Positions 1-64,000 of a stretch of DNA of 64,000 nucleotides are shown one piece after another (position 1 is the first letter of the stretch; every line of letters starts with the position of its first letter). Made by a program: the position numbers and the translations under genes. The DNA is taken from NCBI GenBank assembly GCA_015183035.1, contig JACZZP010000002.1:2294001-2358000 (forward strand), read 5' to 3'. The stretch is from Meloidogyne chitwoodi (taxonomy: Eukaryota > Nematoda > Chromadorea > Rhabditida > Meloidogynidae). The notes under the pieces are model-generated. The model was not told the DNA's origin. It did not search any database and saw only the letters and a program-made list of their open reading frames with translations.

Positions 1-1186
1 ATTAAATCGAAAAGTCCTCCTTGATCCTCTCCACTATTTGTAAGGTTGAAAACGAAAATACAATGTGTGTAGGCATATTGTTCATAAGATATTCCATTAC
101 TTTCCAATGAATTTGTAAACCCTATAGCCTCGTTCATATCATTAAAAGCTCTAGCAAATTTTCCACGAGGAAAATCGAAATCATAGGAGGCCTGAGGATA
201 ACTTCGACCATTTGCAATTATACTAATTTCTCTCAAATTAAAAGGTTGAAAATTAAAGGGGCTTCTTTCAAAAGCTCCTACATAGTCAGTGTTAGAGACT
301 AAACCAAGTACTATTCGTCTAGGTATTTGATCCATAAATAAATTTGCATTAAATTCATATCGTCCTTGACTAATAAATAGAGGTTTCATCATTGTCTTTC
401 TTATTGCATAGCGTGCAGGTCTCATGTATAATTTTTTTGCTATATCAAGCGCTAAACCATCCATAATGTCTATCTTCTTCACATAAAGTTTACAACTAAT
501 TACTTCAAAGTGGTAACGAGTATTTGAGGGAGTCCTGCTATAGTTAGTGGTGCAATTAATACAAAACGAGATTCATTAGGAAGAATTTCTATATCAATTT
601 CACATTGATTTATTAAATATAAAGGCTGATTAAAAAGATCTGCATCTATCTTCGAAATAAACTGGGCTGTTGTACTTTGAGCAAAACGAGCTTTTCTTGA
701 ATTAAATCCTGTTCCCGATTCCAAACTTAATCCATTGTCTCCATAATATCCTGCAACATTTAAGTGGGAACTTTTAGCTGCTGGTGAAAAACTGAGTTCA
801 TGAGATAAATATGACTTGTACGCCATTAATGAGTTTGAGTTGAAGACTTCTCTCCCATTTATACAAATTCTCATATTATTAATAAATGTATACCCAATAA
901 GTTGAATAGAAGCGACATTATCGGTTGCCACAAGATCTATGAGTTGTCCATTTGCATTTTCTTTTCGTATACGAAATTCAGTAAATAAATAACATTTTGA
1001 AAGATCAATATAATTTTGACTAGAATGAATTTTGAAGTGATAAGGTGTATCAGTAAGAGGATTACTTGGTAAAATTTCAAAAACTTTTGCTGATGAAATG
1101 CTCACATTTGTTGGAGGAATTTGAAAAAAATCCAAAGCATTTGTTATTGAATTAATACTATCTTTATCTATTTTATGATATGCCAT
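1..1186 (-). pseudogene. Maverick/Polinton major capsid protein (double jelly-roll), frameshifted and cut by the window edge
   Basis: The first 228 codons run from an ATG at 1186 to a stop at 500-502. The N-terminal part has the Maverick hexon-like pattern: a PYHFKI strand motif followed by IDLSKCYLFTEFRI. The sequence from about 520 down to 1 continues the same protein in another frame without a stop, with IPRRIVLGLV and SPFNFQPFNLREISI blocks typical of Polinton/adintovirus capsid proteins. The gene is therefore split by a frameshift near 505-530, and its C-terminus lies outside the window. In the family this protein trimerises into the main capsid shell. The frameshift may be real decay or an assembly error in an AT-rich tract. 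It is the last virion gene visible in a minus-strand cluster. Family assignment is confident; activity is doubtful. Confidence 0.82.
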
Positions 1187-1204
1187 TTTTAGTAATTTTT
1201 TTAA

Positions 1205-1696
1205 TTAATAAAGACCGAATGCGTCTGATCTAATTCTTTTTTTATTAAATTTTCCAATAATGATTTTATGATTTTGGGAAGAATATTTTTTACCGCCTTT
1301 TATACTTTTTCGTGGACGGCCAGTCCCAAACTGTTTTGGCATTCCTCCCTTCTCGAGTACATTGTCTAGACCTTTTTTACCCTCGGATGTGAAAGCTTCC
1401 TTAATAGGTTCTCCTTTATTTACTCTTTCTAAAACTCTCTGCCCTGTATTTAATGCCTCTTCTGTTACAGTAGTTCCTACACGACGAACAATTGGAAGAA
1501 AGAAACGCCAAAGTCCTCGAAGAACATCTCCTATTCCTGCACCACCCTGTATACCATAACCTCTTTGAAAAGGCGATGCTCCTTTGAAGTATGTACTTCC
1601 TAATCCTTCTAGACCATTACCCTCTTGAATATTAAAAGGGTTTTGAATAAAGTCGTCATAACCGACTTGTGTAGTATCAAATATAATATGTACCAT
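1205..1696 (-). CDS. Maverick pVI/pX-like small virion protein
   Basis: This encodes 163 residues and lies 18 bases upstream of the capsid gene on the same strand. A Gly-rich stretch is followed by an amphipathic segment (GDVLRGLWRFFLPIVRRV), a helix (VTEEALNTGQRVLERV) and a very basic C-terminus. This matches the small core or membrane-active virion proteins of Mavericks and adintoviruses, which resemble adenovirus pVI and pX. IQGG at residues 49-52 and IKGG at 132-135 both fit the adenain-type cleavage consensus (M/I/L)XGG. That suggests maturation by the element's cysteine protease, whose gene is not in the window. The exact counterpart (pVI or pX) is inference. The reading frame is intact. 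Confidence 0.62.
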   Translation of the reverse strand: MVHIIFDTTQVGYDDFIQNPFNIQEGNGLEGLGSTYFKGASPFQRGYGIQGGAGIGDVLRGLWRFFLPIVRRVGTTVTEEALNTGQRVLERVNKGEPIKEAFTSEGKKGLDNVLEKGGMPKQFGTGRPRKSIKGGKKYSSQNHKIIIGKFNKKRIRSDAFGLY

Positions 1697-1791
1697 TTTC
1701 TTTTAAAAATTTTATAAAATAATAAATAATGAATACAATAAATGTTTAAGAATAAAATCAAATATATGAATAAAATCACTTATATACTTTT

Positions 1792-3780
1792 TCAAAAATT
1801 TATCACTTTCTTAAATATTAATACTATTAAAACTGTTCCATATGAAAAAGGGACAAGTCTTCCATTATCTAAAGTTCTTAGTTCAATCTCTATTTCATTA
1901 ATTTCTCTTGGTAAAACTCGAGCATAAATTGGTGAATCATATATTTTTTCGTTATACTCGCCTGGTGTAGCACCGGAAACAGAAACGACTCTGAGTAAAG
2001 AACTTAATGTATTACCAATAATCATATTCTCAGTTAGTCCATTTGTATAAACAGCAAAGCTAGAAAATCCTCCTCTTAAGTCACATCCATATTTTGCAAT
2101 TTCCATGTGTTGTATATATTGCGAGTTTTCAAATCCTAGAACATATCCTAATTGAGGTGATAATGATATATGATCAATATTTTCATGTGTAAATATAAGT
2201 CGAAAACGTGCAAAGTCTATACTATATTCGAAGACTATAGAATCTATAATGTCTTTCAACATTGTTAAATTTCCAGTTAAACGGTCCCCTCCTTTCCATA
2301 ATAAAAATTTAGAATTATACTTGGTAGTATTATTTTCATATTTTTCTTCATTCTCGATAGAAAATTCTAACTCCTCATCTTTTATTATTGTTTTATTTTT
2401 TTCTTTTTCTGGAAATTGTAATGAAAATAGCGGACTAATGACAGGTGGTATAGTGTCTTTTTTGAAAATATTTTCTTCTTGCGTAACCTCTTTATCTAAT
2501 ACTGAAGATTGTTGTGAACGAATGACCTTTTGATTTTTGTTTGTTTGTTCATTTTTAATTTTTTCATTATTTTGAACATCTGCATCAATTTTGTTTTTAA
2601 TTAAATTCTCATTTTTTTTATCGCCAGGATTTTGAGATGATTGAGAGGATTGTGTAATATTATTATTATTTTTACTAATTGTTTGTTCTTTTTTATTTTT
2701 TATTTCCTCATTCGATACTTTATTTTCTTTTTTTGGTGGGGATTGAGGTGGAATAATATTTTTGTTTTCTTGCGCAATATTTTTTTCTATTTTTTGTGTG
2801 ACCTTTTCACCTTTACTTGGTTGTTTTTCACTTTTATTAATTTTTTCATTATTTTGAACATCTGCATAATTTTTATTTTTAATAATAACATTCTCTTTAT
2901 TTATTAATTCCCTATTTGCAAGATTTTGAAAAGATGTAGGTGATTGCGTAATATTATTATTTTTACTAGCTGTTTGTTCATTTTTATTTGTTAAATTTTT
3001 ATTTTCTTTTCTTGTTGGGGATTTAGGTGAAATAATATTTTTGGTTTCTTGCGCAACATCTTTTTCTATTTTTTGTGTGACCTTTTCACCTTTATTAATT
3101 TTTTCATTATTTTGAACATCTGCATCATTTTTATTTTTTAAATTTTTATTTTCTTCATTTAATATTTGAATACTATTAGTTTTGCCAATTTTTGGCGGAG
3201 ATTGAACAATGACCTTTTTCTTTTCTTCTTCATCATTTTTATTTTTTATTTCATCATTTAATATTTGACTACTATTATTTTTGACAAATTTTGGCGGGGA
3301 TTGAATAATAACCTTTTTCTTTCCTTCTTGAACATCTGCGGATGTTTTTTTATTCGGTATATATGGTGGAGGAGATTGCGCAGCTCTTTTTATTTTCTCT
3401 AATCTTGGTGGAGAAGCAATTAAAACCTTAGATGACCCTTTTTTATCAAAAAATAAATCTATAGCATTAAATTGTTGTTCAAGAGTAGAATTTAGAAAAT
3501 CTCTTAATTTTTCAACATTTGTATGTGAAGCTCTTGGTATAGGTACACGAAGAATATGTTTTTGCCCCAAATCGTCTGTGAAGTGAATTTTTAACCATTG
3601 TTCATCTAGAGTCCCAATAGTTGATGGCCACGAATAAGGATAGCTTATACTATGTAATCCGCAAACCCAATTTCCATTAAAATAAAGTGGTTTTGGTAAA
3701 TGAACGCGGAATTTATTTGGTTTATTTGAAGAATAATCGGGAACATTACTTGGAAGAAAAACGAAAAAACTATTTGACAT
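1792..3780 (-). CDS. Maverick penton-like minor capsid protein with a long disordered insert
   Basis: This encodes 662 residues. The first ~110 resemble the N-terminal half of Polinton penton proteins: FFVFLPSNVPDYSSNKPNKF, then GNWVCGLHSISYPYSW. The last ~140 residues carry the second half, including LSPQLGYVLGF and YARVLPREINEIEIELR. Between them lie about 370 residues of low complexity, rich in Lys, Asn, Glu and Gln. This stretch repeats modules such as NNEKINKGEKVTQKIEK and an SPP/SPKK-type spacer. Known Polinton pentons are compact single jelly-rolls, so the insert is unusual; it leaves the frame open and so could be an exposed surface arm. The gene lies between the integrase and the small virion protein. 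Folding of the two halves into one domain is inferred. Confidence 0.75.
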   Translation of the reverse strand: MSNSFFVFLPSNVPDYSSNKPNKFRVHLPKPLYFNGNWVCGLHSISYPYSWPSTIGTLDEQWLKIHFTDDLGQKHILRVPIPRASHTNVEKLRDFLNSTLEQQFNAIDLFFDKKGSSKVLIASPPRLEKIKRAAQSPPPYIPNKKTSADVQEGKKKVIIQSPPKFVKNNSSQILNDEIKNKNDEEEKKKVIVQSPPKIGKTNSIQILNEENKNLKNKNDADVQNNEKINKGEKVTQKIEKDVAQETKNIISPKSPTRKENKNLTNKNEQTASKNNNITQSPTSFQNLANRELINKENVIIKNKNYADVQNNEKINKSEKQPSKGEKVTQKIEKNIAQENKNIIPPQSPPKKENKVSNEEIKNKKEQTISKNNNNITQSSQSSQNPGDKKNENLIKNKIDADVQNNEKIKNEQTNKNQKVIRSQQSSVLDKEVTQEENIFKKDTIPPVISPLFSLQFPEKEKNKTIIKDEELEFSIENEEKYENNTTKYNSKFLLWKGGDRLTGNLTMLKDIIDSIVFEYSIDFARFRLIFTHENIDHISLSPQLGYVLGFENSQYIQHMEIAKYGCDLRGGFSSFAVYTNGLTENMIIGNTLSSLLRVVSVSGATPGEYNEKIYDSPIYARVLPREINEIEIELRTLDNGRLVPFSYGTVLIVLIFKKVINF

Positions 3781-3829
3781 TTTTATTGAATTTTATTAAA
3801 ATGATACAATATGAAAAAATGAATGTCTT

Positions 3830-4915
3830 TTATACTAATTGTGATTCATGTATCCATTCTCTTTCTGGGTAACCAATGAATTTAACTAATACCTCATATG
3901 TTCCATCATCTCTTTTCTTTTTTCTAACAATTTTTTCTATACGGTACTCTGTTGCCGCATCTTTTTTCACCTTAGATATTTCATCTTCATAGAAAGAACC
4001 TTTGAATTTTTCACCTTTATCATCGCGCAATTTATATAATATAGGGTTAACATGACCTTTTACTTTTTCAACCTCCAATATTTCATCACCCCAGTTTGGA
4101 AGATATCCTTTTTCAAAATTACCCTTATCTCTACTAATTCTTACTTAATCATCTTTTTTGAATTTTGGTTTCTTTTTATTTTTATTAAAGAAAATATTGC
4201 CATAAATTTTTTTCCATACTTTTTGAGCATTTTTAAAATTGACGTCAATTGGACGCAAGCCATGTACACGACAAAAAGATTTATTTATTCCTACAACAAT
4301 TTTTGGTAAAATATCAATCCAATTTTGTGTTTTATTTTGAGAGAAATACCGATAGAGTCTTTGTTTTAAATTTCTAATTCCTCTTTCAGCTAAAGATGCT
4401 TTTACTAAAGAATGATTTGGTTGATATTTTTCTATTTGTTCTTTTTCAAATAATTCTTTTAATTGATGATTTATAAATTCTTTCCCTTTGTCTGAAAAAA
4501 TTCTGTGAGGTTTCATAGGCATTTGTGCAAGGAGAATATGAAAAGCTTCCAGCATGTCACCTGTTTTCTTTGATTTTAAAGGGACAGTAAAGACTTGTTT
4601 AGACAAAACATCAATTCCAAATAATATATATTTATTTCCTCTATTATGTCTAGAAAGTGCCTGCATATCTGCTAAATCTACTTGTACGTCAGTCATAAAA
4701 CCTGCTGCAATAGTTTTACTCCTGCGAAAAAAGACCCTTTTGGGGCGCATAAGAGTATAGGTGCGGTGTCCTTCCAAATAATTTTTAATTACATCTCTAG
4801 GAATATGTTTAAATGTTTTCTTTGCTTCTTTCCATAAACTATCTATACCAGCATATGCTGAAGGAGACTCAGGATCATTATAAAGTTTATCAAGGAGTTT
4901 TGTAAAATCTGCCAT
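3830..4915 (-). pseudogene. Maverick retroviral-type integrase with chromodomain, interrupted by one in-frame stop
   Basis: The preferred start is the ATG at 4915; the upstream TTG codon is not credible. Counting from it, the rve core has a D,D-35-E-type triad: Asp80 in the QVDLAD motif, Asp142 in FSDKG and Glu177 in AER. The ORF stops at 4145-4147 (TAA) directly after a Lys-rich tract. Reading through in the same frame gives the usual Maverick tail (RISRDKGNF, LPNWGDE) and then a chromodomain ending in KFIGYPEREWIHESQLV at 3830. The break is a single nonsense codon, not a frameshift. In Mavericks this enzyme integrates the element DNA, and the chromodomain is thought to guide chromatin targeting. 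Functional status depends on whether the stop is fixed, read through or a sequencing error. Confidence 0.85.
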
Positions 4916-4929
4916 TTTTATGAATAAAA

Positions 4930-6027
4930 TTACCAAAGTGTTGGTTTAAATCGTTTTGTATTTACTTCTTTACGTTTAGCATTTATAAGTCTTTTCATCC
5001 ACTTTATTCCTGCTATTTCTGATTGTTTCTTAGTAACAGACATTCTAATTCTTTTTTCTTCTCCATCTGGTGGACCATCTCTTTTTCTTTTTAATTTTTT
5101 ATTTCTATTGATATTATCTTGAATACGAGCTTGAAGTAATGCATGCTGATCAAGCGGAACTTTAAACTTTTGACTAGCTCTTCTTCTCCTTAGGAGTACT
5201 TTTTTCTTATGAACTCGAGCACGAATTTTTTGTTGCGTCAACTTTCTGTCTTGTTGTACATCTTTTGACTCATCTTCAGACTCAATATTTGGATCAGCTA
5301 CTTGTCTTCTCTTTGACTCATTAAATTCCTCAGAATCAGATAGTTCTCGCTTTATACTTTGAATAGGAATAGGCGGAGGATGAGGACTTAAAGGAGCAAT
5401 AATATTTGAGTCCAGTCTTACATTTTTCTTTTGTTTTCTTTTCTTTGGAATCGGAATTTTTGATTCTTTTATATTTTTATTTGTTTTAAATTTTTTTGAC
5501 TCTTCGTTATTCGTTTGTATATTTCTCTTTCGAGTTTGATGTGATGTTGATGGTCCTGCAGGAAAATCTTCTATTAATACACTTTGTCTACTTCTAGGCA
5601 GAGAAGGAGGTATCGTTGAATTTGAAATAGTTGGTACAATATTATATGCTTTATTTTGTTGTTCTCTAGGGTACGAAGAAAATGAAAAATTATCACTCAT
5701 CCAATAGTTATCGTCGTCGTCATCATCTCCATAATCATTAATGGATGGAATATAGGCTGAAGGTCTTGAATTATTCTTGGGCACAATTACACCTTTAGAT
5801 TTATTTACAACTTCTACTTTAACTGGTCTATTTTCTCTCTCATTTCTCAAATTTAAATAACGCCTCAAATCTTGATTATAATGAACATTTTTAGATGATT
5901 CGCTTTCTTTTTTTCTTTTAGTTTTTTCTAAAGTACGTCTGATAAAATCGAGGTTAGGTTCACCTACATCATTTGTTGTAAGACCTCTATAAATATCTTC
6001 TGGGACAAGAATAAATTTATTTGCCAT
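4930..6027 (-). CDS. Maverick-associated basic disordered protein, function unknown
   Basis: This encodes 365 residues and its end is 14 bases from the integrase ATG. The N-terminus (FILVPEDIYRGL) resembles the conserved start of a protein often found beside the integrase in Polintons; no function is assigned. The middle has an acidic run (GDDDDDDN), Pro-rich segments and many Lys/Arg clusters. The C-terminal third is strongly basic (KKKVLLRRRRASQKF; KLKRKRDGPPDGEEKRIR). The composition suggests a DNA-packing or nuclear protein of the virion core, which is inference. The frame is undamaged, unlike the neighbouring integrase. Confidence 0.6.
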   Translation of the reverse strand: MANKFILVPEDIYRGLTTNDVGEPNLDFIRRTLEKTKRKKESESSKNVHYNQDLRRYLNLRNERENRPVKVEVVNKSKGVIVPKNNSRPSAYIPSINDYGDDDDDDNYWMSDNFSFSSYPREQQNKAYNIVPTISNSTIPPSLPRSRQSVLIEDFPAGPSTSHQTRKRNIQTNNEESKKFKTNKNIKESKIPIPKKRKQKKNVRLDSNIIAPLSPHPPPIPIQSIKRELSDSEEFNESKRRQVADPNIESEDESKDVQQDRKLTQQKIRARVHKKKVLLRRRRASQKFKVPLDQHALLQARIQDNINRNKKLKRKRDGPPDGEEKRIRMSVTKKQSEIAGIKWMKRLINAKRKEVNTKRFKPTLW

Positions 6028-6081
6028 TTTTTTATTAAAATTTTATAAAATAAAATAATATTAATGAATGAAAAATTTTTA

Positions 6082-6462
6082 TTAACTATCACTATCGCTT
6101 TTTATAATCTTTTTTCCTAGTTCAATAAGTATTGGTGTAAGTAAAGCTGCTAAAACACCACCAACCCCACTTCCTTTCTGTACAAGTATTTTTCTTGCTC
6201 CTTTTTCGCTTCTAGCACGGCTCATCCGACGAACAAAATTAGCATACGGTAAGAGACGTTTCTTCTGGCGAGTAGTTAAATTATATCTAGCTTTAACAAT
6301 ATTCAAACATATTTCTGCAATAGCAAGTAGATGTTGACTATTTGCTTGTTTTAAAAGGCGGCGGCGTTTCTTTTCTGACCGAGTTTTTACCAATAATTTT
6401 AAGAAATTTCCATTTTCAATAATAAGTGGACTAATATTACACTTGAATTTACTAAATGCCAT
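6082..6462 (-). CDS. Maverick small core-type protein
   Basis: This encodes 126 residues, and its start overlaps the stop of the ATPase gene by about 11 bases. The pattern is a basic KKRRRLLKQA motif, a helical segment with IAEICLNIV, a second basic run (RQKKRLLPYANFVRRMSRAR), then KILVQKGSG and a hydrophobic tail VLAALLTPILIEL. This arrangement recurs in Polintons and related animal elements in an uncharacterised small protein. The basic body with a Gly-hydrophobic C-terminus fits a virion core or membrane-interacting role. No catalytic motif is visible. Confidence 0.55.
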   Translation of the reverse strand: MAFSKFKCNISPLIIENGNFLKLLVKTRSEKKRRRLLKQANSQHLLAIAEICLNIVKARYNLTTRQKKRLLPYANFVRRMSRARSEKGARKILVQKGSGVGGVLAALLTPILIELGKKIIKSDSDS

Positions 6463-7108
6463 TTTTAGGAATAAAAATAATTTTTTCTAAATCGTTTTTA
6501 AATATATTTGTACGAAGACGAAGTGTTGGATCTGAAGAAGCATGCATATCAATTAAAAGATATCCATAAGGAACATTAGTTGCTTGACGATATGCATCGA
6601 GAAAATAATCTAATTTCTTTGGGAAAAGCTGGGCACCTATATTTCTTACAGAGAGTACTGAATTTGGAGAACGCATAATAATTAAATATTGTGCATTTTG
6701 ACGAGCTACTTTAATTTTCTTTTCAAATAAATTTTGTGTAACAAATACTATAGAAAATTTTTGGTGATGTGATTTTTTAGTAAACAATTCTGATAAATAT
6801 TTTTCATCAATAGATAAAAGTAAATCATCAAGTATAACAAGAGATGGTTTTGGTAGTCGTTTAATTACATCTTCAGGTGGTACACCAGCAAAAACACTTA
6901 TACCAGATTTTTGAAGGATGGGGACAATATTACTCATTTCACCAAAACAATATAAAATACTTTTAGGAGGTGGGTCGATTAGTTCTGCTGCTTGAGAAAT
7001 AAATTTTAGGAGAAAAGTACTTTTCCCACTGGAACTAGGTCCAGAAATAATTAAACCAAATGGTAATTTAAATTTTAATTCTTTATTTGAAAAATTAAGT
7101 GATTCCAT
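6452..7108 (-). CDS. Maverick genome-packaging ATPase (FtsK/HerA type)
   Basis: This encodes 218 residues. Walker A is GPSSSGKST at residues 23-31. Walker B is LVILDD, with the acidic pair at 94-95. A FVTQN sensor-like motif follows near residue 120. The length of about 220 residues is normal for Polinton and adintovirus A32-like packaging ATPases, which drive DNA into the preformed capsid. The gene overlaps the downstream small core-type gene slightly, a compact layout seen in these elements. The frame is intact and the ATP-binding residues are present, so this is one of the better preserved genes of the element. Confidence 0.88.
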   Translation of the reverse strand: MESLNFSNKELKFKLPFGLIISGPSSSGKSTFLLKFISQAAELIDPPPKSILYCFGEMSNIVPILQKSGISVFAGVPPEDVIKRLPKPSLVILDDLLLSIDEKYLSELFTKKSHHQKFSIVFVTQNLFEKKIKVARQNAQYLIIMRSPNSVLSVRNIGAQLFPKKLDYFLDAYRQATNVPYGYLLIDMHASSDPTLRLRTNIFKNDLEKIIFIPKNGI

Positions 7109-7129
7109 ATTAAATACAAAAAAAAATAA

Positions 7130-7872
7130 TTAAAATGATTGTGAGTTTACAGCATCTTTAAAACGAAAAGATAAAGGTGAATTATCATCTATATTTTCAA
7201 TAAAAGGAAGTGGTTCACTTGTACTTCTCTTCTCACGTTCTTTAACTTCTTCTTCTTGTCCCACGACGTTCTGAATTTCAATCATCTTTTTTGGAGTACT
7301 AGTAGCTGTAGTAGTAGTAGTATCAATATTGTCGAAAAACTCTTGAAGAATATTTTCAAATTTCTCCTCCTCTTTTATATCCTTTGAAGATTTATCTTCT
7401 TGTTTAATTTTCTTTGCCGGTGGGGATGACAGTGATTCTATAGGGTGTAAATTTTCATTTTTCTCTGGCTGAACTTTTTGTAGTACAGGAATTGTTGCAC
7501 AAGGTGGAACTCCGTGTTGAATATTGAAAACACGACCTTTGTTTTTTATCTGAAATTTTACTATAATATTTAAATATTGAAAATAACCTTGAAAAAACAG
7601 TGTCCTGGAAGATCATAAATTATGTCAAAAGGTATGAAAGTGTGGGCTTTTATGCGTGTACAATAACATGTTACACCTTCTTTTGTTACAACAAAGTCAA
7701 TCTCGACTTCTGAGCCCTTACATTCACGGCAGCGACCAGCATGATCGAAAGGAACAAAACGAGGTGTAGAAATCCGTTTAGATGCAGAAATAGTAAGTCC
7801 GTTTGCTGTAATATTAAATTCCACTTCGGGAAGAATTTGTTGAGATTTCTTGTTGTTAATATTAAGAGCCAT
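7130..7872 (-). CDS. Spliced gene of unknown function beside the Maverick ATPase, with a Cys motif
   Basis: Exon 1 is 7588..7872 (95 codons) and exon 2 is 7130..7549 (139 codons plus stop). They are separated by a 38-nt intron at 7550..7587 with GTTATT at the donor and TTTCAG at the acceptor; phase is 0 on both sides. Without splicing the frame stops five codons later. Exon 1 contains a possible zinc site (CRECKG about 20 residues before CYC). Exon 2 is acidic and low in complexity, with a KEEEKFENILQEFF helix and a Thr run. Family not recognised. It is on the same strand as the virion genes and 21 bases upstream of the ATPase ATG, so it probably belongs to the element. Confidence 0.6.
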
Positions 7873-9359
7873 ATTTTTAGAAAATTTTTTAAATGAGTTT
7901 CAAATTATGCTAGAATTTAGTTTTTAAATTTAAATTTTTAGTAAGTAAAATTAAGCCACGCCCATAATATCCAAAAATAACAGTCAATGAAAAAGATTAA
8001 AAAATGGGAGGAGAGCAGATATTTTATATCCTTGCTCATTCATTTCATTACTAAAGATTCCTTTATTTTTTATTTTTTTATTATTTTTATTATTTTTTTT
8101 TAATACATGAAATTTTTTAAAATAATTTTTCATATTTTTCATCCATATATATTTGCCCCCCAATTTTTCAATTCGTTTTTATATATTTACATAAATTTGC
8201 CTAAATCCCTCCTATCTTAATATAAATAAAAAGGTATATTACGCAATTATTTTTTTAGAGAAGAGTGGACCATGGTCAAAAGATCACCCTCATAAAATAA
8301 ATTTAAAATTTTATTTTAATTATTTCATATTTAAATATTTTTTTATTTAATACACGTGCCCTTATATTTCTCTACCATATGTATTTGAGTTTCTTTGTAG
8401 TCTTACAAAATTTAGAAAAAAAACTTTAATATTTTACCGCAAAACTTTTTATTGTCGCAAGTTCAAAAGACACCTCCTAATACATATCTATTTTATGAAA
8501 TTTTTTACCGCAATTTTTAGGCAAAATCAAAGAGAACCATTAATTAATAGGGTGTTTACCTTTGCAAATAAATGGGGTGTTCATATAAAAGTTTCGCGCA
8601 CTCACGACCTTAAAAACTTAATCTTTTAATTACCCCATTAAATAGGAATGTAATTGAAACCCGCCGGAAAAAATTTAAAAAAATGTTTCAACAGGTTTCC
8701 ACTGACACTAAAACACTTAATTAAAATCCCCCTAATCCTTGGCGTTTTCAGATTAAATGTTCGGCAAGTTCAAAAGTAATTAACAGGTTTCCAATCACGG
8801 CTGGCACTAAAAACCCCCTAATCCTTTTAATTGGCGGCATTCCCTTAATCTAGTGTCCTCAAATTCCCTTTGATCTTTGTCGGCGTTATTGACACCCACT
8901 ACGGTCCCCACGCTATAACTACTTGTTCATTTTTTTGTTATTTTTTATTTTTGCAAATTTTTTTGAAATTTTTAATTTTTATAAATTTTTTTGTGTTTTT
9001 TATTTTTAATTAATTGTTAAGAAAATATATCACGGTATAAGAAAATATCACTAATTTAAATAAGAAGTATCATAAATAAGAAAGATTTTTTTGTATTTTT
9101 TTGTTTTTACATTTTTTTGGGTTTTGTATATGCAGTTTTTTTGTTTTTTTATTTTTTTATTAACAATGTTCGTGTCTCTATAGCAAATATTGGCGATGGC
9201 ACTGGGGAATTATGTCCAGGCCATGGAATTAACCGTGTAAATCATAACTCAAACTTCGCATACATTGGCGATGGCACTGGGGAATTATATCCAGGCCATG
9301 GAATTAACTGTGTGATAAGCATAATCCTGTAAATCGGAATTTAGTAAAATTCAAATACC
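7873..9359. other. Non-coding spacer between Maverick and Helitron
   Basis: No supported gene. The left half is AT-rich. Around 8540-8900 there is GC-richer repeat material with internal near-copies: AACAGGTTTCCA occurs twice, as does CCCCCTAATCC. Near 8575, AAATGGGGTGTT matches the end of the CCCCATTT palindrome family seen at 35-36.7 kb. At 9187-9237 and 9265-9315 a ~50-bp unit beginning ATTGGCGATGGCACTGGGG is directly repeated with about 78-bp spacing. The Maverick terminal repeat or the Helitron 3' end could lie here, but neither could be placed. Confidence 0.5.
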
Positions 9360-12300
9360 TTAGAAAAATTCTAGGCCATCAGCAACAATATTTTTAATCA
9401 TTTTATTCTTTGATGGATTCTCTTCCTCAACGTACGGTGCGAAAATTCTGAATGAGTCAGGTGTACGAACTCTCGAAAGAGCTGTATATAGGTTACCATG
9501 ACCAAACACTTGATGTGTAAGGTCGAGTCCAACTCTGGATACAGTTTGACCTTGGGCCTTCATGATCGTCATTGCATATGCAAGTCGAACAGGAAACTGC
9601 AAACGTCTAAATTTTATTCCTTCTGGTCTTGGATCTTCATAGTCGCACCAACATTTTGGAATACAAACCATTGTTCCTGCGCCAGCCACAGACCCGGTTA
9701 CAATCTCTACTCTCAGTATTTCATCACCTAATTCGCGAACTATCATTCGAGTTCCATTTACAAGTCCTCGAGACACTCCAATATTCTTCAAAAGTATAAT
9801 AATGCAACCTAATTTGAGATGTAACCGGTGTGGTGGAAGATTTGCCGGATCCAAAGTATTTAACTGTTCTACTTGCTGTTCGATCTCATCAATATCCATT
9901 GGCTTATCAACTTTTGATTCATCAGTTGACATATATGTTCTCTCGTTACCCTTTATACGTTTAAGCATATCCTCATTTATGTCCTTAACAGTATCATTAT
10001 GTGGCGCTAATATGAGGTTGTGAATGAGCTCTTTTGGATTCAATAGAGCTTTACCATTATCAGTAACAAAATTCATTAGTTCCTGGCGCGAGTTTACGAT
10101 GTTCTTTTTTTGCATTTCTACAATATATCTATAGGTTCCGTTACCTATTTTGCGCAGCCAGTCTGAGAATTGCTTCTCATTTTGTCCCTGGCGCATATTG
10201 ATGTTCATACATTGAATATTCTTTTTGAAAAGAGTCCATAATAATGATGACTGTATGCAGGAATCCACTTGGTCTCTCATCGAACCTCCGGCTACAACTG
10301 GAAGCGATTGCTTAAAATCTCCGCTTAATATTATAACCTTCCCTCCGAATGGATTATTTCTGAAATGTGATGGTACCATTTGCTTGCAAACACGATCAAT
10401 AGCCTCTAACATATGCTTAGGAAGCATAGAAACTTCATCAATTATAATTACTTGGCTGTCTCTAATTCGTCTACCATGGAAACTTTGCATTGACACTGAC
10501 GGAGTGTAGTCCTGATCTACATTAATTCCAAATCTGAATACCGAGTGAACGGTAGCTCCTCCAGTTAGAAGTGTCGCCGCGCATCCTGTAAATGCCGAAG
10601 CAATTACTCGAATTCGCATGGCTCGTAATCGTGAAATGATGGTATTAAATAGATAAGTCTTTCCAGTGCCACCGTCGCCAGTGACAAAGATTGTATTAGA
10701 TGAACTTCCTTGGATGGCATTTTGAACATTTTGCCAAACTTTTTCTTGATCGTCATTTAATTTTCTTTCCGGTTTCTTTCCGCTGGCGAAATCATCTTCA
10801 TCTTTGTCTCCAAAGAAGAAATCATTGAGAGCATCATCAACGTTCTTTCGCATCCCGGGGGATGGTGAGTCAAGATTAAATTGGTCGTTAGTCATTCCAA
10901 AGTCCGATAGCTGAGCTTCAATATAAGCAAGTGCCTGATCAATCCGTCTTCTTCTTTCATTTCCATTTGGATCACTACCCATAATTGGTTTAAACATGTG
11001 TTCAATAAATTTTTCCCACAATTCACGAGCATTGCTCGGATTTCCAAAGACCAATACCTGAACAAACAGGTATCGCATTTCACGAGGATTGCTAAAATGC
11101 GAGGCCTCCTCCAATGTTCTCTCCCATACATTATCATCTGAAAGAAGACCTCTTAATCTGGCTGCTTCTACAAAAGTCTCACAAATAGTATCATTAACAT
11201 TCTTTAAAGCCGCAGGATCGCCAGGAAAATGGCGGAGAAGAATGTAAAGTGCAAACTTTTCCTGATCCCTTGGTGCTGGTCTGGGATGTATACGACCAAT
11301 TACATTCAATTTATTCCTAAATCTTTTCTTCCAACTCTTAGCTCTCTTATCATACCAGTAACGCTCAGGCATAAGTTCATAAAGCATAGTCTTAATTGAA
11401 TTATCATCGGATAAAACCCACTTTTTGTTAATCAATTCCCACGACTTCCCTGATGACCATTGTTGCCAGTACTCGGTGAGCATGGTTTTTGGAAGATCGT
11501 CAGGTATTTTTGCAATAGCTGTAGAAGCTCTCCCAGGTACAAAATATATGTTTTGTTCGTCTGGTAAATGCATTGGAAGTTTGTAGACTGTGTGCGAAAG
11601 TCGTGTATATGGCATTGAGTGGATCCTTGCATATGCCTCAGGTGCTGATCTATAGTACATTTGCGAATAATGTGCAGGCTCATCTATATCGACCTTCCCG
11701 CCTTCTAAACGAATGTATGATAGGGAAGCGCCCTTCATGGGGTACTTCATAGTATACTTCATATTAGTCTTTTCACCATAGCAGAATTCTACATTATGGT
11801 GTGTTTCGAATTTTAAAAGAATGAATGGATTAAATGGTGTAACATGAGCATTCGTGAATTCGGTGAGAACTCCACCCCTTTTAAGCCAAACTGTTTCACC
11901 TCCATCTTCAGGACTTGGTCGATAATAGACAGCTGGTCGATCGTCGAATAAGATAGTTCTATTTGAATATTCTTTAGGAAAAAATTTTGAACATTGGCCT
12001 TTAGCATTTTTCTCGCCGCAAAAAGCGGGATTACAGTCATGTAGCTGATATTTTAATATAAGCTCACGAAGGCGTCTTAAGCCTTCGGCACGTTGACTTT
12101 TATCATTCTTGTCAGGTAGTGATGGTATATGCGCCCAAATATAACTTTCAATGACTTTAGGGATGGCTGGAATATCTGTGGCCATTACTCTGTGAAAATG
12201 CGGTCCTCCTCTTTTTTGGAATTCCATGCTTTCTGCGTAACCTAATTGTATACCAAATATTGAGCGTTGATTCAAATCATAATGGATCTCCCTTACTTTA

Positions 12301-15196
12301 TCAGCGTAGAAGCGCATGATAATGTCAGGTCGATCAATTAGAGTTTGTCCATTATTGTAAAATTCTTTTTGCATTTCAGGCCATTTTGGATTAGAAGTAA
12401 AGGTAAGCATAAACATGGCGCATCCTCGCTTGCGTGTTCGATTAATAATCGTGCACGAATCAGTATATTTTACTTTAAAATATGCCCTAAAACCTGGCAT
12501 ATTACTTCTAAAAAGAACGACACGTCCAATTTTATCAGCGGAGGGTAGCCCGCCTTGCTTAGCCATATAATCTAATAAATGTCGCGGCAATTCAGCGCGT
12601 AAATCCATGTGGTCTTGGCGGTAGTATTCGAAAACTTGCGAATCAATACGTGCAGCAATATCAAGTATGTATTTCTGACTTAAACCACCACCGGAACTCC
12701 AAATATGATGATATTTGTCGTTTTCCGGATCTCTTATGCCAAAACGATAACGGTAAAAAGCTCTAATCGAAAGATTTTGACGAGACCTATTTGGTTCGTC
12801 ACCATAGTTTTCCACTGACCCGTTATCGCTTTCAGCAATAGAGGCGGTTTCAGAATTTGAGTCATCAAAGTCTTTTTGTGAATTAATTGAATGTTTGTGT
12901 GGTCTTAAATAAGGTATACTAGATGTATTCCCTCGTCCGCAAGCATAAACATGCAAGGGTAGAGAATAGAATCAGTCATTGAATGCGTGGGCCATAATTC
13001 TGTCACTTTTCCTTTTTTAGTTATCCATATACCCTTTATTGGTGGTGGTTCATCTGTAGCAGATGACCAAATTGCAAACACTGTTGATTAATTTTGGCAT
13101 GGAAGATTTACTTGCCTCGGATGAAGATTCGGATCCAGGATATTTGCAGGTGCATTTTTATCGCTTACAAGTATTATTTTAAAATTATGTAGTTGGTCAG
13201 GATTATTTTGTTCTAACTCCTTGTAAAATTCATATGAATTCCTAAGAATTGCCGCCATAGGATGATTAACTCGAATAATTTCATCGAGTACACGGAAAAG
13301 ATGTGGATTTTTCCGACTCCAATCATCAAAGCTAACGTTATTTACGCGATGTTCTGTGGCTTCTTCAGAATCCAGAATGTAAAGCTGGTCAAATGATGGA
13401 ATTTGATGGTCATCGGCAAGTAAGCTCCCAATTCTCCTCGAGAATTCGCCATTCAATAAAACAGGCATTGTTCCACCAGCTGGTGCATTTTGTCTACCAA
13501 CAGAAAGTGATCCAAAAGCAAATAAAGTGTTATATTTAGCTTCATTCTTTATGTATTCTTTAGAATCCATTGATTCACCTGTAATTAGTCTTTCATAGTC
13601 TATTGGATATACTTTAAGTGGATTAAGTCTTACACGACCATCCGCGCAGGCTAGGCATTTTTCAGATTTTAGAAGTTTATTATTACAATGTGCGCAAGTA
13701 CTGTTCCCTAATTGCCCTGAGTGGTAATACTCAGGAAGGTGTCCGGATTTGAAGGATGCACAACCCATCCCTCTATGCTTAGTATAACATCGTTTAGTGG
13801 GAAGTACTTGGTCTCCTTTCGGAGTTTCAATTGTATTAACGCTTGTTTTCGGTGTTGATTGTCTTGAATGAGATGGAATATTTGTTTCTATTATTTTCCT
13901 TTGCGGATGTTCAACGTTTTGTCGTGAATGATACTCAACATTGTCCCCAGAATACAACTGGTTCAAATGCCACAGAATTCGTTTCTTCTCAGTGTTAATG
14001 TTCAAAGTAGGCATTGACAAATTACGATTGTTCATTAGCCATGCTTCAGCATAAAGACAGATGAAATAGCCACAACTATTACCATCCTCCTGAAGCGGGT
14101 ACAAATTTGTGTCAAATGTTCCAATGTGTAATAGATAATCTGGCGTGTTGGTCAATTGTGAAATAATTTCTTTTAATTTTGGAAGTCTTTGAGGATGATA
14201 ATTAATGTGTTCTTCATGTAATCTATGCGGTGTATTAGGAAGAGAGTCAAAGAAATAAACTCCGAACTCTCTGTCCCAAATTATGATTGTCCAATGACCT
14301 GGTAAATGCACAGGTAATAGCAAAACCTCAATTTCTCTATCTTGATCTGTTATAAAAGTGTACTGATTATATGTTAAACCGGCGAATTGCTGTATAGCTG
14401 GATCCGTTATAAGGGGATCAACAACAATGGTCTTTTTTCCAGATATTTTGGCTAAATAGCATAGGAAAGGAAAAATAAACGCATCATTGAGCCATGCACC
14501 TAAATTATTCCACATTACTTCAATTAATCGAGGTCCAGTTTTATCAGAATCACGTTCATAAAGAGGCAATACTGTCCTACGACAGATACTGGATGCATTT
14601 GTTATCCTTTCAGTTGCAAATTCAAGTGTGTCTAACGAAGAGAAATTTATTTTATTTTCAATATTTGAAGGTTCAAGAATTTGTTCATATATTTCTAAAG
14701 ATTTTTTCGGTCTACCACCTTTACGAATATTCTTCTGTGGACGGCCTGCTTTATTTAATAAGTTTTCATTTAATATGTATGAAGTATTAGAAGACCCTGA
14801 GGCCATGCTTGATGTTTCCATTGACTCTGAAGACGAGTCTCGTGTTTTTCGCGATTTTCTAGGAACACAAACCTCCGAAGAGATACTCAATGGTGTGAGC
14901 GGTTCCACAATACTTTCAATTAATTCATTTTCAACAATATCATTTACACTAAAATTAAATCTGCCCGAGCACGAAGGCTTCCCAAGGCCATTAGTTTCAT
15001 TTAAATTATCAATATTTGTTGTTTCATTTATATTTAAGTCCTGAAGAGGATTGTTTTGTGTTGCCAGATCTTTATACTGAACAGACTGCTCCTGTTGGGC
15101 CGACTGATCAGAGTCCTGAAGAGGACTGTTTGGGATTGTGGCATTCAAATACTCTGTACGTTTCTTTTTTCGCTTTAATTTATCTTTATTTGGCAT
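9360..15196 (-). pseudogene. Helitron transposase: Ulp1-type protease + AT-hooks + HUH Rep + Pif1-type helicase (two breaks)
   Basis: The N-terminal part runs 15196..13088. The ATG at 15196 (MPNKDKLKRKKK) is preferred over the ORF opening at 15400, which covers repeat-like sequence. Two AT-hook-like GRP motifs lie near residues 151 and 161. A C48/Ulp1 fold follows with His301, Asp317, Gln369 and Cys375 (LPGHW, FFDS, QEDGNSCG). Next come a Cys cluster and the usual Helitron N-terminal region (FSRRIGSLLADD). A TAA at 13088-13090 interrupts the frame. The same frame then continues with Helitron-like sequence to about 12907, and a frameshift leads into the 9360..12956 ORF. In that ORF, HFH is at 253-255 (HUH motif), paired Tyr401/Tyr405 form YTMKYPMKG, Walker A GDGGTGKT is at 760-767, Walker B IIIDEVSM is near 840, and the terminal motif is HGNLYTALSRVR. 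The enzyme normally drives rolling-circle transposition. Two breaks suggest recent inactivation or sequence errors. Confidence 0.85.
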
Positions 15197-16965
15197 TATT
15201 TCATGATTTTTCTGTCCGGTCGTGGTAAAAGGCTGTGGTTGGAGGATGCGGAGACCTTTTGGGAATCTGCCCACAGGAAAAGGTTCCAAAAATTGGGGGA
15301 AGAAAAGGAGTTCCCCATCGATCCACGAACCGTGCCATAATGGCATTAAATAAACCTTATTTTGGCAATAAGCCATTCGTATCCATGCCCAAGCGTTCAA
15401 ACGGGCTCAAGAGGCTGTTACATATTTGCCAGAGGCAACTAAGAGGCTAAGTTACATTCTGTCAAAGACAGCTAAGAGTCTGTTACTATTTGGCAAAAAA
15501 GCCATTTACCTCCGTTTACCTTTATCCACCATTACCTCGTCCATTCAGATATAATTATTTTAATATTTATCTTCCCATAAAATTTTAATTAACCGAGTAA
15601 GTTCATAACCGTGTGTGTTCAATATATTATTCAAAATCGTAAAAATTCAAATTCGTGATTCATGTCCGTGTATATAAAAAGGTTTATGATTCATAAGCGT
15701 TCAAATTTATGATCATAACCATTCAAATTATTAATTCATGTCCGTGTATTTAAGGTGCCGCTACTGGGTCGCCTTGTTTCGCGTGGTACAACGGCTATAA
15801 AGGCACTATCATTGACAGTCCAAGCCGAATTTCTCATTTTTAACCGCGTCCCTGGACAAGTCCAAGGTTAGCAACACAATGAAGTGTTCCCAGTACACGC
15901 GACGAGGACGCTTACGGAGGATAATGAGATCCTTGTGTACCATATCTCTGCTTATGGAAAACTGGTGTGCATTCACCTGTGCGGGTACCATGAATTGGCG
16001 TATTTCAAGGATCCTCACGGTAAAATCTCCTCTCATTGATCCCTTACCACATACGGAAAAATTGTTGTTTCCATTGGCTGCATAAACGCGTTCTCCTTAG
16101 AGATTAAGCTTCCACCTCTCTCGAAGTTGCCTCAACAAAACTCATATGTAGCTCGGTGGCTGGACTCGGCTCAGGGTCATAAACTTTAGCTTGTAGGAGA
16201 ATACCAAAAAAAAATTTTGGCGTGACCCCTCCGCACAGTGTAGTTTTGTGGCCCCTGAATAGAGAGCGAAAAACGTATGGACCACTTCTTTTCTCAGAAC
16301 CTCAGACTGCTTGTAGGAGAATACCAAAAAAAATTTTGGCATGACCCCTTCGCACAGTCATGTTTGAGGCCCCTAGATTGGAAGCAGAGAGCCATACGGT
16401 TCCCTCTCTCAATCCAAGTCCAGCCTAATCAATGACCGAAGTCACCAGTAGGCTACATAAAGCGGATCGCCTCGTGGGGCTTCAGAACCGGAATTGGAAC
16501 CGGAGTGTGACACCCTCCCCAAAATTGGGTACAAACGGATGTCAGTCACATGGTTCCGCCGTCGGATTTTAATACCAGGGTATTTATGGTTGCAAGAGTT
16601 TAACCCAACGCAGGTCTTCACCCAACGCTAGGCGTAGCAGGCAATAAGCGACTATGTAGCGGCTTAAAGCGTACTACGCTCTCACAGAGCCATTAGGATA
16701 GCGGTTCAAGGCGTGCGGGATGCCTCCTCTCCAAGAACTTTCTTCACGTACCACAACACAATCATGATTTTGGCCGGTCACGTATTAATTGTACGGCCCG
16801 AGTAACCATGATCATGCTGTGGGCTACACTATCCATACCCTTCCGCAATATGGACGAGCTACAGGAAATCCTGGCAAACTCACCCAAAGGGAAACTACAC
16901 TCGGGAAAAACCTTCCGGGCCCGGCCCGGGTTCGCTCTCTAGTGTTAATTTTAATTTTTACTACA

Positions 16966-17102
16966 GTGACGAAAGTTTTAGTGACGAATGGTTCGGTGAC
17001 GAAAGGATTTGACGAATGGATTAGTGACGAAAGGGTTTGACGAAAGTTGTAATGACGAAAGAGTTTGACGAAACGTTTAGTGACGAATGCTTCAGTGACG
17101 AA
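16966..17102. repeat. Degenerate short tandem repeat, GTGACGAA core
   Basis: GTGACGAA or TTTGACGAA recurs about every 15-17 bases with variable linkers for roughly 135 bases. The array is open on both strands by chance, giving spurious ORFs that should not be read as genes. Confidence 0.75.
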
Positions 17103-17785
17103 ATTATCGGCCACCTTTTCAAATCATTTTAATCGACGCATTAATTCTAAATATAAATATTGAGTTAGAGAAATGATAAAATAATAGTGTGAATGTTTGG
17201 TTAGGGAACGATTCAGAATAGCCGGTTGTTTTTGGCATACTTTTTTATTTCGTAACCGATCTGAATAGTTTATTAATCGAAAGCATCCTATAAGCCAATA
17301 AATTTAACCAAATGGACTGATCCAATCAGATCACTCAACAAAAAGTTATAGCGCGATAAAAGTGGAAAATTGTGATTTTTGCTTTTTCTGGCATAACTTT
17401 TTTAAAAATCAACTGATCTGATCGGTCAAATTAGTGAAAAGACTTCATTTTTTAAGCTCTTTCGAGTTACGGTAAAAAACCGTCAGAGTCCGAATTACTT
17501 TTCGGACTTTAATTCTCAGAGACTCAATTAGACCCACAAGATATAATATGTTTTTGGACCGCCAATTATGCTCCTCTACAACATAGACTATTGAAATCGG
17601 GACGCGATTTGAAAAATTGACCCAATTGACTCCCACTTTGAAACGCATATCTCCCCAAATTTGAATCTCAGACTCAAGTGTCTCCCAAACTTTTTATAGT
17701 CAACACGTGGTTACAAATGCTTCAACTGCAGCCAAAACCATCGCCTTCATGTTTACATAAAAAGCAATTTAAATTTTCAATCGGC

Positions 17786-18115
17786 CATTTCAGTGCCACA
17801 CTCAAATTCGGCACCAAAATGACCTTGCCCATTGAACTCCCCACACCTGATTACCCATTATCCCACCAATAAATGCCAATTCTTTTTAATTACTTAAAAG
17901 GCCATTTCATTGCCAAATCAACTCTAGCACCAAAATAACCAATCCCATTGCATTTCCCATACTCGATTACATATTATCACTCAACAATTACATTTTTATT
18001 TTAAATTTAAATCAAAACGCCCTGTTCATTGCCACACTCAAGTTCGGCACCCAAATAACCTGTCCCAAAAAATTCCCCATATCAGATTACACATTATCCC
18101 TCCCAAACATTTTCC
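17786..18115. repeat. Three-copy tandem repeat, unit about 117 bp
   Basis: Three diverged units share the order CCATTTCA/GTTCATTGCCA..., TCxGCACCxAAAT(A/G)ACC, TTCCCCATA/ACTCCCCACACC, GATTAC(A/C)(C/T)ATTATC. They start near 17786, 17902 and 18025. The right end lies against the GC-rich hairpin block. No coding potential is seen; it could be a satellite monomer run or the inside of an older element. Confidence 0.6.
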
Positions 18116-18479
18116 TCTATATCCCCCCGTTCTCTTAATAGCATCTGCAATTTTTCGTCACTAAGCATATCTTTGGACAAAATGCCAGCATTTAAAAAGG
18201 GTTAGGAAGGCACATCGCCCTTTAAATTGAAATTTTTCAAAAATTTTTTTTTAATTTAACTTCTAATAATCGTGGGCTAGGGCCCTCCAAGCAGAAGTTT
18301 TCCGCTATCTGCCCCCGTTCCCGAGATAGATCCGGAGCGGGGGCTGTTTCGGCGGGAAGGAACCCCCGCACAAAAAAGTCTATAATTTTCCCGGATGCGC
18401 ACTTAAGTATCTAGCAACATATCAAAGTTCCAGCCCTCTCCCACTAATTTAAAAGGAGCCTTAATTTTTTTAACGAAAC

Positions 18480-19372
18480 GCCTTGTTTTTCTATATATAT
18501 AATTTCCAGATAAGCATTTTCTCTATATTTTGGTACATTTTTTATTATTTTTAAAGCTCTTATTGGTGTATTTTTAATTCTTAAATCTTTAACTTGTACA
18601 ACCTTTCCAAATGTTCCTTCTCCAAGTTTTTTAATTATTTCAACTAAAAAAAAATTTTTTTTTAATTGTTATTTATGGACATTTTTTTAATTTGAGGATT
18701 ACTTATTTTGTTCAATAGTGATCTCATCTATTTAAAAAAATATAAAAATACTAATTATAATTTCAAGTTTATATCAGTGAAATGTCCATATTATAAACAT
18801 TTTTTCAATTAAAAATATTTTCTTAACAAAGAAAAAATATTAAATAATTTAAATATTAAACGTACATCTGTTATAAATAATTTGTCCTTTATAATAAATC
18901 AAATGCCCTTCTTTGTCATCAATTACTGGAGGATGGATTTGTTGTGGCAAAACTACTTGTTGAGGTTTGGTTTGGACATCTAATGGAATAACAACTTCTA
19001 CAGATGTAGATAAGACTTTAGATAATTGTTTTTGTTTAATGTTACTATTTTTATTATTTTGACTAATTATCTTTGATTTTTTCGTTTGAGAAGCTTCATT
19101 AGAAATATCAATAGACTTTTCAAGTTCAGTCCTTTTAAAAGATTGGTGACGCGCTCGTTCTTCACTATCGTAGAAAAGTTTTTTATTCTGTTCCTTCACA
19201 TGTTTAAGATTGTAGTTTTCATAAGAATCAAAATGACTTGGATGTTTTCGACTCTAAAAAAATAAAAATTAAAAAGAAGGTCTTATTTTAGACGATAGAA
19301 AAATTAAAAAAGAGGGAAAAATATTAAATTTAACAATTAAACCTTTAAGTTATCTCTTATATATTTCGACAT
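18480..19372 (-). pseudogene. CLK/LAMMER-family dual-specificity kinase, 5' part only
   Basis: Three exons fit in phase. Exon 1 is 19343..19372 (MSKYIRDNLK). Exon 2 is 18866..19253, ending at GTACGT, and carries a Lys/Ser-rich region and the CLK-type junction EGHLIYYKGQIIYNR. Exon 3 starts at 18643 and gives the glycine loop [10 protein letters not shown] and the VAIK-type lysine region [20 protein letters not shown]. In the family this enzyme phosphorylates SR splicing factors in the nucleus. Similarity ends near 18490. Beyond that is unrelated GC-rich repeat sequence, and no other kinase subdomain follows in the window. Either a mobile-element block lies within the gene and the rest is off-window, or this is a truncated copy. 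Confidence 0.75.
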
Positions 19373-21032
19373 TCTTGTCAGTGTATATGTAATTAATAAA
19401 AATGTAGAAAATTAGAAAATTGAAATACAAGATTTATCAATCAAAATCTAACAAATTATTCCTTTAAAATAACTAAGGAAAAAATTAAATTTTATTTTAT
19501 TAAAAAATATTAATTAATTTTTTATAGAAAAAAGAATTAATTAATTAATTAAAAAATAAGATTTAAAAATATTTATATAAATAATTTATTTAATAAAAAT
19601 GTGATTCATTTAATTTTGATTTATTTTTCTTTAATTTTAATTGAATAAATTACTTTTTAGTTGATCAGACGATTTTAAAGAATTTATGTTTGTGTTGAAT
19701 ATTTAACAGAAAATTAACAAAATAAAAAATATATTTTTGTAATAGGAATTAAATAAAAATGATGAAATAAAAAATAAATTTTTAATATATATAAAGAAAT
19801 TTTATTTAAAATATTTATTAGGAGTATTAGTATTAACAGTTATAATATTTGTCCAATAAATAAATTTTACTTAAAATTCAAAAGTTTTGAGATATATGAA
19901 AATGTTTGGAGAATGTTTGAGTAATAATGTCGAATATACCAAATATCATAATTTATTAAATTTTTCCAAACAATTTTTTCAATATAAAATTTTAAATAAT
20001 ATGATAAAAAGGAGATATTTTAACATTTTTTAAGTTTTAAAATTTAATATAATTTTTAATATATTTTAACTATTTTTAATAAATATTTATTAAATTAAGT
20101 AATTAAAAAAATTAATAAAAAAAATTAATTTGTTTAATAAAATTGGGAAAAGACAAAAATTAAATATTAAAAACATCCACTATTGCCAAAAATAAATGAA
20201 TCATAAATATTTAATTATCCAAAATAAAATAGTATTTTTATTAAAAAATAGTGTTTGTCTGTTAGATTTATTTTAAAAATTGAAAAAAATTTTTTAAATA
20301 AAATTACTTATTTAAAATTAATTTTTAAAAATTAAATACATCTTAATTAATTTTAAATTATAATATTAAATTAAAATTATTTATTAATAAATATTTAAAT
20401 TTTAATATTTATTTATTTAATTTATTTAAAATTAATTAAATAATTAATTTATTTTTATTTTTTATCAAATCCAATAATTTATCTTTATATTTTTTATTAA
20501 TACTAATTTTTATTTTTTAAATAAAATTCCAATAATATGATGTCATTATTTTTTTTAAATTATTTACTATATTTTTTTAATTTTAAATATTATTCTTAAA
20601 ATGTTCTTGATCAAATCAACTGACTAACTAAGCAAAAACAATTTTTTTTATTTTTTAAATAAAATTCCAAAAATATGTCTTTAAATTATTTTTTAATTTA
20701 TTTAATCTAGGTATTTTTTAAATTACTTATTTACTTTATTTTTTAATTTTAAATATTATTCTTAAAATGTACTTGATAAAATCAACTGACTAAAATCAAA
20801 AACAATTTTTTTAATTAAAATAAAAATATTTATTCACATCAGGCATTAAAAAAAGCATAAATATAGTATTTTTTAATTTCTTGAAGAATTTACCCCCGTA
20901 ATATTAATTTTAAATAGTAATATTTTTAAACAAAAATAAGTTGATTTAATTAATTTTTTAATAAAAATAAATAAATAAATATTTTTATTTTTTATATTTT
21001 TAGTTAATTTTAACAGTTTTAAAAAAATAATA
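19373..21032. other. AT-rich spacer, no gene seen
   Basis: Very AT-rich sequence with poly-A/T runs. Two related stretches at about 20500-20640 and 20650-20820 share AAATAAAATTCCAA, TTAAATATTATTCTTAAAATGT and ATCAACTGACTAA, a ~165-bp imperfect direct duplication. No exon with splice support was found. Confidence 0.5.
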
Positions 21033-23123
21033 ATGAACTTCTCTTTTATTTTGCTTTCTTCTGTGATTATTGAGGTAAAATATTTATAATTTTTAACTCT
21101 GTTAATCCATTTAACATACCTAAATGATTTAAATTAGTAATATTAATAGTAAAAGATAAGGCAATTATAAGAAAAAATCAGCAAAATTCAGAAAGAGTTC
21201 AGTGAATATTGTAAGGCCGGCGTTTTTCCTTCCAGCCTATCTAATAAATGAAAAAGAAAAGCCTTCGATCGGCGGTTAGATGGTTAAGTGGGTTACAGCC
21301 CTGCTTCCGTGAGCTCTCAGGATCAATTCCATCCAATGTTTTGCTATTTTCTGGGATTGGACGGCCGCTTTACTATATTTAGACCTTTTCTTACACTGCC
21401 CATGAATCCGGGGCTTAACTTAGCTAATTAAAAGTTAAAAGGGTTTAAATAGATTAAAATAAAAATTTATAATAAATTTCTTTCAGATCTATGCAGAGAT
21501 ACCAGTAATTATCAAAGATTTTCAAAAAATTGCAAATGTAAAAAATAATCATATTATGGACAAAGATGTGATATTAAACAAATTTTATAATGAAATGGAA
21601 AATAATAATAAAAAAATAACAACATATAACTGCGAAATTATTGAAAGGAATAAAGTTTGTGGTTGTGTATTTAATGGTAAAAGGCCAAATAATTTTTATT
21701 TGCCAATTCCTGACACTTCTGATGCTATAAACTATTTTAAAACGACAACGGTTTATTAATTAAATTTTAAAATAAATTTTAAATAAATTTTAAACTTAGA
21801 TGCCAATGTGTGGAAATATATATTTTAATTATATTAAACAATGCGCATTGGTTTGAATTTAAAAATAATTTTAAAATATTAATTTTCTCTTTCATTAATT
21901 ATATGATGAGGTTTATGAATGAATACCAAGGATCTTGCCTAAGGAAATTCTAATTTTTGGAAAATATTGAAATTTTTTAATTCCAAAAGTTCGGGAATAA
22001 ATTACCCAAAAATCGTTGGATTTTTCAATATTTTAGAGATCGGATAGTCAGAATCCATCCTTCAAACCAAGAATGGCAGTAGAACCAATACTAATTTTAG
22101 TGAAGGTCGAAACATTCTAGAGATTATATCAAAAAGATTCATTCAATAAGCTTCTCCACAATATTTTGGCCCAATCTAAAATAAAATTTTCTAATTTCAG
22201 GCCAGTATGTTTGATGACAAACAACCAGAAACTGCCCCAAAGGATAACAAACACAAAAGTTAATTTAAAAATAAATTTAAAAAATTTAAAAAATATATTT
22301 TAAAAGAAATGCTTATTCTTTTGGATGGCTGTGCTACTTGTACTAAAGAAGGAGAAATCACGGGACTTCGAGTCACCCATTATGAGGAATCCGGTGGCTT
22401 CTTCTCACAATGTGATGAACATAAAGAATATGAATCATTTGATGTTTCTGGTCTTTCAATCAAAATTGGAAATAAAGAAGTTAAAAATAATTCTGGATCT
22501 TTCTCAATACCTGTTTCTTTGACTCACCGTATTTGTAATACTCTTTTTTCAACTCTTGCTGTTAGCAATAAATATATTGGGATTAAACTACATATTTCTT
22601 TCAAGTTTATTTTTATTTTATTAATTTGGTCCCCTACTTAAGTTTATTATTATAAAGATTTTTTTCCCTCTTCTTCTTTAGTAGGGTTATACTATTTTTT
22701 AAAAATTAATAAAAACTTTATTTAAATAAAAAATATTAAATTATTAATTAAAATTATATTTTTTTAGTTGCGGTGGAAATAAGGCAACTAAAGTAATCAA
22801 TTTGCCTGATATTGATATTACGGATTACAAGGTATTTATATAAATTAAAATAAAAATTTAATCTTAAAATGAGGTCAACCACCTCTCCCTCAATATCAGA
22901 AAAATTAAAAAAATTTATTTAATTAAAGGACAGTGTTGCTGAGATAAGAGGATTATCTATTAATTTGGAAGATGGAAATAATAAACAATATTTAAGAAAT
23001 GGTATTGAATATACAATAAATGATAAAATAAATTGGAAGAATCCAAATATTAATTGTTGGATTAATAAGAATGATTGTAAATTAAATTTAGAAGAAATTA
23101 AAGAAAAATATAATTTAAAATAA
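21033..23123 (+). CDS. Six-exon gene for a predicted secreted protein, function unknown
   Basis: Proposed exons are 21033..21074, 21487..21750, 22201..22258, 22307..22604, 22768..22831 and 22929..23123. All junctions keep phase and use GT/AG, giving about 306 residues. Exon 1 plus the start of exon 2 form a likely signal peptide (MNFSFILLSSVIIEIYA). The mature part has scattered Cys (CGCVFNG, CATC, SQCDEH) and an Asn/Lys-rich end with CW and DC. I do not recognise the family. Intron 1 holds a tRNA-like repeat. The junction of exons 2-4 is the least certain: exon 2 could end at the in-frame stop at 21757, giving two genes. A role as a parasitism or cuticle protein would be speculation. Confidence 0.5.
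21195..21420 (+). repeat. tRNA-like (SINE-type) insertion in an intron
   Basis: GC-rich compared with its surroundings. TTAGATGGTTAAGTGGG fits a pol III A box and GGATCAATTCC fits a slightly degenerate B box, about 35 bases apart. The stretch continues into non-tRNA sequence ending near CATGAATCCGGGGC. It looks like the head of a tRNA-derived short interspersed element. A free-standing tRNA is unlikely because no acceptor-stem pairing is apparent. Confidence 0.45.
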
Positions 23124-24225
23124 ATTTGTTTTTTATTTTTCTTATTTAATCATAATTTTATTTATTATTTATTACATTTTTAATTAAAATAAATTTTTTG
23201 GGTAATAAAAGCACTCTTAATTTTAAGGACTCTATAAATAATTATATTTTATTTAAAAAAAGTATAAATTAATTTTATATAAGAATTAATTATTAATAAA
23301 AATAAAAGGTTATAAAAATATTTATATAATAAAAGAGAGTCTGTGAAATTTATAATACTTTGGTTATCTTTTTTTTTATATTTTTTTTAAATTTAATTAA
23401 TTAAATTTAATTAAAAGTTGTTGTCTATTTTAAATTAAAAAAATAAAAGTATTAATTAAAAAAATAAATAAAATATTTTTAATTTAAAAATATTACTAAA
23501 TTAGTCAAGTAGTATAGGTTGTTGATCAATTGGTTTTACTCATATTACAAAGTCTGCTAATTTAAATAAATTATTTATTCAATTGATGCTTTAATGATTC
23601 TATTTTTAATAATAATATATTAATTTTATTTAATTTAAAAAAGAAAATATTAAAAAAAGTATAAAAACTCAAAAATTAATGTATAATTTTTTAAATAATT
23701 TATCCAAATATATGTATATGTTTAATGTTTTTGTATATAATGGAATGTTTACTTTAAAAAATATCGAGTATATATATCAATTTTTTTCATTTTTTAAAAT
23801 TGTCTGAATCCTCAACCAATCATTCCCACAGAACAACACATCAATTATCAACAGAATTTCTTTAAATTAACAAAATTTTAAAGATTTTAATAAATTTATC
23901 CAAATAATAATAATTTAATATATATAATTTTATTTAATAATTTTATTTTAAAAATATGAATAATAATAATAATAATAATAATTTTTTTAATAATTTTATA
24001 ATAATAATAATGATGATGATTATAATAAAAATGGGTATATATATATATATATTGGGTGGCAAAAAATGTGTGTGGTAAAAAATGTGTTAATTTAATTAAT
24101 TATAATTTTATATGGAATGTGTGTGTGTGGTAAAGAATGTGTAAAAAGATAAATATAGATTAAGTTAAAAAAATAAAAAAAATAAATAAAAAAAATAAAA
24201 TAATATTTAATTATTTGCAGTCGTG
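23124..24225. other. AT-rich spacer with microsatellites, no gene seen
   Basis: Contains AATAATAATAAT near 23957-23985, a TGATGATGAT/TAATAATAA tract near 24000, a TA run at 24038-24052, and GTGTGTGTGG repeats at 24070-24130. Low complexity throughout. Confidence 0.5.
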
Positions 24226-24365
24226 GACACGGACACGGATAATATCCGGATATCCGCGGACACGGACGGATACGGATACAAATTTTTTAAAAATCAGACG
24301 GACACGGACGGATACGGATATGAGGTCTGTATCCGCGGATATCCGTAATATCCGCGAACATACAT
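24226..24365. repeat. Imperfect palindromic GGACACGGAC/GATATCCG repeat
   Basis: Repeated GGACACGGA(C/T) and GGATACGGAT units are followed by their complements (TATCCGCGGATATCCG). This sub-repeat style resembles the GACCTGACC/GGTCAGGTC termini of the hAT-like element at 53990-55239. It is likewise followed within 150-250 bp by a tRNA-like module, so it is probably one end of a related element. Confidence 0.55.
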
Positions 24366-24479
24366 ATATAACCTTTATGCCTGACATATTAAATATTTTT
24401 CCCTTGTTCACTCCCCAAATTTATTTTTGAAAGCGAAAAGATAAGAAAAGGAATGCTCATATATATTTAATTTACTTGT

Positions 24480-24850
24480 TTTTTCTTTGTTTGCATCTAT
24501 GGTTGAGTGGTTAGTGCGTTAGTTTATTTAAATAAATTTGTTTTCGCTAGAATCGACAGTTTTATAAAGCTGTACGATAATTGCTGCAAGCTATTTTCTT
24601 TGTTTTAAAAATTTTTAAGCAAAATTAAGTCTGAACTTTTCGCCTATGCACTAAAAAAAAGTGTAATTTTTGGCAACAGATTTAAAAATTAAAAAAAATT
24701 TTTGCCTGCGGCGCTAAAAAGAATTATTTTTGGCAAGTTGATGTAATAAATTAAAAAAATTTTACCTACGACGCTGAAAATGGTGAATTTTTGGCAACTA
24801 AGGTTCAATAATTTTTCAAAATTTTCGCCTGCGGCGCTAAAAAAACATAA
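24480..24850 (+). repeat. tRNA-like module plus GCGGCGCTAAA repeats (SINE-like)
   Basis: ATGGTTGAGTGGTTAGTGCGTTAGT is a good A-box region. Downstream, TTTTTGCCTGCGGCGCTAAAAA, CCTACGACGCTGAAAA and TTTTCGCCTGCGGCGCTAAA recur with TTTTTGGCAACTAAGGT between them. The same order occurs at 54290-54540 inside a hAT-like element. The module ends directly beside the phospholipase A2 fragment. Confidence 0.6.
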
Positions 24851-24911
24851 TGAAAATTTAACGACTCGACACTTGTGCTCAACAGTGATGTAAAAGTTTC
24901 AAAATTTTCAC

Positions 24912-25121
24912 TGGAGTTGTTGTAAAATTCATGATGAATGTTATAACAATTATAATAAAAAATGGGCATCACAGTGTGGATGGACATTTTTAGATAGATC
25001 ACCTTATACAGAAAATTATTCTTATAAATGTAATAAAAATACAAATTATGAAAGTACTTGTTTATCTGAGGTTAATAAACCTTGTGAACAATTCCTTTGT
25101 GAATGCGATAAGTTTGTTTAA
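24912..25121 (+). pseudogene. Secretory phospholipase A2 fragment
   Basis: About 69 codons ending in TAA carry the sPLA2 active-site signature CCKIHDECY, with the catalytic His-Asp pair, and later the family's CEQFLCECDKF block with conserved Cys. Intact enzymes hydrolyse the sn-2 ester of phospholipids and need a Ca2+-binding YGCYCG-type loop just upstream; that loop and a signal peptide are not visible. The sequence before the fragment is a repeat module ending near 24850. The copy is thus probably 5'-truncated by that insertion, or its earlier exons lie further upstream. A Lys/Glu-rich open stretch at 25400-25505 might be a later exon, but its phase does not fit. Confidence 0.7.
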
Positions 25122-25136
25122 AAATTTAATTAAATG

Positions 25137-26062
25137 GGGGCGCGCGCGCATCCACCTGCATTACATTTTTATTTTAATCATAACTTTTTTTTAAATTTAG
25201 ATAAAAATATAAACTAAATTTTAAAAAATAAATAATAAACTTATTTTTATTTTAAATATTAATGTTTATAAAATTTGACAAAATTTTGTCAAATTCATGG
25301 CAAAATTGCATGGTAGACAGTCAATTGAATATTTGGCAAATAAATAAATTTAAAAAAATGCTAATTTTATTAAAAATTAATTTTAAACAATTTAAGAGCC
25401 TTAGGCGATTGCTGGTCTGATCAGATAAAAAATAAAGTAAAGGAAGAAGAATTACCTCAAGAAAAGGCAAAAGAATTACCCCTAGAAATAAGAGGATGTA
25501 ATTAATTTTAATTAAATACCTATATTTAAAATAAAAATTAATTTGTTTCAATTTATTAAATTTTAAAATTTCAAAACTAGTCAAAAATAAATAAAAACAT
25601 TATAAAATAATATTCACATGATTTAATAATTTAATTTATAAATTACAACATGGGAAAAATAAATAAATTAATTCAATATTTATGAGAAAATGTCTTTATT
25701 AAAGTACAACTAATTAAAAAAATAAGTCTATAAAATTATTAAAATATTTTATTTATTTTATATTAATTCCTCTTAAAATATATTTTTATTTAATTAATTA
25801 ATTAATTTATTTATTTGTTGGGGAATTATTTGTCTAAATATTTTTTTAATAAAATTTAGGAACATAAAAAATCTTTTAAGAATGAGAATTGAGATTTATA
25901 AAAAAGGGAAAAGTAAAAAATTATTTTTAATTTATTATTTATTTATTTTAGAACGAACACTTCATTCTTCTAAAATTCCCAATTTTTCACTGAACTTCAT
26001 TGAAATTTTTAAAATAAAATTTAAATTTCAAAATTAAAAATTAGATTTTATTTCCCCAAAAA
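25137..26062. other. Spacer with part of an inverted repeat copy
   Basis: At 25137-25240, CGCGCGCGCATCCACCTGCATT followed by AATCATAACTTTTTTTTAAATTTA is an inverted partial copy of the repeat at 26476-26790. The rest is AT-rich with no supported exon. Confidence 0.45.
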
Positions 26063-28483
26063 ATGGTGAAAGTCTTCTTCAATTTATTAATTTTTCCTTC
26101 AATTTATTTATTTCTTTTACTTATTTTAAATAATTTAATTAAAATAACAAAAGAAGAAATTCTGGTAAAAATTAATTGGAGGGAATATTCAAAATATAAA
26201 AATTTACTAGAAAATAAACTTGACGAACGTTTTGAATTAAAACTTGAAAGAGAAAATAATAAAATAAAAACAATTATAAGAAAAACAAGTCATTATGATG
26301 TTGCTAGTTTTGGAAAAAATAAAGAATTAATTATTAAAAGGGGAGGAAATAATTCTAATTCTTTTGAAATAAATGAAGAAACAGATGAAGAACTTTTATG
26401 GTTAAAAATTAGAATTAATGGAGAGGTTTTTTAATTTTATTTAATTTATTTTGTGGGGTTGGCATCCTACCTGTACACGCAATTTTGCTATAAATCTCTC
26501 AAAAATTAGCTATTTTTATAAACGTTAATTTTAAAAATAAATTGATTTAATTATCTATTTTTTAAAATTTAGTTCATATTTTTACATAAATTTAAAAAAA
26601 AGTTATGATTAAAATAACTGTAGGTCCGCATGTACGCGCGCAATTTTTACATAAATCACAAAACTTTGCCAACTTTTAATAAGATTTAATTTTTTTAATA
26701 ACTTTAAGTTTGAGAAGCATTTTTTAAAATTTGTTTTATATTTTTACATAAATTTTAAAAAAAGTTATGATTAAAATAGCTCAGTAGGGTAGTTATGTTT
26801 GATAAAGGCAGAGAGTGCAGAGTAAGTTAACTTTCTCTGCACCAATGAAAACATTTTTTTAAATATTTATATGTATTTCTCTTCTTTTTTTGTTTTTAAA
26901 AAAATAATTAAATTAATTAATATTAAAAAAAATATTTTTACACAGTCTGAACAATTAGAACCTGTCCCCTTTTACGGAATTAATCAAATAATAATTATAG
27001 AAGCAACCAAACCCTTTTTATATCAAATAGAGCCTTATACAACTGAAAAAGCTATAAAATTAGAATTCCCTGAAAGATTATTACATTTTATTGTTAAAAT
27101 AAATATGCCTGAAAAAGACTTTTTAAATATTAATATTGAAATTGAATGTAGAGATGGAGATGGATTATTTTATTTAAACAAAATAAGAGGACCAGAAGTA
27201 AATTCTGTTTATTTTGCGAGTTTATATTACAAAATTTCTGTTTGTTCAGATGATCAATATTTAATTGTTGCTGATTTTGATGGGGAAAAACAGGTAAAAA
27301 TAATTAATTTTTATTTTTATTAAATAGAAGAGGAAATGTTCTTTTTCCTTTTGGGCACAAAAGTCCGCAAGTTTTTGTCCGCAATTAATAATATTTAAAA
27401 TTAGTAACTCTATTCATTTCTCTTCTTCTCTCAATATAAATTATAATAAATATGTAGAAGTCAATTATTTTTTTTAAAAATACTTTGAGAAAAATAAATA
27501 AATATTACTACTTGCGAACAAAAACTTGCGGACTTTAGTGCCCAAAAGAAATATTAAATATACAAAAGTTAAGCGATAAGGGAAAATAAAAGAAAAAAAT
27601 TTAAAATTTTTTTTAAATTTTTTATTGAAGAATTACCGAAAAAACCGAGTAAATTAAGCTAAATAATTTAATTATTTTATTTAAAAATATAATTTTAATT
27701 ATATTTTTAATTTTTTTAAGTATTTTGAATTAAATTGTGATGAAGCAATAAATGAAGGGGACATTCCAAATATTTATTTAATTAATTTACTCTTTGGAAC
27801 AAATAATTCAAAATGTTCTCTAGGAAAATGGACACCAGAGAAAGTGTCTTCCTCAAAAATAGAAGAACATCAATTAAAACATTTACAAATTAATTCAACT
27901 AAAATAAATAATAAAAATAAACACAAATTGAAACAAAAAAGCAAAATTAATTATGATAAAGCTGATAAAAAACCTCTTATTTTTATTCCATCACAGCAAG
28001 GATTAATTAAAAATTTGCCTAAATTTTCAAGTCCATCAGAGTTCTCTGAAAGTGGTAAATTTATTAAATTTTATTAAAATTTTAATTTTAATAAAATTTA
28101 TTATTAAATAATTTTAGCAAGTAATAATTTAATTAATTTGACCCAGCAAATTAATAATTTTCAAAATCAGAATTTATCAACCCAAAAAATTCAAAATTCT
28201 TTTGAAAATACAAGCATTAATGCACAAATTCTACAAAATGATCCTACTTATATTAATCAAAAAAAGCAGAAAATTATAAATGAATTATTGGAAGGTTTAA
28301 TTTTAAAAATTTTATATTTTAAAATTTTTTTTTAATTTTAAAAAAATAAATTAAATTTTAGATAATGAAGATAAACATTTAAACCAAAATAATAATTTTT
28401 CTAAAATTCAAAATGATTTAGAGAATATTTTAAATGAATCTTCTTCCAGTCATCTAGTAAGAGAAAATAATAATTTGATTTAA
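26063..28483 (+). CDS. Five-exon gene for an Asn/Lys-rich protein with an N-terminal hydrophobic anchor or signal
   Basis: Proposed exons are 26063..26425, 26946..27293, 27721..28054, 28118..28294 and 28362..28483. Every junction keeps phase and uses GT/AG, giving about 447 residues. The N-terminus is strongly hydrophobic (VFFNLLIFPSIYLFLLLIL), a signal anchor or signal peptide. Two globular-looking segments follow, one starting VPFYGINQIIIIEATKPF and one ending INLLFGTNNSKCSLGKW. The last three exons are Asn/Gln/Lys-rich and probably disordered. VPFYG recalls galectin-like folds, but the rest does not support that clearly, so no function is assigned. Intron 1 contains a direct repeat and intron 2 a MITE. 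An alternative start at 26871 would make it shorter. Confidence 0.5.
26476..26790. repeat. Imperfect direct repeat with GTACxCGC and AAAAAAAGTTATGATTAAAATA
   Basis: Two copies about 155 bp apart each run from TGTACACGCAATTT or TGTACGCGCGCAATTT to TTTTACATAAATTT(A)AAAAAAAGTTATGATTAAAATA. A third, inverted partial copy lies at 25137-25240. It sits inside intron 1 of the gene at 26063-28483. Confidence 0.6.
27348..27548. mobile_element. MITE with ~35-bp terminal inverted repeats, TTTTGGGCACxAAAGTCCGCAAG type
   Basis: The left end TTTTGGGCACAAAAGTCCGC pairs with the right end GCGGACTTTAGTGCCCAAAAG, and the next bases (AAGTTTTTGTCCGCAA / TTGCGAACAAAAACTT) also pair. The ~200-bp element lies within an intron. 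No internal ORF. Confidence 0.7.
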
Positions 28484-28857
28484 TAAAATATTTAGAATAA
28501 TAATAATTTAATAAATCAGCATTTAAATAATCAGAAACAAACAAATTCAATATTTAGTCAATTTATAAACCAAGCAAAACAACATAAGAATAAATAGAGA
28601 AAAAATATTAAATTATAAAGTACTATTTCTTTGTTAACCAGAATTCTTTTAAATAAAACCAGAATTAAAACTTGATAGAAAATTAAAATAAGAAAAGTCA
28701 GAAAACTTAAAATTCTGAAAATTAAATATTTTTCAGAATTGTGAGAGAAAAATAAAAATTCTGATTTAAAATCAGAATTTTCTGAAATTATTTGTAAATA
28801 AATTAGGTATATAATAAAAATATATTTCTGTTTTTTAAAATCAGAAAAAAATCAGAA

Positions 28858-29070
28858 TTTTTTAGAGAAAAATCAGAATTTTTTAGAAAAAAATCAGAAT
28901 TTTGTTAGAGAAAAATCAGAATTTTTTAGAGAAAAATCAGAATTTTTTAGAAAAAAAATCAGAATTTTTTAGAGAAAAATCAGAATTTTGTTAGAAAAAA
29001 ATCAGAATTTTTTAGAAAAAAATCAAATTTTTTAGAAAAAATTCAGAATTTTTTAGAAAAAAATTCTGAT
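28858..29070. repeat. AT-rich minisatellite, unit about 20 bp (TCAGAATTTTTTAGAGAAAAA)
   Basis: About ten tandem units of TCAGAATTTT(T/G)TTAGA(G/A)AAAAA just downstream of the 26063-28483 gene. The flanking 28600-28860 and 29070-29130 sequence repeats the TCAGAATTTT word in both orientations. The rest of 28484-29772 is AT-rich, with a small imperfect palindrome at 29265-29320 and no gene. Confidence 0.75.
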
Positions 29071-29772
29071 TTTATGAAAAATATAATAATCAGAATTTAA
29101 ATTAAATTAATTATAAAATTCTGATTTAATTAAAATATTAATTCTTTACAATATTATCTTCCCTTTTATTAATTATTATTTTTTTAATTTACCCAAAACT
29201 TGTTCATAATATTTATGTTTTTTATTTCCTTTTTAATTATTTTAGATATACTCTCGGTCATTTTTTGATTGATGTATATACAAAAATATATGCCGAAAAA
29301 TGATCAAAGAAAAAAAATAAAAATTTATTAGTACATAAAATTTTTCTTTCTTTCCTTTTTCTTTTGTCTAGAAAAATAAAAAATTATTAATTAAATGTTC
29401 TTTATCAATTATAATTAATATTAATTAAATTAATTTAGTTTATTATGCTTAAATGTTGCTAATTAAAAGACAGGCTTCGGTATACGTTCTATTAGAGAGA
29501 GTTTAATATTTTTAAATTTTATTAAATTTAAAATCCATTTATAAATGTATTTTATTTCAATAATATTTTTTTATTTAAATAAAAAAATAAATAAATCGCA
29601 AACAATTTAATAAAAACAAATAAATTAAAATTATATCTTCTTTTAGAACACATTAATTAAATTAAATTAATTTTTAATGTCAAGTAATAAATGTTGCACT
29701 TTTTGTTGTTTTCTTCAATTTAATTATTTCTTCATTAATTTATTTTATTGTTTTTTAATAAAAAATATTTAA

Positions 29773-32700
29773 ATGTTTTTTATATTTATTAAATTATTTT
29801 ATAAAACAAAAATTACACTTTTTTTAATTTTTTTAATTAATTTGGTGCAAATAAGTTACTCTTTAGAGGAAATTAATAAATTACCTAAAGTTACTATTAT
29901 GAAAATGACCACAGAGGAGGGGTTTCAGGTATTTTTTTTTAAATTTTTTAATGTTTTAAATATTTATAATTAATTGTTTAATTTTATTTTTTTAAATAAA
30001 GCATTTTTAATTATTTTTTTATTTTTTATAATTAATTTTATTTAATTAATTTAATTTTAGATTTATGAGCAATGGATAAATAAAGCTTTTGCTTCTTTAT
30101 TATCTGCATTTTTACAGTCAAAGTATTTTTAAATAAAATTTATTTTAATTTATTTTAATTAAATTAATTAATTTAAGAATAAATTCAAAAGAATTACCTC
30201 AACAATTACCTGATAATTTTTCCAAATGTTTTTTAAAAACAGAATCTATCCCTTCTATGACTAAATGTATTTCACAATTATTAGAAGGAAAATTTAATGA
30301 AAATAAAATTTTAAATACTAAACGTTTTCAACGCTATTTAATTAACAAAAATAAAATTAAAAGGAGAGAAAATGATTATTTTGATAAAAATATAAATTAC
30401 GGTAATTTTATAAAATTTAAAAAAATTAAATAATAAATAAAATTAAAAATAAATTTATTTTCTCACTAGACAGTTTTCCAAATATTAAAATAAAAAAGTG
30501 TAGAGATTACACTCTCAGTGAATCAAAAAGAACTCAAGGTTTAAGTCCAGTTGGAGGATTAGCACGTATTTTAATGGCTAATTTTATTAATAAAAGAAAT
30601 AAAGGACAAATTAAAATGTAAGTTTTTACAAATCAGATAAACAGGCGGAATTTAATTATAAAAACAGAATAAATTAATAAAAATGTGAAGCAGGCGGAAT
30701 TAAAAAAAAGGTTTTATTATTATTAATTTTCTACACTCTGCTTACAAATTAGTTAAAATACTACATATTTTGTTTTAAATAAATGAAGCAGGCGGTAAAA
30801 AATTATTAACAAAAAAAGATATAAACTAAAAACCTTTGTAAATTATAAATGAGCCTGTTTTTCACAATATTAATATAGAGATCGGGATTTTCCCAAATTC
30901 AAATCAAAGAATTTGAAAAATATTTGATTTCAAATATTTGAAAAAATTTGACAACTATTTGAATTTGGCCGATCTCTAATTAAATATTTAAATTTCTAAC
31001 TAATTTAAGAAAAGCTAACTTAAAAACATATTTTTTATTTTTGTTTAACTTATTAAATATAATTTAATAAATATTAGGTGGCAAAAGACTGCTGAAGAAA
31101 TAAAAGAACTTCAATTATTAAAAGAAAAAATCAACAAAAAAATAAATTATAAAAATATTTATAGCAAAAGTGAAATAGTAAAACAACCGTTAGACAAAAA
31201 AATAATTAAATTAGTTAATGAAGGTATTAGAATTGGGGCTAATTTGGCAGAAAATAATAATAAAAGAATAATAAATAATAAAAAAGAAGAAAAAGCAAAA
31301 AAGGTAGATTTACTCTCACCAAGGTTTTTAAGTGTAACGGAGAGTAAAAGCACTGATAAGGTTAGAAAATATATTTTTTTTAATTTTAATTTAAAAATTA
31401 ATTTAATTAAAAATAATTAATTAATTAATTTTAAGCTTTCCAATTTATTATCTCCATCATTATTTAGTCTTCATTCTAATGGAAAAGGATTGGAAAAAGA
31501 TTTAAGTTTACCTAAAATAATGAAGACAAGTAAATTAACTGGTCGTGATCAACAAGAATGGTTAAATTTAATTATGGAATCTTCTGGTGTAAATGAACAA
31601 GTTGAAAATTTAAAAGTTTGTTTATTTATTTTTATGAAAATATGAAGCAGGCGGATTTAAAAAAAATTATTCTGATTTTGTGAAAATATGAAGCAAGCTG
31701 ATTTAAAAAATAAATTACTTCTGATTTTGTGAAAATATGGAACAGGCGGATTTAAAAAATAAATTAATTCTGATTTTGTGAAAATATGAAGCAGACGGAT
31801 TTTAAGATTATTTAAGGCTTATTTTTATAATTACGAAGCAGGCCTAATTAAAAAATAAATTAAAGCTTATATTTAAATATTTAATTTTTTAATTAATTTA
31901 CAGAATTCTTTGTCTATAAACTTTAAACCTTCTGCTAAAAATTTTAATGAAAAAGAAATAGAGCAACGTTATGAAAAAGAATTTAGTGGTCTTTATTTGA
32001 CTAGAAAAAATGTAAATAAAATATTTTTTAATTTTTTAAAATTTATATTTAAGGTAAAACAAATGTATGGAGATTATGAAGATCGAAAAATTTCTACTTG
32101 GGAAGAATTGGATAAAAAATTCAATGAAAAGCAGGTTATCTATTTAATTTAATTTTTATTAAAAAAATTAAAATAAATTAAAAATTAATTTTTAGAAAGA
32201 TGAATTAGATCGAATAGGATATTCTCTACTTAATGAAAATCAACTAAAATTTTTATATGGCCCTAATTCACCATTTAATGACTCTGTTACACTTGAAAGA
32301 TTATTACCTTTAATTAAATTAAAAAATAAAAATAATAAATCTTTAATAAATCAGGTAAATTAATTTAATTTTAATAAAATTAATTAATTTAATAATTTTT
32401 TAGTTTATTGAAGAGGATATTAACAAAATTTCTCAAATGCGTTCCTTTGATATTAGACAGCATGATATTGTGGTAAATAAAAATTAATTAATTTAATTTT
32501 TATTTTTTTATTTATTTTAAATAATATTTAAAATGTGTAAAGAATTATTTAAAAAATAATAGAATTATTTTATAAAAAATTTAAATAATTTAAAAAAAAA
32601 ATTAATTTATTTAGTTATCTCCTTCTGTTTTTCGACCTTCAATATTAAATCCACGGTAAAAAAAATATTTTTAAAAATTAAAAAAAAATATTTTAAAATT

Positions 32701-33530
32701 TTATTTTTAGCCGTTCAAGTCAACCATTTATTCTCTCACCTTTTCTATTTTCTCCAACAATTTTATCCCCTACTATAATGGGCCCAGCAATCCTTTCGCC
32801 TAGAGTATTTTCACCTACGGTTTTTTTTAATTAAATTTAAATTTAATTTTTTATTTTTTTAAAAAAGATTTTAACTCCAAGGATAATGACTCCACTAATT
32901 TTTTCTCCTTTTATTTTTTCTTCTATAATTTTATCCCCAATTATTATGCAACCGTTTATTATGTCTCCTGGATTGATTAATAGTGTGGTAATTTAATTTA
33001 TTTTTTAAATTAAATAATTTAAAAAAAATTAAAAAATTTATTGGATAATTAGGTTAAAATATAAAAGAATTTTTTTCATTTATTAAAAAATTGGAATTAA
33101 CAATTCAAGTTCTCCTATTTCCGGACAGTGTTGGATAGGGTGTCCTTCTCCCTTTTTTTTTTATTTTTAATTTTTAAAATTTTATTTAAAAAATATAACT
33201 GTGTGGATATTTAAATATAAAGTATAATTAATTAATTTAATTTTTAAATTTAATTTTTTACAGATTTTAAGCCCTTTTGTAATGAATCCAATGATTATGA
33301 GCTCTCAAATAATGCATCCATTTATTTTATCTCCCCTAGTTTTGACACCAGGAATTTTAAACCCTTCAGCTCTTTCACCTCTTGTTCTAAGCCCTTTTGT
33401 TCTAAACCCTCAAGTTTTATCTCCAAAATTTTATTCTGGACTTATTCTGTCTCCTTATGCACTTAGCCCCGTTTTGATGAGTCCAACTTATGCTTATGTT
33501 GTTATTCTTTCGCCTAGTTTTTTAAGTTGA
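29773..33530 (+). CDS. MLT-10-like moulting-cycle protein, 14 exons
   Basis: Exons, all in phase: 29773-29928, 30061-30122, 30178-30401, 30470-30617, 31078-31360, 31436-31615, 31904-32011, 32054-32134, 32196-32354, 32404-32472, 32615-32655, 32711-32819, 32868-32987 and 33264-33530, giving 668 residues. Exon 1 starts with a basic segment and a hydrophobic signal (ITLFLIFLINLVQISYS). The middle has the family's LLSPRFLSVTE and LLSPSLFSLHS segments. The last four exons are a run of (I/V)LSPxxLSPxxFSP-type repeats. This layout matches nematode MLT-10-like proteins, secreted from hypodermis and needed for moulting in C. elegans; the match is from memory. Introns 4 and 6 carry GCAGGCGG repeats and intron 4 a 102-bp MITE. 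The coding path appears intact. Confidence 0.85.
30640..30850. repeat. GCAGGCGGAATTTAA repeats, intron 4 of the MLT-10-like gene
   Basis: Three spaced copies of a (GA)AGCAGGCGG word with AT-rich linkers. The same word makes a tandem array in intron 6 at 31630-31860. Confidence 0.55.
30876..30977. mobile_element. 102-bp MITE, AGAGATCGG terminal inverted repeats
   Basis: The left end AGAGATCGGGATTTTCCCAAATTCAAAT pairs with the right end ATTTGAATTTGGCCGATCTCT. The middle holds further ATTTGA/TCAAAT palindromic words. It lies wholly within intron 4. Confidence 0.7.
31630..31860. repeat. Minisatellite, ~52-bp unit (TGAAAATATGAAGCAGGCGGATTTAAAAAA...)
   Basis: Four tandem, slightly diverged units ending TTCTGATTTTGTG, plus a partial fifth (TTACGAAGCAGGCC), fill most of intron 6 of the MLT-10-like gene. 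Confidence 0.75.
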
Positions 33531-34101
33531 TTTAATTTATATTATTTTTTAATTTATTTTTGTTCATTTTTTTTAATAAAATTAAAAAAAAAATTTATAA
33601 TAAATTTTAAATCTCTCAAATTGGACATTTCATTACTGAGCTATATAATTACAAAAATGCCTATAACTTTTAGTTTACTTGACCAAAAAATCCAAATTTT
33701 TGTATTCTAATAGAGAATTGAACAGACTACTAAATAAAAATAAAATTATTTAAAAATATAAATTTAAAAAAAAATTAAGATAAAACAAAAAGTGTGTCTC
33801 ATTATCTCTTTAGGATCACATCCTTTAAATATTTTATTAATAATATGGAAATAAATGTAAAAAATATCTTACTTTTAGACAACTCAGAGACTAAATGAAA
33901 ATAAAATTGAATTATTTAAAATCGAAATTCTTCGTTTCCCCTCTTCCGTCGCCTTGGAAGAACACTCGCTATGTTAACATTAATTAACTGAACAAACTTT
34001 ATTTTAAAAAAATTAAAATTTTCTTTGAAAGTTTATCAAAATATATAATATTTATATTATTTTTTAAATCAATTATTTATCATCATTATTTAATGAAAAC
34101 T
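33531..34101. other. Spacer, no gene seen
   Basis: AT-rich sequence between the 3' end of the MLT-10-like gene and a minus-strand mini-gene. No splice-supported ORF and no clear repeats. Confidence 0.4.
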
Positions 34102-34239
34102 TTAAGGAATATTTTGGCATGGATTGCACCAAAATCCAGGAAAAAATTGCGCTTCAATTTGTTGTCCAAAAAATATTGTTAAAATAAATAAAATTAATAA
34201 AATAAAGAAAATGTTTGAAATTTGTGTATTTTGCTGCAT
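34102..34239 (-). CDS. 45-residue putative secreted peptide with a CNPC motif
   Basis: An ATG-initiated ORF that is too short for usual cut-offs. Polar N-terminus (MQQNTQIS), then about 20 hydrophobic residues (NIFFILLILFILTIFFG), then QQIEAQ as a plausible signal cleavage region. The short mature tail FFPGFWCNPCQNIP has a Cys-x2-Cys pair. The arrangement resembles small secreted nematode peptides. Conservation in relatives would decide whether it is real. A MITE begins 87 bases beyond its start, in its likely promoter. Confidence 0.45.
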   Translation of the reverse strand: MQQNTQISNIFFILLILFILTIFFGQQIEAQFFPGFWCNPCQNIP

Positions 34240-34325
34240 TTTTTAATTAATTTAATGAATTATTTTATAATTTTACCTTAAATTATACAGTAATTAATTT
34301 TATTAAAACTTTCTTTGTTCTGTTA

Positions 34326-34499
34326 GACAAAATGGTCATTGACAGAAATGTTAAAAAGGAAGTAAATAATTGTTAATAAAAATTAAATATCTTTATTAAA
34401 AATATTAGATGCTTCAAAAAAATTATTATTTAATTAGCCAAGGTCTTAATGAAAAGTAAATAATCAAAAAATACATTTTTGTCAATGACCATTTTGTCC
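34326..34499. mobile_element. MITE, GACAAAATGGTCATTGACA terminal inverted repeats
   Basis: GACAAAATGGTCATTGACA at 34326-34344 is the exact complement of TGTCAATGACCATTTTGTC at 34480-34498. The 174-bp element has no ORF and sits upstream of the small peptide gene. Confidence 0.75.
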
Positions 34500-35104
34500 T
34501 TTAAATTCATAATTGGAATAAAAACAAATATTTACTCAAAAAATTAATTAAATAAAATTTAAAATTAGAAAATAAACCTTTTAGTTAAATTAAAAATAAA
34601 TTAAAATGTCTAAAAAAATTAAAAAATAATAGTCTTTCATCACAAATTTATTTTTAATTTTATTTACCAAAAAATTCCCATGACTTTTAATAAACAAATT
34701 TTAATTGAAAATAAATCAAAATGATTAAATGTTTTAGTGTTTCTGCTAGAAAAGTGTTTGACTTTTAAAGGAAATTGCAGCAATAAAAAATGAAGCAAAA
34801 AAAGTTTTATTCCATTTTAATATATAAAACTTGTTTTAAAATAATTAATATTAAGTAGTAGCAGAAACAAAGTTGTAAAAAAGGTTGGAAATTAAAGGGT
34901 AAAATAGTAGTAATAATAAAAAAAGTTTTGATTTATTATTTTGACTTAAAAATAAAAATAGTTAAGTTGTAATAAAAAAATAATAATATTATAAAAACAA
35001 ACATCCTTTTTTATTTCCTTTTTTATTTTCTTTTGACGTAATGACCTTTTGAACTTTTTTACTTTATTAATTTAAAAATTAGTAAAATAAAAATTGGAAC
35101 TTAT

Positions 35105-35292
35105 CGTCTATTTTAGTTATCCACCCCATTTAATCGCAGGAAAATAAACAAAAATAAATATAAAAAAGAGAATTAGTGACCAAATATACACCATTTAATC
35201 GCAGAAATGCACAAAGATGACTTTAAAATAAAATATTTTCTTGCAAATAAATTGGCCTAAACTTGCGAATAAATTGGATGAATACCTAAACT
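35105..35292. repeat. CCCCATTTAATCGCA family, degenerate copy
   Basis: TCCACCCCATTTAATCGCAGGAAAAT near 35115 and AATATTTTCTTGCAAATAAATTGG near 35230-35260 are the two arms. It is the most diverged of the three copies around the SURF4 gene. Confidence 0.5.
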
Positions 35293-35338
35293 AGTCAAGT
35301 TGTTCAGAAGAATTAAAATATTAAATTATTTATTATTT

Positions 35339-37018
35339 CTAAATTTTCTTTTTTGTAAATTCATCAAAAGAATATTGTCCAGGTCCGTACACAAAAACAA
35401 GCAAAAGTCCACCAATAACCGAAAGAGTTTGGAAAAAATCAAATTTTGAGAATTCGATATAAGGACTATTTTTTGGTAATTGCCACCATGCATTTAAAGT
35501 AAAATTTATAAATAAAAGCCAAAGGGAAAGCAAAAATGCTGCATAACGTGCCTTGAAGCCGGTAATAACCAAAAACATTAAAATTGAGCCAATAAAGAGT
35601 TCAATCTAATTTATTTAAAATATTTTTAAAATATTTAAAAATGTTGGGGTGATTTTTAATAAAAATACCATTAAAAAAATATTTATTTAATTAATTTTCT
35701 GAAATTGTATAATTTAGGTACCCACCCCATTTATTCGCAAGAAAATATTTGACACCCAAAAATGATTTGAAGATAAAAAATATTTTCTTGCGAATAAACG
35801 GGAGGTTACCTAAAATATTCAAGTTACTAATTTTCTTCTGTAGCGCCCCTTCTACTAAAAAAAACTAAGGCTTAGGTGATAGGGTGTAATAGTGAAAAAA
35901 CTAAAAATTAAAGAAATTTTAATTAAATTAAAAATAGAAAAACCATTCTTGAAGGCTCATTAGTATCCCATCGAAGAAGTGAAATAAACATTAAAGGCAA
36001 AAGTATTCGTCCTGCTAGCATTAAATAATTTTTTGATTTGCTGTCTTTTGGCCCTTCTAATTGAGGAATTCCAACACTTATTGAAGGTTGTTTTTCTTTG
36101 GTATTATTCAGAGTTTCTGCAATTAATAGTAAAAGTCCTCCAATGATTGCAACGTTTCTATAAAAAATTTTTAATTAATTTTTTATTCAATTTTGGAGTT
36201 AGGTCGTTTCAGTGCTAGAGCTATAACTCGAGAATGGTTAAACTTTTATAAAATATTTTTTTATCTTTCGATAGAGAATTTAATTCTCTATTGTTTGATA
36301 CCAAAATTGTTTAATTATATTAATTCCTTCCTGAGATATATGACTCGTACTGAAACGACCTTATATAAATTTTAATTTTACACTGCTACAAAGTGCAAAT
36401 CAAAGTGTACACCATAAAGAATTGTATGATAAATAACCATAAATACAAGTAAAATACAACTTGGAAGAACTAGTCTTCTTAAAAATAAAATTGAAAAAGA
36501 GGGAATAATTTGTCCAAGAATGCCAAAAGTGATAAAAATATCTGCTGGCTTCCAAGTGGGCAATTCTGCCCAATAAACAGAAATATAGCGATGTTGATCC
36601 TTTAATTACGATTTTTATAAAGTTTAAGTAAACACCCCATTTAATCGCAAGAAAATATTTAAAATATTTTCTTGCGATTAAATGGGGTGTTTATATAATT
36701 TGGATAGGTTACTGTAATTTATTAAGAAAATTTAAAAATAAATAAATTATAACCTTCCATTGAAGCCCAACACGAATTCCATCATCAATAAACATACTTA
36801 ACAAGCATATTCTAGCGATAATTACCCAAATAAATTGATAATTTGATATTGACTTGTTAAAAAAATTAAAAATTAATTTTTAATTAGTTTATTTAATTCA
36901 GATTTTTTTTAAATATTTTTTCTAGTCCATTAATTTAAAAATATTATTTTTAAATTAATTTATTTTTAAATAAATTTACCAGTTGGCGAAAATCAATGAA
37001 TGGCAACAATTTATTCAT
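35339..37018 (-). CDS. sft-4 (C. elegans name): SURF4 family ER cargo receptor
   Basis: Exons in transcript order: 36980..37018, 36754..36852, 36382..36599, 35944..36157 and 35339..35605, all in phase, giving 278 residues (vertebrate SURF4 is about 269). Family blocks are clear: ARICLLSMFIDDGIRVGLQW; IIGGLLLLIAET after a membrane segment; YLMLAGRILLPLMFISLL; and SKFDFFQTLSVIGGLLLVFV. The C-terminal KKKI tail is the usual dilysine-type ER retrieval signal. SURF4 cycles between ER and Golgi and exports soluble secretory cargo. Intron 3 carries a PIF/Harbinger-like MITE, intron 2 a near-perfect palindrome and intron 4 a third inverted-repeat copy. The gene itself looks intact. Confidence 0.9.
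35712..35815. mobile_element. Inverted-repeat MITE, CCCATTTATTCGCAAGAAAATATTT family
   Basis: The left arm TTTAGGTACCCACCCCATTTATTCGCAAGAAAATATTT pairs, with a few mismatches, with the right arm starting AATATTTTCTTGCGAATAAAC and ending GTTACCTAAA. It lies in intron 4 of SURF4. Confidence 0.7.
36202..36360. mobile_element. 159-bp PIF/Harbinger-like MITE with TTA target duplication
   Basis: The terminal repeats GGTCGTTTCAGT and ACTGAAACGACC are exact complements. TTA flanks both sides (36199-36201 and 36361-36363), the target length and sequence typical of PIF/Harbinger elements. It is in intron 3 of SURF4, about 20 bases from the exon 3 donor. A single matching end (GGTCGTTTCAGTGCC) occurs at 37143. 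Confidence 0.72.
36625..36705. repeat. Near-perfect palindrome, CCCCATTTAATCGCAAGAAAATATTT family
   Basis: The arm AAACACCCCATTTAATCGCAAGAAAATATTT at 36630-36660 is followed directly by its complement. This 64-bp hairpin sits in intron 2 of SURF4. It is the most symmetric, and so probably the youngest, copy of the family. Confidence 0.8.
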
Positions 37019-37665
37019 TTTTTTAAAAGTTTGTATAAATTATTTATTTTCTTTTACTAAAAAAAATATTTAAATAAATTAAGTTTTATTATTTATTTAT
37101 TTTATTCCTATTGGTTGAAAAATTCTGTTTGTTTTAGGGAGAGGTCGTTTCAGTGCCAAAAATTAAAAAATAAAAAATTTTTTATTTTTTCTTAAAAAAT
37201 AAAAAATTATATAATAAGTAAAATAGAATTATTAAAAAAATAAAAAATTTTTTATTTTTTAAGACAATAAATAAACTAAAAAATGAATTATTTAATTTTA
37301 CTCAATTAAAATAAAATAATAACAAGTTTATTTTCTTTTATTTTTTAAATAATAATAGTACAATTAATCATTTTTATTAAATAAAATTTAATTTCTCAAA
37401 AAAAATTTAATTAAAAAAAAAATTTTTTTAGTTCTGATTTTTTTAAATTGTTTTTTATAAATTAATCCAATTCAATTCAGTCATTTTTATTTTTTTAAAG
37501 TCAAAACAGCTGTTGATCAAAAAAAACTAACTTTTATTTTTCCTTCTATATGTTAGTAAAAATTTTTGTTTATTTTTTTAATTTAATAAAAACAAAAATT
37601 GATTTTTTTTAAATAAAAATAATAAAAAATAAAATAAACTATTTATTTTATTTAAAAAATAAAAA
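37019..37665. other. AT-rich intergenic spacer (divergent promoter region)
   Basis: Lies between the minus-strand SURF4 gene and a plus-strand mini-ORF, so it may serve as a shared upstream region. It contains a lone MITE end (GGTCGTTTCAGTGCC, 37143) and two AAAAATAAAAAATTTTTTATTTTTT palindromes near 37165 and 37240. No promoter element could be assigned. Confidence 0.4.
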
Positions 37666-37854
37666 ATGACTGCAGGAGAATTTTTAAATTTTTGGCCATA
37701 TTATTCCTACTCACCCTTCTACAAATACAGCGATACTTTTGACTACTATAAATTCGGTCCTCTGTATGATTGTTATTATAAAATACCTTATAGACTTCCT
37801 CCAACTCAAAGCTATTTTTCTTGGCGTTATGAGAACAGTTACTACCCTTATTAG
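37666..37854 (+). CDS. 62-residue Tyr-rich putative peptide
   Basis: An ATG-led ORF unusually rich in Tyr, Phe and Pro (YYSYSPFYKYSD; YYKIPYRLPP; ENSYYPY). It has a single Cys and no signal peptide. The composition is unlike the A/T-driven Lys/Asn/Ile composition of random ORFs around it, which supports real coding. I do not recognise the family. It could also be one exon of a larger gene, but no fitting partner exon was found in 37855-38540, which otherwise holds only AT-rich sequence. Confidence 0.4.
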   Translation: MTAGEFLNFWPYYSYSPFYKYSDTFDYYKFGPLYDCYYKIPYRLPPTQSYFSWRYENSYYPY

Positions 37855-38540
37855 GCGAAAAATGTAAGTTTTTGTCAAATTTAACGCATATAAATTTTTA
37901 AATTAGTTTTATAAATTTGAATTTAATATCAAAATAAAGAGCTGGTTTTTCTCTATAAAATATCAAAAAATAATAATTTTAACTTAACTTTTCGAATTAT
38001 TATGTATTTTCAAAAATTGTTGCTTGTTTTTATTCTAGTCACTTTATTATCGGTTTTTTGACTTTATTTCTAAAAATAATGAGTGAAATTTTTTTAAATT
38101 ATATATCATTTTATAACCCTGATTTTTCTCTATTTTATAATATAAAATATAAATTAAAATCTTTTTCAAAAGAAAAGTTATGAATTTTTAATTCAAGCAA
38201 GTTGGAATTTTTGTAAATTAATTTTTGAAGGTTTTTGCTCGATAAAAATTTTTAATTTGTTTAAAATTAATTTATTTTAAGATTATTTTAAAGTACAGAT
38301 TCTGCTCTATAAAATAAATATAAAAATAAAATTTATAAAAAATTAAAAATATTTTTAATTAAAATTCAGATGCAACAACAACATTAATCATTTTATTAAA
38401 AATCAGGCATTAACAAAAGAAGAAATATTTTAATTAAAATTATAATAAAAAAATTATTTTAAAAATTCAATTTAATTATTGAAGGATATATACAACTTTT
38501 AATTGAAAAATAAATTTACTTTTTTTACTTTTTTAACTTT

Positions 38541-41271
38541 TTAATGACCTCCTCCACCTAACCATCCATCACATTGATAATCTACATGAATAAAAACACG
38601 TTCAACAAATTCTAATGATTTAATCTAAATAATTTAAAAAAATTAAATAAATCTCTACTTAAATTATGACATTTGAGTTTAAATAAATTAATTTTCTTAA
38701 ATTTTTTACTTTTAAAATCCCTCTATCTTTACTTACTTTCCTCTCCAAAGCTTCAGTTAAATCATGAGTCAGTTTTAAAGGCAAATGTTCATCCAAAACT
38801 ACATGTAATTCAACTAGTGCACGTTCTCCTAAATGATAAACCATCATATGCTCAATATATTTAATTTTATCATCATGTTGAATTGCTATCCGTAAAATAC
38901 GGGAAATTGCTTCCTGTTCTGCACGTCTTCCAATCATTAATGGAATTGTTGAAAAAACATTTGCCATCCATGAAATTGCAATAAATGAACTGAAGAAAAT
39001 TGAAAAAATTTGAATAATTGAAAAATAATTGAAAAGCTCAAATATAATTGAAAAAATTGAAAATCAAAAATCTTAAATTTTTTTCAAAAATTCTAATTAA
39101 CCTTCCGACTTCAAAAAATCAATGTTTAATATCCAAAACTCTTATTTAATTACCAAAAAATAACAACCCCAACTAAATTATTTTATTAGAAAAAAAATTA
39201 TTTTATTTAAAAATCCAACTAGAAGCTTTTTAAAAAGAACAGATTTATCAGATGTATTTGAAAAAGCTACAAGTTGGAATAAATAAATAAACTTTTTTGT
39301 AAACATTTTACAATTTTATATAAAATTGTAAAAATAAGAAAAAACACACTTCTTTCTAATTTTGAGTTTTTTTAATATTTTTTACAAATCCAACTTGAAG
39401 CTTTTTTTAAATTATACATTTAACATGTATTTTTGAAAAAGCTACAAGTTGGATAATTAAATAACTTTTTTCGAAATATTTTAAATTTTATAGAAAATTG
39501 TAAAAATAAAGATAAATAAACTAGTTTTTAATTTTTATTTTTAAATTAATTAAATTAATTTATTTACCAAACAATAATAGCACCAATCGGATCAGCCAAA
39601 GGCCAATACCAATCTCCAATTAAAGCACAAGATAAAGCAACAAAAGAAGTCAAAATATCATTTCTTAAATCTAATCCCATTAATCTACATCCTTGTGAAT
39701 TTTTAGAGTAACAAATTGTTAATAAAATAATTCTTATTATTATACCACCCAAAAGTATTGAAATTGTCGGTATATTAGCTTCTGGATGGACCTTTAATTT
39801 TAAAAATTATTTTATTATTTAAAATTAATTAAAAAATAGTCTTTAAATAGGCATATTAATTTATTTTTTATTTAATTTATTAAATCCCTCTTTGAGAATA
39901 AATTTTGCCAAAAAAAATAAATTTTAAGAGTAAGAAGGTAAATTGTAAAATATTTTTTTAAATAAAGTATTAATTTATTTGAATATAATTTTAATTTAAT
40001 TATTTTATTTTTTTAAACCTCTTTAATTTTAAATTAAAAATTTTTGCCTTTTGGGTTTACTCAATTAAATATTAATTATAAATGGTATTCTGTCTAGCTG
40101 AATTAAAACTTCGCTAATTCAAAAGGGTATGTGTCAATTTTTATTTTATTCCTTTTACCGTACACCTATTTCCTTCTCCAACTTGAATTAACTCACACTG
40201 ATAAAATAGTATAGAAAAATAAGAGAGACATTCTCTAAATAGTCTTTGTCTCTCCTCTTTTTCATTATTTAAATAATAATTTAAAATTTTAATTTTTTTA
40301 GCTAATATTATTAAATATCTTTAAATTAATTATTTATTTATTTTTACCTCATTTTGAATAATAGCTTGGGCAGACTGTGCAATCATCATAATATTAGCTA
40401 CCCCCATTATAGTAGAACACACAATTACTGAAACAATTTCTAAACGTTCTCTACCTCTTGGATAATTTAACATATTTGTATTATTTATTGCCCAAACACT
40501 TGACTTAAATTATTTAATTTTATTAAATTAAATTAATTAAAATAAATACTTGAACAATTAATGAAGTTGTTAAATCCATTGCATTGTCAATAAAAGCACT
40601 AAAAATTAAAATAAATATTTAAAATTTAAAAAATATATAATTTTTAGCATGAAAATGTAAAACAATTTTATTTAAAAATTAATAACTAATCCTTCAAAAA
40701 TTTTATTTTTTTATTTAATTTAAAAATATTAAAACCTAACAACAGAGTAAGAATGTGACATTATCGCAGCCATTAAATTTGCCACTAACAGTATAATATT
40801 TAAAACAAAAATAATTCTTGCCATTAATCTATCCATTCTTTGCCCTTTTTTATTCATTTCATTTCTAGCTCTTTCAATAGCTAAATGGTCAAAATCTAAT
40901 TTATTTAAGCATTTCTCATCAATATGATAATTTTCGATTAATCTGTCCTGATTTTCATAAAACTGAAAAAAAATTAAATTAATTTTTTAAACGAAAAAAA
41001 AGAATTTTTTATTTAAAAAATCCAACTAGAAGCTTTTTAAAAACAACAGATTAATCATGTGTATTTGAAAAAGCTACAAGTTGGAATAAATAAATAAACT
41101 TTTTTTTTGGTAATTAAAAATTAAAAAAAATTAATAACACACCTCTTTCAATTTTTTTAATCTTTTTCTCTTTGTGAAAAACCCAGCTTTTGAATTTAAA
41201 CAAATACGAGGATCACTAGTTCGTCTTCGTTCAAATTTATGATTTTCTAGTAAAGGCTCCTTCTCTTCCAT
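38541..41271 (-). CDS. Cation diffusion facilitator (CDF/SLC30/MTP-type) metal transporter
   Basis: Exons in transcript order: 41143..41271, 40736..40962, 40550..40598, 40348..40503, 39568..39791, 38737..38989 and 38541..38624, all phase-consistent, giving 373 residues. The cytosolic N-terminus is followed by a first membrane helix (IIFVLNIILLVANLMAAIMS). SAFIDNAMDL contains the metal-site Asp pair, NYPRGRERLEIVSVIV is the usual CDF loop and helix, and MGLDLRNDILTSF carries the second intramembrane site with an Asp in the position often occupied by His. ADPIGAII and a C-terminal domain (HLGERALVELHVVLDEHLPLKLTHDL; VFIHVDYQCDGW) follow. The DxxxD/DxxxD-like pattern resembles Mn/Fe-type MTP members, which is inference. 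Introns 1 and 5 hold three copies of a 65-bp hairpin repeat. Confidence 0.87.
39214..39278. repeat. 65-bp hairpin repeat, copy 1 (TCCAACTxGAAGCTTTTT)
   Basis: TCCAACTAGAAGCTTTTT pairs with AAAAAGCTACAAGTTGGA around a ~29-bp loop. It lies in intron 5 of the CDF gene, 110 bp from copy 2. Confidence 0.75.
39389..39453. repeat. 65-bp hairpin repeat, copy 2
   Basis: TCCAACTTGAAGCTTTTT...GAAAAAGCTACAAGTTGGA, exactly the same length as copies 1 and 3 despite loop differences. Also in intron 5 of the CDF gene. Confidence 0.75.
41021..41085. repeat. 65-bp hairpin repeat, copy 3
   Basis: TCCAACTAGAAGCTTTTT...AAAAAGCTACAAGTTGGA in intron 1 of the CDF gene. No further copy was noticed outside this gene. 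Confidence 0.75.
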
Positions 41272-42084
41272 TTAAATTAATTAAAAAATTAAAAAATAAT
41301 TTTAATAAATTAAAAAATATTTTTTAAGGTATTTATTTATTGATTAGGGAATTATTTTTGCTTACAATTAATTATTTGAGATAAGAATTGTGGGAACATA
41401 TATTTAATAAATTTATTAAATATTACTCAATATATAATATTTATTCTTTAAAGTAATAAAAAGGAAAGGCGGAAAATCGAGAAAAGAAAAAGGTATAATT
41501 AATAAATTTTTACTATAAAAGTTTAGCGAAACAATCGAAAGGATATCAACATCACAATTATTAAAATAAGATCACAAACTTAAAAATAAATTTGAAAAAT
41601 TGTAAATAACAAATTTAATTAATTATACATTTATTCTAAAAATAAAAAATAAACTTGAAATTGCATTTACAAAAATTTTTTACAAATTTACAAATAAACT
41701 TGAAATTGTAAATAGCAAGTTTAATTACAATTAAATTAAATACAAAATTACAACTAATTGTATATTATTTATTTTTGTAATTATAATTTTATTTAAAATT
41801 GTATATTAAAATGTAAGTTTGTAATTCGCATTTCTCATGAATTTATTTAAAAAGAATTATTAATTTTATAAACACAAATAAAAAACTTTTTATATTTGCT
41901 CAGAGCTAATTACAATTTTGCCCATCTATGTATATTTATTAATTTTCCAATAAAATTAATAATGTTTGGGAAGACTAAAATACTTAGAATTCTTCCTCAA
42001 AGATATAATAATGAATAAACTTTGCTTCTTACATTAAAAAATAAATTCACCTTTGACGTCTCTATTTTTAAAATTAAAATTAAA

Positions 42085-42294
42085 ATGGACATTAATCAAG
42101 AAATAAAAAAGAAGAAGCCTAAAAAATGTAGTATTGGTAGTTTATTATTACTTGAACAATTATCCAATTTTTGCCTGAAAATGAAAAAACAATGTAACAA
42201 CAAGAAAAAGTTTAAAAATATTCCTCGTCCTTTACCTCTTGAATTACTTTTTGAAATATTTAGAACAATCAGAACATCTAATATAAGGCATTAA
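42085..42294 (+). pseudogene. F-box-like fragment, duplication unit 1
   Basis: About 69 codons with RPLPLELLFEIFRTI, a typical F-box start. Some 20 bases after the stop another frame reads TFLLTCKSILFIY, which looks like the second half of an F-box motif. No clean splice pair joins them, so I call it decayed. A close copy lies at 53810-53923, with the F-box core conserved between copies. Confidence 0.55.
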
Positions 42295-42640
42295 AATAAA
42301 TTTTAAGAGTTTTAGTACTTTCCTATTAACTTGCAAATCCATTCTCTTTATTTATTAAAAAATAGTTAAAAAGATATAATTATAAGACATTTATTAATAA
42401 AGATTAAATAAATAAATACTTCAATATTTTATTAAGAATAAAAGAAAAAATAAATAAGAAGCTGATTGACTTTTTCTTTAAATATTTAATATTATCGTTA
42501 ACACAGTAGGTCTAAATTTTTAAAATTTTCTCTTATATTTTTATAGGGTATTTGATCTCTTATTTATTAATTTCTTTATTTTTCATAAAATAGCGAATTA
42601 TATACTAATTTAATTTTTATTAATTGTTTACCTATATTAA

Positions 42641-43568
42641 TAGGTACTTTTCCGTTATGGCGGCAATTTCTGCTACTTTTTGTCCGCAAATTTTTTTCTT
42701 TTTTTATTATATTGGAGGCATAAATCAACAATTTTTGCTAAAATATCATCAAATGCATCAACTTTTCTTCTTTCTGAGAGTGAGTACGAATATATAAGAA
42801 TTTCTTGCCGGAGACGAATACTCGCTGAGATAAAGGTCCCTGAAACTTGAAAAACCATAGGGGGGACCAAGCACTACTAAGTGATTACTGCGGCTGCACT
42901 TAAATTATTTTCACTGAATTAATTATTTTGTTGTAATTTTAGCCGTAAAATAACGAATGTACCAAAAGCCAACCAGCCATGGGCGTTAAAATGAAGAAGT
43001 GATAAAACACTCCCAATAGGTACAAGTTTGCGTGTTTCCAGCAAATTTCGATCCTTCATAACTTTGTTCATAATCGTTCAATCTCGACAATTTTGGTCTC
43101 ATTCGATAGATTTCGAAGAGCTCTTTCGAATGAGCTTTCATACTCATATTCGAATTTTTTACCCCAAAATGTGCTTACTCCCCCCTTTGGTTTTTCAAGT
43201 TTCAGAAACCTGTATCTCAGCGAGTATTCGTCTCCGGCAAGAAATTCTTATATATTCGTGCTCAGCTCGACGGGAGGAATCGATTGATATATATTACATG
43301 TTTCAAAGCTCGGACCCGATATACTAAAGCGACCCCAAAAGTTGGAAAGAGTAATTTCGAAAAAATATAAAAGTAAATAAAGGTATATAGTAAATTAATG
43401 TATCAACAATCATATTATTGGAGAGTTTTCCCATTCAGCTTTATATAATCTTTTTTTTTTGGGAAAAATTAAAATATATGTTGATTTATGCCTCCAATAT
43501 AATAAAGAAGGAAAAAAATTTGCGGACAAAAAGTAGCAGAAATTGCCGCCATAACGGAAAAGTACCTA
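42641..43568. mobile_element. 928-bp fold-back element with ~95-bp inverted ends, TTAA flanks
   Basis: The left end TAGGTACTTTTCCGTTATGG through TATTGGAGGCATAAATCAACA is matched in inverse at 43484-43568. Further inside, CGGAGACGAATACTCGCTGAG (42811-42835) pairs with CTCAGCGAGTATTCGTCTCCG near 43215. TTAA flanks both ends (42637-42640, 43569-43572). The other duplication unit, near 55530, has one uninterrupted TTAA in the same context: a clean empty site. TTAA targets are typical of piggyBac-type elements. No transposase is encoded, so it is non-autonomous. Confidence 0.85.
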
Positions 43569-43649
43569 TTAATCATACCCAGTCTCAACTACCCAAAATT
43601 TTTATAAAATTTAAAAAATAATTTTACTATTTTAATGCCTAAATATTAG

Positions 43650-43800
43650 TGATGAAAATATACCATCAAATTTAAATATATTTTTGATGGAAAATAATGT
43701 AAAAAAATATTACATAAAATTAATGTCTACATCTTCAGTAATTTATGTTGTTGCAGGAAAATTTTTCAAAGATTTGTACAGAGAAATTGTGGTTTGTTAA
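43650..43800 (+). pseudogene. Exon-like block shared by both units, copy 1
   Basis: A 50-codon open block after a TATTAG acceptor, beginning DENIPSNLNIFLMENN and ending VVC-stop. The copy at 55603-55753 has the same length, no indels and only a few replacements. It probably belongs to the F-box-like gene fragment upstream (F-box at the N-terminus, this block as a later exon), but a continuous gene cannot be assembled here. Function unknown. Confidence 0.45.
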
Positions 43801-44199
43801 TTTTAAATTATTCAAATAAAGGTTGGAAATTAAATGTAAAAAAGATTAAAATTAAATAAAAATTATTATTAATTTAAAATTATTGCCATTATTATCCTTA
43901 TTGAATTTTTATTGTTCTGATAAAAGATAAAATAATTATTTATAAAATAATATATTATTTAAACTAAAAGTTGAAATGTTTGAATTTTTGTCCAAATAGA
44001 ATTTGAGCAATGGATAAAGAAAGAAAAAATACAAATTTTAGTAAAGTAATATTTTATTGGAGAAAGCAACTAATAGGATATATGGTATAAGGAAAAAAGG
44101 CGGATAAGAAAAAAATTGAAAATAAATTTTTAATTAGAAATTTAAGAGTTTTTAATTAATATACCTATGTATTTTTTTAACAATTAAAAAAATAAAGTA

Positions 44200-45060
44200 A
44201 AAAGTAATTTCGTGACCGGAAAATCCGTCAACTAAACCACATGTAAAACACAAAAATACATAAAAAATTTCGGTGCTAGTCCAGTTTATGAGTCCAATCA
44301 AAATATATGAGTCCAATGAAAAATTTACGAGTACAATCAAAATTTACGAGTCCAATAAAAATATATGATTTTTCGTCAATCAGTGAGAAGTGGGGAGGAC
44401 TTATTTTATAATTCCAACACTTTTAAATATTAACAAATTATATGCCTTTCGAAAGAGCTCCTCGGGCTTAGTAGAATGAGACCAAAATAGTCTAAGTTGG
44501 ACAAATTTGAACAAAGTTATACTAATTAAAACTTAGTTAATAAAACTTTTTGAGCAGCCTCGGTAATCACCTAAAATGGACTTACTCCCCCCTATGATTT
44601 TTCAATTTTTAAGGACCTATATCCTGGCTCATAATTATTTTTGCACGTTGAATCTAGTATCATTCTACTTAGCTCGACGAGACGAATAGAATAGTTTGTA
44701 TTTTTTCGCTGAAGATAAATTTTTCAAAAAAAATAAAATACTTGACGAAAAATCATAGTTAGATAATTTCATTGGACTCATATATTTTTCATTGGATTCA
44801 TAAAAGCTCATTGGACTCATAAACTGGACCAGGGCCAAATTTCTGTGTTTTTAGTGTATTTTTGTTTTTTTCTCAAAAAATACATTCTTGTGTTTTTTAA
44901 ATATAAATGAAAAATCAAAACACAAAAATTCATGAAAAATACAATATACCAACAACACAAAAAAATTTAATGTATTTTTGTGTTTTACATGTGTTTTAAT
45001 GATTTTACGTACTGTTTATTCACTGACGTATTTTCCACTGACGGATTTTCAGGGAGCCAG
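44200..45060. mobile_element. Fold-back element with TTTATGAGTCCAAT sub-repeats, unit 1 only
   Basis: The left arm holds AAAATCCGTCA, ACATGTAAAACACAAAAATACAT and several (A/T)TATGAGTCCAAT words. The right arm holds their complements (ATTGGACTCATAAA near 44770-44822; ATGTATTTTTGTGTTTTACATGT near 44975; TGACGGATTTTC at 45039-45050). The matching region of unit 2 near 56050 lacks this ~0.9 kb. Exact ends and target duplication are unclear. Confidence 0.7.
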
Positions 45061-45439
45061 TAATTTTATAGACTATTTAGCAATGTTTTTTTAAAGGCAC
45101 TCCAAAAAATAATCTCTCCTCAGAATATTTGGGTTTAATTTAAAAGAAAATATCATTAGTTAACTAATATAATCAAGCTTTATATTAATTCTGAACGTTC
45201 TTTTCTTATAAAATGAAATTTTATCCTTAAAAAATCAATTAGTGAAAAAAATTAAATTTTTGAAGAACAATTTTGGGATATATTTGAATTTTATTTTCTG
45301 AGTTTAATAGTTTATTATAGTTAAAAGATTATAACTTTATGCAATTATTAAATATTTACGTATATTATGACCAATTTATTAGTTGATATCTAGAAAAAAT
45401 TATCATTAGTTTACATTTTGAAATAATAAAAAATTTAAG

Positions 45440-45811
45440 GGACGGTTCAGAGTTGACTAATTCTGAGTTTCGTTTTTTGGCTTTAACTTTTTTAATTCTT
45501 CTTAACTTATTTGAACAAACTTTTTGTTAATATCGAAGTTCTTAATTAATAAATTAGGTAATATACTAATGTGACCAATTCAATCGATTATTTCATAAAA
45601 TGTAATATACGTGTAAAATAAAGAATGATGATTCGAGGATCGGCTAAATTAATAAAAATACTCAACTCATCGAGCTATTTCAAAAAATAAATAAAATTAT
45701 TTAAAAGTAATGAAAATTAAAAAAGCTATGCGTGCTGCTGGGTACACATTAACTGAGTCTGCACGACTGCGTCACAATTTATTCTAAAGCAACCCCCGCT
45801 CTGAACCGTCC
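45440..45811. mobile_element. MITE with GGACGGTTCAGAG ends, unit 1 copy
   Basis: GGACGGTTCAGAG at 45440-45452 pairs with CTCTGAACCGTCC at 45799-45811. The unit 2 counterpart is at 56479-56813, so this element was present before the duplication. Confidence 0.7.
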
Positions 45812-45969
45812 TATTCAATATTTTACCGAAATGAAGTTTTGTTAAAATGAATTTTCCAAAATGATATATTATTTTTTTTAATAAATTTGGTTTTTTACAC
45901 ATTTTTTTATCTTATTTTTTTTTATTTTAAAATATTCTTCATTCACATTTTTAGGAAATTATTTTGAAT

Positions 45970-48900
45970 ATGCTCTGTAGTTGCTGTGGACAATTCTTAA
46001 CTTTAAGGAAGAATTATAATGGTAATCTTGGTTGGATTTGTGATTTTTGTTTTTGGGGGAATTCATCTATTCCATTGCCACCAAAAAGTAAGTTACAAGC
46101 TTGAAAATAATTTTATTCGATGTCAAAATTTGTGGGATTTTATAAATTTTTAATTTAAAGGATCAAATAAGAATCTAAGCTTAACTTTAGGAAATAAAAT
46201 GTTCGTAACATTTTTCTAATAGATGACGGCCTGGTTTTTTCTTTTGCCAGAGGCCAGACATTTTTAACATTTGGGGTGTGTTAGGCCTGGAAATTCCATT
46301 AACTAGAGCTCGGAATTCGATCGCTATCGACATATTAAACTAGAGTACAAGCTTAATATTTTTAAAAATTTCGTTATTAAGTCGACGCCTTCATCTTGAT
46401 TAAATTGATTTTTTAATAAAATTTGTTTTCTTACAATTTTATTTATCTGCAATTTTTTGATATATTAAGGGCTAAATTTTAAATAAATTTTAAAAATTTA
46501 ATTTTTTCGATTATTTGTTTAAATTTTTTATTTATATTTAGTTCCTAAATGGACACTTCAAAAAAGAGGAAAAGCAACCATAATTTATCCAAAAAATAAA
46601 ATTTGTCCACTTTGTAAAGAAACAGTAAGTCATGGAAACAATTGGTCGCGACATCTCAAACGACGCCATCCTGAACATTTTGTTGAAGAGGTTAATATTT
46701 TATTAAAAAAATTAAATTTTTTTTTAATATTTATTGAGAGCAACATTTTTTATTGTTGAGAAATTCAGAAATTATTAGTTATGTTTATAAAAATTAGGCA
46801 TATTTTCTGAAGAAGATATGAGTGAAAAAAAGGTGGTGCGAAACTTGCAGATCGAAATTTGCAGATAAATAATTTTTCAGACCAACATAGATTTAAAAAA
46901 AATTAGGAAAAAAATAAAATGTAAAAATTTTATCAAATTAGTTTTTATAAATGAGGTGCTACATTGAACAACCTAAATTTCGGGACAGAAATTTTAATAT
47001 TTATTTTTAAATTTTTTAAATTTTTTTTTAAATTTTTTACTCTAATGTCGGTCTTCAAAATTTGTTATCTGCAAAATTCTTTCTGCAAGTTTCGACACGC
47101 TGAATAAAAAATAGAAAGCAAGCCGAGGGCTTTTCAATTCTTTTTTATGATTAACTAATTCAATTTCATTAATTTTAACTTATTTAATTTTTATTGAAAA
47201 ATACTTATTGTTAAATTTTTTTTTAAATTTAATTTTGTAATTTAATTAAAATTAATTGTTGCTCTCATTTTAAATATTTTTTACAATTTGAGTGTTTAAA
47301 TAAGTTTTACAATTTGAGTGTTTAATTAAGTTTTACAATTTGAGTGTTTAATTAAGTTTTACAATTTGAGTGTTTAAATAGTTTTACAATTTGAGTGTTT
47401 AAATAGGTTTTACAATTTGAGTGTTTAATTAAGTTTTACAATTTGAGTGTTTAAATAGTTTTACAATTTGAGTGTTTAAATAGGTTTTACAATTTGAGTG
47501 TTTAATTAAGTTTTACAATTTGAGTGTTTAAATAGTTTTACAATTTGAGTGTTTAAATAGGTTTTACAATTTGAGTGTTTAATTAAGTATTACAATTTGA
47601 GTGTTTAAATAAGTTTTACAATTTGAGTGTTTATCTATGTTTTACAATTTGAGTGTTTAATTAAGTTTTACAAGACTAATAGATCGATGATTCTATTTTT
47701 AACATTCCTTTTTTATTTTTCAGCGTGTTTTTTCAAAATCTCTTACAGAACAAAATATGTTGGAAATAACTGGTGCATCGAAAGAAAAAGTAATTATTTT
47801 TTAATAATATTTTAGTAATATTTATTTTACCAGAAAATCATTATTAAAATTTTAATTAAATTATTAAAAAATTTTTTAAATGTTTCTATAAAATTTTTCT
47901 TCTATTTCAGAATATTCATCAACATCATGCATTTAGCTCTTCCGCTACACAAATTAATATTGGTTAATATTTTTATTTTTTTTTTAAATTTAATTGACAA
48001 AATAAAATTAAAAATTAATTATATTAAAAAATTAAATTTTTAACACATGCCGCCATTTTAAATTTCAGATCCAATTACTGGTAAATTTATTGTTGATGGT
48101 CAAAATTTGGAAGATGTATAAATTTTTTTTATTTTTTAATAATTTATAAAAATATAACGATTAATTATTTTCAGAGACTTGTTCCGCCAACTCCAAATAC
48201 CGATAATTTTTATAAACAGTATTTACAAAATGTTTTTGGAGATGGGAGTCATCAAGAAGGAGGAGATTTTGATATGATTTTAGATAAGCAATCGGTAAAA
48301 ATTAATTTTTTTTTGATTTTTTAAAACTGAAAAGTTTTTTTTTATTCGAAAAATTAAATTTTCAAAAATAAATTTTTAGTTGAAAAAAATAAAAATTTTT
48401 CAAATAGGTTAAAAATGCATTTTAATTTAGCCAATTTAAAATGGATACTTGACTCTTTTTTATTTTTTAAATATATTTAATTTTTTTAAAGTTATTGGTT
48501 CAATCAATGTATGATGAAACGACGTCTTCTGCTGCTCCCGTAATTAAATGTTTTTGATAATTTTGAATAGTTTAATAGAATTATATGTAAAAAAATTAAA
48601 AAAAAATATTTATTATTTTTTAATTTATTTTTAATTCAGGTATTGGCTAAACCAAAGCATAAACAACAGCATGAAATCACTTCAACTTCTGCATCGGATC
48701 CATTTGTAATTAAAATTTTTATTTTTTTAAAAGTTAATTTTTAATTATATAAATATTTATGATGACAGAAATTTTTAAATATTTTTATTCTAAAGATTAT
48801 ATTAAAATAAATTTTAAATTTTTAGTCTCTCGAAACGTCTGAGCCATCACCCAATATTATTTGTTTACAACAAATAAAAGGGATCTTGTTTGGCTATGTA

Positions 48901-50014
48901 GGAGTAATTATTGATTATAAAGATAATGAAGGATTTCTCGAATATGAAACAGAAGGTAAGGTTTATTTAATATTTTTAATTTGATAATTTTGTAATATCA
49001 GATTTTTAAAATATTCACTTTTTTAATTTAGCAAAAAAATCGCCTACTTATTTTACTGACATAGAAGCATTCAAGCTAGGAAAATTTTTATTATTTAATT
49101 ATGATAAAAAATATATGAATATAATTGGTTTTCTTTTAAAAAAAGAGGATCTTGGACAAAAGGTAAATTAAACAGCATAATAAATTTAATGGAAAAATTA
49201 AATACTTTCCGGAAAAATATTTATAAAACATTTTTTTGAAATTGATAAAAACATTCTGAAAATAATAAAACGGTCAAACAACATTTCCAAAAAAAACTAG
49301 ATAAATAATTTAAAAAAACTTTCGGGGAATATTATAATTTTAAAAAATAATTAAATATTTGTAGAATCCAATTGTTGATCGTGCCATAGATTCACTTGAC
49401 GGAAAATTTAAACTTGGAATAATTAGAAATTGTGGCTTCTCCTACCAAAATAATACAAGTCCTCGTATTGATGAAGATTCTAGAGTTAAGCATGTTATCG
49501 AATCTTGTCGAATAAAACAAAGAATGCCTGATGCGAACTTTTTTCGGGTATTAAAATATTAATTTTAAATAAAATAATTTTTTAAAGATTGTATTGCAAA
49601 AAATTGGTTTGTCGGCTTCTGAGTGTATTTTTATAGATGCGTCGGAGGAAAACTGTCAAGGAGCTGCGACTCTTGGAATTAACCCAATTTTGGTAATAAA
49701 CAATAATTTAAAAACTTAATAATTTTTAAAATATAACATTAAAAGTATTTTCCGGAAAAGAATTACATTTCTTAAGCATACACATTATGCAAACAAAAAT
49801 AAACAGAAAATATCCGGAAAACTGAGAAAAACATAAGAGAAATACAAAACATTAAAAGATAAATATTAAACATTATTTAAAAAACATAATCTAAAAATTC
49901 CAGAATATAAAAAATCTTATAAAATTTATTTGTTTTAATTTTTAGATTCAAAACGGCAACATAAAGGCAGCGATAGTTACGTTGGGAAATTTGTTGAAAA
50001 TTAATTTGCTTTAA
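45970..50014 (+). CDS. Zinc-finger protein fused to a catalytically degenerate HAD (EPHX2/ACAD10-type) domain
   Basis: Thirteen exons in phase: 45970-46087, 46542-46690, 47724-47789, 47911-47962, 48069-48115, 48175-48294, 48492-48539, 48640-48705, 48826-48955, 49032-49162, 49365-49547, 49588-49692 and 49946-50014, giving 427 residues. The N-terminus has a C-x2-C...C-x2-C zinc ribbon (CSCC, CDFC) and then a C2H2-type finger (CPLCKETV...WSRHLKRRH). A linker carries FYKQYLQNVFGDGSHQEGG. Residues ~223-427 resemble the HAD domain of EPHX2/ACAD10: IESCRIKQRMPDANFF, CIFIDASEENCQGAATLGI. The motif I Asp is Gly (ILFGYVGVII), motif II Thr/Ser is Arg-Asn-Cys, motif III Lys is not in place, and motif IV DD is DA. 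It is thus likely a non-enzymatic binding module. Intron 2 holds a minisatellite. Confidence 0.75.
47265..47672. repeat. Minisatellite, 27-28-bp unit (TTTTACAATTTGAGTGTTTAA...)
   Basis: About 14 tandem units of (G)TTTTACAATTTGAGTGTTTAA(A/T)(T)A(AG) lie in intron 2 of the zinc-finger/HAD gene. The paralogous intron of unit 2 (58165-58364) has no array. Linker length alternates (AATAG, AATAGG, ATTAAG) in a higher-order pattern of three, which suggests block-wise expansion. Confidence 0.9.
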
Positions 50015-50078
50015 ATTTTTCATTAATTTTCAAGGTTTTTTAAATAAAAAAATATTTTTATTATCAATTAATTATCAG

Positions 50079-52183
50079 TAGAGTCCGAAAAAATAGGTCC
50101 GAAAAATTGAGAAATAGGTTCCTATTTTAGGCTCTTAAACTGTTAAAATAGGCGCTAAAAAGGTCGAAAAATGCTAAATAGGTTTGAATTTTAACCAAAT
50201 AGGTTCATTTTATTATGTTTACTAATATAAAAAATGTTTAAAAATGCCAAATTTTATTCTCTACGCTCACAATTGCAGATAATATACATTTCTAAATTGT
50301 TTTGAGTGAAATTAATCCTTCTGTCTGTTAAAATATTTTTATATATTGAGAAAGATCTCTCAACGTCACAACTAGTCATTGGTGCATATTTTAATGCGGA
50401 AATCATTTCTGGCGCCATATCTAAACAAGATCGCTCTCCTGACAAAACCTTAGAAACCTCAATCAAATGTTCAATTCCTGGATTCTTTCTTAATATGGAG
50501 TCAAATTTGTTTCGTACAATTAGGCCTACATCACCTCTTGACAATGACAATTTTTCTAATAAAATTAACTATTTTTAAAAATATTATTGAAAACCTTTAG
50601 TTTCTACCAAAATATCGAAAACTTGAGCTAGGGTTAAGCCGTGACCTTCGAGTTGCTTAATTGAAGTAGAAATTATAGAAAAATTGGATTTAAATATGCA
50701 AGTTTTTGTGAAATATCAGAATTTCTAAACAATTCCTTTGATTTCTTTATGCACGCTGCGTCATCCGAATCAAAAGCTTCGATGACCTTAAAAAATATAA
50801 TTGAATTGATAAAAACTTAAGCAACCTCTTTGATATGAATAAAATTATCGGCATAGAAACTAGCCGCATCAATCCAACTACTCCAACGCGTTAACACTGG
50901 TTGTGGTGGCAAAGAAAGCCATGGCAGTAATTCCTTGTACCGATGAATTCGAGATGGAGCCTTTGTAAAAACCTAATTTATTGATTTAATATTTGAAAAA
51001 CGTTAGCTGTACCTTTTTAATATTTGAAATTAAAAGATTAACTTCAGGAAAGCAACCTCTAACTTCCTCTGCCACACGATTAAGGCCATGGCATATACAA
51101 ATTGTATGAATCATATTTGGCATCAGTGCCGATAGCACATCGCGCGCGGCTTTAACCATCTAACTGGCGCCATCCGTTACTAGAAGCAAAACACGCTCTT
51201 CTTTGATGTTCATTTCTTCTAGATTATTTTTAAAAATTTTTCTCCTAGATCAAATTTAAAAATTTTTACATACTTAAGCCATCTAGTACAAAACGTGAAA
51301 TTGTAGCATGAGTAGTTTTTTCTAGACATTTAACGGAAACAAGATGCGGAACATGGAATTTATCAGAATCTAATCGTCCAATTAACAAATTAGCAATTGA
51401 GCGACCAATAATATCTGTAGATTCATCCACTGTTACCCAGCAAAAGTCATGACTAAGATTTTTCGTTATACGGTTAATTGTCTAAAAGAATCTAATAAGT
51501 TTTATTATTAAATAAACCGCATCATAACATGTCTTCAATTGTTTTCGAACTGTGCATTCTGATGGAATTTTTCGTTTACAATATTTTTCTAAGAAGTGCC
51601 TGAATGACTGACTATTAATTTTATCAATTGGAATGTTTGCTCCAACAAGTGCATCGCATAAATCTTTGGCAAAAGGATCCAATTCAATTTCCCCAAATGA
51701 TTTCTCAATGAATTGTTGTTTGCTGCTGCCTCGTAAGGACGAATTTGCTTGATGCTTTCCCGAATCGTTGTGTTGTTTTAGATGTGACAATTTTTCACAT
51801 GGAACCTAAATACAGATAAAAATACTAAGTTAAAGATAAAGAAAACCTGTTGGTTGCAGTTTTGACAAAAAATTATTTTTCCATTGCTTGAATAAGTTCC
51901 TTTTGGAAATGTAGAAATCCATTCCCGGATTAATGCAGATTGACTTTTTTTAGTTTTTCCCATGATTTTCAAGATATTTTTCAAAAAACCTAAAATAGGT
52001 TATAAAAAGTTCGAAATAGGTTCAAAATAGATTTTAGGCTTAAAAATGCCCAAATAGGTTTTTTAGGCTCAAATAGGTCCAATATAGAAACATGGTATCG
52101 CGTTAAAAAGGTGTTTTTTGAGCTTTATTCATCAGTTCATGTTTGCAAAAAAAATAGGTCAAAACCTAAAATTTCGGACTCTA
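50079..52183 (-). mobile_element. hAT transposon, 2105 bp, 8-bp target duplication ATTATCAG
   Basis: The ends are TAGAGTCCGAAA and its inverse TTTCGGACTCTA. ATTATCAG flanks both sides (50071-50078 and 52184-52191), the 8-bp duplication of hAT elements. Subterminal sequence is full of AAATAGGT words in both orientations. The minus-strand gene inside encodes a BED-finger hAT transposase. The element lies just 3' of the zinc-finger/HAD gene and is absent from unit 2. Confidence 0.93.
50254..51963 (-). pseudogene. hAT transposase (BED finger, DDE core, hATC), damaged
   Basis: Exons in transcript order: 51847..51963, 51518..51805, 51270..51481, 51013..51241, 50826..50972, about 50600..50786, and a last one ending at 50254. 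The BED-type finger spans exons 1-2 (FCQNCNQQ, then LSHLKQHNDSGKH). The catalytic region has WVTVDESTDIIGRSIANLLIG, then VLLLVTDGAS and ICICHGLNRVAEEV. RWSSWIDAASFYADNF is typical mid-protein sequence. The C-terminal dimerisation region has APMTSCDVERSFSIYKNIL. Two lesions: an in-frame TAG at 51170-51172 within the DGAS...MVKAA motif where Tyr is usual, and a frameshift near 50690 after LAYLNP. The copy is probably inactive but recent, as its ends are intact. Confidence 0.85.
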
Positions 52184-52624
52184 ATTATCAGACAATTTTT
52201 ATTTTATTTTTCATCTATCAAATTATAAATTATCAATAATCTAAAATAAGTTTTAAAAATAGTTGAGATTCTTACTATTTTTATTAAATTATTACTCATT
52301 GGACTTTTACAAATTATAAAATTATTATTTGCTTTATCACTTAAATTTGTTTTTTAAAATCTTTCTAAATTGTTTTATTTTTCCTGACTATTTCTTTTTA
52401 TCTCAGAAAATAATCTGATTTAAATTTACAATTGTTTAAATAAACTTACCTAAATATACTTACACTTAAATAAACCTCAAATGTTTTTCCGGAAAATTAA
52501 AAAAAAACTCCGGAAAACAAATAAAAAAAAGTTTACATTTCCCAGAAATATTGATACTAAAACATGTTTTTTCTCTGTTAATTAAAAATTAATACTCTGA
52601 ATTAATTTGAAACAAACTTGTTCG

Positions 52625-53057
52625 TTTTTTATACTTTTTTATATTATGTATTTACAAAGTAAATTTGAATAAAAATTAAAATATAGGCTACAAATTTATA
52701 AAATTAATAAAACTTTTTCTTCAATCTAATTTCCTTTATTCGTAAATTAGTTATTTTTAATATAACTTAATAAAAATTAAAGCACAGACCTTTACGATAT
52801 ATCGAAATATTTTTTCGATATAGAAGCTCTAATCCTTTTAGTAAATCAAAAATTAAGTTTATAATTTTATTAATTTATAACGGTTAGAAATTTGTTTTTT
52901 TAACTTCAGAAAATGTGAAAATTAATCAATTAAATTTCTTTAAATGAAAGAAGATTTTAGTTCCAATCTTGGTGCAAAAGTATCTAAATTTATTAAATAC
53001 TATTTTTAATTTAAAAAATTAACTTGGTACAAAACTGGCAAAAATTGGAATATCGTT
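52625..53057 (-). pseudogene. UGT remnant closing duplication unit 1
   Basis: The stretch from AACAAACTTGTTCG through AATTAAAGCACAGACCTTTACG to TTAATCAATTAAATTTCTTTAA matches the 3' flank and last codons of the intact UGT (60140-60475). It then jumps directly to ATGAAAGAAG...TATCTAAATTTATTAAATAC and TTGGTACAAAACTGGC, which match 61970-62070 (exon 4 start, intron, exon 3 end). About 1.5 kb covering exons 8 to 4 is thus deleted. Unit 2 begins immediately after it. Confidence 0.85.
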
Positions 53058-53314
53058 TAATTAATTATACATATTATTCCAAAAATAAAAAATAAACTTT
53101 AAATTGCAATTACAATTAAATTATTTTACAAACTTAAAAATAAACTTGAAATTGTAAATAGTAAGTTTAATTACAATTAAATTAAATAAAATACAAAATT
53201 ACAATTAAGTTATAATATTATTTATTTTTGTAATTATAATTTTATTTAAAATTGTATTTTAAATTAAGTTTGTAACTCTCATTTCTTATGAATTTATTTA
53301 AAAATAATTATTAT

Positions 53315-53591
53315 TAAAGACCGGATTTTTAGGTGAGAAAAAAGTGTCAACTGACCATAGCTGACCACTGTCTCACCGACGGTTAACTTTATCACTCGTT
53401 TGTAAGAGACGTAGAAAAGTAGTGGTAAGTAGAGAAAATTGTATAAAATGAAAAGGAATTTTAAATATTATCTCTGCTGACCACTACTTTACTTCCACTC
53501 TTACAAATGAGAGATTAAGTTAACCGTTGGAGAGACAGTGGTCAGCTATGGTCAGTTGACACTTTTTTCTCACCTAAAAATCCGGTCTTTA
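53315..53591. mobile_element. 277-bp MITE, TAAAGACCGG ends, 8-bp target duplication ATTATTAT
   Basis: Long inverted arms (~110 bp each) run from TAAAGACCGGATTTTTAGGTGAG through CAACTGACCATAGCTGACCACTG, and the right arm ends CCGGTCTTTA. ATTATTAT flanks both sides (53307-53314, 53592-53599). It is absent at the matching place of unit 1. The 8-bp duplication suggests hAT mobilisation. Confidence 0.85.
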
Positions 53592-53809
53592 ATTATTATA
53601 ATATTATGAAGACAAATAAAAAAACTTTATATTTGCCAATAGCTAATTATCAATTTTGCCCATCTATGTATATTTATTAATTTTTCCAATAAAATTAATT
53701 ATGCTTGGTAAGACTAAAGTAGAATTATTCCTCAAAAATAAAATAATGAATAAACTTTATTTCTGCAATTAAAAAATATCTAAATTCACCTTTGAATCGT
53801 CTTAATAAA

Positions 53810-53923
53810 ATGCAAAAACAATGTAACAACAAGAAAAATTGTAAAAATATTTCTCGTCCTCTACCTCTTGAATTACTTTTTGAAATATTCAGAACAATCA
53901 GAACATCTAATATAAGGCATTAA
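53810..53923 (+). pseudogene. F-box-like fragment, duplication unit 2
   Basis: 37 codons matching the end of the unit 1 fragment, with SRPLPLELLFEIFRTI. The upstream part of the unit 1 ORF is missing, and downstream the F-box second half is no longer readable. Decayed more than its partner. Confidence 0.5.
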
Positions 53924-53989
53924 AATAAAATTTTAAAGTTCTACTCAATCTTTTTTCCTTTTTTACTTACAAATAGCAATAGAACATAA

Positions 53990-55239
53990 CAGTGTTTTCG
54001 TGACCGGGTTTCGGTCATGACCAAAAGTGACCTGACCTGACCTGACCGAAATTTTTGGTCAGGTCAGGTCATTTTGGTGACCGGGAAAAGGCCGGTCAGG
54101 TCAGGTCAGATTTTTTGACCAAAAATTGAAATGGTCATGACCGGTCATATGACCGAAAATCGTCAAATGTCACTGACCAAAATCCTATTTTTCCCTCTTT
54201 TCCTTTCCTTCTTTCCCTCTTATGCATGAGAGAAGAGAAGAAAGCAAGATTTATCTTTAATTAAATTGTCTTCTCACATAATGTGAGTATGGTTGAGTGG
54301 TAGTGTGTTAGTCTACGACAGGACTTTGACTTAGGTTCGATTCCTTTAATATTTAAAATTTATTTTTAAGTTGTTAATTATTGTTAACATTGTTTATCTT
54401 AATTTTTCTTTCGTTTTTAAACATTTTAGAAAAAAAAATAATCCTATATTATTGTCTACGTCGTTAAAAAAGTGAATTTTTAGCAACTAAGGTGCAATCA
54501 TTTTTATACTTTTTCGTCTGCGGCGCTAAATCAATCCAAAATTTATGAAAATTAGCCCCAACCGATAAATTTTAGCCAAACTTGTCATCAACCCGGCACA
54601 CCCTGATTTATACATTGTGTGTACTTTATTGGTACAACATTGAAATTTTAAATAAAAATAATACATACAGGGATTACCCATAAAAATTTTAAGATTCGGA
54701 TTTATCCCATAAAATCCTTCTCATATAGGTTTTAAAAATCTTAAGTCGGGATCCCGGAAATGCGAATTTTCCGTCTCTATTTTGCACCGATTGAACGCGT
54801 TTTTTCGCAGGCTTCTTTTTCTACCAATCTAACATAAGCAGCATAAAGATTAAAGTGTTGAATGACAGCAATATTTATTTAAATCATTCATTAATGGTTA
54901 AGTTTACTTTAAATGTATTTCTTTTTAATTTATTTCAACCCAATAGATAAATTTAAAACAAAAATTGAATAAAATATATGCGAAAAAAAATTTTTTTAGC
55001 CATTATATTTCAAAAATTTTTCGGTCATGTTCGGTCATTTTCGGTCATGTTCGGTCATTTTCGGTCATGTTCGGTCATTTTCGGTCATGTTCGGTCATTT
55101 TCGGTCATGACCAAAAATGACCTGACCTGACCTGACCGAAATCGCGGTCATGGTCAGGTCAGGTCATTTTTGATGACCGAAATTTCCGGTCAGGTCAGGT
55201 CATTTTTATGACCGGAAAAGGCCGGTCACGAAAACACTG
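53990..55239. mobile_element. 1250-bp non-autonomous hAT-like element with an internal tRNA-like module
   Basis: The ends CAGTGTTTTCGTGACCGG and CCGGTCACGAAAACACTG are exact complements. GAACATAA flanks both sides (53982-53989, 55240-55247). CAGTG-type ends and an 8-bp duplication fit hAT. Both subterminal regions are packed with GACCTGACC/GGTCAGGTC and TTCGGTCATT repeats (notably 55019-55110). Inside, 54288-54345 is tRNA-like (ATGGTTGAGTGGTAGTGTGTTAGT...GGTTCGATTCC), followed by TCTGCGGCGCTAAA. No transposase ORF. It is absent from unit 1. Confidence 0.87.
54288..54545 (+). repeat. tRNA-like pol III module inside the hAT-like element
   Basis: The A box TGGTTGAGTGGTAGTGTG and perfect B box GGTTCGATTCC are spaced as in a tRNA. 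The downstream body shares GTGAATTTTTxGCAACTAAGGT and GCGGCGCTAAA with 24480-24850. It may be a captured SINE head or a regular part of this element family. Confidence 0.65.
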
Positions 55240-55602
55240 GAACATAACAATCAGACAGTAATTAACAAAGATTAATTAAGTTATATAGGTACTTCAATAT
55301 TTTATTAAAAATGAAAAAAAATAACTATAAAGCCATATGATTGACTTTGTTAAAGATAATTAATGAGTTAATTTTATCGACTCAAAAGGGCCCAAAATTA
55401 AAAAAATTTCATTTACAAGTTAATGGGGTATTTGGCCTCATATTTATTATTTTTCTTTATTTTTCATAAAATAGTGAATTATATATACTAATTTAATTTT
55501 TATTAATGTCATTATCTCCTATTAATCACCCCTAATACCCAAAATTCGAATAAATTTTAAAAATTATAATTTTACTATTTTAAGGCCTAAATTAAATATT
55601 AG

Positions 55603-55753
55603 TGATGAAAATACACCTTCAAATTTAAATATATTTTTGATGGAAAATAATGTAAAAAAATATTACATAAAATTAATGTCTACATCTTCAGTAATTTATG
55701 TATTTGCAGGAAAATTTTTCAAAGATTTGTACAGAAAAATTGTGGTTTGTTAA
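55603..55753 (+). pseudogene. Exon-like block shared by both units, copy 2
   Basis: Same 50-codon block as at 43650-43800, including the acceptor-like TATTAG, with no indels. See the unit 1 copy for interpretation. Confidence 0.45.
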
Positions 55754-56478
55754 TTTTAAATTATTCAAATAAAGGTTGGAAATTAAATGTAAAAAATATT
55801 AAAATTAATTAATTTAAAATTATTTTCATTATTATCCTTATTGAGTTTTTGTTGTTCAGAGAAAAAATAGCTTTATAAAATAAGACAATATCTGCAAAAA
55901 GTGTGTGTGTGTGTGGATAAAGAAAAAATTACAAATTTTAGTAGAGTAATATTATTGGTGAATGTAAGTAGAGATATGGTATTTAAGAAATAAGGCGGAT
56001 AATAAAAAAATTAAAAAAAAGTTGAAAATAATTTTTTAATTAGAAATTTTAAAATGTATGAGTAAAAATATATTTAAAAAAGCTTAATAATTTTACAGAT
56101 TATTTAGCATCGTTTTTAAAAGAGATTTATAAACTAAAAAATAAAATAATTTCCCCTCTAACTTTGAGGTTTAATTTCAAAAGAAATTATCATTAATAAA
56201 TTATTTATAAATCAAACTTTATATTTTATCTGTACACTGATCGTTTTTCTTATAAAATGACATTTTATCCTTAAATAAATTGGGTAAAAAAATATTTAAT
56301 TTTTAATCAACTTTTTGGAAATTGACTTTTGTTTTTTGAGATTAAACTGTGTATTTTAATTACAATATCACAAATATCTTTAATCATCTATTTATTATAG
56401 AGGTATTTGACCAATTTATTAGTTATCTAGAAAAAATAATCACTAGTTGACATTTTGAAATAATAAAAATTTAAATAT

Positions 56479-56813
56479 GGACAGTTCAGAGTTGATTATT
56501 TCTGAGTTTCGTTTTTTGGTTTTAGCTTTTTAATTATTTATTTATACGGACAACCTTTTATTAATCAAAAGTTCTTAATTAACAGATTATTTTACTAATA
56601 TGACCGATTCAATCGATTATTCCATAAAAAGTAATATGCGGGCAAAAATTAAGAATGATGATTTTCGAGTTTTTTTTGAATAAATTTTTTCAATAAATGG
56701 ATCGGCTCAATTAACAAAAATAATCCACTCATCGAGCTATTTCAAAAAACAAATAAAAACTATTTGAAAATAATGAAAATTAAAAAAGTTCTGTGAGCTA
56801 CTCTGAACCGTCC
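56479..56813. mobile_element. MITE with GGACxGTTCAGAG ends, unit 2 copy
   Basis: GGACAGTTCAGAG and CTCTGAACCGTCC at the ends. It is shorter than the unit 1 copy by internal deletions. It lies about 160 bp upstream of the zinc-finger gene start, as in unit 1. Confidence 0.65.
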
Positions 56814-56971
56814 TATTCTAAATGTTATCGAAATTAAGTTTTGACGAAATGAATTTTCCAAATTGATATTTATTCTTTTCTTTAAACTTTTTAGGTTTAT
56901 ACGCTATTTTTTATCTATTTTTTTTATTTTAAAAATAATTTTTCATTCCTTTTTAGAAAACAAGTTCAAGT

Positions 56972-59663
56972 ATGAGTTTTTGTTGTGGTTGTTGGGAATT
57001 AGCGATTGTTGGAAATGATTACAAATTTATTGGACCTGGTTTTATGTGTACAAAATGCACTCAAGCTAATGCTCCTGTTAGAACAATACCCCCTCTTTTG
57101 CAATGTTGTCTATGCGCTGAAACTGTTGGAGAATTCAAATTAATTGAAAATAATGGATTTGTTTGCTTGGCAATCCTTAACAATTGGGGCTCCACCTCAA
57201 ATATTCGCAGTGGCATAGTAAAAATGTGTTTTTAGGGGTTATCGAGGTCGCTGATTACGAATTTGATCTTATCACAAATCCTTATCATTTTATCACTAAT
57301 TTTAAAAATCAAAGATTTTATCATGGATACTTTCCAAATTACTCTGCTTATTAATAAAAAAGAATCTGCCATTAAATTTTTACAACAACGTAACATTTTA
57401 CATTGTACCCCCACTATGCCCAGCATGTAATCAGCAAATGAGCGAAAATCTTGATAAAATCTTTGATTTTTAAAATTAGTGATAAAATGATAAGGATTTG
57501 TGATAAGATCAAATTCGTAATCAGCGACCTCGATAACCCCTAAAAACACATTTTTACTATGCCACTGCGAATATTTGAGGTGGAGCCCCAATTGTTAAGG
57601 ATTGCCGTTTGCTTCAAGTGTAAGGACAATTTTACATTTCCGCAGGAAATTAAAGGTTATATTTTTGTTTAAAATTACTTTTTTCGGTACAACTTTTATC
57701 TCAAATTTGAGATTGAGCTGGTTTTTAACCAAGAACTGGGTTTTTCTTCGAACAAGAGCCAGTCATTTTTTAGCATTTTGGGTATTCTTTGGGCCTGGGT
57801 TTTCTTTGAGACGGCTTGGAATCTGGCTTTTTGTTAATAAATTAAACCTTGAGTGCAGGCTTATAATTTTTAAAATAGATCTAAATTCTAGAGCCGTTGA
57901 TTTAATTTTTGTAAAATTTGTTTCCTTAAATTTCCACTTACCCAGTTTTGTTTTTTCTGAATTATTAATTAATTTTAAAAATTTATTTCTTTCGATAATT
58001 AAATATAAATTTTTTATTTATATTTAGTGCCTGCTTGGACACAAAAGACGCATAAACTCTCCACTTTGGCTTATCCAGAAGACGGCGTTTGCATTATTTG
58101 TAAGACTTTTGTTGGACACACATATTGGAATCGACATGTCAAGAGATATCACTCTGGAAATGACGTTAATATTTTATAAAAAACTCAAATTTTTAATTAT
58201 TTATCGGGGGCCTCAATTTTTTAATAATGGATTTTTTTAGTTTTATGTTGTAATTGAAAATAAATTTGCTCCCTTAAAATATTTTTTAGTTTCGAGTTTA
58301 ATTAAATGTATTACTAGACTTGTAAATCGATAATTCTATTTCTAACACATCTTTTGTTTTTCAGCGTATTTTTTCAAAATCTCTTGATGTTTGCAATTTG
58401 AAGGCATTAACTGGAGAATCTACTACTAAAGCAAAAGTAATTAATTTTAATAATTTTTATTTATTATTGAAAATTTTTTTACTTTTTTTTTTTATAAAAA
58501 ACTTTTCTATAAATTTTTATTATTTTCAGAATGCGCCAAGTTCTTCTACAACAGGTTAATCTTTTTTACTCTAATTGAAAAAATAAAATTTATTTTAATA
58601 AGCAATGCTATTAATTTTAATAAAATTTCAGTTCCACTTAATGCTGAGGTTATATTATTGGAAGATCCAACTTTGGATAAAGATGTAAAAAAATTTTTTT
58701 TATAATATTTAAAAATAAACTAAATTTTTTAATTAATTTACAGATGGTTTCTGGTCAGTACAAAGTATTACAACAAACACAAAATCTTTCTGTAAGTTAT
58801 TTTTCTAGCATTAAATTTTTGAATAATTTATTTAATTATTAAAAAAAAAAATTTTTTAATTTTATAATTGTAAATATATTTACAAATAAAGATAAATTAT
58901 TTTAATAAAATTAAATTTTTATTCTTCTGCCAAAATTAATTTTATGCTTTTAATTTTCAGGGAGGACTCATTTCACAATCTGCGAATGCTCCTTTTTATA
59001 TGGAACAGTATTTAACACAAAATATGCTTCAGGATGGAACAGTTTTTATTGGAGATGAAAATCAAAAGGAAGGAGGAGCAATTACTAATAAACTGAGAGA
59101 TGGAGAAGCGGTAAAAAATTAATTTAATTTTTTGGAACTTAATTTCAAAAAAATAAATAAAATTTATTTTTTAATATTTTTAGACGGCAAGTTTTCTTAG
59201 TCAAGCAAATCCTCAAATTGCTGGTATGTTTGGTAGTCAATTTGGAACAGGTAATGAAATGTGTGAAGAAACAATATTGACATTTGGAAAAGATGTAAAA
59301 AAAATTTTTTATTAATTTTTTTGATACCTAAACAAAATTTTGAAAAATTTACAGGTACTTTCTTCAGAGCAGACTACTGCAGTACAACAGAATTTAAATC
59401 CTGTTCATCCTGAAAATATACAATCAACCTCTACAGCTACTGTTATAATTATTTCTTAATAATTTTATAAAATTTAAAACGATTAATTTTTTAAAAAATT
59501 ATTCTGCTGCAAAAATTAATTTTATGCTTTTAATTTTCAGAGATTCTTTGAACCTACCAACACTGATTTTTGTTTACAACAATATATACAACGTTTGTTT
59601 GATGGTGCTAGTGGAAGTGTTAATCAACAGAGAGGAGGAAATCCAGATAATGTTTTTAAGTAA
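56972..59663 (+). pseudogene. Paralogous zinc-finger gene without HAD domain, first exon split by a transposon
   Basis: Exons: 56972-57168 plus 57615-57655 (one exon interrupted by an insertion), 58028-58164, 58365-58436, 58530-58554, 58632-58684, 58744-58791, 58961-59110, 59184-59294, 59355-59441 and 59541-59663. Without the insertion the phase is perfect (347 residues). It has two zinc-ribbon-like modules (CCGC/CTKC and CCLC/C-x2-C, the second hit by the insertion), then a finger CIICKTFVGHTYWNRHVKRYH. Downstream are two copies of a QYL...DG...GG motif (YMEQYLTQNMLQDG; LQQYIQRLFDGASG) related to the single one in the unit 1 gene. No HAD sequence follows; UGT sequence comes next. If 59442 is not used as donor, the protein ends at 59457. 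Confidence 0.7.
57169..57606. mobile_element. 438-bp fold-back element in a coding exon, target duplication GTTTGCTT
   Basis: The ends GGCAATCCTTAACAATTGGGGC and GCCCCAATTGTTAAGGATTGCC pair perfectly. Pairing continues for about 155 bp per arm (57169-57324 with 57451-57606), with few or no mismatches. GTTTGCTT is duplicated at 57161-57168 and 57607-57614. The near-identity of the arms implies a recent insertion. The 8-bp duplication fits hAT, P or Merlin; the GG end favours Merlin, which is tentative. Both strands show ORFs across it, which are artefacts. Confidence 0.9.
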
Positions 59664-59835
59664 AGTGACATTTTTTCTTATTTTTTAAAACCTTGTAAAA
59701 TGAGGTTGGACTAATTTAATTTTTATTATTTTTATAATTACTCATGTCCATTGCTTTATTATTTGTTGAGATTATTTATATTACAATTTATTTGTTATGT
59801 TTTTATACAATTTTTTAAGTAAATTGACTTCCTTA

Positions 59836-60145
59836 CTGTTTTCCGGAAAGTTTTTTAAATAAATTATGTTTTTCCGGAATGTTTTTTAAATAAATATTGT
59901 TTTTCCGGAAAGTTTAAATTATGTTTTTCTGGAAAGTTTTATTAAATAAATTATGTTTTTCCGGAAAGTTTTTTAAATAAATTATGTTTTTCCGGAATGT
60001 TTTTTAAATAAATATTGTTTTTACGGAAAGTTTAAATTATGTTTTTCCGGAAAGTTTTATTAAATAAATAATGTTTTTCGGAATGTTTTTTAAATTATGT
60101 TTTTCCGTAGTTATTTTAATTCTGATTTTCCGGAAAGTTAACAAA
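59836..60145. repeat. Minisatellite, ~31-bp unit (GTTTTTCCGGAAAGTTTTTTAAATAAATTAT)
   Basis: About nine units with length variants, some losing the AAATAA part. Each holds the palindrome TTTCCGGAAA. In unit 1 the corresponding place (52485-52530) has only two loose CCGGAAAA words, and scattered ones occur at 49210-49320 and 49755-49820. So the word pre-existed and was amplified in unit 2, between the zinc-finger gene and the UGT. Confidence 0.85.
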
Positions 60146-60454
60146 CTTGTTCGTTTTTATACTTTTTTATATTATGTATTTATAAATTAAAATTGGATAA
60201 AAATTAAATAATATCTGCTAAAAATTTATAAAATCGATAAATACAACTTTTTTTCAATCTTATATCCTTTATTCGTAAATTTGTTATTTTTAATATAACT
60301 TGATAAAAATTAAAGCACAGACCTTTACGATATATTGAAATATTTTTTAATATAACAGATAAAGAAGCTCTAATCCTTTTAGTAAATCAAAAATTAAGTT
60401 TATAATTTTATCAATTTAAGAATATTAAAAATTATTTTTTAATATGATAATTAA

Positions 60455-62926
60455 TCAATTAAATTTCTTTAATTCTTCTCTTATTCTTCTATTTTTTCGA
60501 AATACTGGTAAATATTGAATTGTTGATTTAATTGTTAATAAAATCAAAATTGTAAATTTCCAAATAATCCAAAACAAAAATATCAAAATTATAGATGAAG
60601 ATAGTATAACATCAACTGAATAATATACGAACCAACTCATTTCCATTTCTCCAGGTAAATTAAGTTCTGATAAATTTTCAAATTCTGCTGCAAATTCTAC
60701 CCATTTTACGAGCCTTTCTTTTGGTTTAAATGGAGTTAATTGTAATTTCTTAGATACTATTTGAGCATTATTCCGAAATGAGGGTTCTTTGAGAATCTGG
60801 AATTTTAATTAATTTTTTAAATAAATTATTTTTTGGAACAAAACTAAATTTATAGTATAAAATAAAAAAATAAATTTTTTACTCTTTCTATAGCCTCAAA
60901 AAGAATATTCTCTGCCATAGGTCCATTCAATTCGTTAACATCAATTTGTAACCCAATACCATGACTTTGAGCGACATCAGCATTGTAAAATTGATCCCCA
61001 AAAAGCGGAAGCCCAACAACTGGAATACCAGCACGTACAGATTCAGTAAGACTGTTTTGTCCACAGTGTGTAATAAATGCTTTTAAGTTTGGATGAGCTA
61101 GAGAAAAATAGGAAAATTACAATTCGTAAATAAACTTTTTGCAATTAAAGAAATATATTTGTCTGAAGATAGATAAATTATTTTTAAAATTGTAATTCTT
61201 GGAAAATATAAATTACAACCACAAATACGAAAAAATAAACTTGAATTACAATACAGAAAATAAACTTGAATTATAATTTAAAAAATAAACTTTAATTACA
61301 AATAAGAAACAAGTTTTAACAAAAAATTTACATTACAAACTTAAAAAAGATATCATAAGAGTCTCACCAAGAATTGCAGGTTGACGTACCCAATCAAATG
61401 TGTGAATGTTTGGTATAGAATTAAGTAATTCTGACATATTTTTTATTGACTCATTATCCAATTTCCAAATGAACTGAATATTTGGAAAACGCTTGAAAGC
61501 TCCAATAATTGCACTTTTTATATTTTTATTAAGTTTAGTAGTATCAGCAATAGAACCAAACGAGAAAAGAACTGCGCCTGCCGTTGCCTTGTCTAGTATA
61601 TTTTTAAATTTCTAAAAAAAAATTAATTGCGTATTTTATTATTGTGTACATACTGGTTCAAGTTTCCTACTGTCCGCATTATCCAAATCATCAACCAATC
61701 CTCCAATATAAACAATTTTGTTTGAAGTTGGTCTAGCTAACTCAAAAAATGGATTTGAGTTGAAAAAAACAAGTGAAACATTTTTTAAAAGTTTTTTCAA
61801 ATTTGGAAAGTCTTGACCAAATTCTTCACGGATAACAGGATCCTGTGATTTAATTATTTTTTTAATTATTAAAAAATATATTTACTTCGAGTCTTAAAAC
61901 ATAATCATCATTCATACACATCCAATCATATAATTCATTATAAAAATTAATAAATCTATAGATGAAAGAAGATTCTAATCCTAATCTTGATGCGAAAGTA
62001 TCTAAATTTATTAAATACTATTTTTAATTTAAAAAATTAACTTGGTACAAAACTGGCAAAAACTGGAATATTAAATTTTCTAGCAACTAATTGCATAAAT
62101 GGAACAGCAAAAGCTGCTAGTTTTGTTTTTACTCCAATTTTATGAAAAATTGCAGCAGCGCAAAAATCATACATTTCTGCTATTCCAACATCAAAATGTT
62201 CTTCTTCTAATATTTGAAAAAGTTTGCGATGTTTAATTATGTCTGTTAAAATAATACTGACTTAAAAATTACAAACTTGAAAAGTTAAAAATAAAAACAC
62301 ATAATCCAACTTTTTTAAAAATAAAATACAAAATTTTACCTTTGCAAGCTGTAGCAATTATTGGACCAAAATGTGTCATTGGATGATCAAAAAATGTAAA
62401 AATAGGTCTTTTGCTAGTAAATGTATCTTTTACTATTGGATCATTCTTAATATCTAATTGTTCAATATTTTCAGGCTTTGCTTTGATAATATAAATTTTT
62501 TCTACTTTCTTTGTTTCATTTTTAATATTTAGTTGTTGATCCATAATAAATTTAAGGAAATGCTGAAAAAAAATATAGTGTTTTTATATTTGAATTACAA
62601 ATTAAATAAACTTGAATTACAAATACAGAAAATAAACTTGAATTACAAATACAGATTACTATGTTGCAAAACTTTTATTCACTTGTCTTTTATTTTGTTT
62701 TCCAACTTATTTACAATCTTAAACTAACCACTTCATGACCAGCCTCTACTAAAGTATCTGCAATTCTTCCTAAAAATTGTGCATGACTCCAACTTAGTGA
62801 AGGAGAATAAACAAGTATTTTGAGAGGATGTTTTTGTTGATTTTTGTTTTCATTCTTAAAATTATTTTCAAATGTAGTTGAAATATTAATTAAATAAATA
62901 ATAATTAAAGCGAAACAAATAATCAT
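60455..62926 (-). CDS. UDP-glucuronosyltransferase/UDP-glycosyltransferase (UGT family)
   Basis: Exons in transcript order: 62729..62926, 62340..62562, 62042..62242, 61886..62001, 61654..61842, 61368..61611, 60883..61097 and 60455..60796, all in phase, giving 575 residues. A signal peptide is followed by LKILVYSPSLSWSHAQFLGRI with the position of the family's catalytic His. Exon 3 has FDVGIAEMYDFCA. The UGT signature spans exons 6-7: FDWVRQPAIL, then FITHCGQNSLTESVRAGIPVVGLPLFGDQFYNA. The C-terminal membrane helix (SSSIILIFLFWIIWKFTILI) is followed by a basic tail. UGTs conjugate UDP-sugars to lipophilic compounds in the ER lumen for detoxification. The coding path is open. A sister copy is reduced to a remnant at 52625-53057. 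Confidence 0.9.
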
Positions 62927-63788
62927 TTTTTGGTTTATATGTACTGATAATTATAGGAATAGATGTGTTTTACATTTACGTTCACATTATTATATATTTA
63001 TTGACTTTGCCAATAAGATAAGAAATTTGTCAATTGAATTAATAGATTATATTTAAATTTAAGATTTTATCAAATTTTATTAAATTAAATTTTTAATCCT
63101 TTTCACAATTTGATCATTTAAAAATATGTTAAGCTTTTTGTCAGTTTATTTTTTAAAAGTCTAGTCAAATTAAATGATATTTATTTATTTAATTAATCTT
63201 ATAAAGCTATTCTTTTATTTATTTTATTTTTTGTTTAATCTAAAAATAAAATAAATAATTTTTATTTCGTTTATTTCAAACCCCAAAGGTGTAAATAATA
63301 TTAAATATTATTAAAAAAATATTTTTTGTTTCAACATATCAAGGGAATAAAGTTGTTAAAGTTTAATTACATATTTATTTGCTCTATGTATTTATTTAAT
63401 TATTCCAAGAATTTTAATGTTTACTTCAACTTTTGAGATTTTTACTTATTAAAATTAAAATAATATATATTAATTTATAATTAATATATCATTAAAAAAA
63501 ATTTTTTTTATTTAAAGCCAGGTGAAAAAAATAAAAAAGGGCAAATAAAATTATTTATTATTTTTAAAACATTTTTTAATTTAAATTTAATATTTATTTG
63601 TTTTAAATATTTGTGGGACAACTAAAAATTTTTGTTAAATAGAAAAGAACCTCATTATACTTCTTAGCAATTCTATAGCTTTATTAGCAATTTTATAGCT
63701 TTTTTTTTTAATTTTTAAAATTACTTATAATTTCTACTATATTTTTAATAAAAATTTTAATAATTTTTTTTAAATATTTAATTAAAAA
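62927..63788. other. AT-rich spacer, no gene seen
   Basis: Lies between divergently oriented UGT (minus) and SRT-like (plus) genes. Only AT-rich sequence with short palindromes was seen; TTAGCAATT(C/T)TATAGCTTT is repeated at 63665-63705. Confidence 0.4.
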
Positions 63789-63929
63789 ATGAATGTTTAT
63801 TTCTTTCATCCAAATGAATATGAACGTCTTTACAATTGTAGTATTTACAATATTGACCAAATCCCACTGGAAAAACGACAACATAAATTTCTCAGCATTT
63901 TTGTCATAATTTTGTCAGCAATTTATGAA
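63789..63929 (+). CDS. First exon of a probable serpentine receptor, class T (SRT)
   Basis: 47 codons from the ATG to GAA|GTTAGG. The sequence FFHPNEYERLYNCSIYN, then IPLEKRQHKFLSIFVIIL and SAIYE, fits the N-terminus of nematode SRT-type seven-pass receptors: a short outer segment with YNCS, then the first membrane helix. These receptors are presumed chemosensory G-protein-coupled receptors. The remaining exons would lie beyond the window. Confidence 0.6.
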
Positions 63930-64000
63930 GTTAGGGAAAATTAAAATTTGGGGAGATATTTTGTTTTATTGGATTATTAAATATTTATTTATTTCGATTT

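What the first reader, a model, noticed from the sequence alone, without database searches (positions are those of the whole stretch)
45970..50014. Zinc-ribbon + C2H2 finger fused to a HAD domain that has lost its catalytic residues
The C-terminal 200 residues follow the EPHX2/ACAD10 HAD pattern, yet the nucleophile Asp is Gly and motifs II, III and IV are also altered. A DNA/RNA-binding N-terminus on a dead phosphatase fold is an unusual combination and the best candidate here for an undescribed protein type.
Basis: partly seen in the sequence, partly recalled or inferred. Interest (0 to 1): 0.82.

Follow-up and report, generated by a model that had tools for sequence, protein, structure and literature searches.

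The report
Zinc-finger gene fused to dead phosphatase
In a root-knot nematode genome, a small zinc-finger gene appears to have been joined to a copied phosphatase gene whose active site has since been lost, giving what looks like a chimeric protein with a non-catalytic phosphatase fold.

Summary
Window 45970-50014 (+) splices into 13 exons with one open frame of 427 aa: a CxxC...CxxC ribbon, a C2H2/BED-like finger, a linker and a C-terminal HAD domain of the EPHX2-N-terminal type (TIGR02247 E 4.7e-18, below its curated cut-off; hhalign 99.5%). The nucleophile Asp, motif II Thr, motif III Lys and one motif IV Asp are replaced. The genome matches Meloidogyne chitwoodi Race 1. Both parent kinds lie on the same contig: an intact finger-less HAD gene about 394 kb away and a finger paralogue without HAD starting 7.5 kb downstream. 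The join appears to lie inside exon 9, and the HAD half has no start codon of its own before residue 294. A neutral-decay model expects 9-12 stop codons in the HAD part; there are none (0 of 2000 simulations). But its codons have diverged at least as much as its last intron, so constraint is loose. I read it as a chimeric gene with a pseudoenzyme HAD module. Transcription across the join, zinc binding and function are untested.

The parts
45970..46087 (+). Exon 1: start codon and CxxC-x17-CxxC zinc-ribbon-like motif
   Evidence: splice model; cysteine positions checked
46542..46690 (+). Exon 2; C2H2/BED-like finger C61-x2-C64-x12-H77-x4-H82 at 46604-46669
   Evidence: zf-BED E 0.09 and OrsD E 0.02, both below cut-off; 39.5% identical to window 58027-58152
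47269..47673 (+). 26-bp tandem array inside intron 2
   Evidence: the exact 26-mer searched occurs 6 times in the genome, all in this array
47724..48294 (+). Exons 3-6 (47724-47789, 47911-47962, 48069-48115, 48175-48294): linker shared with the tandem paralogue
   Evidence: 47655-47812, which holds exon 3, is 75% identical in DNA to 58296-58458, E 2.8e-26
48492..48705 (+). Exons 7-8 (48492-48539, 48640-48705): linker
   Evidence: colinear with paralogue B exons 8-9 in the alignment, weakly similar
48826..48955 (+). Hybrid exon 9: sequence like B's terminal exon (to about 48873) running into HAD strand 1; motif I Asp replaced by Gly at 48892-48894
   Evidence: 22-column match (one gap on each side) to B exon 10, 0 of 2000 shuffles as good; HAD side aligns with exon 1 of the intact gene and keeps its phase-1 intron; no in-frame ATG
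49032..49162 (+). Exon 10: degenerate HAD cap region
   Evidence: weakest-aligned part, shorter than the two matching exons of the intact gene
49365..49547 (+). Exon 11: HAD core; motif II Thr to Arg (49425-49427), motif III Lys to Met (49524-49526)
49588..49692 (+). Exon 12: HAD motif IV, FIDD changed to FIDA (49639-49641)
49946..50014 (+). Exon 13: last HAD helix and stop codon
57559..59663 (+). Tandem paralogue B: finger and linker exons, no HAD; 300-aa spliced model
   Evidence: tblastn of the window (E <= 1) shows no HAD match outside the fused gene; B's first-exon peptide is repetitive in the genome, so exon 1 is uncertain

Best explanation
This is a chimeric gene. A copy of a small zinc-finger gene was joined, inside its terminal exon, to a duplicate of the nematode EPHX2-N-terminal-like HAD phosphatase gene, removing the finger gene's stop and the phosphatase's start codon. 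The HAD part then lost its nucleophile and other catalytic residues but kept an open frame, its splice sites and its hydrophobic pattern. Shown here: the splice-compatible frame, both parent kinds, the lost catalytic residues, and fewer stops than neutral change would leave. Inferred: that it is transcribed across the join, that the cysteines bind zinc, and that the product is a non-enzymatic nucleic-acid- or protein-binding factor in which the HAD fold serves as a docking, ligand-sensing or dimerisation module.
For: One frame of 427 aa over 13 exons. An intact 203-aa HAD gene at C12:2738042-2739198 (-) with DLGG, TNN, RKP and FIDD motifs and no finger in its model; intron positions and phases match the window exons 9-13 apart from one intron that the window copy lacks. 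All 7 own-genome matches to that HAD protein lie at these two loci (which scores only the best candidates). Intron 12 still aligns with the intact gene's last intron at 71% over 271 bp, E 1.6e-28. Tandem paralogue B has the finger exon and linker exons in the same order and no HAD. Exon 9 against B exon 10: 1 of 2000 codon shuffles of the whole exon and 0 of 2000 dinucleotide shuffles of its first 65 bases score as well. No in-frame ATG in the HAD part until residue 294, past motif I. Neutral simulations gave 12.4 stops on average (8.8 without exon 10), 0 of 2000 had none, and hydrophobic and polar positions were kept better than in nearly all runs. The fused HAD keeps 11 of 16 columns conserved at 90% or more among 58 relatives; D11, K139 and D164 are among the 5 lost.
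Against: No RNA evidence was available. Fused and intact coding parts are 61% identical in DNA (65% without exon 10), no better than intron 12 (71%). NG86 dN/dS is 0.52 (dN 0.47, dS 0.91), a value that averages a constrained and a fast branch, so amino-acid constraint on the fused copy is weak. Searches for relatives of the whole protein (2850 candidates) and of the finger half (2407 candidates) found nothing at E <= 1, so there is no cross-species conservation to lean on. The finger is below every Pfam cut-off. The exon-9 match relies on colinearity: in a scan of the AT-rich window with the first 55 bases of exon 9, the 12 best other tiles (some overlapping, two on the opposite strand of the locus itself) scored 30-33, as high as the match to B exon 10.
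Confidence: 0.6

Rival explanations
1. Decaying relic: the finger gene is real, but the HAD tail is a pseudogene that happens still to read open.
For: Coding DNA has diverged at least as much as intron 12; catalytic residues are lost; no relatives found.
Against: Zero stops where 9-12 are expected under a neutral model at 78% A+T, and retained hydrophobic and polar patterns. The model puts all change on the fused branch and was applied to exons chosen for an open frame, so its strength is somewhat inflated.
Confidence: 0.2
2. Two adjacent genes: the finger gene ends in intron 8 and a separate HAD gene follows.
For: An AATAAA lies in intron 8 at 48806, a common hexamer in such AT-rich DNA. Database gene models that join HAD pieces to other sequence exist (P0007, P0084), so joined models need care.
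Against: The HAD frame has no ATG between the upstream stop at 48823 and residue 294, so a separate product would lack strand 1 and motif I; the start of exon 9 resembles finger-family sequence.
Confidence: 0.12
3. The HAD domain is still catalytic through other residues.
For: The first motif IV Asp, the motif II Asn, Pro140, Asn168, Ala172 and Gly176 (P0001 numbering) are kept.
Against: The nucleophile Asp, invariant in 58 of 58 relatives aligned, is Gly, and Lys139 is Met. HAD chemistry as I recall it needs the nucleophile.
Confidence: 0.04

Closest known systems
Intact standalone HAD paralogue at C12:2738042-2739198 and orthologues (M. graminicola Mgra_00006431 88%, M. hapla 76%, M. incognita 71%, Heterodera trifolii 49%)
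   Same: Same HAD subfamily, intron positions and C-terminus; 42% identity (80 of 192) to the fused domain
   Different: Standalone, starts at MSQQ, keeps all catalytic motifs, no zinc motifs
EPHX2 N-terminal phosphatase domain / TIGR02247
   Same: Closest curated family (E 4.7e-18); the predicted fold of the intact M. graminicola orthologue best matches human soluble epoxide hydrolase in the PDB
   Different: The fused domain lacks four of five catalytic residues and has no epoxide hydrolase partner
E. coli YihX (glucose-1-phosphatase)
   Same: Best PDB sequence match, over residues 350-408
   Different: A standalone bacterial phosphatase
Tandem paralogue B at 57559-59663 and finger clusters on C3 and C19
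   Same: Finger with a WxRH core; in B also the linker exons
   Different: No HAD match in B or in the C3 and C19 stretches examined

Membership tests
HAD superfamily, EPHX2-N-terminal-like (TIGR02247) | Profile match over the curated cut-off | tested here: not met
   65.7 bits against cut-off 125.4, E 4.7e-18; the intact paralogue also falls below it (97.5 bits)
HAD superfamily, EPHX2-N-terminal-like (TIGR02247) | Homology along the domain | tested here: met
   hhalign 99.5% over 184 columns; shared intron positions with the intact gene
HAD superfamily, EPHX2-N-terminal-like (TIGR02247) | Catalytic motifs I-IV | tested here: not met
   D to G, T to R, K to M, DD to DA: a homologue, not an expected enzyme
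C2H2/BED zinc finger proteins | C-x2-C-x12-H-x4-H spacing (recalled consensus) | tested here: met
   Positions checked
C2H2/BED zinc finger proteins | Profile match over the Pfam cut-off | tested here: not met
   zf-BED 13.3 bits against cut-off 20.6; zf-C2H2_4 13.5 against 27
C2H2/BED zinc finger proteins | Zinc and DNA/RNA binding | not testable with these tools
   Needs purified protein
Pseudoenzyme / pseudophosphatase (works-like claim) | Conserved fold, lost catalysis, retained under selection | tested here: inconclusive
   Lost residues and absence of stops shown; folded structure, expression and loss of activity not shown

The most novel reading that the evidence does not exclude
A functional nematode-specific factor created within or near the genus Meloidogyne by a microhomology join inside one exon, which turned a metabolic phosphatase copy into the ligand- or partner-binding half of a zinc-finger protein.
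Probability: 0.3. Interest if true: 0.6.

Novelty: new variant of a known kind. Interest (0 to 1): 0.42.

Why it matters
New genes made by exon-internal fusion are seldom caught with both parent kinds still in the same genome, an alignable intron and the catalytic losses countable. If transcribed, this locus would let the birth of a pseudoenzyme-containing protein be followed step by step across closely related root-knot nematodes and races.

Tried and rejected
Full-length protein search: 2850 candidates, none at E <= 1. Finger-half alignment search: 2407 candidates, none. These searches reach only relatives sharing exact 5-residue words and within a length range, so absence in other species is not proven.

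The gene at 18.6-19.3 kb (-), first suspected as a third family member, reads as a protein-kinase start (my reading) and was dropped. Telomere origin of the intron-2 repeat: the published M. hapla 16-mer (passages of PMC12643312) is different, a search of the main text of PMC10630426 for two short parts of the repeat found none, and the array lies about 0.54 Mb inside the contig; dropped.

Dating the duplication by tree failed: the fused copy groups with the Meloidogyne copies after Heterodera (91/93, not starred). The best tree puts it outside the five intact Meloidogyne copies (79/82, not starred), which would make the duplication older than these species; placing it with chitwoodi + graminicola is not rejected (AU p 0.297). 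Its branch is long, 1.55. Intron 9 showed no similarity to the intact gene's intron (665 of 1000 shuffles as good) and intron 11 only weak similarity (38 of 1000).

Literature: five searches; in the listings and abstract starts I saw no paper on this gene, and one search returned nothing. Passages only were seen of PMC9871597, PMC12614787, PMC12643312 and PMC10630426.

The second structure job was not used.

Full report
What is there. Joining 13 exons between 45970 and 50014 (+) gives a single 427-aa frame, with compatible phases and 12 of 12 introns GT-AG; two acceptors end in AAAG. Residues 3-27 form a CxxC-x17-CxxC ribbon-like motif and residues 61-82 a C-x2-C-x12-H-x4-H finger. No Pfam zinc model reaches its cut-off (zf-BED E 0.09). 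Residues 223-427 contain a HAD domain: Pfam HAD_2 is weak (E 0.003), but TIGR02247, the epoxide-hydrolase-N-terminal-like phosphatases, gives E 4.7e-18 (below its curated cut-off) and hhalign against 58 relatives gives 99.5%.

Whose genome. The assembly holding the window has 47,477,280 bases in 30 contigs. A conference abstract (passages of PMC9871597) gives 47.47 Mb and 30 contigs for Meloidogyne chitwoodi Race 1. The intact HAD paralogue is 88% identical to a M. graminicola protein. The species assignment rests on these matches.

The parents. The own-genome search with the fused protein found a second HAD copy on the same contig. It reads as a 203-aa, 6-exon standalone gene at C12:2738042-2739198 (-), about 394 kb from the fused gene, with DLGG, TNN, RKP and FIDD intact; one of its introns has a GC donor. 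All 7 matches to that HAD protein in the genome lie at these two loci (the search scores only the best candidates). Intron positions and phases agree, except that the window copy lacks one intron, and the last intron is still 71% identical over 271 bp. The finger half has a tandem paralogue, B, at 57559-59663, 7.5 kb beyond the end of the fused gene, with the same exon order, no HAD, and blocks of 73-77% DNA identity that reach into the introns. B's first-exon peptide is repeated across the genome, so its start is uncertain. More distant fingers cluster on contigs C3 and C19.

The join. Exon 9 starts with sequence resembling B's terminal exon (EPSPNIICLQQ against EPTNTDFCLQQ) at the expected colinear place, and turns into HAD strand 1. 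Both parents share CAACAA and, at protein level, QQ followed four residues later by LF. With the whole exon, 1 of 2000 codon shuffles matched B exon 10 as well. With its first 65 bases, 0 of 2000 dinucleotide shuffles did, while B exon 7 (1305 of 2000), window exon 6 (582) and the start region of the intact HAD gene (539) showed no excess; those 65 bases hold only about 20 of HAD origin. Against this, a scan of the AT-rich window with 55 bases found other tiles scoring 30-33, so the claim depends on colinearity. The HAD part has no in-frame ATG before residue 294, with a stop just upstream of exon 9 at 48823, so a separate HAD gene would lack motif I.

The dead active site. Of 11 columns invariant in 58 relatives, the fused domain keeps 7 and loses D11, G13, K139 and D164; of 16 columns conserved at 90% or more it keeps 11, and the intact paralogue keeps 16 of 16. 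Thr106 of motif II is Arg. AlphaFold2 on the intact M. graminicola orthologue (mean pLDDT 86) gives a fold whose best PDB matches are human soluble epoxide hydrolase. The fused protein itself was not modelled.

Decay or use? Simulating neutral change from the intact coding sequence to the observed divergence gave 12.4 stops on average (8.8 without poorly aligned exon 10), and 0 of 2000 runs in either set was free of stops. Hydrophobic positions stayed hydrophobic at least as often as observed in 0 and 15 of 2000 runs, polar positions stayed polar in 0 and 0, and codon position 2 was as conserved in 1 and 55. The simulation treats all change as lying on the fused branch and is applied to exons chosen for an open frame, so it overstates its case somewhat. 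On the other side, NG86 dN/dS against the intact copy is 0.52, and coding identity (61-65%) is no higher than that of the last intron (71%). The frame has been kept open while amino acids changed quickly, which fits a pseudoenzyme module under loose constraint better than either a dead gene or a working enzyme.

When. The tree puts the fused HAD with the Meloidogyne copies after the Heterodera split; the best tree has it outside the five intact Meloidogyne copies with weak support (79/82), and a place beside chitwoodi + graminicola is not rejected (p 0.297). No relative of the whole protein or of the finger half was found in a protein collection that does hold M. graminicola, M. hapla, M. incognita, M. 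enterolobii and H. trifolii proteins. That suggests, but does not prove, a lineage-specific gene; if the duplication is older than these species, losses or missed gene models would have to explain the absences.

Function. Most likely a non-catalytic, zinc-stabilised nucleic-acid- or protein-binding factor whose HAD fold provides docking, ligand sensing or dimerisation. This last step is inference. In five literature searches I saw no report of this gene; a M. chitwoodi reannotation exists (passages of PMC12614787), but its gene models were not available here.

Noticed in passing
window 500-7612 (-): A run of large reading frames that look like a Polinton/adintovirus-type element (integrase-like, ATPase-like, capsid-like by my own reading). 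Described only; no family search made.
   Followed up: no
window 9360-15406 (-): Long frames resembling a Helitron-type helicase (9360-12971) and a Ulp1-like protease (13088-15406), by my reading only.
   Followed up: no
window 50254-51805 (-): hAT-like transposase fragments directly downstream of the fused gene, between it and tandem paralogue B (my reading).
   Followed up: no
window 47269-47673: About 15-16 copies of a 26-bp tandem repeat inside intron 2; the exact 26-mer searched occurs 6 times in the genome, all here.
   Followed up: partly
L029 4556-4518 (-): The intact HAD paralogue appears to use a GC donor where the window copy has GT.
   Followed up: no
P0007 (M. hapla) and P0084 (M. 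floridensis): Odd database gene models: P0007 begins with a peptide like one encoded just upstream of the intact HAD gene in L029 (my reading), and P0084 joins HAD motif IV to a RING-like segment (sub-cut-off Pfam match). They may be model fusions and are a warning for automatic annotation here.
   Followed up: partly
L030 (C3) and L031 (C19): Very similar clusters of WxRH-type fingers on two contigs; C19 is only 99,878 bases long and may be an alternative haplotype.
   Followed up: no
window 18600-19253 (-): Looks like the start of a LAMMER/CLK-type kinase gene with a KHPSHF stretch upstream (my reading).
   Followed up: no
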